From the NCBI GenBank assembly GCA_026932145.1, contig JAIXKT010000019.1, positions 1 to 53,052 of the forward strand: a stretch of 53,052 nucleotides of DNA, written 5' to 3'. The translations under genes were made by a program, and so were the position numbers. The notes beneath the pieces are model-generated. The model was not told the origin of the DNA. It searched no databases and saw only the letters and a program-made list of their open reading frames with translations. The number at the start of each line of letters is the position of its first letter. Position 1 is the stretch's first letter. Positions 1 through 53,052 of this stretch are shown here, piece by piece. The DNA comes from Bacteroidia bacterium (lineage in GTDB: Bacteria; Bacteroidota; Bacteroidia; J057; JAIXKT01).

Positions 1-3000
1 ACCGTTGTCCAGGTGGAACCTCCATTCGTACTGCGCTCCCACTGATAAGTATAAGAGCCTGTTCCCCCAGTCATCACTGTTCCAGTGAACCCGGCAGGAG
101 TAGTGCCGCTCAGGATGGTCTGGCTGCTCGTAATCACATTCGGACCCAGTACCTGCAGTACAACCGGAGTAGTAGTGGCAGAAATCGTGATGTTGTCAAT
201 AGACTGAGTTACAGTATAAACACCTCCGGCAGCCAAAGTAGCATTCGGAATGGTCGGATACTGACCTGTACCAGTATAGCCATTCGGGCCAACCCAGCTG
301 TAAGTACCACCCGGATTGCTCGGATTGGCGGACAGGTTCAGCGTCTGGCCTTCGTAAATCGGACCGTTGTTGCTGGCCGTGATGGTGTAAGCCAAAGACA
401 ATACGGAAATATTACCAGAGGTGCTGGCAGTACAGGAAGCCGAACTCACCACCCGACGGAAATAAGTAGTTGCGGAGATGGTCCCTGCCTGATAGTTGGT
501 GGCCGTTGCTCCGGATACAACCGTCCAGGTGGAACCAGCATTCGTGCTTTGCTGCCAGGAATAGGAATAACTACCATTCCCACCGCTCGGAGTAGCACCT
601 GTAAATTGAGCAGGAGTGCCCCCAGATAATATGGACTGGGAGGATCCTATGGTATTGTTGCCAATCGCGCCCTGAATTGTAACCGTGGTGGTCGTCGTGA
701 TGGTTACCGCATTCAAAGTAACACTTAAGGAATATACGCCGGCCATGGAAGGAGTAACGGAACTTCTCGTTGGGCTCTGAGTTGAACTGGTGTACCCTCC
801 GGGACCTTGCCATAAGAAAGTTGCTCCTGAGAGATTCTGGGTACTCAACTGCAAGGTATTTCCTTGGCAGACTGGACCATTGTTGGAGGCTGTATTAGGA
901 ATAACTACAGGTAATACTGAGATATTGGAAGATGTACTTGCTGTACAGGAAGCCGAACTCACCACCCGACGGAAATAGGTAGTGGCGGAGATGGCCCCTG
1001 CCTGATAGTTGATGGCCGTAGCTCCGGATACAACCGTCCAGGTGGAACCGGCATTGGTACTCTGCTGCCAGGAATAAGTATAACTACCATTCCCACCGCT
1101 TGGCGTAGCGCCTGTAAATTGAGCAGGCGTATTGCCGGATAATATAGACTGAGAGTTTCCTATCGTATTGTTGCCAATCGCGCCCTGAATTGTAACCGTG
1201 GTGGTCGTCGTGATGGTTACCGCATTCAAAGTAACACTTAAGGAATATACGCCGGCCATGGAAGGAGTAACGGAACTTCTCGTTGGGCTCTGAGTTGAAC
1301 TGGTGTACCCTCCGGGACCTTGCCATAAGAAAGTTGCTCCTGAGAGATTCTGGGTACTCAACTGCAAGGTATTTCCTTGGCAGACTGGACCATTGTTGGA
1401 GGCTGTATTAGGAATAACTACAGGTAATACTGAGATATTGGAAGATGTACTTGCTGTACAGGAAGCCGAACTCACCACCCGACGGAAATAGGTAGTGGCG
1501 GAGATGGCCCCTGCCTGATAGTTGATGGCCGTAGCTCCGGATACAACCGTCCAGGTGGAACCAGCATTCGTGCTTTGCTGCCAGGAATAAGTATAACTAC
1601 CATCCCCACCGCTTGGAGTAGCGCCTGTAAATTGCGACGGCGTATTGCCGGACAAAATGGACTGGGAGGATCCTATCGTATTGTTGCCAATAGTTCCGTA
1701 AACGGTGACGGTGGTGGTTAATACTTTGGTGGCCCCAAATCGGGTAATCGTGAGCGTATATACCCCGGACATTGCAGGGGTCGTGGATGAACGGGTGGGA
1801 TTTCTGGTCGAACTGGTAAACCCGCCGGGACCCTGCCATAAAAAGGTCGCACTCGACAAGGTTTCAGTTGAGAGTTGAAAATCGGTACCCTGACAAACAG
1901 GACTTGTGTTAGAAGCAGTGTTCGGAATGCTGACAGGGTTTACATGAATATTAGCAGAGGTACTGGCAGTACAAGTAGTTGAACTAACCACCCGGCGAAA
2001 ATAGGTAGTAGTGGTAACAGCACCATTCTGAAAATCCCTTGAATTGGCGCCAGAAATATTGGTCCAGGTGGCACCTGTATTGGTACTTCGTTGCCATGAG
2101 TAGGTATAATTACCATCACCACCAGAGGGGGTTGATCCAACAAAAAGGGAAGGACTATCACCAGAGGGAATGGTCTGAGCCGAAGCAATTGTGTTATTGC
2201 CTATGTTTCCATAAACTGTAACATTTGTTGTCACAATTTTGGTTGCGCCATTGAGTGTTACAGAAAGGGTATACACACCGGACATAGCGGGTGTGGAGGA
2301 TGAACGGGTTGGGTTCCGACTGGAACTGGTGTACCCATTGGGCCCATTCCAAAAGAAACTGGCACCCGATAAACTTTCTGTACTTAGCTGAAAGCTTGCC
2401 CCCTGACAAACCGGACCTGTATTGGTGGCCACATTGGGAATCACAACCGGAAAAACGGAAATAGTATTTGAAGTGCTCGTCGGAAGGTTACCTGAAGTAA
2501 CCCGCCTTCTGTAGTATCTTGTGGCCGTTAAGGTTCCTTCCTGGTAGTCTTCATTGGTGGCACCGGAAATATTGGACCAGCCAGTTCCTCCATCGGTACT
2601 CACCTGCCATTGAATGGTAAAGGTTCCATAGCCCCCCTGAGGGGCAGGACTATCAAACAGCTGAGGAGCAGTCCCAGAAACAATGGACTGTGAAGCCTCT
2701 ATCACATTATTGATGGGAGGAATCACCGGGCTGACAAAGATCCCCCCCTCTGTACCTACCTGAAGCGAGAAAAAACGATCATCATTCTCTCCTTCGCTAT
2801 TATAGGTGGTACCAGCATAAACGGAAAAGCTATGAACAGAAGAAATGTATTCCGCAATAAATGAAGCGGTATTATCAAAGGTGATCCCGTTAAGCGAGCT
2901 CGTTCTACCCAAGAACTGGGTAAATCCGTTTTGCCCCCTCCAATTGTTTGTAACCACCAACTGAGTGCCATTATCTACAGAGTAAGTTGAGAAATTATTC

Positions 3001-3536
3001 AGAGTCCAATACTCCCTCTTTGAGCTACTATTGCCATCAATATCCACGCCGGTGATATAAAAATTCATGGCGTAAACACTGTCGTTATTCTGATCCCAGA
3101 AGGAGAATGTAAAGCGAACATACCCTCCGGAATTATTATTGTTCCCGATGATTGGATTAAATCGCTCAGGATATCCATTCTGAACATCCTCATCCACCAC
3201 CAGACCGGATGCGGCCGTGTTCACCATGGAATCAATCCTCAATAACGCATGAACAGTGGTTCCACCCTGTGAGAACACATTATTGTATCGGAAAACAGAT
3301 CCGGGTGACCTTCCTGAACTTCCATTGTCAACAACCAAGGTGCGATTAGCTGTACGAAATTCAAAATCCACACCGTTCAGATTAAGGTACACCTGTCCAT
3401 AACTGTAATTGCTAGCCAGCAGCAGCAAAAAAATGAATGCGGCTTGAAAGAACCTGTGAATATTGAATCTGGCAATTATCCTTTGGTAGTTAGCTACCAT
3501 TGGTTGGAGAGATAAAGTTGAGTTATACTGTTTCAT
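1..3536 (-). CDS. Giant repeat-built secreted surface protein (3' end outside window)
   Basis: The minus-strand frame is open from 3536 to the window edge (at least 1178 codons, no stop), so the C-terminus is not seen. A hydrophobic signal segment (AFIFLLLLAS, about residues 33-42) precedes the likely cleavage near NYSYGQ. Roughly residues 45-270 are a unique region. From there on the protein is made of about 171-residue modules rich in Thr, Ser and Gly, each with recurring landmarks such as VCQG, FLWQGPGGYTSS, MSGVYTLSVT, YSWQQSTNAG and TYFRRVVSS. These look like Ig/PKD-type beta-sandwich repeats of Bacteroidota adhesins. In-frame ATGs also occur at 3605, 3599, 3590, 3566 and 3500; 3536 gives a plausible long n-region, but the start is uncertain. 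T9SS export is inferred from similar proteins; no sorting domain is visible. No specific ligand or function can be assigned. Confidence 0.85.
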   Translation of the reverse strand, partial: MKQYNSTLSLQPMVANYQRIIARFNIHRFFQAAFIFLLLLASNYSYGQVYLNLNGVDFEFRTANRTLVVDNGSSGRSPGSVFRYNNVFSQGGTTVHALLRIDSMVNTAASGLVVDEDVQNGYPERFNPIIGNNNNSGGYVRFTFSFWDQNNDSVYAMNFYITGVDIDGNSSSKREYWTLNNFSTYSVDNGTQLVVTNNWRGQNGFTQFLGRTSSLNGITFDNTASFIAEYISSVHSFSVYAGTTYNSEGENDDRFFSLQVGTEGGIFVSPVIPPINNVIEASQSIVSGTAPQLFDSPAPQGGYGTFTIQWQVSTDGGTGWSNISGATNEDYQEGTLTATRYYRRRVTSGNLPTSTSNTISVFPVVIPNVATNTGPVCQGASFQLSTESLSGASFFWNGPNGYTSSSRNPTRSSSTPAMSGVYTLSVTLNGATKIVTTNVTVYGNIGNNTIASAQTIPSGDSPSLFVGSTPSGGDGNYTYSWQRSTNTGATWTNISGANSRDFQNGAVTTTTYFRRVVSSTTCTASTSANIHVNPVSIPNTASNTSPVCQGTDFQLSTETLSSATFLWQGPGGFTSSTRNPTRSSTTPAMSGVYTLTITRFGATKVLTTTVTVYGTIGNNTIGSSQSILSGNTPSQFTGATPSGGDGSYTYSWQQSTNAGSTWTVVSGATAINYQAGAISATTYFRRVVSSASCTASTSSNISVLPVVIPNTASNNGPVCQGNTLQLSTQNLSGATFLWQGPGGYTSSTQSPTRSSVTPSMAGVYSLSVTLNAVTITTTTTVTIQGAIGNNTIGNSQSILSGNTPAQFTGATPSGGNGSYTYSWQQSTNAGSTWTVVSGATAINYQAGAISATTYFRRVVSSASCTASTSSNISVLPVVIPNTASNNGPVCQGNTLQLSTQNLSGATFLWQGPGGYTSSTQSPTRSSVTPSMAGVYSLSVTLNAVTITTTTTVTIQGAIGNNTIGSSQSILSGGTPAQFTGATPSGGNGSYSYSWQQSTNAGSTWTVVSGATATNYQAGTISATTYFRRVVSSASCTASTSGNISVLSLAYTITASNNGPIYEGQTLNLSANPSNPGGTYSWVGPNGYTGTGQYPTIPNATLAAGGVYTVTQSIDNITISATTTPVVLQVLGPNVITSSQTILSGTTPAGFTGTVMTGGTGSYTYQWERSTNGGSTWTT
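571..1596. repeat. Two nearly identical tandem 513-bp units inside the surface-protein gene
   Basis: Landmarks recur every 513 bp (571, 1084, 1597), which is 171 codons, so the repeat keeps frame. Positions 652-1049 and 1165-1562 are identical over 398 nt, with substitutions just outside this block (651 vs 1164, 1050 vs 1563). More diverged units flank these on both sides, from roughly 58 to 2622. Blocks outside the exact match are shared in mosaic fashion between non-adjacent units. Confidence 0.9.
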
Positions 3537-4431
3537 AACCTTGGGAGTAACTGAGTTGAGTTTCATTCTATAACCGTACTGAATTTTCATTACAATCATT
3601 TTCATTTTGACCCAAAGGCATAAATCCTTACACAAACTGAAACCAATGATTTGGCCCAATCTCAAATAAAACATCCAAAAAAGGCTAAGCACATTCTAAG
3701 CGCTTATTTCGTAAGTCTGTGCAAGGGATTTTTCCCTCTTTCGTTTTGATTTACTCTACAAAACTACAAAATCACTCAGTTTGTTTTCCACACAAGGATT
3801 AATTCTACAGGCTCTGGAAGGCGTATAAATAATTCAAATAGTGTAATTTACCATAAAATGCACCCTTCTTCTTCCAATTGAGCAACCTGGTCTTTTTCGT
3901 TAAAAATTGTATATTTAATTGATTAATAACATATTATCAAATAAAAAAGGATATTATTCATATTTCAAATTAAAATTAACCCTATTTGTTTAACCACTAC
4001 CCCTCGATTTCCCCCTCGAATTTATTCTATATTTTTTCGGAAAAAACTTTAAAAAAAAGTAAACATCCACTCAGATTTTCATGGATTTTGCCAGTTCTGC
4101 TGATTGAAATTGTTTCCTAACTTATTCTGGCACACCACGGGTCTGCATTCTGAACCCCATCATTCAGTAAAATACCCCACCGTTTTTTTACCCAAAATGG
4201 CCCATAAAAAGTCAGACATTTTCTCCTTCTGTTACCTGAGCCAAATCGACTCATTTTGCTTCAATTTTGTCTTTTGGTATCCGAATATTATTGACTGGAA
4301 AACACAATAAAGGAAAATCCAATCACGCTTCGAATGCCAGAACTAAGGGAAACAATTGGGTAAAAAATCCCTTCACTATGAAAGAATCTCCCCTAAAACT
4401 CATGCGACACCCAAAGGCATCCCAATTCTAT
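3537..4431. other. AT-rich intergenic region, no convincing gene
   Basis: About 900 bases lie between the 5' end of the surface-protein gene and the terminator of the L33/DUF4295 unit. The stretch is visibly AT-richer than its neighbours, especially 3890-4060. Short open frames at 4104-4310 and 4267-4560 have no recognisable composition or motif and overlap the terminator or the DUF4295 gene, so they are probably chance. One minus-strand TAGTTTTG match (3759-3766) fits the Bacteroidota -7 consensus TAnnTTTG and could serve the surface-protein gene with a leader of about 150-220 nt. Its nearest TTG is 26 bp away, so the promoter call is weak. Confidence 0.5.
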
Positions 4432-4468
4432 ACAAAACAAAAAAAGCTGCCCATTAAGGACAGCTTTT
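4432..4468 (-). terminator. Rho-independent terminator after DUF4295
   Basis: AAAAGCTG (4442-4449) pairs with CAGCTTTT (4461-4468), extended by CC/GG next to a short loop. Read on the minus strand, the stem is followed by a T-rich run (TTTTTTTGTTTTG). It lies 28 bp past the DUF4295 stop and so ends the rpmG-DUF4295 transcript. Confidence 0.8.
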
Positions 4469-4495
4469 CAATATCAATCTTCGGAAAAAGGACGA

Positions 4496-4663
4496 TTAAC
4501 GATCCAGTTTACCAGCAATCAAATCCGCCACCTGATCAGAGGGAACGATGTCTTCCTTGAAGGAATACGCACCGGATTTATCATTCTTGATGGCGCGAAT
4601 CACTTTGGTCAAAGCGGCCTGCTTGGATTTATCTTTCAGGGTTGCAACTACTTTCTTTGCCAT
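4496..4663 (-). CDS. DUF4295 family small protein
   Basis: A 55-residue, Lys-rich protein beginning MAKKVVATLKDKSK and ending with the SGAYSFKEDIVPSDQV pattern of the DUF4295 family. This family is restricted to Bacteroidota and normally sits directly behind the L33 gene. Its role is unknown; a ribosome-associated role is inferred only from constant linkage to ribosomal protein genes. It starts 9 bp after the rpmG stop codon, so both are co-transcribed and end at the hairpin at 4432-4468. The usual follower ftsY is absent here. Confidence 0.9.
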   Translation of the reverse strand: MAKKVVATLKDKSKQAALTKVIRAIKNDKSGAYSFKEDIVPSDQVADLIAGKLDR

Positions 4664-4672
4664 GGTCTGTTA

Positions 4673-4858
4673 TTATTTAATTTCTTTATGAACCGTTACT
4701 TTTCTCAGGATAGGATTGTATTTTTTCAATTCAATCCTTTCCGGAGTGTTTTTTCTGTTTTTTGTGGTGATATAACGGGAAGTGCCGGGCTGGCCGGACT
4801 CTTTATGCTCGGTACACTCGAGAATCACCTGGATGCGATTGCCTTTACTCTTTGCCAT
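4673..4858 (-). CDS. rpmG: 50S ribosomal protein L33
   Basis: A 61-residue basic protein of the L33 family: start [19 protein letters not shown], then [17 protein letters not shown] and the C-terminal [17 protein letters not shown] pattern. It binds 23S rRNA near the E site of the large subunit. The single Cys (ECTEH) without a second CxxC pair indicates the zinc-free form. It has its own promoter just upstream (4885-4915) and leads a two-gene unit with DUF4295. The L28 gene rpmB, often adjacent in this phylum, is not next to it. Confidence 0.97.
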
Positions 4859-4884
4859 TTCTCAGAATAGTTAAATCAGGAACG

Positions 4885-4915
4885 CAAAAGTAATACTTTC
4901 CCGTAAATCTGCCAA
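4885..4915 (-). promoter_or_regulatory. Promoter of rpmG-DUF4295
   Basis: On the minus strand TTG (4913-4915), then 20 nt, then TACTTTTG (4885-4892). This is an exact match to the Bacteroidota sigma-ABfr pattern TTG-N19/20-TAnnTTTG. The transcript would start about 20 nt ahead of the rpmG ATG. Confidence 0.75.
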
Positions 4916-4923
4916 GAAAAATA

Positions 4924-6300
4924 TCAGGATTTTGATTTCCCCCCGTTTTTTTGTCCAATCTGCATCAGATCCAGATTCCCAAAATTACCCGATGACATCA
5001 TCAAAAACACATTCCGTATGCCTTTGAGCACGCCCAGGGTCTTGATTAACTCCTCTTTTGTGGTCACAAACTGAATGTCCTTGTCCTCAAAAGCCTGAAT
5101 AATTTCTTCCCGGGTAATGGGCAGCATGTTTTTCATTTTGAGGGTATGCTCGTTCACAAAAACGATTTTTTTCCGAATCAGCTTCAGGGTTTTGCGATAC
5201 TGGCGCAGGAATTCCTTGTTCAGACTGCTGAAAGTATGCAACTCCAGGCAGGCAATCACATTTTTCTTGTCGTAAAACTCCGCCACTGCAGCAACCGAGG
5301 CTTTCACCTTACTCGGAGAGTGGGCAAAGTCCTTGATCACCACTGTATTTTCATCTTCATACACCTTTTGCAGGCGGTAAGCGGCCCCACGGAAATTGGC
5401 CATGTGGTGTAAAAAAGAAGGAGCATCCATGGCCAGGAGTTTCATCACCTGCCAGGCTGCAGAGAGATTGGAGTAGTTATGTCGCCCAATCAGGGGAAGG
5501 TTTGCCTTGTGGCCCTCGATTTTCACCTCGTATGCCAGGCCTTTTTTCCGCATGGGTGGCGTAGTGTAGGGATACAGGTAATGTAACTCGGGCCGGGTAT
5601 TGCGGCGGACCAGATTCCGCACGGCAGGATCTTCCTCGTTGTAAATCACCATTCCCGCTTTATCCAGATTGCGCAACAACAAGGCAAACTGATCTACATA
5701 CTGAGCCTCTGTGGGAAATACATTAATATGATCCCAGGCGATTCCGCTCAGCACCACCAGATGTGGCTGATAGACCAGGAATTTCGGCACCTTCTGAATG
5801 GGCGCAGCCAGATATTCATCCCCTTCCACAATAATGGTGGGGGCATCTTCGGAAAGACGCACCATGGTATCAAAACCTTCCACCTGAGCCCCTACAAGAT
5901 AATCGAATTTGCGCCCGGCAGCCCGCATGGCATGCATAATCATGGAGGTAATGGTTGTTTTGCCATGACTGCCACAAATCACAATCCGGTGTTTATTTAC
6001 CGAATGCTCGTATATAAACTGTGGGTAGGAGACAGCCTTTATTTTCAACTCGGCAGTCCGAAGTAATTCCGGATTATCCTCCCGGGCATGCATCCCCACA
6101 ATAACGATGTCAATATCCGGGGTAATTTTTTCCGGAAACCACCCAAAGGATGCCGGAAGAATACCAGCCTTTTCCAGACGACTCCGGGAAGGCTCGAATA
6201 TCTCATCATCCGAGCCGGTCACCTGGTGGCCCATTTGATGCAATGCAAGCGCCAGATTATGCATGGCACTTCCCCCTATGGCAATCAGATGAATTCGCAT
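4924..6300 (-). CDS. mpl: UDP-N-acetylmuramate:L-alanyl-gamma-D-glutamyl-meso-diaminopimelate ligase
   Basis: A 458-residue Mur-ligase-family enzyme. The N-terminal MRIHLIAIGGSAMHNLALAL resembles the MurC/Mpl UDP-binding Rossmann start, followed by the ATP loop ICGSHGKTTITS and central GEEDEY-type residues (VEGDEYLAAP). Mpl joins recycled murein tripeptide directly to UDP-MurNAc in the cytoplasm, saving three ligation steps. The GSAMHNLA signature with few inserted residues favours Mpl over MurC. An upstream in-frame ATG at 6360 would add 20 residues ahead of the conserved start; the TAnnTTTG box at 6317-6324 places the transcript start close to 6310, which supports 6300. The neighbours are unrelated in function. 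Confidence 0.88.
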   Translation of the reverse strand: MRIHLIAIGGSAMHNLALALHQMGHQVTGSDDEIFEPSRSRLEKAGILPASFGWFPEKITPDIDIVIVGMHAREDNPELLRTAELKIKAVSYPQFIYEHSVNKHRIVICGSHGKTTITSMIMHAMRAAGRKFDYLVGAQVEGFDTMVRLSEDAPTIIVEGDEYLAAPIQKVPKFLVYQPHLVVLSGIAWDHINVFPTEAQYVDQFALLLRNLDKAGMVIYNEEDPAVRNLVRRNTRPELHYLYPYTTPPMRKKGLAYEVKIEGHKANLPLIGRHNYSNLSAAWQVMKLLAMDAPSFLHHMANFRGAAYRLQKVYEDENTVVIKDFAHSPSKVKASVAAVAEFYDKKNVIACLELHTFSSLNKEFLRQYRKTLKLIRKKIVFVNEHTLKMKNMLPITREEIIQAFEDKDIQFVTTKEELIKTLGVLKGIRNVFLMMSSGNFGNLDLMQIGQKNGGKSKS

Positions 6301-6316
6301 TCTCAGTTTGTCTATG

Positions 6317-6324
6317 CAAACATA
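6317..6324 (-). promoter_or_regulatory. Possible -7 box for mpl
   Basis: Minus-strand TATGTTTG matches TAnnTTTG, 17 bp ahead of the chosen mpl start. No TTG is found at the expected spacing, so this is a partial promoter match. Confidence 0.4.
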
Positions 6325-6427
6325 GGCTAAATTTCCCAGAAATGCTTTCATATATAACACAGAGTGTATTTATGCCAAAGCGCACCCGGTCGTGCATCAC
6401 ACCTTTTCTTCGTAATTTTCACTCCCG

Positions 6428-8260
6428 ATGAAAAAAGCTTCTGACCGGAATCCTGCTACAGCCACCACCCGGAATGCACCATACTCCATCTGGCAACACA
6501 CCTGGTTTCAAATGCTCCTGCTCGCTGCCATTACTTTTTTCACCTGGCAGGGCGCACTGAAGAACGGACTCACCAACTGGGACGATGACGGCTACCTTAC
6601 CAAAAACGAATTGCTTTCTCTCCCCTTTCCTTCGGCCAAAGCGCATTTTTCTGAATTTGTCATGGGGAACTACCACCCCCTGACTACCCTGAGCCTGCAT
6701 GCCGATTCATTGTGGGGAAAAGACCGGGTCTATTCCTGGCATCTCACCAGTCTGGTGCTGCATATACTGAATTCCCTGATGATGTTCCTTTTTCTCCGGC
6801 AGGCTCCGGGCGGAATCAGGCCTTTTGCGTTTCTTTTCGCTGCCCTGTTTGCCCTTCACCCCCTGAAAGTGGAAAGTGTGGCCTGGGTGAGTGAGCGTAA
6901 AGATGTGCTGTACAGCTTTTTCTTCCTGTCCGCCCTATGGGTGCAGAGCCTGTGGCTGAATAAACGGATATCCATCAACCTGTATGCTGGTTTGGTTGTG
7001 CCCCTTTTCCTGCTTTCCGCCTTATCCAAAGGAATGGCCGTAACCCTTGGCCCCCTGATGATTCTGAACATCTGGTTATGGGGAAAAATAAGTGACCGAA
7101 AAGAATGGGTGGTTCCGGGAATCATTTTTCTCCTCTCGCTCGGAGTTGGTGTCGTGGCGATTCTTGCCCAGCAGTCCTCCGATTCCATTAAAGGAATGGA
7201 TCAGGCCGCCCTTTTCCTCCGGCCGGTCTATGCCCTCTTTGCCCTGGCTGCCTATACGGGCAAAACCATTTTACCCATCCGGCTTTCCTGCTTTTACCCC
7301 TACCCTCCCCCGTCAGACTGGTTACTGTGGCTGGGTGCCGGGCTAACCCTTGCTGGATTATTGCTGGTTTGGATCCGGAGAAAAAACCTGCCTGCTCCTG
7401 CCTGGTGGGGCTTGTTGTTTTTCCTCATTTCCCTGGCTCCGGTACTGCAACTGCTGCCTGTAGGAGAAGCGCTGTATGCCGACCGATATATGTACCTGGC
7501 CTTGACCGGGCTGGTGGTTTTTGGGGTGTTTCTGATTCCGGAAAAATGGAGATCAGCCCAAACGATTACCCTTGCCGGACTGGTGCTGGCCGGAGGTTTT
7601 GCTTATGCCACCGCCACACGCATACCGGTCTGGAAGGACAGTCTGACCCTGTGGAATAATATGATTTCCGTGTACCCTACCGGGTATTTTGTGGCCTATA
7701 ACAACCGGGCCATTACCCTGCACGATCAGAAGCGGTATGCGGAGGCTTTAACCGATTTTGATCAGGCCCTGAAAATGTATCCTCAGTACCAGGAGGCTCT
7801 GTATAACCGGGGAACCTCCCTGGCAGCCATGGGAAATGCCGAAGCAGCGGTGCGGGATTTCACAGCAAGCCTGCAGCTGAAACCTGATTTTTACCTGGCC
7901 TGGTACAACCGGGGAAACTCCTATGCCACAATGGGCAAACTGGAGGAGGCCGAAGCAGATTACCGGGAGGCGGTGCGGCTCAAACCTGATTATGCCGAAG
8001 CCTGGACCAATCTGGGGAATATTTACGGAATGACCCGCCAGCCCGAGAAGGCCAATACTGCATTTACCCGGGCTATTGAACTGGATGCACGGAATGCGCA
8101 GGCCTTCAACAACCGGGCACTGTCCAGAGTAGCACTGGGCGATACCGCCGGGGCGAGACAGGATTTTTCAAGTGCCATCCGCCTGCACGAGGAAAGAGGA
8201 GATGCACAGGCGGCAGAGGAGACCCGAAAAAACCGGGCGTTAATGCTACCCGGTAATTAA
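6428..8260 (+). CDS. Multi-pass membrane protein with C-terminal TPR repeats (TMTC/GT-C-like)
   Basis: 610 residues. Residues about 25-415 hold some ten hydrophobic segments. The first loop carries the acidic motif NWDDDGYLTKN and the family landmarks HLTSLVLHILNS, FALHPLKVESVAWVSERKD and GEALYADRYMYLALTG, a pattern shared with GT-C glycosyltransferases and TMTC-type proteins. Residues about 420-600 form five tetratricopeptide repeats (for example NRAITLHDQKRYAEALTDF and NRGNSYATMGKLEEAEADY). The likely role is transfer of a lipid-linked sugar to an exported target bound by the TPRs, but this is inferred from family architecture. It is a single gene, divergent from mpl, followed directly by a short palindrome at 8263. 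Confidence 0.8.
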   Translation: MKKASDRNPATATTRNAPYSIWQHTWFQMLLLAAITFFTWQGALKNGLTNWDDDGYLTKNELLSLPFPSAKAHFSEFVMGNYHPLTTLSLHADSLWGKDRVYSWHLTSLVLHILNSLMMFLFLRQAPGGIRPFAFLFAALFALHPLKVESVAWVSERKDVLYSFFFLSALWVQSLWLNKRISINLYAGLVVPLFLLSALSKGMAVTLGPLMILNIWLWGKISDRKEWVVPGIIFLLSLGVGVVAILAQQSSDSIKGMDQAALFLRPVYALFALAAYTGKTILPIRLSCFYPYPPPSDWLLWLGAGLTLAGLLLVWIRRKNLPAPAWWGLLFFLISLAPVLQLLPVGEALYADRYMYLALTGLVVFGVFLIPEKWRSAQTITLAGLVLAGGFAYATATRIPVWKDSLTLWNNMISVYPTGYFVAYNNRAITLHDQKRYAEALTDFDQALKMYPQYQEALYNRGTSLAAMGNAEAAVRDFTASLQLKPDFYLAWYNRGNSYATMGKLEEAEADYREAVRLKPDYAEAWTNLGNIYGMTRQPEKANTAFTRAIELDARNAQAFNNRALSRVALGDTAGARQDFSSAIRLHEERGDAQAAEETRKNRALMLPGN

Positions 8261-8262
8261 TT

Positions 8263-8281
8263 GTCCGGAGACGCTCCGGAC
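8263..8281. repeat. Stop-abutting palindrome, family A, copy 1
   Basis: GTCCGGAG, 3-nt loop ACG, CTCCGGAC: a perfect 8-bp stem starting 3 bp after the TAA of the TPR membrane-protein gene. The same stem occurs at 11899 (three times) and 38999. No T-run follows, so it is not a typical rho-independent terminator. Confidence 0.8.
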
Positions 8282-8331
8282 TGGTAGCCCACGCAATTGC
8301 CTCGTGTGCCCCCTTTTTGTAACATTGCAGT

Positions 8332-9174
8332 ATGAAACTTCACAGCATCGAAACAGGCAGATTCAAACTGGACGGAGGCGCCATGTTTGGCGTGGTGCCC
8401 AAACTCCTCTGGAACAAAACCAATCCGGCCGACGAAAACAACCGGATTGATATGGCCGCCCGCTGCCTGCTGATTGAAGCCGACCAGCACCTGATACTCA
8501 TTGACAATGGAATCGGCAATAAATACGATGCAAAATTTGCCTCCAATTATGCAATAGACCAGGATACCACCCTTCAAAAATCCCTGAATACCCTTGGGTA
8601 TTCCACTGATGACATTACCGACATGGTGCTCACGCATCTCCATTTTGATCATTGCGGGGGTTCCACCCAATGGAAAGAACCGGGGGTTAAGGCAGAACCG
8701 GTTTTCCGAAATGCCCGATACCATGTCCAAAAAAGTCACCTGCACTGGGCCCAAAATCCCAACCCAAGAGAAAAAGCATCTTTCCTGAAAGACAATATCG
8801 AACCGCTGACAGCCTCCGGGCAACTCAACCTGCTGGAGGGCGAATCCCAGTTGTTTCCTTTTTTGAAATTGAGGGTGGTCAACGGGCATACAGAAGCCCA
8901 GCAATTACCCCAGATTACCTATAAAGGCAGGGAAATCCTTTTTGCAGCCGACCTGTTTCCAACCACCGGCCACCTGCCCCTTCCCTATGTGATGGGTTAT
9001 GATGTGCGGCCCCTCCTGACTTTGGAAGAAAGAGCAGTGTTCCTGCACCAGGCAGTGGCAGAAGGATTGGTTATTTTCTATGAGCACGATCCGGTGAATG
9101 AACTTTCCACTGTCATTCAGAATGAAAGAGGTGCATTTGGGCCGGGTGACATTTTCAAACTGTCCGACTTGTAG
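8332..9174 (+). CDS. Metallo-beta-lactamase-fold hydrolase
   Basis: 280 residues with the zinc-binding signature THLHFDHCGG (HxHxDH), a preceding IDNGIGNK loop, a later NGHTEAQQ histidine, and AADLFPTTGH, all in the order of the glyoxalase II/lactonase branch of the metallo-beta-lactamase fold. The final EHDPV histidine completes the usual site. This branch covers hydrolases of thioesters and lactones; the substrate here cannot be read from sequence. No signal peptide, so probably cytoplasmic. It converges with the unknown secreted protein at 9190, with only 15 bp between the stops. Confidence 0.9.
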   Translation: MKLHSIETGRFKLDGGAMFGVVPKLLWNKTNPADENNRIDMAARCLLIEADQHLILIDNGIGNKYDAKFASNYAIDQDTTLQKSLNTLGYSTDDITDMVLTHLHFDHCGGSTQWKEPGVKAEPVFRNARYHVQKSHLHWAQNPNPREKASFLKDNIEPLTASGQLNLLEGESQLFPFLKLRVVNGHTEAQQLPQITYKGREILFAADLFPTTGHLPLPYVMGYDVRPLLTLEERAVFLHQAVAEGLVIFYEHDPVNELSTVIQNERGAFGPGDIFKLSDL

Positions 9175-9189
9175 GACTCTTATTCGGGT

Positions 9190-9876
9190 TTATTTCCCGA
9201 TACCCAATTCCGTTAATTCCATTTCCTCCCGGAAAACCTGCTTTCCCCTTCGACCCTGCCAGACAATGGTGGCAGATTTTACTTTCCCCAAAGTGGTATC
9301 GTAAAAGTCCCAGGTAGAAATGCGGTGTTTTTTACCCTCAAAATAGGCGTTCCGAACTTCGCTTTTAATCACAAAACATCGGTGGCTACCAAATTCCGTA
9401 CTGATGAGCGTATCGGTCTTGACCACACTATGCCGGTATTTTTGTCCCGCCTGACGGGATTCCCACCAAAGTCCTTTGTACAGGATTGCGGGAATCAGCA
9501 GGTAATTCCATTCCGGACCAGAATACCATTTATACTCCCCCTTTTGGGAAACAGCCTGATAATAGTATCCTTTCTGAGGCAGGGGGCCCACTTCAGAATA
9601 AGTATTAAACCGGAACCAGCGGCTGTTACCATATACAGTATCCTCCACAATTTCCTGGTAAAAATGAATTTTCACGGGATAAAAGGATGTATCCATCGGG
9701 CGAATGCGTATTCCGGTGAAAGTCTGGCGATAACCTTTACTGTAGGGAAACCGGACTGCCCAAAGGGTATCGCGTTGGGCAGAGAGGGTTTGAGTCCCCC
9801 CCGGAATCAGGAGGAAGAGGAAAAATGACCGAATGAAAAGGCCTGGATTACGAGCAAAAGGGGTAAAAATCCACAT
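9190..9876 (-). CDS. Secreted protein of unknown function
   Basis: 228 residues. A hydrophobic N-terminal segment (SFFLFLLIPGGTQTLSA) looks like a signal peptide cleaved before QRDTLW. The remainder is rich in aromatic residues and predicted beta strands (for example GYYYQAVSQKGEYKWYSG, TWDFYDTTLGKVKSATIVW) and has no recognised domain. It resembles the many small exported beta-rich proteins of Bacteroidota. The start abuts the upstream region of the divergent protease gene, so both probably share a promoter interval of about 70 bp. Confidence 0.7.
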   Translation of the reverse strand: MWIFTPFARNPGLFIRSFFLFLLIPGGTQTLSAQRDTLWAVRFPYSKGYRQTFTGIRIRPMDTSFYPVKIHFYQEIVEDTVYGNSRWFRFNTYSEVGPLPQKGYYYQAVSQKGEYKWYSGPEWNYLLIPAILYKGLWWESRQAGQKYRHSVVKTDTLISTEFGSHRCFVIKSEVRNAYFEGKKHRISTWDFYDTTLGKVKSATIVWQGRRGKQVFREEMELTELGIGK

Positions 9877-9945
9877 GTGCCGACAAAACTACAAAATACC
9901 CCACGCGGGAGGAGTACACCATCCAATTCGGGTTTCATTCGTTTA

Positions 9946-11895
9946 ATGCTTAATTTCAAAACCATGCATCCATTTCTTCCGGCACACCGGATACTTTGGC
10001 TTTTGTCGCTTTGCCTGTGGGCGGTTCAGGTAGCTGTCCCGGGAAAAGGGCTGGCGCAAAACCCGTCATTTCAATTTCACCAGGGAAGAATTCCTCCAGT
10101 GGATTCCTCCAAAGGAAACAATTTACCTGCCTTTGATACCCTTCGGGTCTTGTATGTGTTTGTCCGATTCCGGGATGGGGAGGAGCCTGATTCCGGGATT
10201 CCGGACTGGCCCGTTTCCCGAAAAAAAGCACCGGATTATGCCCGAAACTGGTTGGCCGCCAATCCTGCCCAGATGCCGGATTTTAGTATTTCCAATTATT
10301 TCCGGGAGGCCTCTCTCGGTAGGTTTATTTTTTACGGAGATATTTACCCCGACATCATCGTGCTGGATTCCGCTATTCAGTGGTATCACACCAAAGGAGG
10401 GTATGCGGCAACCACTCAGGAAATCATCCGGAAAATGAATGCCTCCGGAAAGGTGGACTGGAAAAAGTATGACAATTGGGGAAGGGAGGCCGGGAAATGG
10501 CAGAAAAAAGCGGACCGGATGGTGGATCATATGGGAATTATTTTCCGAACCACGCCTCCGGCCATTGACCCGAAGTGTGCCTGGCTGGGATCGGGAGGGG
10601 GCATAGCCGGATTGCAGGGAGGAGTGGAGTGGGTTCGGGATTCCCTGTTTGTGCATGGGGGTGGTTTAATGTCGGGATTGATTGTAAATGGAGGGGGTAC
10701 AGGTGACCCGGCCGAAACCATGAAAACCCTGAAACATGAAACGGCTCACTTTCTGACTCTGCATCACTACTCAGCCACGAATGACCGCACGGGAGGCCCC
10801 GACCTGGGTACACATGGGGGATGGGGACTGGCATCGGCGAGTGGCAGCAGTTCAATTGCCGTGAACAGTTGGGACAGATACTGGCTGGGCTGGGCATATC
10901 CCAACCTGGACATTCAACCGGATAGTTTGCCGTCGGCTGTCATTACGCTGGGAGATTTCGTCACCACCGGGGCGGCAGTTCGCATTGCGCTCCCCTACAC
11001 CCAGGAGGAATGGTTCTGGCTGGAATATCATGCCAACCGGGGAAAATTTGACCAGGTGGACAAGGGAGGTCCGGCGTTGTTCATTCTGCATCAGACAGGA
11101 AAAACCGGACCCCATCATCTGGATGTGGAGGAGGCAGATGGCAGGTATGATTACAGTGCGTTGGAGCAAACCGATACCCGATGCTGTGGTCGGCACTGGA
11201 AACTGGCGCGAAAAAATGCAAATCCACTCCTGGGCTATGGAGATCGGGATGTATTGCATCTGGACAAAGACGGAAACCGAAAGCTGGACCGAACGGATCT
11301 TTCCGGAGTGCCGGTGTTTATGGTCGATACGGACGGGGAAGCTGAGATTATTCATTATCTCGGGGATGGGGGCGATGGGTTCCGGGCAGAATATGGGCGA
11401 AATAAGTTTGGAATCGCCACCAACCCATCCACTGCCAGCAATGGCAATCGGTTAAGAGACCTGGTCAGTCGCATAAATGGAATCGAAATTCAGGTCCTGG
11501 GTCAAACGGATAGCACGATTACGCTGTCGTATCGGTCGGATCGTTTTGGGATTAGTCAGAGTGTGCGGTGGTCGGGGAATATTGAAATTCGGGACAGTGT
11601 GATTCTGGAAAAGGGGAAGCAGCTGACTGTTTGTTCGTCTGAAACCTTTGTACGGATGCAGGACACCTTTCCGGGTGGGCATCTGGTGTTAAAGAAAGGC
11701 AGCAGGCTGGTATTAAAAGGCGGAAGTCGCTTATGGATTCAGGACAGGTGTTCGCTCACGCTGGAGGCTGGAGCGAGTTTAATTTTGGAAAAGGATGCCA
11801 GAATTATGGTACAAAAGGGGGGGCGCTTGAATTATGAGCCCGGCCAGATAATCCTGACGGATAAAAGGAGCCGGTTGCTAGATCTGAACAAATAA
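9946..11895 (+). CDS. Secreted M6-like zinc metalloprotease
   Basis: 649 residues from this ATG; 9964 (MHPFLP) is an equally good start, while a GTG at 9877 would run back to the divergent gene. A signal peptide (ILWLLSLCLWAVQVAV) ends near LAQNP. The catalytic region has KHETAHFLTLHH at about residue 263: HExxH with a third His five residues later, in the layout of M6/metzincin-type proteases but with Thr in place of the usual Gly. FVRFRDGEEPD and SISNYFREASLGRF fit the start of the M6 fold. Around residue 450 is a dockerin/EF-hand-like loop DKDGNRKLDRTD. The last 110 residues are short beta-strand repeats (VLKKGSRLVLKGGSRLWI). No T9SS sorting domain is seen, so surface attachment is unexplained. 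Substrate unknown. Confidence 0.78.
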   Translation: MLNFKTMHPFLPAHRILWLLSLCLWAVQVAVPGKGLAQNPSFQFHQGRIPPVDSSKGNNLPAFDTLRVLYVFVRFRDGEEPDSGIPDWPVSRKKAPDYARNWLAANPAQMPDFSISNYFREASLGRFIFYGDIYPDIIVLDSAIQWYHTKGGYAATTQEIIRKMNASGKVDWKKYDNWGREAGKWQKKADRMVDHMGIIFRTTPPAIDPKCAWLGSGGGIAGLQGGVEWVRDSLFVHGGGLMSGLIVNGGGTGDPAETMKTLKHETAHFLTLHHYSATNDRTGGPDLGTHGGWGLASASGSSSIAVNSWDRYWLGWAYPNLDIQPDSLPSAVITLGDFVTTGAAVRIALPYTQEEWFWLEYHANRGKFDQVDKGGPALFILHQTGKTGPHHLDVEEADGRYDYSALEQTDTRCCGRHWKLARKNANPLLGYGDRDVLHLDKDGNRKLDRTDLSGVPVFMVDTDGEAEIIHYLGDGGDGFRAEYGRNKFGIATNPSTASNGNRLRDLVSRINGIEIQVLGQTDSTITLSYRSDRFGISQSVRWSGNIEIRDSVILEKGKQLTVCSSETFVRMQDTFPGGHLVLKKGSRLVLKGGSRLWIQDRCSLTLEAGASLILEKDARIMVQKGGRLNYEPGQIILTDKRSRLLDLNK

Positions 11896-11964
11896 AATTC
11901 CGGAGAGGCTCCGGACAAAAATTCCGGAGAAGCTCCGGACAAAAATTCCGGAGAAACTCCGGAC
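11894..11964. repeat. Three tandem 24-bp palindromic units, family A
   Basis: Units 11893-11916, 11917-11940 and 11941-11964 each contain TCCGGAG, three variable bases (AGG, AAG, AAA), CTCCGGA, then CAAAAAT-type spacer. The array begins directly after the TAA of the protease gene (11893-11895). The stem is conserved while the loop varies, suggesting that structure is kept. Confidence 0.9.
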
Positions 11965-11975
11965 AAAATCACCCC

Positions 11976-12013
11976 AATCAAAAAGGCCACCTTCGCAGGT
12001 GGCCTTTTTGATT
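11976..12013. terminator. Bidirectional terminator between convergent genes
   Basis: A perfect 16-bp stem, AATCAAAAAGGCCACC against GGTGGCCTTTTTGATT with loop TTCGCA. A-rich and T-rich flanks give a T-run on either strand, so it can stop both the protease gene (plus) and the T9SS gene (minus). Confidence 0.93.
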
Positions 12014-12029
12014 TACGAAACAACCAGGC

Positions 12030-13934
12030 TTAGTGAGCCACAGTCATTTTACGCGTCATTTTACCATTTCCGGATTTCAATGTGTAGAAATAGATACCGG
12101 AAGCGTAGTTAGTCAAATCAAGATCCAAAGAATGAGTACCGGAATTCAGGCTTTCCAAAGACCGGGTTTCAACAACCTGGCCATGAATATTGGAAACAGA
12201 GAACTCAGCATTTCCGCCAGTGGCCAGTTCAAACTCAATGCGGGTAGTGTTGGCAGCGGGGTTCGGATAGTTCTGACCCAGACCCGAAACATTGCCATTT
12301 ACCTGAGCATCATTAGAAACGCGGTAGCTGGAAGTAATCAGACGAATAACAGGATCCTCAGTGGAACGGCTACGATGAGAAGCCCAGTTTCCAAACAGAA
12401 CTTCATAAGAACGGTAAGAGAAGGGAGGCTGAAGGTCCGTAACCAGGTAGGTAGAGTCACCACCCTGAACGAAAGAAACATAAACACCTTCACCGGCATT
12501 CAGCTGAATAGCAGGAGTAACCGGAACAGGAACCCGAACAACGGCGTTGGCAGGAAGATTGGCAGCAGCAATGGTTACAGTACCCAAATTGGTACCAGCA
12601 CCGGGAGCGCCATCATTCTTGTACATGTTGATGGTGAAATCACTGGGTACAGAGGTAGTGATCACAAACATTTCAACGGAATCAATCTGAGAACCGTAAA
12701 GGGGTGGCTCGAAATAAATACCGATACCATTACCGCTTCCGAAACCGGAAATGCTGTGCAGGGTCTGATCGAATGTATCGACAAAACGGTCGTAGGACAA
12801 CTTAACGCTGGCCTGGGCAAGGTCCACAACATTCATTTCGGTTTCAGCACGGTTGTTTCCAGTGGTGGCATCGCCCGTAAGGGAAAGCTGACCTCTGAGG
12901 AAGAAAGAACCAGTAGCAGTGGGCGTGTAAGTGCTGGACTGAGAAACCTGAACTTCCTGACCTACTGCCAGACCTGCTGTATAGGTAGTGTTCAGAGTAG
13001 AGCCGGTAACCGGAGTAAGGCTTCCGGCCGGAAACACAGAAGTAGTACACTGTACAGTACCGGAGATGGCCTGATTACCCACATTCTTCACAATGGTCAT
13101 CGGGGTCATGGGAGAATTCAGAGCAGCAAAAATTCCACCATTTTCAGAATTGAAGTTGGCATCAGCCTGAACATCGGTTACCTGATAGGTCACTGTGGCA
13201 GGATAGTAGAATTTAACAGCTGTGTTCGGAGTAGGATAGGTATTGTTTGAAACCTGAAGACCAATTTGTCCGGTTACATTCTCAATACCTACCACCAACG
13301 GATTGGTTACACCATCGTATCCATCATCCCATACACCATTCTGAGCTTTGTACTGGAAGGTGATGGAGGAATCAGCTTTGGACAGGATTACCTGGAAGGT
13401 ATTGGTTCCTGCGTAAGCAGAATTGGAATAGAAAGGAACACTTTCGTAAGTGATGACAAAGCTATCCTGTGCAGCACTGGTGTACAGGTACACACGACCG
13501 GGATTACCGGGAGCTACCTGGCCAACTGAATCTGCAAAGTTCAGGTCACACATCATCGGAGCGAGGAAGTGATTCTGATTAATGGGGAAAGCGGTGGGAA
13601 TACCGGGGAAACCGATGGAGGTGGAAGCGATATTGGCGATGGAAGAAAAGCCAATATAGCCATTGGAACCAATCCATACCTGAGTGGCGTCCAGCCAGTA
13701 GTAAGGGAAATTAAAGCCAATTGCAAAAGGACCCACTACATTGTCATCGGCAAGGCCGGTAACAGTAACGGTGTTGGGCAAGCCGGCAATTTCAACCCAA
13801 TTGTACGCTGGGCCGTTGGGGTCATTGCTGTTTCTCCAGACATAGCCGTAGGTATCCGGACCACCGCTGGTTTGTGCCATTACCCGTACCCCAAGCATAA
13901 CTGCAAGAGTGAGGAAGGATAAAACTTTTTTCAT
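12030..13934 (-). CDS. T9SS-exported protein with CARDB-like region
   Basis: 634 residues. The N-terminus MKKVLSFLTLAVMLGVRVMA is a clear signal peptide followed by QTSGG. Residues about 40-230 form a beta-rich domain with features of Bacteroidota surface proteins (FAIGFNFPYYW, IGSNGYIGFSS). Residues about 240-360 resemble a CARDB-type domain (VGNQAISGTV). The C-terminal 80 residues are a type A T9SS sorting domain: GQNYPNPAANTTRIEF, the strand VSNIHGQVVET, SGIYFYTLKSGNGK and the basic end TRKMTVAH. Export to the outer surface with removal of this domain by PorU-type sortase is expected from family knowledge. The start at 13934 is preferred over an ATG at 13973, which lies inside a likely -7 box. 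Confidence 0.9.
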   Translation of the reverse strand: MKKVLSFLTLAVMLGVRVMAQTSGGPDTYGYVWRNSNDPNGPAYNWVEIAGLPNTVTVTGLADDNVVGPFAIGFNFPYYWLDATQVWIGSNGYIGFSSIANIASTSIGFPGIPTAFPINQNHFLAPMMCDLNFADSVGQVAPGNPGRVYLYTSAAQDSFVITYESVPFYSNSAYAGTNTFQVILSKADSSITFQYKAQNGVWDDGYDGVTNPLVVGIENVTGQIGLQVSNNTYPTPNTAVKFYYPATVTYQVTDVQADANFNSENGGIFAALNSPMTPMTIVKNVGNQAISGTVQCTTSVFPAGSLTPVTGSTLNTTYTAGLAVGQEVQVSQSSTYTPTATGSFFLRGQLSLTGDATTGNNRAETEMNVVDLAQASVKLSYDRFVDTFDQTLHSISGFGSGNGIGIYFEPPLYGSQIDSVEMFVITTSVPSDFTINMYKNDGAPGAGTNLGTVTIAAANLPANAVVRVPVPVTPAIQLNAGEGVYVSFVQGGDSTYLVTDLQPPFSYRSYEVLFGNWASHRSRSTEDPVIRLITSSYRVSNDAQVNGNVSGLGQNYPNPAANTTRIEFELATGGNAEFSVSNIHGQVVETRSLESLNSGTHSLDLDLTNYASGIYFYTLKSGNGKMTRKMTVAH

Positions 13935-13970
13935 GATAATGATTGTTGTTTGAAATGATTGATGTGAAGC

Positions 13971-13978
13971 CAAAGTTA
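13971..13978 (-). promoter_or_regulatory. Possible -7 box of the T9SS gene
   Basis: Minus-strand TAACTTTG matches TAnnTTTG, 36 bp before the ATG at 13934. The nearest upstream TTG is at an unusually short 14-bp spacing, so only the -7 element is well supported. Confidence 0.4.
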
Positions 13979-14062
13979 ATAAAATAACCCGTCAATTCCA
14001 CTACCAGGATGGGAATAATCCGAAAATATCCCGGACAAATGGATTGTCAGATTACGCAATAA

Positions 14063-15424
14063 TTATACTTCCCGGTTCAAATCCCAGGACTCCAGGTAAT
14101 CGGCTACTTTGCGAACAAAGGTTCCGCCCAGCATGCCATCTACCACCCGGTGATCGTAAGAGTGAGACAGGAACATAAACTGACGGATACCGATGGTGTC
14201 TCCCGCTGGAGTTTCAATAACCGCAGGTTTTTTTCGGATGGCCCCGGCTGCCATAATGGCCACCTGAGGCTGTAAAATGACCGGGGTACCCATCACATTC
14301 CCAAAGGTACCCACATTGGTCAGCGTATAAGTGCCATCCGACAAATCATCGGGACTAAGTTTGTTAATCCGTGCCCGGTTGGCAAAATCGTTCACCGCTG
14401 CCGCCAGACCCGTCAGGTTCAGGCGATCGGCATTTTTGATTACCGGTACAATCAGATTTCCGGAGGGAAGGGCAACTGCCATTCCGATATTGATATTTTT
14501 CTTGTAGAGGATATTGGTACCCTCAACAGAGATGTTGATATTGGGCAATTCCCGGATGGCTTTCACCAGTGCCTCCATAATCATGGGGGTGAAGGTGAGT
14601 TTTTCTCCGTATTTCTTCTCAAACTCTTTTTTGTTACGCTCCCGCCAGAGCACGAGGTTGGTCACATCCGCCTCTACGAAGGAAGTAACATGAGGAGAAA
14701 CATGCTTGGAATAGACCATATTCTCGGCAATAATCTTGCGCATACGGTCCATCTCCACAATCTCCATTTCCCCGGAGAAACTATAGGATTTAGGCTTGAT
14801 TTCAATGAGGTTACCTCCACTGGAGGAGGCCGGAGCAGATACCGGTTTGGAGGCCGATGCTGGTGCGGCTACTGGAATAGCAGCTGGTGCAGGCGCAGCG
14901 CCTCTGCTTTGAATATATGCCAGAATATCTTTCTTGGTTACCCGGCCTTCAGATCCTGTTCCCGGTACTCGGTCCAGTTCGTCCATGGATATTTTTTCCT
15001 CCCGGGCTATATTCAATACCAGGGGAGAATAAAATCTTCCGGATGCAGGCTTATCCAAAATAGCGACGGCCTGTGCCACTTGCTGCTCGACAGCCTGAAC
15101 CGCAGCAGGAACCGCAGCCCCGTTCGAGGAAGGCACAACAGCGGCAGGAGCAGGCGCAGCAACAGTAGCACCGCCAGCGGCATCAGCAGTTTCAATCAGT
15201 GCGATTACGGTACCAACCGCTACGGTCTGACCTTCTTCTGCCAGTAACTGAGTGATTTTTCCACCAACCGGAGCTGGCACTTCAGAATCTACCTTGTCGG
15301 TAGCGATTTCGAGTACAGACTCGTCCTGATCGATTGCATCCCCAACTTTCTTATTCCACTTGAGGATGGTGCCTTCCATGATACTTTCGCCCATTTTGGG
15401 CATAACCATTTCTACAATTGCCAT
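14063..15424 (-). CDS. 2-oxo acid dehydrogenase E2 component (dihydrolipoyl acyltransferase)
   Basis: 453 residues in the standard E2 order. Residues 1-78 are a lipoyl domain with the lipoylated Lys in EIATDKVDSEVPAP. A long Ala/Pro-rich linker follows, then a peripheral-subunit-binding domain (FYSPLVLNIAREEKIS, GSEGRVTKKDILAYI, residues about 130-170). A second Ala/Pro/Ser linker leads to the catalytic acyltransferase domain with the active-site SYDHRVVDGMLGG near the C-terminus. It carries acyl groups from E1 to CoA. Whether the substrate is pyruvate, branched-chain 2-oxo acids or 2-oxoglutarate cannot be decided from this sequence; DKVDSEV is common in branched-chain-type E2s of this phylum. 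E1 and E3 genes are not in the window. It has its own promoter inside the 3' end of cinA. Confidence 0.93.
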   Translation of the reverse strand: MAIVEMVMPKMGESIMEGTILKWNKKVGDAIDQDESVLEIATDKVDSEVPAPVGGKITQLLAEEGQTVAVGTVIALIETADAAGGATVAAPAPAAVVPSSNGAAVPAAVQAVEQQVAQAVAILDKPASGRFYSPLVLNIAREEKISMDELDRVPGTGSEGRVTKKDILAYIQSRGAAPAPAAIPVAAPASASKPVSAPASSSGGNLIEIKPKSYSFSGEMEIVEMDRMRKIIAENMVYSKHVSPHVTSFVEADVTNLVLWRERNKKEFEKKYGEKLTFTPMIMEALVKAIRELPNINISVEGTNILYKKNINIGMAVALPSGNLIVPVIKNADRLNLTGLAAAVNDFANRARINKLSPDDLSDGTYTLTNVGTFGNVMGTPVILQPQVAIMAAGAIRKKPAVIETPAGDTIGIRQFMFLSHSYDHRVVDGMLGGTFVRKVADYLESWDLNREV

Positions 15425-15472
15425 GTTCGTATTCGGTTGCTGCGATTAATGTGTCATTTCCGGAATGACGCC

Positions 15473-15503
15473 CAAAATTACATTAATTAGCGGCATCCCC
15501 CAA
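15473..15503 (-). promoter_or_regulatory. Promoter of the E2 gene
   Basis: Minus-strand TTG (15501-15503), 20 nt, TAATTTTG (15473-15480): exact Bacteroidota consensus spacing. The -33 element lies within the last codons of cinA, so E2 can be transcribed independently of cinA. Confidence 0.7.
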
Positions 15504-16751
15504 GATGCCCAAGTGTTTTTTGCGTAACAGCAGTAAAGCCGCCAGGGTGGCCCGCTGGATGTTCCGACTCCGGTTTTGCTCAAAAAGGAAAGGAAATGCC
15601 TCGGTTTTCCCCTCTGATGCCACCCCAATCCATACCGTTCCGACGGGTTTGGTTTCACTCCCCCCGTCCGGACCGGCAATTCCCGTTACCGAAACAGCAT
15701 AATCACTCTCACATAATTTCCGCACTCCGGCTGCCATTTCCATGGCTGTTTCTCTGGATACTGCCCCATGCGCCTGCAGGGTTGCGGGAAGAACTCCCAG
15801 CAGCGCCATTTTGACCTCATTGGAATACGACACCACGCTCCCCTTCAGTACGGCTGAAATACCGGGCACCTGCACCAGACGGGCGCTGATGGCACCACCT
15901 GTACAACTCTCGGCAAAGGCAATTGTTTTTCCCCCTGCCTTCAGCAATTGGAAAATCTCTTCCTCCAGGGTTTCCTGATCCCGTGCATATACCTCCGGCC
16001 CGATAATCCGGGCTGCCCGCTCTGCCTGGTCCTGTAAGAATTGCTCTGCCACTGCCTGGTTTTCCCTGAGTGAGGAAAGGGTCAGTTTCACCTTCACAAG
16101 ACCGGGTTCAGGTAAATAAGCTATCTGAATGCCTTCGGGCAACTGCTCTTCAAATGACTTCAATTGAAGCGCCAGCTCTGACTCTGGAATGCCTCCGGTG
16201 TGCAGGATCTTTTCCAGTACTACGGGCGTCTCAAAACGCTGCTGTAAAAGGGGCAAAACCTGCTGATCCATCAGGGCTTTCATTTCATAGGGTACACCGG
16301 GCAGGGAAATCACGATTTTTCCATCTTTTTCCAGCCACAAGCCCGGTGCAGTTCCCTGATAATTGGGCAAGACTCGGGCACGGGATGGCACATCTGCCTG
16401 GGTGGCATTGAGTTCATTTACGGTGCGACCCCGGGCCTCCATATACTTTCGAATGCGGGCATAGGTAGCCTCATCCCGCACCCATTCCGATCCACTCCAC
16501 TGCAGCAACACTCTTTTGGTCACATCATCCCGGGTAGGCCCCAGCCCTCCGGTCATGATGACAATACTGGCGCGGGCTGTCAGGCTTTCCAGACTCTGCA
16601 AAATATCTGCTGACACATCTCCGGTTGTATGCTTGTACCGTACCTGAAATCCGCAACTTTTCAGCCGGGCAGCAATCCAGGAGGAGTTTGTATCTGTAAC
16701 GGCGCCGGAAAGTAATTCCTCGCCTATGGGCAATAAGGCAACAGTAACCAT
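15483..16751 (-). CDS. cinA: CinA-like protein (nicotinamide-nucleotide amidohydrolase)
   Basis: 422 residues, full length for the two-domain CinA family. The N-terminal half is the molybdopterin-binding-like (COG1058, pyrophosphatase) domain with IGEELLSGAVTDTNSSWIA and TGGLGPTRDDVTKRVL. The C-terminal PncC-type domain has FAESCTGGAISARL, SYSNEVKMALLGV and GIAGPDGGSETKPVG. The PncC domain deamidates nicotinamide mononucleotide in the pyridine nucleotide cycle; the N-terminal domain hydrolyses ADP-ribose-type substrates. It ends 58 bp before the E2 gene on the same strand, but E2 has its own promoter. Confidence 0.95.
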   Translation of the reverse strand: MVTVALLPIGEELLSGAVTDTNSSWIAARLKSCGFQVRYKHTTGDVSADILQSLESLTARASIVIMTGGLGPTRDDVTKRVLLQWSGSEWVRDEATYARIRKYMEARGRTVNELNATQADVPSRARVLPNYQGTAPGLWLEKDGKIVISLPGVPYEMKALMDQQVLPLLQQRFETPVVLEKILHTGGIPESELALQLKSFEEQLPEGIQIAYLPEPGLVKVKLTLSSLRENQAVAEQFLQDQAERAARIIGPEVYARDQETLEEEIFQLLKAGGKTIAFAESCTGGAISARLVQVPGISAVLKGSVVSYSNEVKMALLGVLPATLQAHGAVSRETAMEMAAGVRKLCESDYAVSVTGIAGPDGGSETKPVGTVWIGVASEGKTEAFPFLFEQNRSRNIQRATLAALLLLRKKHLGILGDAAN

Positions 16752-16803
16752 GGCCTAAAAATACAGGACAGGGGCAAATGGTTCCCGTATTTGTCCGGGA
16801 GAT

Positions 16804-16834
16804 TTGGAAAAAAGACAGAATTTGCGTAAATTCA
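16804..16834 (+). promoter_or_regulatory. Weak promoter candidate for the DUF4397-like gene
   Basis: TTG (16804-16806), 20 nt, TAAATTCA (16827-16834). Spacing is right, but the -7 element deviates from TAnnTTTG at two bases. It would drive the gene at 16864. Confidence 0.35.
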
Positions 16835-16863
16835 CCCTTTAATCCGTCCGTATTCGCACGATT

Positions 16864-17679
16864 ATGTTCAACAAAGTCACTTTCGGAGTTCTCCTGTCTC
16901 TTCTCGTTGTGTCCGGAATATTTTATGCCTGCCGGGAAGGTCGCCGGACCTACCCCATCGTCCCGCCTGAAGAGCAGACACGCGCATACCTGAAAATCAT
17001 TAATACTGCCGCTTCTTACCCTCATCCTCCCGGATCCGGCAATCACAATCCTTCCCTCGACATCAAATACGAAACCTATAACTCCTCTGCCATCATAGCC
17101 CGTAATCTTCAGTTCCCCGGAGGATGGCCCTCCCAGGGCTATGCCAACCTGATAGAAGCCGGCGTGAAGGTGGACTCCAACGGAACCGGTCTCCTGTATC
17201 TTTCTGCCAACCTGAATCAGACCTGGGTGGAGCTCATGAAAAAACAGGTGGTCAAACTGGAAGGAGAGAAAAAACAAACCGCCTGGATTATTGACAGTGC
17301 CCAGACTTTCATTGTGCGTCAAACTGCCGATACCTACTCTTTCACCGATTCCACCGCAGCCATTCGCTTTTATCACGCCAATGCCTACGATATGACCCGG
17401 GATCTGATGATAAAATTTCGCTCGCCCCGTGTTTCCGGCGACACCTGCGTATTTGGGGTGGATTCTATTTTCCAGAACAACTGCAACTTCGCCGAGCAAA
17501 CCCCTTTCTACGAACTCAAAGCCAACCGGGTGTATGATTTATTCGTGATGGGCCGGGATTCCACTACGGTGCTGCTCTCCAAATCAGGCATAGAGCTCAA
17601 GCCCAAATCGGCTTACGCCCTATTTTACTACAACACCAGCTCCGGAAGCAAGGATTTCCAACTGGTGCGCATAGAATAG
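16864..17679 (+). CDS. DUF4397-like lipoprotein
   Basis: 271 residues. The N-terminus has a hydrophobic run ending VSGIFYAC, a plausible lipobox with Cys at about residue 23, so membrane anchoring is likely. The body contains YLKIINTAASYP and, later, AIRFYHANAYDMTRDLMIKF: two rounds of the alternating strand pattern typical of DUF4397 proteins of Bacteroidota, with the closing YALFYYNTSSGSKDFQL. Function unknown. It is followed after 26 bp by bioD on the same strand and may share its transcript, without an evident functional link. Confidence 0.7.
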   Translation: MFNKVTFGVLLSLLVVSGIFYACREGRRTYPIVPPEEQTRAYLKIINTAASYPHPPGSGNHNPSLDIKYETYNSSAIIARNLQFPGGWPSQGYANLIEAGVKVDSNGTGLLYLSANLNQTWVELMKKQVVKLEGEKKQTAWIIDSAQTFIVRQTADTYSFTDSTAAIRFYHANAYDMTRDLMIKFRSPRVSGDTCVFGVDSIFQNNCNFAEQTPFYELKANRVYDLFVMGRDSTTVLLSKSGIELKPKSAYALFYYNTSSGSKDFQLVRIE

Positions 17680-17705
17680 TCACCTACTCCAATTCTTTCC
17701 AGATT

Positions 17706-18332
17706 ATGCAGGAACGCATTTTCGTTACCGGTATCGGAACGGGTGTAGGCAAAACTGTTATTTCATCTATTTTGACTTGTGGCCTTAATGCCATTTACTG
17801 GAAACCCGTTCAGGCAGGGAGAGACCCTGAAACCGATACAGAAACGGTGAAAAGATTGACCGGCAGACTGGAACATTTTTTTCTTCCTGAATTTAAAATC
17901 CTTCAGGCTCCGGAATCCCCGCATGCCGCAGCACGGAAGGAAGGTATTCACCTCAGCATCCAGGATATCATACTTCCCGAGCCGGGAAATCTCCCCCTCG
18001 TGGTGGAAGGAGCTGGAGGGGTACTGGTGCCCATTAACGAAAGGGAAACCTACCGAGACCTGATGATGAAGTGGAATATCCCAGTGGTATTGGTTTCCCG
18101 GTTTTACCTGGGCTCCATCAACCACACCCTGCTTTCCATAGAAGCACTCCGCAGCCGGAATATCCCCATCAAGGGCATTGTATTCAATGGAGAACACAAT
18201 CCGGAATCCGAGCGGGTTATTGTGGGTCTGACCGGTATACGGGTTTTGGGCAGAGTTCCACAGGAAGAGAATCCCCAGCCTCATTGGGTTCAGAACGCCT
18301 TTTCCCGGTATATGAACTGGGACGGGGAATAA
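17706..18332 (+). CDS. bioD: Dethiobiotin synthetase
   Basis: 208 residues. The P-loop variant GIGTGVGKT (residues 9-17), the substrate Lys in YWKPVQAG, and the VVEGAGGVLVPI motif identify BioD. It closes the ureido ring of dethiobiotin from 7,8-diaminononanoate, CO2 and ATP in the cytoplasm. The other biotin genes (bioA, bioB, bioF) are not in the window. It converges with hemA, with 45 bp between the stops. Confidence 0.95.
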   Translation: MQERIFVTGIGTGVGKTVISSILTCGLNAIYWKPVQAGRDPETDTETVKRLTGRLEHFFLPEFKILQAPESPHAAARKEGIHLSIQDIILPEPGNLPLVVEGAGGVLVPINERETYRDLMMKWNIPVVLVSRFYLGSINHTLLSIEALRSRNIPIKGIVFNGEHNPESERVIVGLTGIRVLGRVPQEENPQPHWVQNAFSRYMNWDGE

Positions 18333-18377
18333 GTCTTTTTCCCTGTCAGAATACGAATGGAATTTTGGGGATAGAAA

Positions 18378-19649
18378 TTACTTCTCCGTTTTCACCCGGG
18401 ACTTATCCAGGTTGAAAATGGTGTGCAAAGCCTCGATGAGCGAATCGGCATCTCCCCGGCGGCAGGCCTCTTTCAGGTTGAGCACCGGAAGTTTCATCAC
18501 CTTTTGCATCAGGCTTCGGGTGACTTCCTCCACGGCTTCAAGTTCCTTTTCATTCAGGTTTTTCAGGTACCGGGAGATTTCCTCCTTGCGGAGATTTTCC
18601 AAAGCGTCCTTCAGCAGGTGAATGGTAGGTGAAATACTGAGTTCACGCGACCAGTCCTTAAATCCACCCATCTCTTCCCGGATTATCTGCTGCACAGCAG
18701 GCACAAACTGAAGCCTTCTTTCCAGCACCTCGGATGCCCGGGACTGAATTTCATCAATATTAAAAACAATGACCCCGGCTACTTCCTCGGCATCAGCCGC
18801 TATGGAACGGGGGACGGAAAGATCAAAGAAATATCGGTGCGCATGCCTTTCATCCCGCTCGAGTAATGGGCGCGTAATCAGGCAATCCATTCCGGATACG
18901 GCCGAGAATACCACATCAAACTGAGACAGTACCGACTCCAACTGATCGAAGGGAATAACCGGAAAGCCTGTTTCAGCAGAAAGTTCGTGAGCCTTTTCAA
19001 TGGTGCGATTCATCAGGTGCACCTGGCGGAAAGAAGAATACCTCAGGTTGCGCGCCACATCAGCACCCATTTCCCCGAGCCCTACTACCAGTACCCGTGC
19101 AGATTCCGGATCTCCGACAGATATTTCAGCTGTTTCCACTGCAGCATAGCTTACAGAGGCAGCCCCATCCCGATAACCGGTTTCGCTCTGCACCCGCTTG
19201 CCGGCGTGAAAAATAGTATGCAGCAAACGATGTAAAACGGGCCCTGCCAGATTCAGCTCATGACTAATAGAATAAGCCTCCTTCACCTGATGGGTAATCT
19301 GAATGTCACCGATGATACCGGAACGAAGACCCATAGCCACTTCAAACAGGTGCTGAAGCGCCTGCTCCCCATCCAGAATATCAAAATAAGGCAGGTATTG
19401 ATCCACCTGAGACAAACCCTTTTCACACAGCAATCGGGCAATGATTCCGGAAGAAAGATCCGATTCGGATACATAGTAAACTTCGGTCCGGTTGCAGGTG
19501 GACAAAACGAGCAGTTCAGATGTATTGAAAATATCCTTCAGGGAAAGCATTAAATCCCGAATCGCCGCAGGACGGATGTAAATCAACTCCCGGATTTCGA
19601 CCGGGGCTTTATGGTGAGATAAACTGACTGTTTTAAGCGAGAGATCCAT
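18378..19649 (-). CDS. hemA: Glutamyl-tRNA reductase
   Basis: 423 residues. It has the catalytic Cys in LSTCNRTEVYYV, the NADPH-binding VVGLGEMGADVARNL, and the helical C-terminal dimerisation domain. The enzyme reduces glutamyl-tRNA(Glu) to glutamate-1-semialdehyde, the first step of tetrapyrrole synthesis by the C5 route. The start MDLSLKTVSLSHHKAP is chosen because an upstream ATG at 19694 lies inside the -33 element of an excellent promoter (19664-19694) whose transcript would begin near 19658. No other hem gene is adjacent. Confidence 0.96.
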   Translation of the reverse strand: MDLSLKTVSLSHHKAPVEIRELIYIRPAAIRDLMLSLKDIFNTSELLVLSTCNRTEVYYVSESDLSSGIIARLLCEKGLSQVDQYLPYFDILDGEQALQHLFEVAMGLRSGIIGDIQITHQVKEAYSISHELNLAGPVLHRLLHTIFHAGKRVQSETGYRDGAASVSYAAVETAEISVGDPESARVLVVGLGEMGADVARNLRYSSFRQVHLMNRTIEKAHELSAETGFPVIPFDQLESVLSQFDVVFSAVSGMDCLITRPLLERDERHAHRYFFDLSVPRSIAADAEEVAGVIVFNIDEIQSRASEVLERRLQFVPAVQQIIREEMGGFKDWSRELSISPTIHLLKDALENLRKEEISRYLKNLNEKELEAVEEVTRSLMQKVMKLPVLNLKEACRRGDADSLIEALHTIFNLDKSRVKTEK

Positions 19650-19663
19650 TTTCAATTGCGATG

Positions 19664-19694
19664 CAAAGATACAATCCGCAGGGTAGAATTTCAA
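19664..19694 (-). promoter_or_regulatory. Promoter of hemA
   Basis: Minus-strand TTG (19692-19694), 20 nt, TATCTTTG (19664-19671), an exact consensus match. A second -7-like box, TAACTTTG, lies at 19703-19710 without a matching TTG. The predicted leader is under 10 nt. Confidence 0.75.
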
Positions 19695-19820
19695 TTACAG
19701 AGCAAAGTTAGATTCCCTTTAACACGAAAGGAATGATATTTATCATCCCAACCCTTGCGGCAGAGAAGATTTTTCATATTTCTAAAACGGAATCAACGCA
19801 TAAACTTCTTAATTTCGGAA

Positions 19821-21029
19821 ATGGGTTTGAAAGATTTGTTGCGGTCGGGCTGGATCTGGATGGTGGTATTAACCGGGCTCGGGCTGGTGATGCTGAGCCT
19901 GTTATACTCCAACTTCCTGGTTTCCCGCCTTGCCATTGAGGAAGAGCGAAGGGTGGAATTACTGGCCCGGGCGCAGGAATTCATTGGCAGCCTGGAAGAT
20001 GAAAGTTGCGAACTGAACTTCATTCTGGAAAACATTCTCAAAGGCAATGAATCGGTTCCGGTCATTTTTGCCGATTCCGATGGCAATATCCTGGAGCACC
20101 GCAACATTCTGGACTCACTGGTTACCGGAGAAAAAAAAGACAAAGCCCTGCAGGTGGCATTGCAGGAGATGAAGGAATCCGGCATTCCTCCAGTGCCCAT
20201 CCGACTGGGATCTTCTCAGGACCCTATGCCCGTCACGCTGTATGTGTATTACTCCGAATCCTGGCTCCTGAAACAGTTGCGCTGGTATCCTTATGTTCAG
20301 TTGCTGGTCATCGGGGTTTTCATCCTGTTTGTATTTATCGGATATGCACTGGCCAAGCGCTCCGAGCAAAATAAAATCTGGGTAGGGATGGCCCGGGAAA
20401 CAGCGCACCAATTGGGCACACCTATCTCCGGAATGATTGCCTGGGTGGAACTGCTCCGCCTGGAAGAACTAAACCCCGAAGACCGAAAATTATATTTAGG
20501 CGAACTGGAGCAGGACATTGTGCGCCTGCAAAATATTGCCGAGCGCTTTTCCCGTATTGGCTCCGCTCCCGACCTGCATCCTGAATCTCCTGCCATTCTC
20601 CTGGCAGCTGCGGTAGAATATGTAAAGAAAAGACTTCCCCGTAAAGCCGAAGTTTCCTATCACTCTTCCCTCGACGAAACGGTCACTGTGCCCCTCGATG
20701 CCAATCTTTTTGCCTGGGTAATTGAGAATCTGGTCAAAAATGCACTCGACGCTTTGCCTGATGAGCACGGGAAAATTCAGATACGATTATTCACGGGAAA
20801 AAAAGGAGATGTGCTGATAGAAGTGGAAGATAACGGGAAAGGTATTTCGCCCAAGCATGCCAACCGGATATTTGATACCGGCTTTACCACCAAAAAAAGA
20901 GGATGGGGACTGGGATTGAGCCTGTCCAAACGAATCATCGAAGGTTTCTTCAAAGGGAAAATCATGGTGCACCATACCGAGCCCGGCAAGGGGACTACTT
21001 TCCGCATTATCCTGCCCAAAAATGCGTAA
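19821..21029 (+). CDS. Membrane sensor histidine kinase
   Basis: 402 residues. One membrane segment at about 10-35 (IWMVVLTGLGLVMLSLLY), a roughly 120-residue extracytoplasmic sensor part, and a second at about 160-180 (LLVIGVFILFVFIGYAL). The H-box is ARETAHQLGTPISG with phospho-acceptor His196. The ATPase domain has N-box VIENLVKNALDAL, G1 EVEDNGKGISPKH, then FDTGFTTKKRGWGLGLSLS. No HAMP or receiver domain and no response regulator next to it, so it is an orphan kinase of unknown signal. The next gene, ruvX, follows after 9 bp. An upstream ATG at 19755 would add a basic leader that does not fit the family start. Confidence 0.9.
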   Translation: MGLKDLLRSGWIWMVVLTGLGLVMLSLLYSNFLVSRLAIEEERRVELLARAQEFIGSLEDESCELNFILENILKGNESVPVIFADSDGNILEHRNILDSLVTGEKKDKALQVALQEMKESGIPPVPIRLGSSQDPMPVTLYVYYSESWLLKQLRWYPYVQLLVIGVFILFVFIGYALAKRSEQNKIWVGMARETAHQLGTPISGMIAWVELLRLEELNPEDRKLYLGELEQDIVRLQNIAERFSRIGSAPDLHPESPAILLAAAVEYVKKRLPRKAEVSYHSSLDETVTVPLDANLFAWVIENLVKNALDALPDEHGKIQIRLFTGKKGDVLIEVEDNGKGISPKHANRIFDTGFTTKKRGWGLGLSLSKRIIEGFFKGKIMVHHTEPGKGTTFRIILPKNA

Positions 21030-21038
21030 TTTTACCCC

Positions 21039-21452
21039 ATGTCCAGGATTTTAGCGATTGATTACGGTGCCAAAAGAACCGGTTTAGCCTGGACAGACCC
21101 CGGCCGAATGATTGCCACAGCCATAGGATCCGTAGATACGCCGGCTTTGATTGCCACGCTGTCCCAAAAAATAACAGAAGGTCCGGTAGGTTGCATTGTA
21201 ATCGGTTTACCCAGAAAAACGGATCTCGAGGACACGCACAGTACCGCAGCGGTTCACAAACTGGCAGCAGAACTGAAGACTCGTTTTCCGGAAGTAATGA
21301 TTGACCTGTACGACGAAAGGTTTACTTCCCGCATTGCGGCCCAGGCCCTCGCTATGGCGGGTGTCAAAGACAAAAAGAAAAAAGAAAAAAAACTGATCAA
21401 TGCCGTTAGCGCAGTATTGATTCTTCAGGACTATATGCAATACACCTCATGA
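21039..21452 (+). CDS. ruvX: Putative pre-16S rRNA nuclease / Holliday junction resolvase-like RuvX (YqgF)
   Basis: 137 residues with the RNase H-like fold signatures: ILAIDYGAKRTGLAW (first catalytic Asp), CIVIGLPRKTD and DLYDERFTSRIAAQAL. YqgF-family proteins process the 5' end of 16S rRNA; the resolvase name is older. It sits 9 bp behind the kinase gene and overlaps the deformylase gene by four bases (ATGA, 21449-21452), so translation of def is coupled to it. Confidence 0.93.
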   Translation: MSRILAIDYGAKRTGLAWTDPGRMIATAIGSVDTPALIATLSQKITEGPVGCIVIGLPRKTDLEDTHSTAAVHKLAAELKTRFPEVMIDLYDERFTSRIAAQALAMAGVKDKKKKEKKLINAVSAVLILQDYMQYTS

Positions 21453-22018
21453 TTCTGCCTGTTTACCTGTACGGCTCCCCGGTGTTGCGGGAAAAAGCCC
21501 AAAATCTCCCCAAAGATTATCCCGGTTTGGAAAAATTACTGGCGGATATGTTCGAAACCATGTACAATGCATCCGGAGTTGGGCTTGCCGCGCCTCAGGT
21601 TGGTAAAGCCATCCGCCTCTTCATTGTGGACGGCAGCCCCATGGATGAATCGGAAGAAGGAGGAGAAGACACCCGGGATTTCAAAAAGGTATTCATCAAC
21701 CCGGTTATCCTGGAGGAAACAGGGGAAGAGTGGGCATTTGAAGAAGGCTGCCTGAGCATTCCTGCCATCCGGGAAGAAGTATGGAGACCCGAAACCCTCA
21801 CCATCCGGTATCTGGATGAAAACTGGCAGGAAAAAACCGAATCTTACTCCGGTATAAAAGCTCGGATTATCCAGCATGAATACGACCATATTGAAGGGGT
21901 TTTATTCACCGATTATGTCACCGGGCTCCGGAAGCAGTTGCTGAGAGGGAAATTGAACAAGATTCTGAAAGGACTTTCTTCGGCTTCTTACCCTACCCGG
22001 ATGCAACCCAAAAAATAA
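21449..22018 (+). CDS. def: Peptide deformylase
   Basis: 189 residues with all three metal-site motifs: GVGLAAPQVG, EEGCLSIP (metal-binding Cys) and QHEYDHIEGVLF (HExxH). It removes the formyl group from nascent N-termini. The acidic insert DESEEGGEDTRDFKK between motifs 1 and 2 is typical of Bacteroidota enzymes. Coupled by ATGA overlap to ruvX; the transcript probably ends at the hairpin at 22162-22194, some 140 bp further on. Confidence 0.97.
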   Translation: MILPVYLYGSPVLREKAQNLPKDYPGLEKLLADMFETMYNASGVGLAAPQVGKAIRLFIVDGSPMDESEEGGEDTRDFKKVFINPVILEETGEEWAFEEGCLSIPAIREEVWRPETLTIRYLDENWQEKTESYSGIKARIIQHEYDHIEGVLFTDYVTGLRKQLLRGKLNKILKGLSSASYPTRMQPKK

Positions 22019-22161
22019 ATTCCCGGAACCAACCCATTTTTAAGGGAAGTTCCTGAAAAAAGGACATCATCAACAGAAATATTTGCAATCATTCCTTTGC
22101 GGCAAACCCCGGCTTGCGGCAATACATGCATGAGGTTCCCCGCATGCATATTTACATCCAT

Positions 22162-22194
22162 AAAAAAAGCCACTGGAAAACAGTGGCTTTTTTT
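22162..22194. terminator. Bidirectional terminator between def and the giant T9SS gene
   Basis: AAAAAAAGCCACTG (22162-22175) pairs perfectly with CAGTGGCTTTTTTT (22181-22194) around a GAAAA loop. T-runs exist on both strands, so it serves the convergent genes on both sides. Confidence 0.95.
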
Positions 22195-22216
22195 ATTCTG
22201 TCTGTAAAAATATTAA

Positions 22217-25200
22217 CTACTGCCGAATAAACCTGCCGTGGTAAGTTTTTCCTCCGGCAGAAACACGCAGTATATAATAGCCGGCAGGAAGTTGAGCAGT
22301 TTGTACACTGTAATTACCACTACCTGTCTCCACTACATTCAGTGGCATGATTCTTCCAGTTGCATCGGTAACCTCAGCAGAAAGACCAACCGACTCTGTG
22401 GAACCCAGGGTGAAATAAATCACCTCAGAAGCCGGATTGGGGTACAAATCCAGACGAGTCGCCTTCAGGTCATCTTCTGCACTGACCGAACCTATGGTCA
22501 CAACCTGAAAGGTGGTATCATTCTTACAGGTATTGTAGGCGATAAGGCGAACATTGTAAGTACCGTAAGCCAAATAGGTATGAGAAGGATTGGCCTGGGT
22601 GCTGGTGGTCCCATCCCCAAAGTTCCAGTTATAGGCGAAGGCCTGAGTGGACTGATTGGCAAACTGAACATTCACACCACTAATCGTGGGCGTAAAGGCG
22701 GCTGTTGCCGGAAGTGTGGTATTAATGGTAATGGTATCAATAGAGGTACAACCACCATTGGTGATAGACCAGGTAAGCACCACACTGTCGCCGAGCACGA
22801 TGCCGGTAACCTGAGCAAATGGCTGATGCGGATTGACCAGGGATACCGGGCCATAAACCACATTCCACTGACCTGTCCCGATAATGGGTGTATTTCCAGC
22901 CATGACTTCCACTACATTACAAGTGGTGTAATCCGCACCGGCTACCGCAGGTGTAGGAGGCAATGTGCGGGTAACAGTCACCTCATCATAGGAGGAATAA
23001 CAGGTACCATTGGTAATGTACCATCTGAACACATTGGGGCCATTTCCCACATTCTGAACAGTGGCCGTTGGCGAGGTCGGGTTCACAATATTTCCGGTTC
23101 CTGAAACGAGCAACCAGCTGCCATTCCCCACAGTGGGCACATTGCCGGCGAGGTTAAACCCGGGTGTACAAACCTGGAAATCCACACCTGCGTCAGCCAG
23201 CGTAGCCGGCTGCAGATAATCGATATTAACCGTATCACTCAACACACATACTCCATAGAATACTGTCCAAACCAGTTTATTCTGACCGGGTCCAAGTGCC
23301 GTCACCTGTGGATTGGCACTGGTCTGACTGGAGAAGGTGGCAGCACCTGAACTCACAGACCAGATACTGGTAGCGCCAGTGGGCGCAGGAACGGCATTAA
23401 GCACAGCCGTATCCACACATACAGACTGGTCTGGACCTGCATAGTAAGGCACGCCGTATTGACCCACAGAAATAATCACCTCATCTGTACCGGTACCGCA
23501 GGAATTGGTCACAGTCCAGAGCAGGGTGTTGGCACCCAGAGCCAGTCCGTTAACCGTAGTATTCGGATCTGAAGGATTCACAAAAGAACCAGAGCCTGAA
23601 ACAACAGACCAGGTACCGGTGCCTGTTCCGGGACTGCTGGCAGAGAGCAGGGCATTTTGGGGACAAATATTCTGATCCATTCCGGCACTCACACCAGATG
23701 GGGGTGTTTCGATATTAACATTAAGGGTATCCACATCGGTACAGCCACCGTTGGTGACGCTCCAGGTAAACTGGTTCAGACCAGAACTTAACCCGGATAC
23801 AGTGGCAGAAGGGGAATTGGCGTTACTGAAACTTCCGGTTCCAACTACCACACCCCAGGTACCAGTACCGGGAGAGGGATTGACAGCCCCAAGAGCAGTA
23901 GAAGTGTTACAGGTGAAAATATCCAGACCTGCATTGGCATTAACCGAGGAGGAATCCACCAGAATGGTTACATCACTGGTGGAGGTACAACTCAGGTTGG
24001 TGGTGGTCCAGCGGAAAACATTCGGACCCACTGTCATGTTGGTGATGTCAGTCGTTGGGCTGGAAGGATTAACAATATTGCCATTCCCGGAAATCAGGGA
24101 CCAGGTTCCCGTACCTACAGAAGGGGTGTTGGCCAGCATCTGGGTACTATCATTGTAGCAGATGGTCTGACTTGCACCCGCCACTGCCGGACTGGGTCCG
24201 TCGTTCTGGATTGTAACATCGGAAGTATTGGATCCACAGTTATTGCTAACGGTCCAGCGGAATGTGTTGCTACCCGGCCCGATATTGGAGACACTGGTTC
24301 CCGGGTTGGTCGCATCAGTAAACAAACCGCCGCCGGTTACCACTGACCAGTTGCCTGTACCGATGGAAGGAGAGTTACCGGCTAGTATGGCATTGGGGCT
24401 ACAGATGGTCTGGTTAGAGCCGGCCACGGCAGCACTGGGCGGACCGTAGGTGATGGTTACCGTGGAGGTACTGGTGCAGGAACCATTGGTGGTGGTCCAC
24501 ATATACACATTTACGCCCGCCCCTACACCGGTTACCGCTGTGGTGGCAATTGTGGGATTGGTGAAGGTTCCACTTCCGGAAACCACAGACCAGGCTCCTG
24601 TGCCAATCACGGGTGCGGTTGCACTCATATTCGGAATGGAAGGCACACAAGTAGTGGCATTGGAGCCGGCCAGAGCGGTGGAAGGACTATTATTGAGGAT
24701 GGTCACACTCGAGGTTGCCGTCCCACATGCCGTGGTGGACACCGTCCATCGGTACACATTCGTACCCTGGGCAATCCCGGTAACAGTGGTATTATATTGA
24801 TTGGTACTGCCGAAGGTTCCACTTCCGGTTACTACACTCCAGGCACCTGTTCCGGCAGTCGGGTTATTGGCGGCCATTGTAGCAGTGCTACTGCAAATGG
24901 TCTGATTGCTACCGGCCACAGAGGTGGGGGCATCCGCCAGGGTAATGGTGTACTCTTCCCATTCTCCTCCATCCGTGGTGTTTGTATTATTGGGATAATA
25001 GGTAGCGGCACAGGTCAGCGCATTGGGGGTAATGCCCGCAACCGAAACAACCCGCATTTTCACCGAACCGGTAACAGCCCCCATGGGAACTGTAAAGTTT
25101 CCGGAAGAGGCCAGTGCGGAAGGTGCTGTGGGTGCGAGAATATTCTCACCGGCATCATCAAAGCTTCCGTTGTTGTTGTAATCAATCCACGCAGACCGCC

Positions 25201-26101
25201 CCTGGGCAAGCCCGACAGAACTAATGCTGATATTGTACACCGAGCCTTTACATAGGGTCGTGGTGGCATTGGGGAAGTACTGATAAGCAGTATTGTTGTT
25301 ATAGGTCGAATTATTATTCAGGGTATTGACTGTAACATTGCTGATATAGTCGAGTGTAAGGTTACAAGTTTCGTTGAAGGGAACAGCACAGGCTACAGTT
25401 GCCTGAATAGTATTGGAGTAAGCCACACATCCACCGTTTACCAGTCGGGCTCTTGCATACATCGTGCTCGCACTTTGAGCTGTAACAAAGAAGTTTACAG
25501 TAGCGGCACTGGATCCACTGGAGTTCCAGGGCAGTGTATTGAAGTAGTATTCCCAGTCAATGGTGCCCGTGTGGCCTGTCAGTCGGAATACGATAGAATC
25601 GTTGGAAACAATGGCTGTACGCGAGGTTGTGGCAGTACCGCCCACCGCCGGGGTTGAACAGGGCACTTCCCGAACGGCAATATGGGTTCCATTGGTACTG
25701 TTGGAAGTACAGGAGGGCTGGGATACCAGTATCCGGTAAACACCGGTTGTCGGGCAGGCCCAGGAAAATTTGGACGCCGTTCCACACCCGGTGGCATTGT
25801 CGTTATAGACACCCAGGTACACACCGGCATCGCTGTTCAGGGAAATTTCAGTATCAAAAGTGTTGGCGCCTCCATCGGTGGAACAAAGGGAGAACTCATA
25901 CACTACGCCTGCCGTGGCGTTGAAACGAAGATACTCTCCGCCCCAAATGTCGTTATAAGCCGTCCATGTGGTGGTAATATTAATGGGTATGGTATTATAG
26001 GCTGAACCGCCCTGACACTGAGCCATCATCCTGTTGACAGGAATAAGGGCAAAAACCATCAAGAGCAATGCAGGCAAAAATTGAATTACAGATCTTCTCA
26101 T
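22217..26101 (-). CDS. Giant T9SS surface protein with about ten Ig-like repeats and a PKD domain
   Basis: 1294 residues. A signal peptide (FLPALLLMVFALIPV) ends before QCQGG. Residues about 40-160 form a domain seen in secreted Bacteroidota proteins, and about 260-400 resemble a GEVED-type domain (ARSAWIDYNNNGSFDDAGEN, followed by WEEYTITL). From about 400 to 1130 come roughly ten repeats of about 75 residues with the theme VAGSNQTIC, NxPxxGTGxWSVVSGSG, VTGLxxGxNxFxWTV, xNGxCTS. A PKD domain (FANQSTQAFAYNWNFGDG, NPSHTYLAYGTYNV) precedes the type A sorting domain (LDLYPNPASEVIYF ... GKTYHGRFIRQ). It is expected to be carried across the outer membrane by T9SS and anchored or released; adhesion or glycan binding is inferred. 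ATG 26116 is an alternative start. Confidence 0.92.
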   Translation of the reverse strand: MRRSVIQFLPALLLMVFALIPVNRMMAQCQGGSAYNTIPINITTTWTAYNDIWGGEYLRFNATAGVVYEFSLCSTDGGANTFDTEISLNSDAGVYLGVYNDNATGCGTASKFSWACPTTGVYRILVSQPSCTSNSTNGTHIAVREVPCSTPAVGGTATTSRTAIVSNDSIVFRLTGHTGTIDWEYYFNTLPWNSSGSSAATVNFFVTAQSASTMYARARLVNGGCVAYSNTIQATVACAVPFNETCNLTLDYISNVTVNTLNNNSTYNNNTAYQYFPNATTTLCKGSVYNISISSVGLAQGRSAWIDYNNNGSFDDAGENILAPTAPSALASSGNFTVPMGAVTGSVKMRVVSVAGITPNALTCAATYYPNNTNTTDGGEWEEYTITLADAPTSVAGSNQTICSSTATMAANNPTAGTGAWSVVTGSGTFGSTNQYNTTVTGIAQGTNVYRWTVSTTACGTATSSVTILNNSPSTALAGSNATTCVPSIPNMSATAPVIGTGAWSVVSGSGTFTNPTIATTAVTGVGAGVNVYMWTTTNGSCTSTSTVTITYGPPSAAVAGSNQTICSPNAILAGNSPSIGTGNWSVVTGGGLFTDATNPGTSVSNIGPGSNTFRWTVSNNCGSNTSDVTIQNDGPSPAVAGASQTICYNDSTQMLANTPSVGTGTWSLISGNGNIVNPSSPTTDITNMTVGPNVFRWTTTNLSCTSTSDVTILVDSSSVNANAGLDIFTCNTSTALGAVNPSPGTGTWGVVVGTGSFSNANSPSATVSGLSSGLNQFTWSVTNGGCTDVDTLNVNIETPPSGVSAGMDQNICPQNALLSASSPGTGTGTWSVVSGSGSFVNPSDPNTTVNGLALGANTLLWTVTNSCGTGTDEVIISVGQYGVPYYAGPDQSVCVDTAVLNAVPAPTGATSIWSVSSGAATFSSQTSANPQVTALGPGQNKLVWTVFYGVCVLSDTVNIDYLQPATLADAGVDFQVCTPGFNLAGNVPTVGNGSWLLVSGTGNIVNPTSPTATVQNVGNGPNVFRWYITNGTCYSSYDEVTVTRTLPPTPAVAGADYTTCNVVEVMAGNTPIIGTGQWNVVYGPVSLVNPHQPFAQVTGIVLGDSVVLTWSITNGGCTSIDTITINTTLPATAAFTPTISGVNVQFANQSTQAFAYNWNFGDGTTSTQANPSHTYLAYGTYNVRLIAYNTCKNDTTFQVVTIGSVSAEDDLKATRLDLYPNPASEVIYFTLGSTESVGLSAEVTDATGRIMPLNVVETGSGNYSVQTAQLPAGYYILRVSAGGKTYHGRFIRQ

Positions 26102-26249
26102 GTGAACGACGAACATTTCGAAACTAACTAACTATCTCCGACCGGACGAGTCTCCGGACTTCAACAGGTAAAAATAGTCATTTCTCCGCCTATGACCAAC
26201 AACAGACCCGGGTAAATGGAAAAATTATCCTTTTGAACGGTCTTTCGGG

Positions 26250-26257
26250 TACTTTTG
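26250..26257 (+). promoter_or_regulatory. Possible -7 box of rsmG
   Basis: TACTTTTG matches TAnnTTTG, ending 12 bp before the rsmG ATG (26270). The closest TTG upstream is only 14 bp away, so the -33 element is unclear. It supports starting at 26270 rather than at the TTG at 26255, which lies within the box. Confidence 0.4.
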
Positions 26258-26269
26258 TCCACAAGAATT

Positions 26270-26923
26270 ATGGATTTTCCCCTTCTGAAAAAATATTTCC
26301 CTGAATTTCCGGAAAGCTTTTTTACCGGAATGCAAACCGCGGCACAAACCTGGACCGAAATGAATGCCGCCATCAATGTGATTTCCCGCAAGGATATGGA
26401 ATTTCTGGAGGAGCGCCACATTTTGCACAGCCTGGCAATTGCCCGAAAATTCACCTTCCCTCCCGGCAGCCTGTTTGTGGATGTGGGCACCGGAGGTGGA
26501 TTTCCCGGAATCCCCCTGGCCCTGGCTTTTCCGCATTGCGAGTTCATCCTGCTGGACTCCATCCGAAAAAAAATCCAGGTCGTGGAAGCCGTTATTCAGG
26601 CTGCCGGAATCCCCAATGCCCGGGGTGTGGTTTCCCGCTCGGAAGACTATACTGCTCAGGCTGACTACCTGATTTCCAGAGCAGTAACCCGAATGGAACC
26701 GTTTATTGCCCAAACCCGGCATCTGATTAAAAAGAACGCCCCACCCCAGCCTTCCCCTTTTCCCGCCAGGGGTATTCTGTACCTCAAAGGAGGGGATCCG
26801 AAAGGGGATCTGGGCCAGGAATTAAAGGTAACCCGCAAGAAATTTACCCTCACCCCAATTGGCGACTTGTTCACAGAACCGTTTTTTGAAACTAAATTCC
26901 TTGTACATATCCCGCTTCCCTGA
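26270..26923 (+). CDS. rsmG: 16S rRNA (guanine-527-N7)-methyltransferase
   Basis: 217 residues. NAAINVISRKDMEFLEERHI followed by the SAM-binding loop FVDVGTGGGFPGIPLALAF, LLDSIRKKIQVVE and SRAVTRM are the RsmG (GidB) signature sequence. It methylates G527 in the 530 loop of 16S rRNA; loss gives low-level streptomycin resistance in other bacteria. The gene is monocistronic here, and the nuoA promoter overlaps its last codons. Confidence 0.95.
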   Translation: MDFPLLKKYFPEFPESFFTGMQTAAQTWTEMNAAINVISRKDMEFLEERHILHSLAIARKFTFPPGSLFVDVGTGGGFPGIPLALAFPHCEFILLDSIRKKIQVVEAVIQAAGIPNARGVVSRSEDYTAQADYLISRAVTRMEPFIAQTRHLIKKNAPPQPSPFPARGILYLKGGDPKGDLGQELKVTRKKFTLTPIGDLFTEPFFETKFLVHIPLP

Positions 26924-26931
26924 TAAATTTG
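26901..26931 (+). promoter_or_regulatory. Promoter of nuoA
   Basis: TTG (26901-26903), 20 nt, TAAATTTG (26924-26931): exact Bacteroidota consensus. The transcript would begin near 26937, about 23 nt ahead of the nuoA ATG. The TTG lies within the rsmG coding end. Confidence 0.75.
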
Positions 26932-26959
26932 TAGCTCGTATCCCCGAATTCAATATTTC

Positions 26960-27313
26960 ATGGAAGAATACATCCCTTTAATTATCCTCATCGGTCTGGC
27001 CTTGTTTCTGGGTTTACTCCTGACCAATCTTTCTGCGCTGGCTGGCCCGTTGCGCCCCAACCGGATTAAAGCCGCTCCTTACGAAAGTGGGATGGATCCG
27101 GTAGGCACAGCCCGCGACCGGTTCTCCGTGAAGTTTTACCTCGTAGCCATGTTCTTTATCCTCTTCGATATCGAATTGGTCTTTATGTACCCCTGGGCTA
27201 CCCAATACAAAGAACTGGGTGTGTTTGGGTTTGTGGAAATGCTCACATTCGTGATCATCCTTTTTGTGGGTTTCATTTACCTGCTCAAAAAAGGTGGCCT
27301 GAAATGGGATTGA
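26960..27313 (+). CDS. nuoA: NADH-quinone oxidoreductase subunit A
   Basis: 117 residues, three membrane helices. The family signature PYESGMDPVGTARDRFSVKF and FFILFDIELVFMYPWA (helix 2 with conserved Asp and Glu) are intact. NuoA is part of the membrane arm of respiratory complex I at the junction with the quinone site. It is followed by nuoB after 48 bp. Confidence 0.97.
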   Translation: MEEYIPLIILIGLALFLGLLLTNLSALAGPLRPNRIKAAPYESGMDPVGTARDRFSVKFYLVAMFFILFDIELVFMYPWATQYKELGVFGFVEMLTFVIILFVGFIYLLKKGGLKWD

Positions 27314-27361
27314 TTTTGCGTTTAGTTTTGTTGTTCAACTGATTCAGATTAAAACGATAAT

Positions 27362-27844
27362 ATGGGAATTGAAAAGGCGCTCGCCCAAAATGGATTTCTG
27401 ACCACTACCGTTGATGCCTTAACCAACTGGGCCCGGGCCAATGCCCTCTGGCCCATGCCGATGGGGTTAGCCTGCTGTGCCATTGAAATGATGGCCTTTG
27501 CCGGACCAAAATTCGATGCTTCCCGCTTCGGCAGTGAAGTGTTTCGATTCTCCCCCCGTCAGGCAGATCTGATGATTGTTGCCGGCTGGTGCTCCTATAA
27601 AATGGCTCACTCCGTAAAAAGAGTATGGGACCAGATGCCTGACCCAAAATGGTGTATCGCCATGGGTGCCTGCGCCTCCTCCGGAGGAATGCACCGGGTG
27701 TATGGCGTTGTGCAGGGCATTGACACCTTCCTGCCCGTGGATGTGTACATCCCCGGTTGCCCGCCCAGACCTGAAACCGTATTGCACGCCCTGCAAACCA
27801 TTCAGCAGCAAATTATTAAAGAGCACTCCATCCTTCAGGATTAA
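27362..27844 (+). CDS. nuoB: NADH-quinone oxidoreductase subunit B
   Basis: 160 residues. All four ligands of cluster N2 are present: adjacent Cys38-Cys39 (LACCAIEMM), Cys104 ([10 protein letters not shown]) and Cys133 ([10 protein letters not shown]). [19 protein letters not shown] is the conserved core. NuoB carries the last iron-sulfur cluster, which passes electrons to quinone. Unusually, nuoC does not follow: a terminator hairpin ends the unit 25 bp after the stop, so nuoAB are separated from the rest of complex I, or the rest is encoded elsewhere. A TAGTTTTG box at 27323-27330 could give nuoB an extra promoter. Confidence 0.97.
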
Positions 27845-27868
27845 GATTTTTGTACTCATAGTGTTAAG

Positions 27869-27903
27869 ATCGGGTCGGTTATATGCCGGCCCGATTTTTT
27901 TTA
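27869..27903 (+). terminator. Terminator after nuoB
   Basis: ATCGGGTCGG (27869-27878) pairs with CCGGCCCGAT (27886-27895; one G-T wobble), followed by eight further T residues. It isolates nuoAB from the sugar-modification block. Confidence 0.9.
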
Positions 27904-27951
27904 TCGTGGTGCCAGAATGGGATTTTATGCCAAATTTGCTCCCGATACCAG

Positions 27952-28833
27952 ATGGGCACCTCCCCTTTATATCCTTTCCCCCTTTCCCCGAATTGCATTT
28001 TCGACAGCCCGGCGTTTTATGACCGCCATGCCCCTCGTTTCCCACAATCGGTTTACCTCAGGTCAGACCAGCCTGGCTGGGACGCTGGTGCTTCCCTGCT
28101 GGCAAAATCCGAAGGATACTTCCATCCGGGAATGGGGAGTTATGGCATCCTGCCCCCTGCTTTGAAACCTGATGCCCTGGCCAGACTAAAACAGCCCATC
28201 CATACCCTCACCCCTCCCCTGGCCATACTGGAAAGAAAGGCCTGGGCTTATCTGCACTACCTGGGTACCCTTGGGTTTTCCCTTCAATCCTGCGAACCTT
28301 CTTTTCTGATTCGCATTACGGATGGTCCCCTTGAATTTCTGCTGGACCGGGGCAACCGAAAACGGCTCCGGAGAGCGCAGGCAGCCGGACTGGTTTTCCG
28401 AAAACAGCAGGAGTGGCGCACCCTCTATACCCTGCTCGAGCAAAACCGGGCCGAAAAAGGCGCTACCCTTTCCATGAGCCCCGATGAAATACAATTTATG
28501 TTGGATACCTTCCCGGGAAAATGTGCCTGGTTTTCCCTTTCCGATGAATCCAGACCAGTGGCCGCTGCATTTGTGCTTCAACCCCTTTCCTCGGTTTGGC
28601 AGGTGGTGTACTGGGGACATGCTCCCGGAACGGATCACCTGAGTCCGGTAACCTTCCTGGCTGCCTGCCTCTATGAGAAAGCCGTGCTGGCCGGAATTCA
28701 TTTTCTGGATCTGGGCACCGCCAGCCTCCACAATCAGCCCAACGAAGGACTCATCCGATACAAACAAAATCTGGGTGCCTTCCCCTCACTCAAATTTTCA
28801 ATGGTGTACCATCCTCCCGCTCATGACGCGTAA
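27952..28833 (+). CDS. GNAT/FemAB-like acyltransferase
   Basis: 293 residues. The C-terminal half has the GNAT_6/FemAB pattern: FLLDRGNRKRLRRAQAAGL, a middle with TLLEQNRAEKGATLSMSP, strands RPVAAAFVLQPLSSVWQVVY, and the closing FLDLGTASLHNQPNEGLIRY-KQNLGAFPS, where the enzyme fold usually binds the acyl donor. Such proteins transfer acyl or aminoacyl groups to sugars or peptides; the acceptor is unknown. The ATG at 27952 is preferred because an earlier in-frame start at 27883 lies inside the terminator hairpin. The end overlaps the next gene by 11 bp, making it the first gene of the six-gene block. Confidence 0.7.
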   Translation: MGTSPLYPFPLSPNCIFDSPAFYDRHAPRFPQSVYLRSDQPGWDAGASLLAKSEGYFHPGMGSYGILPPALKPDALARLKQPIHTLTPPLAILERKAWAYLHYLGTLGFSLQSCEPSFLIRITDGPLEFLLDRGNRKRLRRAQAAGLVFRKQQEWRTLYTLLEQNRAEKGATLSMSPDEIQFMLDTFPGKCAWFSLSDESRPVAAAFVLQPLSSVWQVVYWGHAPGTDHLSPVTFLAACLYEKAVLAGIHFLDLGTASLHNQPNEGLIRYKQNLGAFPSLKFSMVYHPPAHDA

Positions 28834-29575
28834 CCTGGATGCTTATAGCAACGAATACCTGCGCCAGCCATTTGAGCCGGTGATGATTCGTTACCGCAGA
28901 AAAAAAACTGTGGAATGGCTGGGGGATACCCGGCAGTTATCAATCCTGGAAATTGGGTGTGGCATCTCCCCTGCATTCGACTGGATACAGCACTGGCGCT
29001 GGCTTTCCCTGCTGGAACCTGCCACAGAATTTGCCTCCCGCATCCACGAGCAAATGCAGCACCATCCCTCCGTGGATTTGATTACCGCCACACTCGAAAG
29101 TAATCCTGCATTTCCCCACGCTCCTTTCGACATCATCCTGCTCAACAGCCTGCTGCATGAACTGCAGGATCCGGCATCAGCCCTAAAAAGCCTTCACCAT
29201 TGGGCACATCCTCAGACACGGATCTTCATCAATGTGCCCAACGCGCTTTCCGTGCACAGAAGACTGGCCGTGCACATGGGCCTTATTCCCAGCCCCGACA
29301 CCCTGTCTGATTTCAATCACCTCTTTCAGCAGGCAAGGGTATTTACACCGGCTACCTTACAATCTCTGGCTGAACAGTGTGGCTACAGAATTCTCCGACA
29401 GGAGACCGCCTTCATCAAACCCTTCACCCATGCCCAGATGCAAACCTGGATGGATGCGGGAATTTTGACGGATACCCTGCTGGAAGGCCTGTACCGGGTA
29501 AGTCCGGAAATGCCCGATGCCGGTGCGGAAATTTTTATGGAGCTGCAACCCATAGCCAATCCCGGAAGCCAATGA
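28823..29575 (+). CDS. Class I SAM-dependent methyltransferase (paralog 1)
   Basis: 250 residues. The SAM loop is ILEIGCGISPAF, followed by LEPATEFASRIHEQM, the acidic motif IILLNSLLHELQDPASAL, and INVPNALSVHRRLAVHMGL. The last motif, plus a following DTL and RVFTPATLQ, is shared with the methyltransferase at 30977, so the two are paralogs. They are probably sugar or small-molecule O/N-methyltransferases in view of the neighbouring glycosyltransferase and sugar aminotransferase. The start overlaps the preceding gene by 11 bp; an AT-rich gap of 34 bp separates it from the next. Confidence 0.8.
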   Translation: MTRNLDAYSNEYLRQPFEPVMIRYRRKKTVEWLGDTRQLSILEIGCGISPAFDWIQHWRWLSLLEPATEFASRIHEQMQHHPSVDLITATLESNPAFPHAPFDIILLNSLLHELQDPASALKSLHHWAHPQTRIFINVPNALSVHRRLAVHMGLIPSPDTLSDFNHLFQQARVFTPATLQSLAEQCGYRILRQETAFIKPFTHAQMQTWMDAGILTDTLLEGLYRVSPEMPDAGAEIFMELQPIANPGSQ

Positions 29576-29609
29576 ATCCAAGCACAATAACTAAACATTT
29601 ATATATTAT

Positions 29610-30980
29610 ATGAAACATACAATAAAAAAAGATATTATTTGTATTGGTTCCCAACCAGCCGCACTCGTAGCAGTGGACACCCTTTCAGCCTCCCATGCAG
29701 ATATTCTCTGGTTATTGGGCAAGAGTCCTGCCGGCAGCATTTTTCGGGGTATCGCACTTGGCAATACCCTACTGGATGCAGGCATGAACCTGCTGGAATT
29801 TACTTCGCTCAAATCCGGATTATCCGAAGACATCTCCACTTATAATCCCGCCGTTCGCTACGATGCCACCCGATTTCTGCCCCTTATTCAGCAATGGCTG
29901 GAGCATCGGATCCATATTCGCAGCGTACCCCTACCCCACATGCTGGTGGGAGACCACCTGTTCCCGGATTTACTGATTGCCAATGCCCCCGATTACCTGC
30001 ACTCCCTGCCCAGGGAAACACGGAGCCGATGGATAGGGGAACTGCAACATCTGCTGACCTATAACCCACTTCATGCAGGGAATAAACATGCTGAACCGGC
30101 CCGTTTTCTGGAAACGGATTATGCTCATGTAGCAAGGGCCAATCATCCACAGGAACTGCAGGAGCACCTCATTACCCCCTGGCTCAGAAAAATCGCCGGA
30201 ACAGATGGAGGCACTGTGCCAGCGCTCTATCACCGTCAGGCCTGGGCACCTTTGTTTTATCCGGAAACCCTGATTCAATTTCTGGAAAACCCGGATTACC
30301 GCCTTCCTCCGACTGAGTTTGGCTACCCGGCAAGGGAACGCTTCGGAGCCTGGATGGAAAGAGCCGAGGCCGGATTGAAAGAAATTATTTCCCGGGAATA
30401 CCCCGTTTCCATTCAACCCCAAAATGGAGCCTGGATCATCGATACTCCTGAATCCCGCTATCATTGCCAACATCTGATTTACGCAGGGGATATTCAAAGT
30501 TTACTGCAATGGGCAGGAAAAGAAAGCCCTTCATTTTCCCGAGGAAAAATCGGATTCACCGGAGTGCGCATTCCGGAAACCGCATTGATCAGGGAAGTAT
30601 CGGTTGTGAATATTCCCGATCCGGCGGTGAGCCTGTTCCGCCTGACCGATCAGACCTGTTGCGCCGGAAGTTCGGGAGGTCCGCATCTGATAACAGGAGA
30701 ATGGTCCGGGAGTCCCCCAAATGAAAGTGAGATGCGAAGCCTGCTGGAGCGAATGGGATGGCTTCGGCCCGGAGGAGAAATGGAATGGCTGGGGAATCTG
30801 GGGCCTGTACCAGCCTTTGTGGAGCCTGTGTTTGACAACCTGGCGCTGTTCCGAAAATTAAAGCAGGAAGCAGAGGCCCTTTTTCCAGGAATTCTGCTTG
30901 CCGGAAGCGCAGCCGAAATTACTTCCGTATCTTTGAATGATCAGATCATTCAGGGATTACAAATGCCGTATCGCTTATGA
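29610..30980 (+). CDS. FAD/NAD(P)-dependent oxidoreductase-like protein with degenerate Rossmann loop
   Basis: 456 residues. The N-terminal strand-loop-helix DIICIGSQPAALVAVDTL stands where GxGxxG is usual, but reads GSQPAA, so the second and third glycines are lost. The following ILWLLGKSPAGSIFRGI and LLDAGMNLLEF correspond to the FAD-ribose and GG(x)G segments of amine oxidase / UDP-galactopyranose-mutase-like flavoproteins. Near the C-terminus, LFPGILLAGSAAEITSVSLN resembles the closing FAD-contact motif. It may be an oxidase or mutase acting on a nucleotide sugar, or a non-catalytic relative; this cannot be decided. Its stop overlaps the next start by four bases (ATGA). Confidence 0.6.
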   Translation: MKHTIKKDIICIGSQPAALVAVDTLSASHADILWLLGKSPAGSIFRGIALGNTLLDAGMNLLEFTSLKSGLSEDISTYNPAVRYDATRFLPLIQQWLEHRIHIRSVPLPHMLVGDHLFPDLLIANAPDYLHSLPRETRSRWIGELQHLLTYNPLHAGNKHAEPARFLETDYAHVARANHPQELQEHLITPWLRKIAGTDGGTVPALYHRQAWAPLFYPETLIQFLENPDYRLPPTEFGYPARERFGAWMERAEAGLKEIISREYPVSIQPQNGAWIIDTPESRYHCQHLIYAGDIQSLLQWAGKESPSFSRGKIGFTGVRIPETALIREVSVVNIPDPAVSLFRLTDQTCCAGSSGGPHLITGEWSGSPPNESEMRSLLERMGWLRPGGEMEWLGNLGPVPAFVEPVFDNLALFRKLKQEAEALFPGILLAGSAAEITSVSLNDQIIQGLQMPYRL

Positions 30981-31708
30981 GCCTTTCCAAATCCGAACTC
31001 GACAAAACAGCCCGGGAATACCACCAGACCGATGTGCTGGAAGACAAACACATCGAGGGCGCCTGTCAGGAGTATTCCTTCCAATGGGTATTTCGCCACA
31101 TTCAACCGGAAGACCGCGTGCTGGAAATGGGCTATGGGGATGGACTGTTCAGCGCCGAACTGCACCGCCGTAGCCTGCGCTTCTCCATTGTGGAAGGAGC
31201 CCTGACACTGGTGGAAGCAGCGAAGCGCTTATTTCCGGAAGCCGGTGTGCATCATGAATTATTTGAGGACTTCCAGCCGGCGGAGCCTGTAGATGTGATA
31301 CTGGCAACCCATGTGCTGGAGCATGTGGATGACCCGGTAGCGCTGCTCGGCAGGATGAAAACCTGGCTCACCCCCCGGGGAAAAATTATCCTCATTGTTC
31401 CGAATAAAGAATCCATTCACCGGAGGCTGGCGGTACGCATGGGGTTGCAACCCGCCCTGGATACATTGGGTAGCCGGGATCTGCTGGTAGGGCATCAGCG
31501 TGTGTATAGTCTGGACACACTGAAAGCCGACATACGCGCTGCAGGTCTTTTGCCTCAGGAACAAACTGGTTTTTTCCTGAAGGTGCTGCCCAACTCCATG
31601 ATGAAAACCTACAGCGCCGAACTCATTCGGGCACTCAATGAAATATCCGCCGAAATGCCCGCAGAATGGCTGGCCAATATCGGCATTATTGCCTCCCTGC
31701 CCGAATGA
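30977..31708 (+). CDS. Class I SAM-dependent methyltransferase (paralog 2)
   Basis: 243 residues. SAM loop VLEMGYGDGLFSAEL, acidic motif VILATHVLEHVDDPVALL, then LIVPNKESIHRRLAVRMGL, DTLGSRDLLVGHQRVYSLDTL. The VPNxxSxHRRLAVxMGL segment is shared with the methyltransferase at 28823. This form is often seen in nucleotide-sugar and lipid-linked glycan clusters. It is coupled by ATGA overlaps to both neighbours. Confidence 0.85.
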   Translation: MSLSKSELDKTAREYHQTDVLEDKHIEGACQEYSFQWVFRHIQPEDRVLEMGYGDGLFSAELHRRSLRFSIVEGALTLVEAAKRLFPEAGVHHELFEDFQPAEPVDVILATHVLEHVDDPVALLGRMKTWLTPRGKIILIVPNKESIHRRLAVRMGLQPALDTLGSRDLLVGHQRVYSLDTLKADIRAAGLLPQEQTGFFLKVLPNSMMKTYSAELIRALNEISAEMPAEWLANIGIIASLPE

Positions 31709-32670
31709 ATTCACTCCCGCTTATTTCCGTCATCATCCCCTGCTTCCGCAACGAAGCCAATATTCCCGTAACCGGGGCCAGGCTGATTGAAAATGAAAAA
31801 CTGCTGGAAGGCAGGGCGCAGTTTGAATATATCCTGATTGATGATGGCTCTCCGGATCAAACCTGGGAAGCCCTCAAAACCTTTCAGGCACAATATCCGG
31901 AAAAAGTAAAAATCATCCGTTTTACCCGCAACTTCGGGTCCACCAATGCAACCTATGCGGGAATGGAAATTGCCCAGGGCGACTGCTCCATTATCATATC
32001 AGCTGACCTGCAGGACCCGATTGAGCTATTCCCCAAAATGTTTGATTACTGGCAGAAAGGGCTCCCCCTCGTGGTGGCCAACCGGTCCAACCGGGAGGAA
32101 CCCTGGCTGCAGAAATTCATCTCCGGCATTTCCCACTCCCTGATTCGGAGGTTTGCCCTTTCCAAATTGCCACACGGAGGATTTGACTTTGTGCTCTTTG
32201 ACCGGAAGGTGCGGGAGCACATCGTGCAAATACAGGACAAAAATTCTTTCCTCCCCTATTTACTCATCTGGCTGGGTTATGATTTTGTAAGCATCCCCTA
32301 TGTCCGGAAAAAAAGGGAGATCGGAAAAAGTTCTTATACCCTGGGCAAAAAGATAAAATCTCTCGTGGATTCCTTTGTGGCTTTTTCCTTTTTCCCCGTT
32401 CGCCTGATTTCCATCCTGGGCCTCACGCTCGGCGCCATAGCCCTGTTATATGCCCTGGTGGTACTGGTGGGCAAATATATGGGATGGATACCCATTGACG
32501 GATGGACCAGTATGATGGTTATTCTCCTGCTCGTATCCAGTTTCCAAATGATTGGCATTGGTATTTTGGGAGAATATATCTGGAGAACGCTGGACGCATC
32601 CCGCAGCCGGCCCAACTACATTATTGCAGAAACCATTCAATCCCCAAAGCGCTCCGAGAACCATTCATGA
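31705..32670 (+). CDS. GT2 family glycosyltransferase with two C-terminal membrane helices
   Basis: 321 residues. The GT-A start ISVIIPCFRNEANI, IDDGSPDQTW and the DxD-type motif ISADLQDP are typical of dolichol/undecaprenyl-phosphate sugar transferases (DPM1, GtrB, ArnC type). Two helices follow (FFPVRLISILGLTLGAIALL and MMVILLLVSSFQMIGIGIL). Such enzymes load a sugar from its nucleotide carrier onto a polyprenyl phosphate at the cytoplasmic membrane face. The ATG at 31705 overlaps the preceding stop (ATGA), and its own stop overlaps the aminotransferase start (32667), so the start is well supported. Confidence 0.9.
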   Translation: MNSLPLISVIIPCFRNEANIPVTGARLIENEKLLEGRAQFEYILIDDGSPDQTWEALKTFQAQYPEKVKIIRFTRNFGSTNATYAGMEIAQGDCSIIISADLQDPIELFPKMFDYWQKGLPLVVANRSNREEPWLQKFISGISHSLIRRFALSKLPHGGFDFVLFDRKVREHIVQIQDKNSFLPYLLIWLGYDFVSIPYVRKKREIGKSSYTLGKKIKSLVDSFVAFSFFPVRLISILGLTLGAIALLYALVVLVGKYMGWIPIDGWTSMMVILLLVSSFQMIGIGILGEYIWRTLDASRSRPNYIIAETIQSPKRSENHS

Positions 32671-33782
32671 AACCCATTCCTTATCTGGATTTAAAGGGCA
32701 TGCACCTGCCTGTGCAGGAAGCCATTGAAAGCGCTTTTCGGGAGGTATTGCATTCGGGATGGTTTATTCTGGGGAAACAGGTAACCCAATTCGAGCGGGC
32801 ATGGTCTGAAGTCAACCAGGTGGCCGCCACAGTTGGGGTAGCCAACGGACTGGATGCGCTGCGCCTCACCCTGGATGCCTGGAAAATTCAGGGAAAACTC
32901 AAACCCGGAGATCAGGTGCTGGTGCCATCCAATACCTACATTGCTACCTGGCTGGCTGTTACACAGGCCGGATTGGAAATCATTCCGGTAGAGCCCGACC
33001 CGATTACCTGCCTGCTAACAGCAGAAGGCTGCCGCAAATACCTGAGCCCTGCAGTGAAAGCCATGATTCCGGTTCACCTGTATGGTCAGATGGCACCCAT
33101 GCAGGACCTGATATCATTTGCCCGGGAAAATCAGATACTCGTACTGGCAGATGCTGCCCAGTCCCACGGAGCCATTTTGGATGGGATTCCCTGTGGAGCC
33201 TGGGGAGATGCCACTGCATTCAGCTTCTACCCCGGAAAAAATCTGGGAGCCCTTGGAGATGCCGGCGCTGTCTGCTCCCCGGATATCGAACTGATTCACC
33301 TCATCCGGACCCTGGGCAATTATGGCTCCGAAGAAAAATACCACAATCTGTACCCAGGCTTCAATTCCCGCCTGGATGAACTTCAGGCCGCACTTCTCCT
33401 GGTCAAACTGCCCTGGCTCGAATCCTGGACCCGGGAAAGACAAAGACTGGCCAATCGCTACCTCGACGGAATCCGAAATCCCCTGATTAAACTTCCCAAC
33501 CGGCCGGTAAGCCCCGAAATGCATGTTTGGCATATTTTCCAGATCCAGACTCCTGAGCGGGACGCACTGATCCGATTCATGAAGGAAAATGAAATTGGCA
33601 CAGTCATTCATTACCCGGTACCACCACACCTGCAGCCTGCTTATTCGTCCCTTTTCCCCAAAAAATCCTATCCGGTGAGCGAGCAGATTCATCGGGAAAC
33701 CCTGAGCATCCCCCTGTATCCGGGCTTATCTGATGCCGCTCAGGACCGGGTGATGGAGGTTATGAACCGGTTTGTTTCCTGA
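32667..33782 (+). CDS. DegT/DnrJ/EryC1/StrS family sugar aminotransferase
   Basis: 371 residues, usual for the family. IPYLDLKG at the N-terminus, VGVANGLDALRLTLDA, PVHLYGQMA, DAAQSHGA and the PLP-binding region FSFYPGKNLGALGDAGA (Lys in GKN) are all present, along with the closing PLYPGLSDAAQDRV. The family transfers an amino group from glutamate to a keto-sugar nucleotide; the FdtB/QdtB branch making 3-amino-3,6-dideoxyhexoses is similar in these motifs, but the exact sugar is not certain. It is the last gene of the coupled block and implies that an aminosugar is made here. Dehydratase and ketoisomerase genes are missing. Confidence 0.92.
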   Translation: MKPIPYLDLKGMHLPVQEAIESAFREVLHSGWFILGKQVTQFERAWSEVNQVAATVGVANGLDALRLTLDAWKIQGKLKPGDQVLVPSNTYIATWLAVTQAGLEIIPVEPDPITCLLTAEGCRKYLSPAVKAMIPVHLYGQMAPMQDLISFARENQILVLADAAQSHGAILDGIPCGAWGDATAFSFYPGKNLGALGDAGAVCSPDIELIHLIRTLGNYGSEEKYHNLYPGFNSRLDELQAALLLVKLPWLESWTRERQRLANRYLDGIRNPLIKLPNRPVSPEMHVWHIFQIQTPERDALIRFMKENEIGTVIHYPVPPHLQPAYSSLFPKKSYPVSEQIHRETLSIPLYPGLSDAAQDRVMEVMNRFVS

Positions 33783-33832
33783 TTTCCGTTTACCTCCCGG
33801 GGAACTTTCAATTTCGGCTGAAAGTTATTGCT

Positions 33833-33840
33833 TAAATTTG
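33833..33840 (+). promoter_or_regulatory. -7 box directly before mqnE
   Basis: TAAATTTG matches TAnnTTTG and ends four bases before the mqnE ATG, so the transcript is predicted to begin at or next to the start codon. No TTG at the standard spacing is present. Confidence 0.5.
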
Positions 33841-33844
33841 TGGC

Positions 33845-35017
33845 ATGACAGAATTCAAAGGCCTTTCCGGCAGTTTCCGGAATTCCCTATCCCCCGAACT
33901 CATCCGGATTGCGGATAAGGTGTACCAGCAGGAGCGCATTACCAACGAGGAAGCGTTAACCCTTTTCGAGTGCAACAATCTTGGATTTCTGGGAGAGCTG
34001 GCTCATTCGGTACGCATTCGTCGTCATGGTCTGAATACTTATTTCAACCGCAACTTCCATATTGAACCCACCAATATTTGCATTTACACCTGTTCCTTCT
34101 GTGCTTTTGCCCGTCGCCCCGATGAAGAGGGAGGCTGGGAATTCACGCTGGAGGAAATAGAAGAACAGGTTCGCCGGTATGATGGTCAGCCCATCACTGA
34201 GGTGCACATTGTGGGAGGCGTTCACCCGAAGCGGGGCGTGGACTATTACGGAGAAATGATTCGGCGCATCAAGGCCATTCGCCCGGATATTCATGTAAAA
34301 GGCTTTACTGCGGTCGAGCTGAAAGTAATGTTTGCCCGAAGCCGCATGAGCATAGAGGAAGGCCTGAAAGCCCTGAGGGAATACGGACTGGATTCTTTGC
34401 CGGGTGGCGGAGCAGAAATTTTCCATCCCGATATCCGCACTCAGATTTGTGATACCAAGGCATCCACGGATAACTGGCTGCAAATTCACGAGGCGGCTCA
34501 CAACCTGGGCATACCCTCCAATTGCACCATTCTGTATGGGCACATCGAGCAGTATGATCATCGGGTTCACCACATGGAACAGCTGCGCAACCTGCAGGAC
34601 CGCACCGGAGGATTCAATACTTTTATCCCACTCAAATTCCGCAATGAAAACAGCGACCTCTCCCATATCCGGGAGGTCAATATGATTGAAGACCTCAAGA
34701 ATTACGCTGTTTCCCGCATATACCTGGACAATATTGCACACCTCAAGGCTTACTGGCCCATGATAGGCCGGGACACCACGCAAATTTCCCTATCCTTTGG
34801 TGTGGATGATATTGACGGAACGATCGATGATTCCACCAAAATCTACTCCATGGCCGGTTCCGAAGAAAAAAATCCTGCCATGAGTACGCCTGAGTTGATT
34901 CAGCTCGTGCGGGATGCGGGATTCAGACCCATTGAGCGGGACACCCTCTACAACATTATCAACGATTACGGGGATAAAGATTTCACCGCTACTGTGGACA
35001 TTCCGGTTCTCAGCTGA
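33845..35017 (+). CDS. mqnE: Aminofutalosine synthase
   Basis: 390 residues, a radical SAM enzyme. The cluster motif CIYTCSFCAFARRPDEEG (CxxxCxxC) is preceded by NFHIEPTNI. HIVGGVHPKRGVDYY, SLPGGGAEIFHPDIRTQICDT and IPLKFRNENSDLSHI, ISLSFGVDDIDGTIDDSTKI follow in the order of MqnE rather than MqnC. It builds aminofutalosine from adenosine radical and 3-enolpyruvyl-benzoate, the step after MqnA, for menaquinone synthesis. mqnA is two genes downstream, in a coupled three-gene operon; mqnB, mqnC and mqnD are elsewhere. Confidence 0.93.
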   Translation: MTEFKGLSGSFRNSLSPELIRIADKVYQQERITNEEALTLFECNNLGFLGELAHSVRIRRHGLNTYFNRNFHIEPTNICIYTCSFCAFARRPDEEGGWEFTLEEIEEQVRRYDGQPITEVHIVGGVHPKRGVDYYGEMIRRIKAIRPDIHVKGFTAVELKVMFARSRMSIEEGLKALREYGLDSLPGGGAEIFHPDIRTQICDTKASTDNWLQIHEAAHNLGIPSNCTILYGHIEQYDHRVHHMEQLRNLQDRTGGFNTFIPLKFRNENSDLSHIREVNMIEDLKNYAVSRIYLDNIAHLKAYWPMIGRDTTQISLSFGVDDIDGTIDDSTKIYSMAGSEEKNPAMSTPELIQLVRDAGFRPIERDTLYNIINDYGDKDFTATVDIPVLS

Positions 35018-35637
35018 TGGCCACATTGTTTTTAATCAGGCACGGCGAAACCGATTTTAATTTAAACAAAGTAGTGCAGGGCGGGGGCATTGACTCCAGC
35101 CTGAATGCCACCGGATATGAACAGGGCCGTCGTTTTTACGAAGCCTGGAAGCATCAGCCTTTCGACGCTGTGTATTGCAGTGGGCTGCAGCGTACCCGCC
35201 AAACCCTTTCTGCATTTGAAGATGCCGGAAGAAACATTGTGGCCCATCCCGGCCTGAATGAAATGGGCTGGGGGGAATTGGAGGGCAAACCCTTTAATGA
35301 AGAAAGCCATGCCCGGTTTATGGAAATGAATGATTTATGGTCAGAGGGTCAGATTCACCTGGCATTTCCGGGTGGGGAAAGCCCGCTTCAGGTATGGAAC
35401 CGTGCGGCTTCAGCGATTCAGGATATACTGAATGCGCACCCCGATGGAAACATCCTGATTTGCACCCACGGGCGCACCCTGCGCATTTTGCTCAGCGGCT
35501 TTTCGGGATATGGCATTACCCGAATGAACTGGTTTCCCCATGACAATACCGGCCTGAATATTTTGAGAAGTCCGGGCACTGCCTGGTTTTTTGACCGAAT
35601 CAACTGCCTGAACCATTTAACCCCCATTCCGGCATGA
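35017..35637 (+). CDS. Histidine phosphatase family protein
   Basis: 206 residues. The catalytic LIRHGETDFNLNKVVQGGG (RHG), then SGLQRTRQTL, EMGWGELEGK and the second His in LICTHGRTLRILL are complete, so an active branch-1 histidine phosphatase is likely. The substrate is unknown. It begins within the stop of mqnE (TGATG) and overlaps mqnA by four bases (ATGA), so it is translated with the two menaquinone genes and may remove phosphate from a pathway intermediate or simply be coupled. None of the classical futalosine steps needs this family. Confidence 0.92.
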   Translation: MATLFLIRHGETDFNLNKVVQGGGIDSSLNATGYEQGRRFYEAWKHQPFDAVYCSGLQRTRQTLSAFEDAGRNIVAHPGLNEMGWGELEGKPFNEESHARFMEMNDLWSEGQIHLAFPGGESPLQVWNRAASAIQDILNAHPDGNILICTHGRTLRILLSGFSGYGITRMNWFPHDNTGLNILRSPGTAWFFDRINCLNHLTPIPA

Positions 35638-36389
35638 GAATCTGTGCTGTTTCCTACCTCAACACCCGTCCTTTTCTGTTTGGCCTGGAGCAGATATTTC
35701 AGCCGGGAGATATGGAAATTGAAACCCGTGTTCCCTCAGCCTGTGCTACCGCCTTTGCCCGGGAGGAGGCTGACCTCGCCCTCGTACCGGTAGCCACCCT
35801 TCCGGAACTGAAGTACGACGGTATTCTACCCAACTGGTGCATCGGGGCTGATGGGCAGGTGGATTCCGTTTTTATCTGTGCCCAGGAGGAAATTCATCAG
35901 ATACACACGCTCGTTCAGGACCAGCATTCCCGCACCTCTAATCTGCTCTCTGCCGTGCTGCTCCAAAACCACTGGAAAAATAAGGCCCGCATTATTCCCG
36001 CCCGGGATGGTGCCTGGGAAAACCCGGAGGCTGGCACTGCCTATGTGATTATTGGGGACAAGGCTGTACAGGCAAGGAAATCCTTCCGATATGTATATGA
36101 CCTGGCAGCAGAATGGAAAGCCTACAGCGGGTTGCCGTTTGTGTTCGCCGTGTGGGTGTACAAAGGGTTAAGCCAAGATCAGATCAACCGGATTGACCGG
36201 GCATTTGGATTGGGGATGCAGGCGCTCCGACAGGTGGCAGATCTTTCCGGGCCGGAATTTGGCATGACTCCGGAACAGGCGTACCATTACTACACGCAGT
36301 CCCTGAGTTATACCCTCGACAGCGCCAAGCAGGAAGCCATTCAACGATACCTGACCGAAGGCGCCCGGATTGCCCTCCCTGTTTTGTAA
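35634..36389 (+). CDS. mqnA: Chorismate dehydratase
   Basis: 251 residues of the MqnA/MqnD periplasmic-binding-protein-like fold. RICAVSYLNTRPFLFGL and PSACATAFAREEADLALVPV are the usual N-terminal ligand-binding segments, with VIGDKA-like VIIGDKAVQARK and LPFVFAVWVYK. It removes water from chorismate to give 3-(1-carboxyvinyl)oxybenzoate, the first futalosine-pathway step; linkage to mqnE supports MqnA over MqnD. Last gene of the three-gene unit. Confidence 0.93.
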   Translation: MRICAVSYLNTRPFLFGLEQIFQPGDMEIETRVPSACATAFAREEADLALVPVATLPELKYDGILPNWCIGADGQVDSVFICAQEEIHQIHTLVQDQHSRTSNLLSAVLLQNHWKNKARIIPARDGAWENPEAGTAYVIIGDKAVQARKSFRYVYDLAAEWKAYSGLPFVFAVWVYKGLSQDQINRIDRAFGLGMQALRQVADLSGPEFGMTPEQAYHYYTQSLSYTLDSAKQEAIQRYLTEGARIALPVL

Positions 36390-36453
36390 AGGGGCGTATC
36401 CCTTCCGGCCAAACCCTGCTTTTTACCGCCCATGGCTCCATTGTATGGGATTT

Positions 36454-36485
36454 TTTGGCCATACAGACTAAAATTCCTAACTTTA
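36454..36485 (+). promoter_or_regulatory. Promoter candidate for the lipoprotein gene
   Basis: TTG (36455-36457), 20 nt, TAACTTTA (36478-36485): right spacing, one mismatch to TAnnTTTG. The transcript start would be about 20 nt before the ATG at 36512. Confidence 0.55.
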
Positions 36486-36511
36486 TATCTGTATTGGAAT
36501 GCATTCTTCAC

Positions 36512-37309
36512 ATGAATCAGATAATGAAATACGCCATTGTAATGCTGAGCCTTTTCTCCTGGGCTTTGGTTTCCTGTAAAAAGGACAACCCGGGACTCAA
36601 TCTCAAAGAGGACAAGGAAAAACCGGTCATCAATGCCGTATCACCGGTGAGTTCCAATGCCACTTATTCCAATGGGCAGCAGATTCAATTCAAGGCAACC
36701 CTGACGGATAACCGGAGTGTGAAATCTTATCGGGTAAAAATTGAATTTGACCAGAAGCGGAACGAATCGAATGTTCATGCGACTCCCTGGTATTTTATTC
36801 AAAGCTATAAAGCTGACGGAACCCGCAGTGCGGAAGTAACCCAGATTATTCCTGTTGCCCAGAATGCACTGGCTGGCCCTTACCGTATGACCATCTTCTG
36901 TACCGATGCCAAAGACCAGGAGGCCGATTCCGTAACCGTTGATATTAACATCTACAATACCAACGACATGCTGGACCCCACCTTCACCGATAACAATACC
37001 GGTCCGGATGCTGACCGTACCCTCAGCCTGAGTGCCCTTGCCAATAATGCCTTTACGGTATTGGACACCATTGAGGATAACGACCGCCTTACCCTCATTC
37101 GGTCCGATGCCTACAACAATCGTACAGAGAAAAAATTACCCCTGCTGCCTACCGAAGTAAATTTAATGGCACAGGGTTCTACCAACCGGTACTACTATGA
37201 GCAGACCCTGTTTTTCCCCGACACCGGGAAATACACGTTCAAACTCATTGCCAGGGATTTAATGAATAATACCGGATTGAAAGTCATCCGGTTCAACATT
37301 GTTCCCTGA
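36512..37309 (+). CDS. DUF4625-like lipoprotein
   Basis: 265 residues. The N-terminus MNQIMKYAIVMLSLFSWALVSC ends in a lipobox (LVSC), followed by acidic KKDNPGLNLKEDKEKP. The body holds Ig-like strands: NAVSPVSSNATYSNGQQIQF, LTDNRSVKSYRVKIEF and, later, YRMTIFCTDAKDQEADSVTV, consistent with DUF4625 lipoproteins. Function unknown; surface or periplasmic anchoring is inferred. The ATG at 36524 is an alternative start. The TPR gene follows after 33 bp and may be co-transcribed. Confidence 0.75.
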   Translation: MNQIMKYAIVMLSLFSWALVSCKKDNPGLNLKEDKEKPVINAVSPVSSNATYSNGQQIQFKATLTDNRSVKSYRVKIEFDQKRNESNVHATPWYFIQSYKADGTRSAEVTQIIPVAQNALAGPYRMTIFCTDAKDQEADSVTVDINIYNTNDMLDPTFTDNNTGPDADRTLSLSALANNAFTVLDTIEDNDRLTLIRSDAYNNRTEKKLPLLPTEVNLMAQGSTNRYYYEQTLFFPDTGKYTFKLIARDLMNNTGLKVIRFNIVP

Positions 37310-37342
37310 CAGCTGCAGTCTATCATTTTTTTCCGGGACTGA

Positions 37343-38995
37343 GTGCTGAGGATTTTCGTTCGAATCATTATTGGGTTATGGGCAGGGCTGATGGCAGTGA
37401 CATTGCATGCCCAGGGCATTTTGCCCGATACATCGCGGAATACCCTGTATCGTAAGTGGGAAGCTTCGGTCAAAGACCCTGAAATCCGGATACAATTATA
37501 CACCCGCCAGATTGACAGTCTGGAGGATGACTGGGCGCATTATTTCCGGGGACAGGCATACCTGAGCAAGGGGCATTTCATGCAGGCAGAAACTGATTTC
37601 CATGCAGCCCTGAATTTCCCCAAGCGCACCATCAATCCGGCCTGGCCTTATGCCATGCTCGCTCAAAAGGCCTATCTCGTGGCGGAGTACAAAATGTCGG
37701 TGCGCCTCGCAGGTCAGTCCATTCAGGCTTTCGACAGTTTGTCCCTTGCCTGGAGGATACGCGCCAGAGCCCACCTAGCGCTGGGGCAAACGGAGGCAGC
37801 ATACGAAGACCTGCAACAGGCCATTCGGTTTGACCCGGCCAATCCGGATAATTTATGGGAAAGGTCCGGCATCTCCCTGGCAAAAGAAGACTGGAATACC
37901 TGCCTTACCGATTTGCAGTTGCTCCTGAAACTTGAACCTGACCGGGTTGAATATCTTGCCAGAAAAGCCTGGTGCCTGTATCAACTCGGCAAGGATGCGG
38001 AATCCGCAAGCCTCATTCCCCGATTAAAAAACCTCAACCTGAGCGACCCTATTCATAATTCTGCACTGGCAGATCTGATGTTTGTGCATGGGGCATTCGA
38101 GGAAGCAGACAGGTTGTATTCCCGTGCCATTCAGTATTACGAATATCAGATTTCCCAGGACCTGTCCTATGCCACGCGCAACCAAAAAGTCATTCACGAA
38201 AACTACCTGTACCGGGGCATGGTGCGTGTGGACATGAAAAAGTACCGGGATGCCCTAACCGATTACACCCGGGCAGCCACGATTAACCCCAGAGATTACC
38301 GTACTTTTTTGTGTATCGGGGAACTGCAGACCCTGCAGGGAAATTACCGGGATGCCATTACGGCCTATGAACAAACCATGCGCCTGAATCCAACCTTGAA
38401 GGAAGGCTGGCTCAATTACGGGTACTGCTACGACCAGCTGGGCAAATACAAGGAAGCCATCATCACCTTTTCCAAAGGTATTGCGCGTGACTCATCCAAT
38501 TGTCTGCTTTACAATAACCGGGGATTTACCTATCTGAACATACGGACCATGGACAAAGCCCTGGCCGATATTGAAAGAGCCATCTCGCTTTGCCCGGAAG
38601 AAATGATGCCCCTCGTTTCCCTTTCCGAGTATTACTATTTGCTGGACCAGTATGACCAGGCCCTGGTGTACCTGAATAAGGCACTGACGGTACCCGGAGG
38701 TTCAGAGGCTGCCACAAGGACTGCGTATTTTGTGCGCGGAAAAGTCTGGTTGAAAAAAAGAGAAATGGTGAAAGCGCGTCAGGATCTGGAGAAAGCATTT
38801 CAACTGGATCCCACCAATGCGGAACTGGCCGAATACCTGGGCATTACCCTGTATCGGATGGAGAAATTTTGCGATGCCCTCACAGTATTCCGGAAGGCTT
38901 TAACCCTGGATGTACTCAACGAGCCCAAGAAGGCACCCAATGCCTCGTATTACATCTCCATGATTCAGCAGATCGTGATTAAGGGTTGCCCTTGA
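37343..38995 (+). CDS. Exported TPR protein
   Basis: 550 residues starting at a GTG directly after an in-frame TGA; no ATG precedes the signal peptide (IFVRIIIGLWAGLMAVTLHA), so GTG is required. The rest is a chain of about twelve tetratricopeptide repeats, for example YLSKGHFMQAETDFHAALNF, NYGYCYDQLGKYKEAIITFS and NRGFTYLNIRTMDKALADIE. TPRs form a superhelical protein-binding scaffold; the partner is unknown. The stop is immediately followed by a family A palindrome. Confidence 0.85.
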   Translation: MLRIFVRIIIGLWAGLMAVTLHAQGILPDTSRNTLYRKWEASVKDPEIRIQLYTRQIDSLEDDWAHYFRGQAYLSKGHFMQAETDFHAALNFPKRTINPAWPYAMLAQKAYLVAEYKMSVRLAGQSIQAFDSLSLAWRIRARAHLALGQTEAAYEDLQQAIRFDPANPDNLWERSGISLAKEDWNTCLTDLQLLLKLEPDRVEYLARKAWCLYQLGKDAESASLIPRLKNLNLSDPIHNSALADLMFVHGAFEEADRLYSRAIQYYEYQISQDLSYATRNQKVIHENYLYRGMVRVDMKKYRDALTDYTRAATINPRDYRTFLCIGELQTLQGNYRDAITAYEQTMRLNPTLKEGWLNYGYCYDQLGKYKEAIITFSKGIARDSSNCLLYNNRGFTYLNIRTMDKALADIERAISLCPEEMMPLVSLSEYYYLLDQYDQALVYLNKALTVPGGSEAATRTAYFVRGKVWLKKREMVKARQDLEKAFQLDPTNAELAEYLGITLYRMEKFCDALTVFRKALTLDVLNEPKKAPNASYYISMIQQIVIKGCP

Positions 38996-39020
38996 TTTGT
39001 CCGGAGATGCTCCGGACAAA
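38996..39020. repeat. Stop-abutting palindrome, family A, copy at 38996
   Basis: TTTGTCCGGAG, loop ATG, CTCCGGACAAA: a perfect 11-bp stem that begins at the very next base after the TGA of the TPR gene and lies in the leader of the porin gene. Confidence 0.85.
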
Positions 39021-39053
39021 TGCCTGTACAGGATTGTGTATATTCGCATCGGC

Positions 39054-40178
39054 ATGAACATCCCCTCCGGAAAAAGCATCCAAAACATCATCGCAGGATG
39101 GTGCTTTTCCTTTCTGCTGCTGACGCCCGCCATTCTCCCAGGTCAACAGGACTCGTTGCCCAAAGGCCTGGCTCTTTCTGGCTTTCTTGAAACATATTAT
39201 GCCTGGGAAAACAAGTCGATTTCGACCAATGGTTCCTGGCCGTCTCACCTGGTTTCCCATTACCGAAACCAGGAATTCGCGCTGAACTTAGCCCTTCTAC
39301 AGGCTGCCTGGAATAAACCCGGCCTCCGGGCCCGATTCGGAATCATGGCTGGAAATTACCCCATGGCCAATCTGGCCGGAGAACCCGTTGGACTTCGAAA
39401 CCTGTATGAAGCAAGCGTTGCCCTGCGCCTTTCCCCTCGGCGGCACTGGTGGGCAGAGGTGGGACTCTTCCCTTCCCACATTGGATTTGAAACCCCGATC
39501 GGAGCCGACAACTTAAACCTCTCCCGCTCCATTGTGGCGGACAACTCTCCCTACTATGAACAGGGCGTAAAACTGACCTGGCAAAATCCGGATAAAAAAT
39601 GGGTGCTTTCCCTGCTTGCGCTGAATGGATGGCAAAAAATGGTGAAGGACAATCCACAACCTGCCCTGGAAGGGGGAGGGCACCAAGTGACTTATGCCCC
39701 GGGAAAAGGTTGGCTGATCAATAGCAGTTCGTATGTCGGGCTTGCGCCAAGACCTGTCTCAGGCAATTCAACTGCCACCTGGGCCCGGGAAGAACGCGTG
39801 TACCATAATCTGTATGTTCAATGGCATGGCTCCGGGCGTTGGCAACTAATATCCGGGGTGGATTATGGCATTCACCGCATAACCGGGACCGGCTGGAGAT
39901 CCTTTTATGCACCCGTTGTCATTTCACGGTATGCTTTTCGGGAGAATATGCGGGTGGCTGTGAGGGCTGAAGGGTATCATGACCCTTCTCAGATCGTGTG
40001 GGTGAATCCTTCCGGCACCCGAATTGTCAGTTTCTCTGCCAACTGGGATTATGAATATCAGCGAGGGATTCTTTTCCGTCTGGAATACAGACCGTTTTTG
40101 TATGCCCAGAGCCATTACCGCCCGGAATCTATCCTCACGCGAAATCGCCTGACCTTCAGCTTTTGCTGCCGCCTTTAG
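39054..40178 (+). CDS. Putative outer-membrane beta-barrel porin (OmpL-like, BBP2 family)
   Basis: 374 residues. A signal peptide (IIAGWCFSFLLLTPAILPGQQ) is followed by the family start LALSGFLETYYAWENKSIST and alternating amphipathic strands with many aromatic residues (FALNLALLQAAWNK, RHWWAEVGLFPSHIGFE, RYAFRENMRVAVRAEGYHD, FRLEYRPFLYAQ), ending in a terminal strand with Phe. This fits the putative beta-barrel porin-2 family. The transported solute is unknown; the neighbouring phosphate transporter is on the other strand. Start chosen at the ATG; a TTG at 38997 lies in the palindrome. Confidence 0.75.
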   Translation: MNIPSGKSIQNIIAGWCFSFLLLTPAILPGQQDSLPKGLALSGFLETYYAWENKSISTNGSWPSHLVSHYRNQEFALNLALLQAAWNKPGLRARFGIMAGNYPMANLAGEPVGLRNLYEASVALRLSPRRHWWAEVGLFPSHIGFETPIGADNLNLSRSIVADNSPYYEQGVKLTWQNPDKKWVLSLLALNGWQKMVKDNPQPALEGGGHQVTYAPGKGWLINSSSYVGLAPRPVSGNSTATWAREERVYHNLYVQWHGSGRWQLISGVDYGIHRITGTGWRSFYAPVVISRYAFRENMRVAVRAEGYHDPSQIVWVNPSGTRIVSFSANWDYEYQRGILFRLEYRPFLYAQSHYRPESILTRNRLTFSFCCRL

Positions 40179-40225
40179 TCATTCACCATGCCTGGAGTAA
40201 ATTCCCGCCTGGAGAAAGCCCGGGA

Positions 40226-41428
40226 TTAACCCAGAAATAAAGAGACCAGGAAAAAAGTACCTGCAGCGAGCAAAGCTGAAATGGGGATGGTCATTACCCA
40301 GGCCCAAAACAACTGGGTGGTAACCCCCCAGCGAACAGCACTCAGCCTTTTCGTAGCTCCTACCCCTATAATGGAACCAGTAATGGTGTGGGTGGTGCTG
40401 ACGGGGATCTTTAAATTCTCGGAAAGAAACAGGGTAACGGCTCCTGCGGCCTCCGCGGCCACCCCTTCAAACGGAGTTACCTTGGTAATTTTGGTACCCA
40501 TCGTTTTCACGATTTTCCACCCGCCACTCATGGTTCCGGCTGCAATGGCCCCATAACAGGCAAGGGGTACCCAGACGGGCATTTCCTCAAAACTGCTGAT
40601 ATCTCCGGCTGCAATCAGGGCAACCGTAATAATTCCCATCACTTTTTGGGCATCATTTCCCCCATGACCCAGACTAAAGGCAGCGGAGGAAACGAGCTGC
40701 AATTTCCGGAACCATTCGTTGGCACGGGCATGATTCATCCGATTTAGGAACAGCGTAAAAATACCCAGGGTGTACAGAATGATTGCCAGCAATACCCACT
40801 TAAAATTCTTCTCGTAAAAGAGCACCTGTAGAAAGGGGCTTTCAAAATGAGATTCGATGACGGCCGGATTGGTCTCCATAAACAAGAAGAGCACAATGGT
40901 CACGCCTACCATCAGAAAAGAGGAAAGCAGGCTGGGCCATACCGACTTCCGGAAAGAGAAGATAAACCACACCGAAATCAGATAAGCGACCAGCATACCA
41001 ATGAGTGGTGCCAGCACAATGAAACTGACTGTGCGAATTACAGGCTCTGCGTTAATGGCATCGAAATTAAACCCGGCATGCGTTAGGGCGGCTCCGGCAA
41101 ATCCTCCGATCAGGGTGTGAGAAGAAGAAGAGGGAATGCCATACCCCCAGGTCATCAGATTCCAGATAATGGCCGCCACCAGTCCGGAAAAAATCACGGG
41201 CAGGGTAATAAAATTCTCCTGAACCGTTTTGGCTATTGTATTGGCTACTCCGTGGTCCTTAAAAATAAAGAAAGCCATAAAATTGAAGAACGCAGCCCAC
41301 AGCACGGCCTGCGTTGGGGTCAGCACCTTGGTAGATACGATGGTTGCTATGGAATTGGCAGCATCGTGGAACCCATTGATGTAATCAAACACAAGGGCCA
41401 GGAATATAATGACGAGGAGCAGGGACAT
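40226..41428 (-). CDS. Inorganic phosphate transporter, PiT family
   Basis: 400 residues, about ten membrane helices. The duplicated PHO-4 signatures are clear: near the N-terminus DYINGFHDAANSIATIVSTK and near the C-terminus STTHTITGSIIGVGATKR, with SLGHGGNDAQKVMGIITVAL between. PiT proteins import phosphate (or metal-phosphate) with protons or sodium. It is downstream of the DUF47 gene by 16 bp in one operon, a widespread pairing. Confidence 0.95.
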   Translation of the reverse strand: MSLLLVIIFLALVFDYINGFHDAANSIATIVSTKVLTPTQAVLWAAFFNFMAFFIFKDHGVANTIAKTVQENFITLPVIFSGLVAAIIWNLMTWGYGIPSSSSHTLIGGFAGAALTHAGFNFDAINAEPVIRTVSFIVLAPLIGMLVAYLISVWFIFSFRKSVWPSLLSSFLMVGVTIVLFLFMETNPAVIESHFESPFLQVLFYEKNFKWVLLAIILYTLGIFTLFLNRMNHARANEWFRKLQLVSSAAFSLGHGGNDAQKVMGIITVALIAAGDISSFEEMPVWVPLACYGAIAAGTMSGGWKIVKTMGTKITKVTPFEGVAAEAAGAVTLFLSENLKIPVSTTHTITGSIIGVGATKRLSAVRWGVTTQLFWAWVMTIPISALLAAGTFFLVSLFLG

Positions 41429-41444
41429 AAAAGGGAATACCGGA

Positions 41445-42080
41445 TCAGGCGTATTTGATCAAAATGGAGCGGATGATATTGGCAGCTTCGTCAATCTTGT
41501 CGGTAGCTGTTTCCAGAGATTCCAATATATCCTTCTTCTTCATCAACTCAATCGGATCCTTTTCCTGCTGAAACAAAGAAGTCGTTGCCCGGTCATAAAT
41601 ACCATCGGCTTCCAGTTCGATTTTTTTAATATTCTGACAAATCGCTTTGATGGCTGCTGCATTGCTCATACTGATGAGCAGTTCACAGGCTTTTTGCAAT
41701 TCAGCCACGCCCAGAATAATCTGGTCACATAGCTCGACGAAATGACTGTCCATGGCCATGACCTGATACAGGTAAATACGCTTCAGAGATCCATGAATAA
41801 AATCCTGGGAAGAGCCAATGGCTGTTTCCAGATCGTGAATATCCTCCCGGTCAAATGGCGTAATGAAATTCTTTCCCAGCTCCTTGATAATAGACCGCAA
41901 CATTTTTTCACCCTTGGCATCCAGGGTCTGAGCCTGGCGGGCCAGTTCTTCCCGCTCACCCGGAGGCGCTTCAATAATCTTTTTCAGCAACTCGGATAAC
42001 TCAATCAAATTCAGAGTTACTGAAACAAACAGCGGCACAAATGTTTTGTCTTTGCTATTGAAAAACTGGAGAATTCCCAT
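41445..42080 (-). CDS. DUF47 (PhoU-like) phosphate transport regulator
   Basis: 211 residues, all-helical, with heptad-like pattern: LNLIELSELLKKIIEAPPGE, TPFDREDIHDLETAIGSSQD and the closing LESLETATDKIDEAANIIRS, matching DUF47 proteins. These PhoU-like proteins control the adjacent PiT transporter. It is the first gene of the two-gene operon; no matching consensus promoter is seen upstream. Confidence 0.93.
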   Translation of the reverse strand: MGILQFFNSKDKTFVPLFVSVTLNLIELSELLKKIIEAPPGEREELARQAQTLDAKGEKMLRSIIKELGKNFITPFDREDIHDLETAIGSSQDFIHGSLKRIYLYQVMAMDSHFVELCDQIILGVAELQKACELLISMSNAAAIKAICQNIKKIELEADGIYDRATTSLFQQEKDPIELMKKKDILESLETATDKIDEAANIIRSILIKYA

Positions 42081-42186
42081 GATAAAAAATATAAGCCGGG
42101 TTAAAATTATCGGATTCAGTCATCTGATGTGTTAAGAAAATATTATGAATGTGTTCCCTAAGATGTGGGCATCTCCACTCAGTGCA

Positions 42187-42215
42187 TTGGCAATTCCCCG
42201 AACCTGCTAATTTTG
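42187..42215 (+). promoter_or_regulatory. Promoter of ftcD
   Basis: TTG (42187-42189), 18 nt, TAATTTTG (42208-42215). The -7 box ends four bases before the ATG, so the message would be leaderless or nearly so. Confidence 0.6.
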
Positions 42216-42219
42216 AGGC

Positions 42220-43902
42220 ATGAAGCGCATTTTGGAATGTGTTCCCAACTTCTCAGAAGGCAGGGACATGAAAATCATAGAAGCGATCTGCGAGCCCATT
42301 CGTCAGACTGCCGGGGTAAAATTGCTGGACATTGACCCGGGTGCAAGCACCCACCGGACAGTGGTCACTTTTGCCGGAGAACCGGAGGCGGTAATTGAAG
42401 CTGCCTTTAAGGCCATTCAGGTTGCCGGTCGCCTGATTGACATGACCCGGCATCAGGGCGCACATCCCCGTATGGGCGCAACCGATGTATGCCCGCTAAT
42501 TCCGGTATCCGGCATTTCGGTCGAAGAAGCGGTAGCCCTGGCCCACAAACTGGCAGAAAGAGTAGGCCGGGAACTAAATATCCCCGTTTATCTCTACGAA
42601 TACGCCGCTACCTCTCCTCAGCGCAAAAGCCTTTCGGTCATTCGCTCAGGTGAATACGAGGGTTTTCCCAAAAAAATCCTTCAACCGGAATGGAAGCCGG
42701 ATTACGGAAAGGCAGAATTCAATCCCCGCTCCGGGCAAACCGTCATCGGGGTTCGGGAATTTCTGGCCGCCGTTAATTTCAACCTCAATACAGCCTCCGT
42801 CCGCCTGGCTAATTCTGTAGCCTTTGATGTGCGGGAAAACGGAAGAATCAAAACCGATAATGGAAAACCCACCGGAAAACCGGTATTGGATGAAAGCGGT
42901 GAACCCGTGCGCATCCCGGGAAAACTGAAAGAATGCAAAGCGGTGGGCTGGTATATTCCGGAATATGGATTTGCCCAGGTTTCCATGAACCTGACCAACC
43001 TCTCCGTTACCCCACTCTACCAGGCATTTGAAGAAGTATGTCTGTCGGCACAGTCTCGGGGACTTCGGGTGAGCGGAACTGAAATTGTGGGGCTGATTCC
43101 CCTCTCTGCCCTTACCGAAGCCGGACGCTATTTCCTTCAAAAACAAAACCGGTCCCTCGGTGTGTCCGAAAAGGAACTCATTAAAATCGCAGTACAAAGC
43201 ATGGGCCTGCATGACCTGAAACCTTTTGTGCCGGAAGAAAAAATCATTGAATACAAATTGCGGGAAGAGGGAAGAGAATTAAAAGACCTTACCGTTGCTT
43301 CATTTTCAGAAGAGCTTGCCTCTGAATCTCCTGCACCGGGTGGAGGCTCAGTAGCCGCATTGTGTGGAGGATTGGCTGCAGCACTCGGGGCAATGACGGC
43401 CAACCTGTCTGCCGGAAAAAGGGGATGGGAAGAACAGACTGCCTTTTTCAGTGAAATAGCCGACCAATGCCAGCGTCTGCGTGAAAAACTCATTTTCCTG
43501 ATGGACGAAGACACCCGGGCATTCAACAAAGTCATGGAAGCATTTGCCCTGCCTAAATCTACTGATTCCGAAAAAGCTGTGCGGAAACAGGCAATTGAAC
43601 AGGCCAATGTTTACGCTGCTCAGATTCCTCTTCAGGTGATGGAAACCGTTTACCAGTCGGTCCCCCTGCTCGAAACCATGATAGAAAAAGGAAACCCCAA
43701 CTCCATTACCGATGCCGGAGTAGGGTTGCTGTGTGCCTGTACAGCCATGGAAGGCGCAGGACTGAATGTATTAATCAACCTGGGTGGCATTTCCGATGAA
43801 ATCATTAAGGCCGAACTCAAAGAGAAAGCGCTTCAGCTGATGCAGTCGGTAAGGGAGAGAAAACAGGCAGGAATTGAAAAAATAGAATCCGGATTACGCT
43901 GA
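42220..43902 (+). CDS. ftcD: Bifunctional glutamate formimidoyltransferase / formimidoyltetrahydrofolate cyclodeaminase
   Basis: 560 residues. Residues 1 to about 300 are the transferase: LECVPNFSEGRDMKIIEAI, DIDPGASTHRTVVTF and DMTRHQGAHPRMGATDVCP with the catalytic His. A linker leads to the cyclodeaminase domain (about 355-560): SFSEELASESPAPGGGSVAA, LGAMTANLSAGK, and SITDAGVGLLCACTAMEGAG. The enzyme moves the formimino group of formimino-glutamate, a histidine-degradation product, to tetrahydrofolate and then releases ammonia to give methenyl-THF. Full fusion as in animals and many Bacteroidota. No other hut gene is nearby. It converges with the small lipoprotein gene, with only 5 bp between. 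Confidence 0.95.
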   Translation: MKRILECVPNFSEGRDMKIIEAICEPIRQTAGVKLLDIDPGASTHRTVVTFAGEPEAVIEAAFKAIQVAGRLIDMTRHQGAHPRMGATDVCPLIPVSGISVEEAVALAHKLAERVGRELNIPVYLYEYAATSPQRKSLSVIRSGEYEGFPKKILQPEWKPDYGKAEFNPRSGQTVIGVREFLAAVNFNLNTASVRLANSVAFDVRENGRIKTDNGKPTGKPVLDESGEPVRIPGKLKECKAVGWYIPEYGFAQVSMNLTNLSVTPLYQAFEEVCLSAQSRGLRVSGTEIVGLIPLSALTEAGRYFLQKQNRSLGVSEKELIKIAVQSMGLHDLKPFVPEEKIIEYKLREEGRELKDLTVASFSEELASESPAPGGGSVAALCGGLAAALGAMTANLSAGKRGWEEQTAFFSEIADQCQRLREKLIFLMDEDTRAFNKVMEAFALPKSTDSEKAVRKQAIEQANVYAAQIPLQVMETVYQSVPLLETMIEKGNPNSITDAGVGLLCACTAMEGAGLNVLINLGGISDEIIKAELKEKALQLMQSVRERKQAGIEKIESGLR

Positions 43903-43907
43903 CCTGT

Positions 43908-44093
43908 TTATCGGGAAGGCTTTAATCCTTTTTGCATCTTTTGAGGAAACAGGCCGTATTTGGGACGGCCTGCTTTTCTCGGAATTCGGTTTCCCGTGCT
44001 CATCACACCCGGACAGGCCGATGGCCCCGGCCCGCAGGAGAAGAACAGGTTGCAGATTAACAGTATCCCTATAATCCCGAAGGTGCGTATCAC
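43908..44093 (-). CDS. Small lipoprotein B
   Basis: 61 residues from a GTG. A hydrophobic run (IIGILLICNLFFSC) ends in a lipobox with Cys20, then GPGPSACPGVMSTGN and the basic tail RKAGRPKYGLFPQKMQKG. A CP...G...K-rich tail ending in GLFP(K/Q)KM resembles tiny Bacteroidota lipoproteins of unknown role. The start overlaps the stop of the gene ahead (GTGA), which supports translation through coupling. Confidence 0.55.
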   Translation of the reverse strand: MIRTFGIIGILLICNLFFSCGPGPSACPGVMSTGNRIPRKAGRPKYGLFPQKMQKGLKPSR

Positions 44094-44308
44094 CAGTGTT
44101 TATGTATGTAGCGGCGGTATTCCGGCCCTTTCCGTCTGCTGTATCGGTGACCGTATCGAAACCGGGATCCCCCACCCTGACTAACATTGCTGCGGGAGCG
44201 GTGCCGAACCTGTGCAGGGGTATCGCAATCCTGATTGCTGCTTTTGCACCCATTGAAAATTGGTAACAGACCCAATAGGAGGCAAATCAGGAAGAGCGGG
44301 GTTTTCAC
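44090..44308 (-). CDS. Small lipoprotein A
   Basis: 72 residues from a GTG that overlaps the stop of the preceding gene (GTGA). MKTPLFLICLLLGLLPIFNGC is a clear lipoprotein signal with Cys21. The mature part (CKSSNQDCDTPAQ, then Arg/His-rich RYGHRYSRRKGPEYRRYIHK) has no known domain; its basic, compositionally odd tail could mean a frameshifted remnant or an out-of-frame reading. It precedes lipoprotein B by a second GTGA overlap. Confidence 0.5.
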   Translation of the reverse strand: MKTPLFLICLLLGLLPIFNGCKSSNQDCDTPAQVRHRSRSNVSQGGGSRFRYGHRYSRRKGPEYRRYIHKHW

Positions 44309-44733
44309 ATCAGGGTAATCTGCTCCGGATTCTGGATGTTCCAGACTTCATGCACGCCGTGGCGGCCGGTAAGAACCAGGCGGGCAGGCAAAGGTACATA
44401 GACCAGTTTGAGTTCCCCGGTTTCCGAGTTTTCAATCCCTACCCCGTCGTGCCGCGTAACTGAGTAGATTTTGTTGCCATTGGCATCTACCTTCTCCACA
44501 TATTTCCGGGCAATGTAGGCAGTTGGGTGCAACACTTCCGCCCAGGCATTGTATTTATGCTGAATCTGGCGGATAATGTCCTCCATCTGCTCACCGTATT
44601 CATCGGAAAACTCGTCTTCGAGGTCATGCAATTGATCCTCTATTTTATCGTATTTTTTGTCGTTGTAGCTCAACTCGGCCAGCTGATTTCGCTTTTCGAT
44701 TATTTTAAGCAACTTCTCGTCAAAATTTTTCAT
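44305..44733 (-). CDS. Conserved hypothetical protein
   Basis: 142 residues. The N-terminal 70 residues are charged and helical (EKLLKIIEKRNQLAELSYN, QLHDLEDEFSDEYGEQMED), suggesting a coiled-coil-like hairpin; the C-terminal part (HPTAYIARKYVEKVDANGN, VPLPARLVLTGR, VWNI) is beta-rich. I recognise it as a type found in Bacteroidota but know no function. It starts 32 bp after the photolyase stop and is coupled by GTGA to lipoprotein A, so a four-gene transcript is likely. An upstream ATG at 44769 would overlap the photolyase gene. Confidence 0.75.
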   Translation of the reverse strand: MKNFDEKLLKIIEKRNQLAELSYNDKKYDKIEDQLHDLEDEFSDEYGEQMEDIIRQIQHKYNAWAEVLHPTAYIARKYVEKVDANGNKIYSVTRHDGVGIENSETGELKLVYVPLPARLVLTGRHGVHEVWNIQNPEQITLM

Positions 44734-44765
44734 AGATACCCAATATACCGTAAATGTAGGGGATT

Positions 44766-46070
44766 TCATTCATTTTTCAACGCAGCCTGATAAACTTCTA
44801 TGGCCCTTTTCCGTGCCAGGGCATGGTCCACGATGGGCGGAGGGTAAGCCGCAGTACCCCATTCAGGCACCCATTTCCGGATATATTCGGCTTTGGCGTC
44901 GAATTTGGCCGTTTGGGCATCGGGACTGAATACCCGAAAATACGGAGCCGCATCACAACCGCATCCTGCCGACCACTGCCAGCCTCCATTATTGGCAGAA
45001 AGGTCGAAATCAAGCAATTTTTCGGCAAACCAGGCCTCGCCCCACCTCCAGTCAATCAGCAAATGTTTGGTGAGAAAGGAGGCAGTAATCATGCGCACCC
45101 GGTTATGCATAAATCCCGTCCGGGCCAGTTCCCGCATCCCGGCATCAACAATCGGATATCCGGTACGCCCTTCGCACCAGGCCTTGAAATCGGCTTCAGA
45201 ATTTCTCCACGCAATCCGGTCATATTCCGGTCGGAAAGCGTGACCTACCACCCGGGGAAAATGCCAGAGAATCATCATGTAGAATTCCCGCCAGATGAGC
45301 TCACTCAGCCAGGTGTCGTTCAGCCGTAGTGCCATTTCCACCGCTTTCCGAATGCTCAGCGTGCCAAAACGAAGGTGCACGCTCAGTCGGGAGGTACCAG
45401 CAACAGCCGGAAAATCCCGGGTCTGGTCATATCGCTCAATGATTTTCAGGGGAATTTTTCTTTCGGGAAAATCCTGGTCCTGCGGAGGCGAAAAACCCAG
45501 TCGGGAATAGGGCATCAGTTCGGGAATATCGCCGGAATACCACGGGCCTTCCGGTTTATCCGATTGGGCAGGGGCCAGCATGGACTTTGAAAATGCACTC
45601 AGCCATCGCTTTTTGTAGGGTGTAAATACTGTATAAGGTGTACCATTGTCCTTAAGCACCTCCGAAGGCTCCAAAATCACCTGGTCTTTGAAATCATGAA
45701 AGGCAATCCCTTTGGATGCCAGCCATTTCCCTACCCGCTCATCCCGTTCCCGGGCATACGGTTCATAATCCCGGTTGGTGTACACGGCTTCCGGGCGATA
45801 TTGTTGGACAATCTTTTTCCATACCGCTTCTGGCTCTCCGTATTCTACCAACAGACCAGAACCCCAGGATTTCAGTTGTGCATCCAGAGAAACCAGAGCC
45901 TGGTAAATAAACCAAACCCGCCGATCCGACTTGTCCCGGAGTTTTTTGAGAATGGTGGTATCGAAAATGAACACCGGGAGCACCTCTCCTCCGGAGCGCA
46001 GGGCGGCCTCAAGGCCCTTGTTGTCCGCCAAACGCAAATCCCGGCGAAACCAAAAACAGTTTACAGACAT
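44766..46070 (-). CDS. phrB: Deoxyribodipyrimidine photolyase (class I)
   Basis: 434 residues. NCFWFRRDLRLADNKGLEAA starts the antenna domain; the FAD-binding domain has RLSVHLRFGTLSIRKAVEMA, ELIWREFYMMILWHFPRVVG, GRTGYPIVDAGMRELARTGF-type region, the strand NRVRMITASFLTKHLLIDWR and NNGGWQWSAGCGCDAAPYFR. The WQWS...CDA...FRVF(S/N)P core is that of CPD photolyases rather than animal-type cryptochromes. It repairs UV pyrimidine dimers using blue light. The ATG at 46070 matches the family start; 46109 is too early. Confidence 0.95.
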   Translation of the reverse strand: MSVNCFWFRRDLRLADNKGLEAALRSGGEVLPVFIFDTTILKKLRDKSDRRVWFIYQALVSLDAQLKSWGSGLLVEYGEPEAVWKKIVQQYRPEAVYTNRDYEPYARERDERVGKWLASKGIAFHDFKDQVILEPSEVLKDNGTPYTVFTPYKKRWLSAFSKSMLAPAQSDKPEGPWYSGDIPELMPYSRLGFSPPQDQDFPERKIPLKIIERYDQTRDFPAVAGTSRLSVHLRFGTLSIRKAVEMALRLNDTWLSELIWREFYMMILWHFPRVVGHAFRPEYDRIAWRNSEADFKAWCEGRTGYPIVDAGMRELARTGFMHNRVRMITASFLTKHLLIDWRWGEAWFAEKLLDFDLSANNGGWQWSAGCGCDAAPYFRVFSPDAQTAKFDAKAEYIRKWVPEWGTAAYPPPIVDHALARKRAIEVYQAALKNE

Positions 46071-46162
46071 GCCAGACAAACAAAATCCGGGATGGAAAAG
46101 TTGCCCCAAAAACCCTCCCCTACAGCCAATCTTTTCTTAATTTCGCTAGTTAATCTAGAGAA

Positions 46163-47560
46163 ATGGAAAAAATTAAATTCGGAACCGACGGCTGGAGAGC
46201 CATTATCGCTGATTCATTCACCATCGAAAATCTGAGCCGCGTGGCATTTGCCACTGCAGAATGGCTGAAGCAAAAATACCCCAACCCATCTGCCATCGTT
46301 GGCTATGATTGTCGCTTTAATGGGAAATTATTTGCCGAAACCACAGCCAATATTCTGGCTCAGAACGGGGTAAAAGTATTCATCACCCCCGGATTTTCCA
46401 GCACCCCGATGATATCCCTCGCTACCGTGCGCAAACAGCTGAGCGCTGGTATCATCATCACCGCTTCGCATAACCCACCGGAATATTCCGGCTTTAAACT
46501 GAAAGGTCACTTTGGAGGCCCTTCCTTTCCTTCCATGGTGGCTGAAGTGGAAGCCCTCATTCCGGATCATTCTGTAAAATTGGAAAACCGCTTTGCAGAA
46601 CTGGTAGCGGAAAAGAAAATCGAATACTACGATGCCGAAGCATTGTACATCAACCACATGAAGGAATCGTTTGATCTGAATGCCATTCGCAATAGTGGGA
46701 TGAAGATTGGATATGATGCTATGTATGGAGCCGGGCAGAATGTAATGCGGAAATTGTTTCCGGATGCAAGCCTGTTGCATTGTGAGGTAAACCCCACCTT
46801 CCATGGTGTTCCCCCGGAGCCGATTGAGAAAAACCTGGGAGAGTTTGCTGCTCTGATCAAGGCGGAAAAACTGTCAGTAGGTCTGGTAACAGACGGAGAT
46901 GCCGACCGTATAGGTCTGTATGATGAGAATGGCAACTTCGTGGATTCACACCATATTCTATTACTGCTGGTTCATTATCTGCACCATTATAAAAAACTGA
47001 GTGGCAAAGTGGTGGTATCCTTTTCGGCCTGTGCCAAACTGGAAAAGATTTGCGCCCTGTATAATCTCCCCTTTGAGCGCACCAAAATCGGTTTCAAATA
47101 CATTTGTGAAATCATGGTGAATGAGAATGTACTGGCCGGAGGAGAAGAATCAGGTGGCATATCCGTTACCGGTCATGTTCCGGAACGGGATGGAATATTT
47201 ATCGGTCTGATGCTGTTTGAATTCATGGCCAAAACCGGAAAAACACTGACTCAGCTGATTGAGGAGGTATATGCCCTCGTTGGAGCTTTCTCTGTGCAAC
47301 GGTATGACCTGCACATCCGTCAGGATCAGAAAGAAGCCATTGTGAAAGCATGCCAGGAAGGACAGTACAAACAGTTTGGTAAATATACGGTGAAAGAAGT
47401 GCGGGACCTGGACGGGCACAAATTCATTTTTGATGAGAACTCCTGGGTAATGATTCGTGCATCTGGCACTGAGCCCGTGTTACGGGTATATGCCGAGGCG
47501 CCCACGCGGGAAGAAAGTTTTGCCATTCTGGATGCTACCAAAGCGGCCATCTTAAATTAA
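46163..47560 (+). CDS. Phosphoglucomutase/phosphomannomutase family alpha-D-phosphohexomutase
   Basis: 465 residues with all four active-site loops: phosphoserine TASHNPPEYSGFKLKG, metal-binding TDGDADRIGLYD, sugar-binding GGEESGGISVTG and phosphate-binding RASGTEPVLRVYAEAP. The N-terminal KFGTDGWRAIIADSFT is the family start. It interconverts hexose-1- and hexose-6-phosphates for cell-surface sugar supply; glucose, mannose or glucosamine specificity cannot be told. Monocistronic, ending at a hairpin. Confidence 0.93.
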   Translation: MEKIKFGTDGWRAIIADSFTIENLSRVAFATAEWLKQKYPNPSAIVGYDCRFNGKLFAETTANILAQNGVKVFITPGFSSTPMISLATVRKQLSAGIIITASHNPPEYSGFKLKGHFGGPSFPSMVAEVEALIPDHSVKLENRFAELVAEKKIEYYDAEALYINHMKESFDLNAIRNSGMKIGYDAMYGAGQNVMRKLFPDASLLHCEVNPTFHGVPPEPIEKNLGEFAALIKAEKLSVGLVTDGDADRIGLYDENGNFVDSHHILLLLVHYLHHYKKLSGKVVVSFSACAKLEKICALYNLPFERTKIGFKYICEIMVNENVLAGGEESGGISVTGHVPERDGIFIGLMLFEFMAKTGKTLTQLIEEVYALVGAFSVQRYDLHIRQDQKEAIVKACQEGQYKQFGKYTVKEVRDLDGHKFIFDENSWVMIRASGTEPVLRVYAEAPTREESFAILDATKAAILN

Positions 47561-47582
47561 ACACGACACAAATTTCAAATCG

Positions 47583-47616
47583 CAACAGCACCCCACTCAG
47601 GGTGCTGTTGTGCTTT
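47583..47616 (+). terminator. Terminator after the phosphohexomutase gene
   Basis: CAACAGCACCC (47583-47593) pairs perfectly with GGGTGCTGTTG (47600-47610) around CACTCA, followed by TGCTTTT. The T-run is short, so it may be moderate in strength. Confidence 0.75.
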
Positions 47617-47708
47617 TGGGGAAATGGCAAACCTAAAGGACTCAACAATACCCAGTTGGGAAATAATGCCTTTAAGTACTTTTCATTGTACTCAATAAAT
47701 CATTCTTT

Positions 47709-47942
47709 ATGCAGGTTGTCAATTTTACCGAATTTCACACTCACTTAAAACAATACTTCGATGAAGTGGAAGAAAATCATGAAACATTCATCATCAAAAG
47801 AGGTTCAGGGAAAGGGCCCGTGCTGATTTCATTGGAAGAGTATAATTCTATCCCCGAAACCCTGCACCTGTTGAAATCCAAATCCAATGCTGACCGATTG
47901 TATGAATCCATCAGGCAAATGAAATCGCGTAAATTCTCATAG
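47709..47942 (+). CDS. Phd/YefM family antitoxin
   Basis: 77 residues. The N-terminal VVNFTEFHTHLKQYFDEVEE and IIKRGSGKGPVLISLEEYNS follow the Phd/YefM DNA-binding fold, and the C-terminal LLKSKSNADRLYESIRQMKS is the toxin-wrapping helix. Such antitoxins repress their own operon and neutralise a YoeB-type RNase. The frame is intact while the adjacent toxin is broken. A near-consensus TACTTTTC box lies shortly upstream of the ATG. Confidence 0.88.
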   Translation: MQVVNFTEFHTHLKQYFDEVEENHETFIIKRGSGKGPVLISLEEYNSIPETLHLLKSKSNADRLYESIRQMKSRKFS

Positions 47943-47962
47943 TATAAACTTCCAGATTCAGA

Positions 47963-48220
47963 TTGAAAATTATTTCCTTGGATATCGCAGGGAAAGATTA
48001 CCTCTCATGGCAAAAAGAGGACAAGCAAAAAGTTAGAAAAATCCATTCTCTTATTCCGGACATTCAAAGAAATCCATATTCAGTAATAGGTTAACCTGAA
48101 CCATTGAAATATGAACTCTCAGGACTTTGGTCCCACCGAATTAACAGAGACCATAAACTGGTCTATCAGATGCCTGGACATGAATTATACATCTATAGCC
48201 GTCGTTAACATTACGATTGA
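47963..48220 (+). pseudogene. Decayed YoeB-like toxin with two in-frame TAA codons
   Basis: Read in one frame from a TTG 20 bp after the antitoxin, the conceptual product follows the YoeB pattern throughout: KDYLSWQKEDKQKVRKIHSL, DIQRNPYSVIG, stop, PEPLKYELSGLWSHRINRDH, KLVYQMPGHELYIYSRR, stop, HYD. Ochre codons lie at 48092-48094 (where VIGKPEP is expected; AAA to TAA is one change) and at 48206-48208 (where SCRYHYD is expected; TAT or TAC to TAA is one change), with a final TGA at 48218-48220. The second stop removes the catalytic His-Tyr. The total of about 85 codons equals the family length. It is therefore an inactivated toxin gene beside a working antitoxin. Confidence 0.85.
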
Positions 48221-48301
48221 CGCCATCTCCGCTTGGGTAACATTTAGTGGTGAGACCCTAACTCATAATTCATAACTCATACCTCCACAAACATAATTCC
48301 C

Positions 48302-48309
48302 TACCTTTG
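48302..48309 (+). promoter_or_regulatory. -7 box of rnpB
   Basis: TACCTTTG matches TAnnTTTG and ends six bases before the predicted 5' end of RNase P RNA, so it also shows the usual distance from box to transcript start in this genome. No TTG at the standard -33 position. Confidence 0.6.
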
Positions 48310-48314
48310 TAATC

Positions 48315-48710
48315 GCAACAGGCCGGGTCATCGCTGCCGCTCTCGGGCGGGGGAGGAAAGTCCGGGCAACACAGAGCAGCCTGCTTCCTAACGGGAAGGT
48401 CTTTGGTTTGTAAAAACCAGGGAACAGAAAGTGCCACAGAAAGGATACCGCCCTGCTTTCGGGTGGGGTAAGGGTGAAATCGTGAGGTAAGAGCTCACGG
48501 CTTGTCCGGGCGACCGGCGGGCAGGTAAACCTCAGGCGTTGAAAGGCCAAATAAATCCCGGCGGGGCAACCCGTATAGCGGCTCGTTATACAATCTTCTT
48601 CGGAAGTGCGCCGGGAAGGGTAGGCCGCTAGAGCCGCCTGGCAACAGTCGGCCCAGATAAATGATGACCCTGCACTTGTGCAGACAGAACCCGGCTTACA
48701 GGCCTGTTGC
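48315..48710 (+). ncRNA. rnpB: RNase P RNA
   Basis: About 396 nt of bacterial type A RNase P RNA. The 5' GCAACAGGCC pairs with 3' GGCCTGTTGC (helix P1). CR-I GAGGAAAGTCCGGGC occurs at about 48351-48365, and CR-V ACAGAACCCGGCTTACAG near 48684-48701. The RNA is the catalytic part of the enzyme that matures tRNA 5' ends. A run of six T residues follows directly (48711-48716) and acts with P1 as a terminator. Confidence 0.96.
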
Positions 48711-48762
48711 TTTTTTGAATTCGATTAGTCCCAAAAGGACTATCTAAAAATAAATCGTAGCG

Positions 48763-48812
48763 AAAAAAATCTTCCTGCCTGAGAGCCAGACTATTCCTGC
48801 CTCTCAGGCGGG
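48763..48812 (-). terminator. Terminator of the SGNH/MBOAT unit
   Basis: Minus-strand CCCGCCTGAGAG pairs with CTCTCAGGCAGG (one wobble), followed by AAGATTTTTTT. The upstream arm lies in the last codons of the SGNH gene. Confidence 0.85.
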
Positions 48813-49819
48813 TACATCTTTTCCAGCATTCGTTTTCCTACTTCCGGGCGAAAATGAACCAAATCATAAAACCCGGTCTGGTCTCTGGAAAAATCATTTA
48901 ACCCGGAAAAATCATACACCCTGTCCCTGCCAAAAATCGCCTGCAACATGCGCAGGTTCTCCGGATTCACGACAAGACAATTATAAGAGGGAGGAATGAC
49001 AATCCGGTAATCAGTGGCATGCTGATCCAGAATTTTACGAATATCCATCAGCTGGGTGATTTGCGCGTAGCCAGTCAGCTTATATCCTGTATCTGGTCGT
49101 AAAGTGTCGCGTTTCGAAAACAATGCCTGATTCGCCGCATAAAAAGAATCGGGGGAATGGGTAATGTAATATTCCATATCCTCCAGAATTAAATCATTAT
49201 TCACCGGCGTGTACACTACCTTTCGATTCTCCAGAAAGCCTTTCATATAGGGCTTATAGACCCCACTGATAACCCTGTCCAGATATTTTAAAAAGAAAAA
49301 CTTCTGAAAATAAACCCTGAAAAATGGAAGGTAAAACCTATAGGAAGGTCTTTGGGAAATCGCAGGATGTTTGATAAAAATGTGACCCTCTCCGGATTCC
49401 CCGGTCTCATACAAATTATCCTCCCGGATAAACAAAATAGCATTGTTAATATCTACGCCCTTATCATTTAATAATTTCAATTTTGCATAAATGCCATACA
49501 GACTCTCACCGGATGCATCAAAATGATAAGGTTTTGCATTGGCAGGAAGATGCGGTTTCCAGTCTGTGGTTAGAATACCCAGCGTCTGGGAATTTCCGAG
49601 AATAAAGGAATTATAGGAATTCTCCTGATAATTATCCAGGAAATATTCTACCGATACATAATCCCGGTTGAGCACAACAGGAGAATAGGAATAGGAATCA
49701 TATTTTCTCAGGATGCGAAAGGGATCAGAAACCAAAAAAGAAAGTAAAATAATAATCATCAGACTACCTGCGATTAATATTTTACTAAAAAGTGTAAGTA
49801 GAGGCGATTGCTGCTTCAT
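48791..49819 (-). CDS. SGNH-like membrane-anchored acyl-transfer partner of MBOAT
   Basis: 342 residues. One N-terminal membrane segment (ILIAGSLMIIILLSFLV) is followed by an exported domain. FILGNSQTLG at residues 72-81 is the block I Ser region of SGNH hydrolases (GxSxT), and YDLVHFRPEVGKRML near the C-terminus is the DxxH block. This architecture with an adjacent MBOAT gene matches AlgJ/AlgX- or DltD-type partners that hand acetyl groups to exported glycans. The acceptor is unknown. It begins 5 bp after the MBOAT stop and ends at a strong terminator. The pair looks AT-richer than neighbouring genes, possibly acquired by transfer. Confidence 0.72.
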   Translation of the reverse strand: MKQQSPLLTLFSKILIAGSLMIIILLSFLVSDPFRILRKYDSYSYSPVVLNRDYVSVEYFLDNYQENSYNSFILGNSQTLGILTTDWKPHLPANAKPYHFDASGESLYGIYAKLKLLNDKGVDINNAILFIREDNLYETGESGEGHIFIKHPAISQRPSYRFYLPFFRVYFQKFFFLKYLDRVISGVYKPYMKGFLENRKVVYTPVNNDLILEDMEYYITHSPDSFYAANQALFSKRDTLRPDTGYKLTGYAQITQLMDIRKILDQHATDYRIVIPPSYNCLVVNPENLRMLQAIFGRDRVYDFSGLNDFSRDQTGFYDLVHFRPEVGKRMLEKMYPPERQE

Positions 49820-49824
49820 ACTAT

Positions 49825-51267
49825 TTAAAACTGAAAATAATAAAACGGCACTTCCTCAAAAACACCAAAGCCAATAATTACCAGAATAAATAAATTATAG
49901 GCAATGGCACGAGCCCAGAAGGGAAGTTTCATGAATGTATTGTGATAAACCTTGCGGACATAGGCTATCTGCAAAACGTCCAACACAAGAATTGCGAAAA
50001 AACAGGCAACCAATCCGGTATACCCCGTCATTCGAATCGTACCGGAGGAATCATTCCAATCCAACATACTATTCATAAAAACCATCGTTCTGCCCAATTC
50101 CACACACCGAAAGGGTATGAAGGAAAGTGTCAGAATCAGAAAGGTTCCCAACATGAAAAAGCCAGATGCAAAATTGGATCTTAGATTTCCGGGTAAGGGT
50201 ACAAATTCAAGAATTTTCGTGAAAATCGGCCGAACGAATCGGGACAACATGATGGCAATGCCATTGATCAGACCAAAAAAGATAAATCCCCATCCGGCCC
50301 CATGCCAAATTCCGGAAAGTATAAAAACAAACAGTATATTAAAATAGGCTCTGGATTGAGAAACCCGATTACCTCCCAATGGAATGTAGACATAATCGCG
50401 AAACCAGGTATTGAGGGAAATATGCCAGCGTGTCCATAATTCTTTTACTGACTGGGAATAAAAAGGAAAATTAAAATTCACCATCAGGTCAAAACCCATC
50501 ACCCGGGCAGACCCTCGGGCAATGTCTGAATACCCTGAAAAATCGCAATACAGTTGATAGGTAAAAAAAATGGCTGCCACAACCATTTCCCAATTGGAGA
50601 AATTCTGAGGTGAATTAAATACCAATGAGGTAACAGAATCCAGCCGATCACTGACAACGACTTTTTTAAATAATCCCCAGGCCATTAATTTCAGGCCACT
50701 GGTTACATTCGAGTTTATTAATGCCTTCTTTTCGTGTAATTGGGGCAGAATATTCTGAGGGCGTTCAATCGGGCCAGCAACCAGCTGCGGGTAAAACATG
50801 ACATACAGAGCATACAATCCAAAATGTCGCTCAGGCTTTTGTCGCCCATAATATACCTCAATGGTATAGCTCATGGCCTGAAAGGTATGGAAGGATAACC
50901 CAATGGGTAAGATCATTTCCAGATAGGGAATATCACTTTGAATATTCAAAAACCCTAATAATTCGTTCAGGTTTTCCAGTCCAAAATTGTAATATTTAAA
51001 AACTCCCAGAATGCCCACATTGGCTACAATGCTGGTTGCAAGTGCTATCTTTTTATGCTTCCCGGTAGTTCCCTGTATCCAGAAAGCAGCAAAATAATCA
51101 ATCACGATTGTCCCGGCCAATATCAGAATATATTCCGGAACAAATGCCATATAAAAATAGCAGCTGGCTACTAATAGCATGGCCCATCGAAAACGATGAG
51201 GCAAACCATAGTACAGTACGGTGACCAGTACAAAGTAGAATAAAAACTGTAACGAATTGAACAGCAT
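49825..51267 (-). CDS. MBOAT family membrane O-acyltransferase (AlgI-like)
   Basis: 480 residues, about eleven membrane helices. The MBOAT hallmarks are MLPIGLSFHTFQAMSYTIEV, YPQLVAGPIERPQNILPQL, YCDFSGYSDIARGSARVMGF, LWTRWHISLNTWFRDYVYIP and the catalytic His in SGIWHGAGWGFIFFG, all typical of AlgI-type enzymes that move acetyl groups across the membrane. Together with the SGNH gene 5 bp downstream it forms a two-gene O-acylation unit for a surface polysaccharide. No polysaccharide synthesis gene is next to it. Confidence 0.94.
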   Translation of the reverse strand: MLFNSLQFLFYFVLVTVLYYGLPHRFRWAMLLVASCYFYMAFVPEYILILAGTIVIDYFAAFWIQGTTGKHKKIALATSIVANVGILGVFKYYNFGLENLNELLGFLNIQSDIPYLEMILPIGLSFHTFQAMSYTIEVYYGRQKPERHFGLYALYVMFYPQLVAGPIERPQNILPQLHEKKALINSNVTSGLKLMAWGLFKKVVVSDRLDSVTSLVFNSPQNFSNWEMVVAAIFFTYQLYCDFSGYSDIARGSARVMGFDLMVNFNFPFYSQSVKELWTRWHISLNTWFRDYVYIPLGGNRVSQSRAYFNILFVFILSGIWHGAGWGFIFFGLINGIAIMLSRFVRPIFTKILEFVPLPGNLRSNFASGFFMLGTFLILTLSFIPFRCVELGRTMVFMNSMLDWNDSSGTIRMTGYTGLVACFFAILVLDVLQIAYVRKVYHNTFMKLPFWARAIAYNLFILVIIGFGVFEEVPFYYFQF

Positions 51268-52253
51268 AATAATTTCTTTTCAACCAACTGAAGTACTTCT
51301 CACTTCTTCAGGGGATGGAAGGCACACGACCCATTCTCATCGGGAAGGTTGGAGCATTCATTCCATCCTCAATGGATCCGAATATTTACCCGAACAGGCA
51401 ATTTCCGAAAGGTCAGAATCATTTGCTCCCCTAACCGGTTCATTCCATTCAGCAATCTCATTCCGATTTCCTGAATAAAACTTCTACTTTTATTGAAACC
51501 TGATTGGGGGGGCTAGCTTCCTCCTGCCAACAAATATAACAATTTATGCACTAACGCCTTTGGATGTTGACATTTAAGATGGGTTATATGCCTGGGAGGA
51601 AGAGGGTATGCACTCAATGACTGGTTCCGAACCAATCTCTACTCTTTGACCAGGCTTCAGGTTGGCGATGCGCTGCAAGCTGAAACTCCCAAATGAGCGG
51701 GGTAACCTACTCGATTTTAGGATAAGTATCCAATAGGCGAATGATTTGTCTGGCTTAACAGATGATTTTCCTGACCCTTCCATTTGACATGTACCCGGGG
51801 TTCGTTTGTTTCGACGGGATATTCTGAGGTTACGCTCTGGTACTTAACGCAGTAATGGTGCATGGCTCGGTACCAGGGTCAACTCTTTCCAACGCGGCAA
51901 TCGACATAACCATGAAATTAATTTTTTTAATTATATCCTGATTCGATAAATTACCAGTAACCTCCACTCATAAATATTGGGAAAGTCAATGGTCTGGTGT
52001 GTGTGTGCTTGGGCCTCCGCGGTTGTCCAAACTCCAAATAGTCAAATTTGGAATTTTATCAGAGTGGGATAGAAAGGAATTTTAAAATTCGTGATTTGTA
52101 ATCGAATCCACCCATTTTGCACTCATAACTTCCGAACGAAAATTCACTTCAAATTCAGCCGGGTTGCTGAAGGATATTTTTCAAAAAAGAATTAAAATGG
52201 GAGCCCGGCCAGGTAAGGTACAGATGAATATTTCAAATCCTTTCACCTGAGTC
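51268..52253. other. Intergenic region of about 990 bp without a convincing gene
   Basis: No open frame here shows a recognisable family. A minus-strand frame of 69 codons (51574-51783) contains LKPGQRVEIGSEPVIECIPS but no start context or neighbour support, and may be a remnant. CAAATATA at 51531-51538 gives a minus-strand TATATTTG that could be a distant -7 box for the MBOAT gene. GGGG (51797-51800) and TTTCGACGGG (51809-51818) resemble the 5' end of tmRNA, but no tag frame or 3' half was found. The rest shows nothing definite. Confidence 0.5.
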
Positions 52254-52736
52254 TCAATTCAGCTTCACTAATTCCAAAAAATGCATCAAATACTGCTCAT
52301 CCACCTCTGAAAAATCATCCAGCCTGATACTGTCAATATCCAATACCGCCCGCACTTTTCCAGATGCATCCCTTATGGGCAGGACAATCTCCGACCGGGA
52401 TAAACTGCTGCAGGCGATATGACCGGGAAATGCATCCACATCCGGCACAATCTGAGTTCGGTTTTCCCGTACGGCTGCCCCGCACACACCTTTTTCTATG
52501 CTAAACCGGGAACAGGCTACCGGCCCCTGGAATGGTCCGAGCACCAGCTCATTCCCTTTCACGAAGTAAAACCCGACCCAGAAAAATCCGGGAATCTCAT
52601 GCAGGATTGCGGTCAGGTTGGCCATCCGGGCAATTTCATCCGGTTCAGGGGATAATAAGGCCTTTGCCTGAGGGAGCAATTCCCGGTAAATTTCTTCGCG
52701 TGTGGCTGACTGGTTGATTCGAATTTCTTCTGACAT
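52254..52736 (-). CDS. Free methionine-(R)-sulfoxide reductase (GAF domain)
   Basis: 160 residues, a single GAF domain. GFFWVGFYFVKGNELVLGPF, GPVACSRFSIEKGVCGAAVR, IVPDVDAFPGHIACSSLSRS and SGKVRAVLDIDSIRLDDFSE are the fRMsr signature. Three Cys at 75, 85 and 109 keep the spacing (10, 24) of the catalytic and resolving residues in characterised members. The enzyme reduces free Met-R-sulfoxide with thioredoxin electrons. The tandem palindromic array begins 16 bp upstream of its start codon and occupies the normal promoter position. Confidence 0.93.
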   Translation of the reverse strand: MSEEIRINQSATREEIYRELLPQAKALLSPEPDEIARMANLTAILHEIPGFFWVGFYFVKGNELVLGPFQGPVACSRFSIEKGVCGAAVRENRTQIVPDVDAFPGHIACSSLSRSEIVLPIRDASGKVRAVLDIDSIRLDDFSEVDEQYLMHFLELVKLN

Positions 52737-52752
52737 GTTGTAAAGTTAAGAA

Positions 52753-53052
52753 GTATGACGCATACGGAAAACGGGGTATGACGCATACCGAAATCGGGGT
52801 ATGACGCATACAAAATCCGGGGTATGACGCATACCCAATCCGGGGTATGACGCATACCGAAATCGGGGTATGACGCATACCGAAATCGGGGTATGACGCA
52901 TACCAAATCCGGGGTATGACGCATACTGAAACTGTGGTATGACGTTTATCCAATCCGGGGTATGACGCATACCGAAATCGGGGTATGACGCATACCCAAT
53001 CCGGGGTATGACGCATACTGAAACTGTGGTATGACGTATATCCAATCCGGGG
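52753..53052. repeat. 23-bp tandem palindromic array (at least 13 units, runs off the edge)
   Basis: Thirteen complete units start at 52753 and then every 23 bp (52776, 52799 ... 53029), and a further unit begins at the edge. Each holds GTATG-ACG-CATAC, a 5-bp inverted repeat with a 3-bp centre, then a 10-bp spacer of a few types (CGAAATCGGG, CAAATCCGGG, CCAATCCGGG, TGAAACTGTG). Units at 52937 and 53029 have altered right arms (TTTAT, TATAT), each following a TGAAACTGTG unit: a higher-order pattern. Confidence 0.95.

Follow-up and report, generated by a model that had tools for sequence, protein, structure and literature searches.

A recurrent six-gene cassette with a FemX-like acyltransferase and a UDP-galactopyranose-mutase-fold protein, predicted to build a modified 3-amino sugar

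Introduction

What might a tightly packed block of six sugar-modification genes make, and does the block form a unit at all? The question is raised by a contig of 53,052 nucleotides assigned to a Bacteroidia bacterium (JAIXKT010000019.1, here called the window), in which six open reading frames succeed each other on the forward strand. A sequence-only reading of these genes knew no named pathway for the set and guessed at a lipid-linked, methylated and acylated aminosugar. We likewise found no name for the cassette, and literature searches yielded nothing useful, whether on this set of genes or on a Fucf3NAc mutase. To our knowledge, tRNA-dependent aminoacylation has so far been described chiefly in peptidoglycan, lipid and antibiotic synthesis. 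If the pathway proposed below is true, such a step would also belong to bacterial surface-glycan synthesis, and the cassette would represent genes for N-aminoacyl-type 3-amino sugars, for which we found no descriptions of enzymes.

Results and Discussion

Gene layout and recurrence

The six genes (Table 1) are joined at junctions of -11, +34, -4, -4 and -4 bp from 5' to 3', in exact agreement with the 4–11 bp overlaps and single 34 bp gap described from the sequence alone. Upstream alternative starts at 27883, 28673, 31666 and 32502 appear among the mechanically listed open reading frames, but the shorter starts were preferred because they are conserved in G004. The families first assigned from the sequence agree with Pfam and NCBIfam, except for the flavoprotein-like gene, which has no Pfam or NCBIfam match of its own.

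Table 1. Genes of the cassette in the window, with the basis of each assignment
Feature	Position	Strand	Basis
FemX-like (double GNAT) acyltransferase	27952–28833	+	PF13480 below cut-off, AF2 fold, conserved Lys motif
MT1, class I SAM methyltransferase	28823–29575	+	PF13489, MT1 clade
UDP-galactopyranose-mutase-fold protein, degenerate FAD site (flavoprotein-like gene)	29610–30980	+	AF2, VIA, hhalign
MT2, class I SAM methyltransferase	30977–31708	+	PF13489, MT2 clade, PDB 2p7h
GT2, predicted polyprenyl-phosphate amino-sugar transferase, C-terminal hydrophobic segments	31705–32670	+	PF00535, PgfS/ArnC
DegT/DnrJ aminotransferase, QdtB/FdtB-like (3-amino-3,6-dideoxyhexose)	32667–33782	+	PF01041, QdtB 3frk

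The identical six-gene order was found in two other Bacteroidota lineages (G004 and G1517), and the core (acyltransferase, methyltransferases and flavoprotein-like gene) in about 15 assemblies from Bacteroidota and Proteobacteria, usually beside a gene for an FdtA 3,4-ketoisomerase. The block is therefore a real conserved unit and not a product of chance, and the neighbourhood search that had been suggested as a check on the first reading bears out the co-occurrence of these families. Among the genome contigs, a single-sequence scan returned no match and an alignment-based scan seven loci. In one scan all matches outside the window covered only the N-terminal 50–95 residues and were discarded as generic Rossmann proteins, as was L005/G308, a generic Rossmann protein with an N-terminal match only. 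A mobile element was also considered and rejected, with no match among plasmids or viral contigs. The Proteobacterial copies lie near protein-type glycosyltransferases or flagellin. MT1 is missing from L006 and L011, and in L120–L123 there is no MT2 and the acyltransferase is divergent; the product must therefore vary between loci.

Aminotransferase and ketoisomerase

The aminotransferase (PF01041, E 1.7e-89) belongs to the DegT/DnrJ PLP fold, and its nearest relative is a 3-aminotransferase: the closest match in the PDB is QdtB (3frk, E 2.6e-94), with WbpE (E 2e-53) and ArnB (E 2e-32) behind. An FdtA gene lies no more than a few kb from the core in 13 other loci (L006, L009, L011, L012, L013 and L119–L126), while G004 carries both FdtA and RmlB elsewhere in its genome, with FdtA unlinked to the cassette. 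FdtA is thus normally a cassette member that is missing at the window locus, and the window's bin yielded none. The contig has probably been placed in the wrong bin, one that is not its true host, so the bin is uninformative on what the host lacks; the idea that the host genome itself lacks FdtA was set aside for the same reason. In L012 FdtA is fused to a hexapeptide acyltransferase, and because of this fusion 3-N-acetylation may occur there, leaving another target for the FemX-like enzyme.

Acyltransferase

The acyltransferase falls just under the PF13480 cut-off (21.7 versus 22 bits), and two homologues match FemAB weakly in Pfam, the best member reaching 18.4 bits against a cut-off of 24; no member of the family has a Pfam FemAB match above cut-off. 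Its AF2 model (pLDDT 83) has a double-GNAT FemX fold. Compared with the PDB, the model scores highest with Sbb17 and Sba18 (Z ≈21; Sbb17 21.4), aminoacyl-tRNA-dependent enzymes for streptothricin-type amino sugars, whose structures were solved with the amino sugar streptothrisamine, followed by FemX (18–20), MprF (≈14–15) and plain or single GNATs (≈13). The link to FemX is by fold only, as the family profile found no match among PDB sequences. The related Orf11 of the BD-12 pathway glycylates streptothrisamine with Gly-tRNA (PMC12945691). A lysine, K271, is invariant in 14 of 14 acyltransferases within a GLxxFKxxLG-like (FK-type) motif, and is by its motif a possible counterpart of the catalytic lysine of FemX, K305, which lies near the C-terminus. 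The modelled fold is nearer to the FemX type than to a plain GNAT: in likeness the enzyme stands with the aminoacyl-tRNA-dependent transferases of the FemX type, not with GNATs that use acetyl-CoA.

Methyltransferases

MT1 (PF13489, E 4.7e-12) shares 35–55% identity with the MT1 proteins of other loci and MT2 (PF13489, E 1.7e-18) 43–70% with its counterparts; the two form separate clades that are both present in both phyla. The motif VPNxxSxHRRLAVxMGL does occur in both proteins, as first noticed, and had been taken as a mark of duplication. It cannot serve as such, since a similar stretch is found in 2p7h, a lone homologue of known structure that matches MT2 with E 1e-24. A local duplication is ruled out by the clade structure and by the presence of both genes in other phyla. 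MT1 and MT2 are instead ancient paralogues, members of two old families.

UDP-galactopyranose-mutase-fold protein

The protein between the methyltransferases had been called an oxidoreductase and is better described as a UDP-galactopyranose mutase (UGM)-fold protein. Its AF2 model (pLDDT 91) matches UGM over the whole chain, with a VIA Z score of 26.4 (405 residues aligned, rmsd 3.6) compared with 22.6 for PPO and 20.8 for MAO. In hhalign, a UGM/PPO-like profile gave E 4e-13 and a UGM-only profile E 3e-6. TIGR00031, the model of the UGM family, gives no match to the protein, and neither does any other NCBIfam family up to an E of 1.

The canonical FAD-binding residues are missing family-wide (the misframed L122 row is disregarded). 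In the GxGxxG FAD motif, which all UGMs share (PMC3624792), the third Gly has given way to another residue in every one of the 15 aligned members and the second in 14 of the 15; DxGM..E takes the place of GxHxFHT, the flavin-stacking His loop of UGM, in all 15, and none has an Arg after the C-terminal Gly (the pyrophosphate-binding Arg of the UGM GR motif). The GSQPAA loop, read at first as a lost part of the dinucleotide-binding site, is indeed present, but sporadic decay is ruled out as the variant is common to the whole family and is accompanied by loss of the other FAD contacts. These sequences define a branch of the UGM/PPO fold with FAD contacts replaced across two phyla, and they pose a clear biochemical question: is any flavin bound?

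Two rival readings concern this protein. In the first, on the same 3-amino sugar, it would be a mutase that contracts a dTDP-3-acylamino-hexopyranose to the furanose, alongside an acyl-CoA N-acyltransferase and MT1 and MT2 as sugar O-methyltransferases. The whole-chain fold and the nucleotide-sugar setting suit this, as does the invariant R344, which aligns with Kp R280; an invariant HR209 lies near Kp R174, in an uncertain register. R174 and R280 are the diphosphate-binding arginines of Kp UGM (PMC3624792). Yet UGM is active only with reduced FAD (PMC3624792), whose usual contacts are lost here, the protein falls outside TIGR00031, and the modelled acyltransferase has a FemX-like fold and not that of a plain GNAT, so we regard a mutase as unlikely. 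The second reading, implied by the original term oxidoreductase, is a flavin-dependent oxidase or dehydrogenase that works on the acyl group or the amino group, for instance one whose dehydroamino acid product goes on to be methylated and hydrated. After UGM, the nearest folds are those of PPO, amine oxidases and L-amino acid oxidase (Z ≈20–23), five of eight family members match NAD_binding_8, and Qui3N is known to bear an acyl group with hydroxyl and methyl substituents; the family-wide replacement of FAD contacts again argues against it and makes it rather improbable.

Glycosyltransferase

The GT2 protein (PF00535, E 6.6e-25) resembles PgfS (E 1e-53; 182 of 500 bits) and ArnC (E 1e-41; 143 of 529 bits), below both NCBIfam equivalog cut-offs. 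Its gene follows MT2 in seven loci (the window, G004, L009, L013, L014, L124 and L125), and L125 has a YfhO-family membrane protein inside the gene group. Because of these two observations a lipid-linked route is likely. A 764-aa membrane protein in L013 was rejected as further support, having no Pfam match and no clear kinship to the YfhO protein.

Proposed pathway

From sequence, neighbourhood and models we infer, with moderate confidence, that the cassette makes an N-acylated 3-amino-3,6-dideoxyhexose of the Qui3N/Fuc3N type and moves it to polyprenyl phosphate. Gene order, conservation and the fold and family resemblances are as observed above; the substrates, tRNA donor, step order and product in the following scheme are inferred. 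RmlB and an FdtA/QdtA ketoisomerase would supply dTDP-3-keto-6-deoxyhexose, which the QdtB-like enzyme would aminate at C3 to dTDP-3-amino-3,6-dideoxyhexose. The FemX-like transferase would most likely place an amino acid from aminoacyl-tRNA on the C3 amine, MT1 and MT2 would add methyls to the aminoacyl group (or to the sugar), and one further change to it would come from the UGM-fold protein. The ArnC/PgfS-like GT2 would then shift the finished sugar to polyprenyl phosphate, from which, after export, it would pass to a surface glycan.

A fuller account, of lower probability, is a surface-glycan route in which aminoacyl-tRNA supplies the aminoacyl group of a nucleotide- or lipid-linked 3-amino sugar. 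Two methyls would then be added to this group, and a UGM-fold protein that has given up the usual way of binding FAD would remodel it, through a changed cofactor or a non-flavin activity. The first guess of a lipid-linked, methylated, acylated aminosugar survives in part, as a modified amino sugar unit with a likely lipid route, but with the acyltransferase now read as FemX-type. An ordinary LPS/EPS modification operon assembled by chance, with generic functions and no joint chemistry, is very improbable and already largely contradicted: every gene does come from a broad superfamily common in polysaccharide loci, but the combination, order and overlapping junctions stay the same across distant lineages and differing genomic settings, with family-specific clades for both methyltransferases.

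A specific guess for the product of the proposed aminoacylation route is a sugar acylated with a methylated (oxo)pyrrolidine, similar to the Qui3N of Plesiomonas O74, whose published acyl group is 3-hydroxy-2,3-dimethyl-5-oxopyrrolidine-2-carboxylate (PMC3210612). That group fits a single amino acid with two added methyls and an oxidation. O74 goes unmentioned in the main text of a Plesiomonas serotyping paper. The absence of the usual FAD contacts in the UGM-fold protein counts against a redox step in this scheme.

Comparison with known systems

The two central proteins of the cassette look unlike the standard enzymes of such amino-sugar pathways. With the dTDP-Qui3NAc and dTDP-Fuc3NAc pathways (QdtA/QdtB/QdtC and FdtA/FdtB/FdtC) it shares the families of 3,4-ketoisomerase and 3-aminotransferase, but its N-acylation would fall to a predicted FemX-like enzyme, which replaces or accompanies a hexapeptide acetyltransferase, and it adds two methyltransferases and the UGM-fold protein. 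The latter shares its whole-chain fold with Glf/UGM and has a conserved Arg that is putatively of the diphosphate-binding type, but lacks GxGxxG, the His loop and the GR motif and lies outside the UGM family model. The acyltransferase has the modelled double-GNAT fold, amino-sugar context and perhaps the C-terminal Lys motif in common with the FemX-type natural-product transferases BD-12 Orf11 and Sbb17/Sba18. We found no sequence-level match to these, and its presumed substrate, within a surface-glycan cassette, is a sugar nucleotide or a lipid-linked sugar. The GT2 has the domain, length and C-terminal hydrophobic segments of the polyprenyl-phosphate glycosyltransferases ArnC, PgfS and GtrB, but scores under the ArnC and PgfS equivalog cut-offs and presumably carries a different sugar. 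Finally, the Qui3NAcyl of Plesiomonas shigelloides O74 would call for similar chemistry, namely a 3-amino sugar, an acyl group derived from an amino acid, two methyl groups and an oxidation, and this likeness in sugar chemistry offers a lead.

Gene Content and Distribution of the Cassette

The cassette is a real, sparse, cross-phylum unit. In the window, its six genes and their junctions (-11, +34, -4, -4, and -4 bp) are placed as in the sequence-only reading, and in every locus measured the junctions overlap or nearly do so. By Pfam and NCBIfam, one gene is GNAT-like, two encode class I methyltransferases (MT1 and MT2), one a GT2 and one a DegT aminotransferase, with no match in either for the third gene. 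NuoA/NuoB-like genes directly 5' of the cassette (window and the Bacteroidota genome G004) and menaquinone-type genes 3' of the window cassette were named by eye.

Among 60 relatives searched, one homolog of the third gene was found (49% identity), in G004, where the six genes, their order and the flanking genes are all the same as in the window. Wider searches added an Oxalobacteraceae, a Rubrivivax and two Gammaproteobacteria assemblies, five further Burkholderiales, four Bacteroidia genomes and one contig of assembly G166. Occurrence is sparse, with 2 of the 22 genomes positive in the window's taxonomic order, 4/87 in another Bacteroidia order, 6/399 in Burkholderiales and 1/369 in the sampled Gammaproteobacteria class. 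The gene-neighborhood check proposed earlier found the same set co-occurring in G004 and G1517, in the latter as the ketoisomerase FdtA followed by the exact six-gene series of the window (L125), and the core elsewhere. MT1 is missing from L006 (the G166 contig) and L011 (Oxalobacteraceae), and MT2 from loci L120–L123. An ~800-aa protein adjoins the MT2-less cassette in three Burkholderiales, without a Pfam match in the two copies scanned.

Coordinates of the cassette and of other features in the window and related loci
Feature	Locus	Position	Strand	Remarks
Six-gene cassette	Window	27952-33782	+	
Large protein	Window	3-3692	-	Runs off window edge; several near-identical repeats, ~513 bp apart; repeated short ORFs at 571, 1084, 1597; looks like a repetitive surface protein
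1299-aa repetitive secreted protein	Window	22217-26116	-	G004 counterpart at same place near cassette (L003 2261-6139)
NuoA/NuoB-like pair	Window	26960-27844	+	Separated from remaining complex I genes
RNase P RNA, bacterial class A	Window	48315-48714	+	265 bits
Flagellin C-terminal fragment	L006 (G166:C33)	10866-11294	-	Bacteroidota-bin contig, ends in flagellin gene
Extra third-gene copy	L081 (G739)	6892-8328	-	Orphan; no partner genes within ~7 kb
~800-aa protein	L120	11412-13814	-	
~800-aa protein	L121	11073-13496	-	
~800-aa protein	L123	3186-5603	+	

Assignment of the Contigs

The window contig (C19) is probably mis-binned, because its GC content is 0.48-0.51 in the window vs 0.37-0.40 in other contigs of the bin (those compared include C7, C54, and C29 of G000), its tetranucleotide correlations with bin contigs are 0.24-0.47 vs 0.62-0.82 among the others, and the bin carries a second NuoB (84%) while the window NuoB is 99% identical to that of G004. 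No FdtA was found in the window's bin, an absence that therefore carries no weight. C19:100000-118000 has a GC content of 0.36, and the contig may be chimeric. The L006 contig is probably proteobacterial and likewise mis-binned, since its cassette is related to that of Oxalobacteraceae locus L011.

Methyltransferases

MT1 and MT2 share 22-36% identity, compared with 35-55% inside the MT1 family and 37-70% inside MT2. In the tree MT1 forms a supported clade separate from MT2, with deep placement unsure owing to long-branched outgroups. The only close solved relative, 2p7h, bears a similar stretch (PNAxxVSRQIAVKMGI). The shared VPNxxSxHRRLAVxMGL, from which a duplication had been deduced, thus does not mark a local one; the two methyltransferases are old paralogs.

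Sugar, Acyl Group and Candidate Product

FdtA ketoisomerase and a QdtB-type aminotransferase together yield dTDP-3-amino-3,6-dideoxyhexose. The nearest relative of the cassette aminotransferase is QdtB, and FdtA lies inside the cassette or a few kb away in 13 other loci (fused with a hexapeptide transferase in Rubrivivax); G004 has FdtA on a separate contig and also a strong RmlB match. Because the two occur together, this sugar type is fairly secure for the cassette.

The acyltransferase matched Acetyltransf_6 and FemAB weakly in sequence, and its profile found nothing among PDB sequences. Its AlphaFold2 model (pLDDT 83) has a double-GNAT fold, closest to Sbb17/Sba18 (Z 21), followed by FemX/FemA (Z 18-20), MprF (14-15) and single GNATs (~13). 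According to their entries, Sbb17/Sba18 are aminoacyl-tRNA-dependent peptide synthases, solved with streptothrisamine. According to a review, the related Orf11 converts streptothrisamine to glycylthricin using Gly-tRNA, and FemX uses Lys305 (PMC12945691). A Lys in a GLxxFKxxLG-like motif is kept in 14/14 family members. An aminoacyl-tRNA donor is predicted from this fold likeness, a shared fold being no proof of donor.

GT2, predicted to place the sugar on a lipid carrier, resembles PgfS/ArnC, scoring beneath both cut-offs, and lies 3' of MT2 in the window, G004, L009, L013, L014, L124, and L125; the L125 gene group includes a YfhO-family membrane protein. The acceptor probably differs among groups, because proteobacterial copies have a gene for GT41 in their vicinity in L012, for a TPR-GT9 protein in L119 and for flagellin in L006.

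A single amino acid, a pair of methyl groups and an oxidation step are within what the cassette could supply. Its product may therefore resemble the Plesiomonas O74 Qui3N with a dimethyl-hydroxy-oxopyrrolidine acyl group (PMC3210612), a matching of parts to a known structure that says nothing on the genes of that strain.

The Third Gene and UDP-Galactopyranose Mutase

The third-gene model (pLDDT 91) is built on the fold of UDP-galactopyranose mutase (UGM), its top match (VIA Z 26.4 over 405 residues; Foldseek E 7e-18). Protoporphyrinogen oxidase (Z 22.6) and monoamine oxidase (Z 20.8) rank lower, and profile comparison agrees. The altered dinucleotide-binding loop seen earlier recurs across the 15 members aligned (L122 row left out): the third Gly of GxGxxG is kept in 0/15 and the second in 1/15. 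Arg follows the C-terminal Gly in 0/15, the UGM His loop is replaced, and the acidic residue ending strand 2, present in all five comparison proteins, is missing from most members. As the usual FAD-contact residues are replaced, we do not class the protein as a UGM and consider flavin binding doubtful; 'UGM-fold protein' suits it better than the earlier 'oxidoreductase'. R344 and H208-R209 are invariant, R344 aligning with the diphosphate arginine of UGM (residue roles in PMC3624792). The family differs from UGM in having lost the third and almost always the second GxGxxG glycine, the C-terminal Arg and the His loop, and resembles it in fold.
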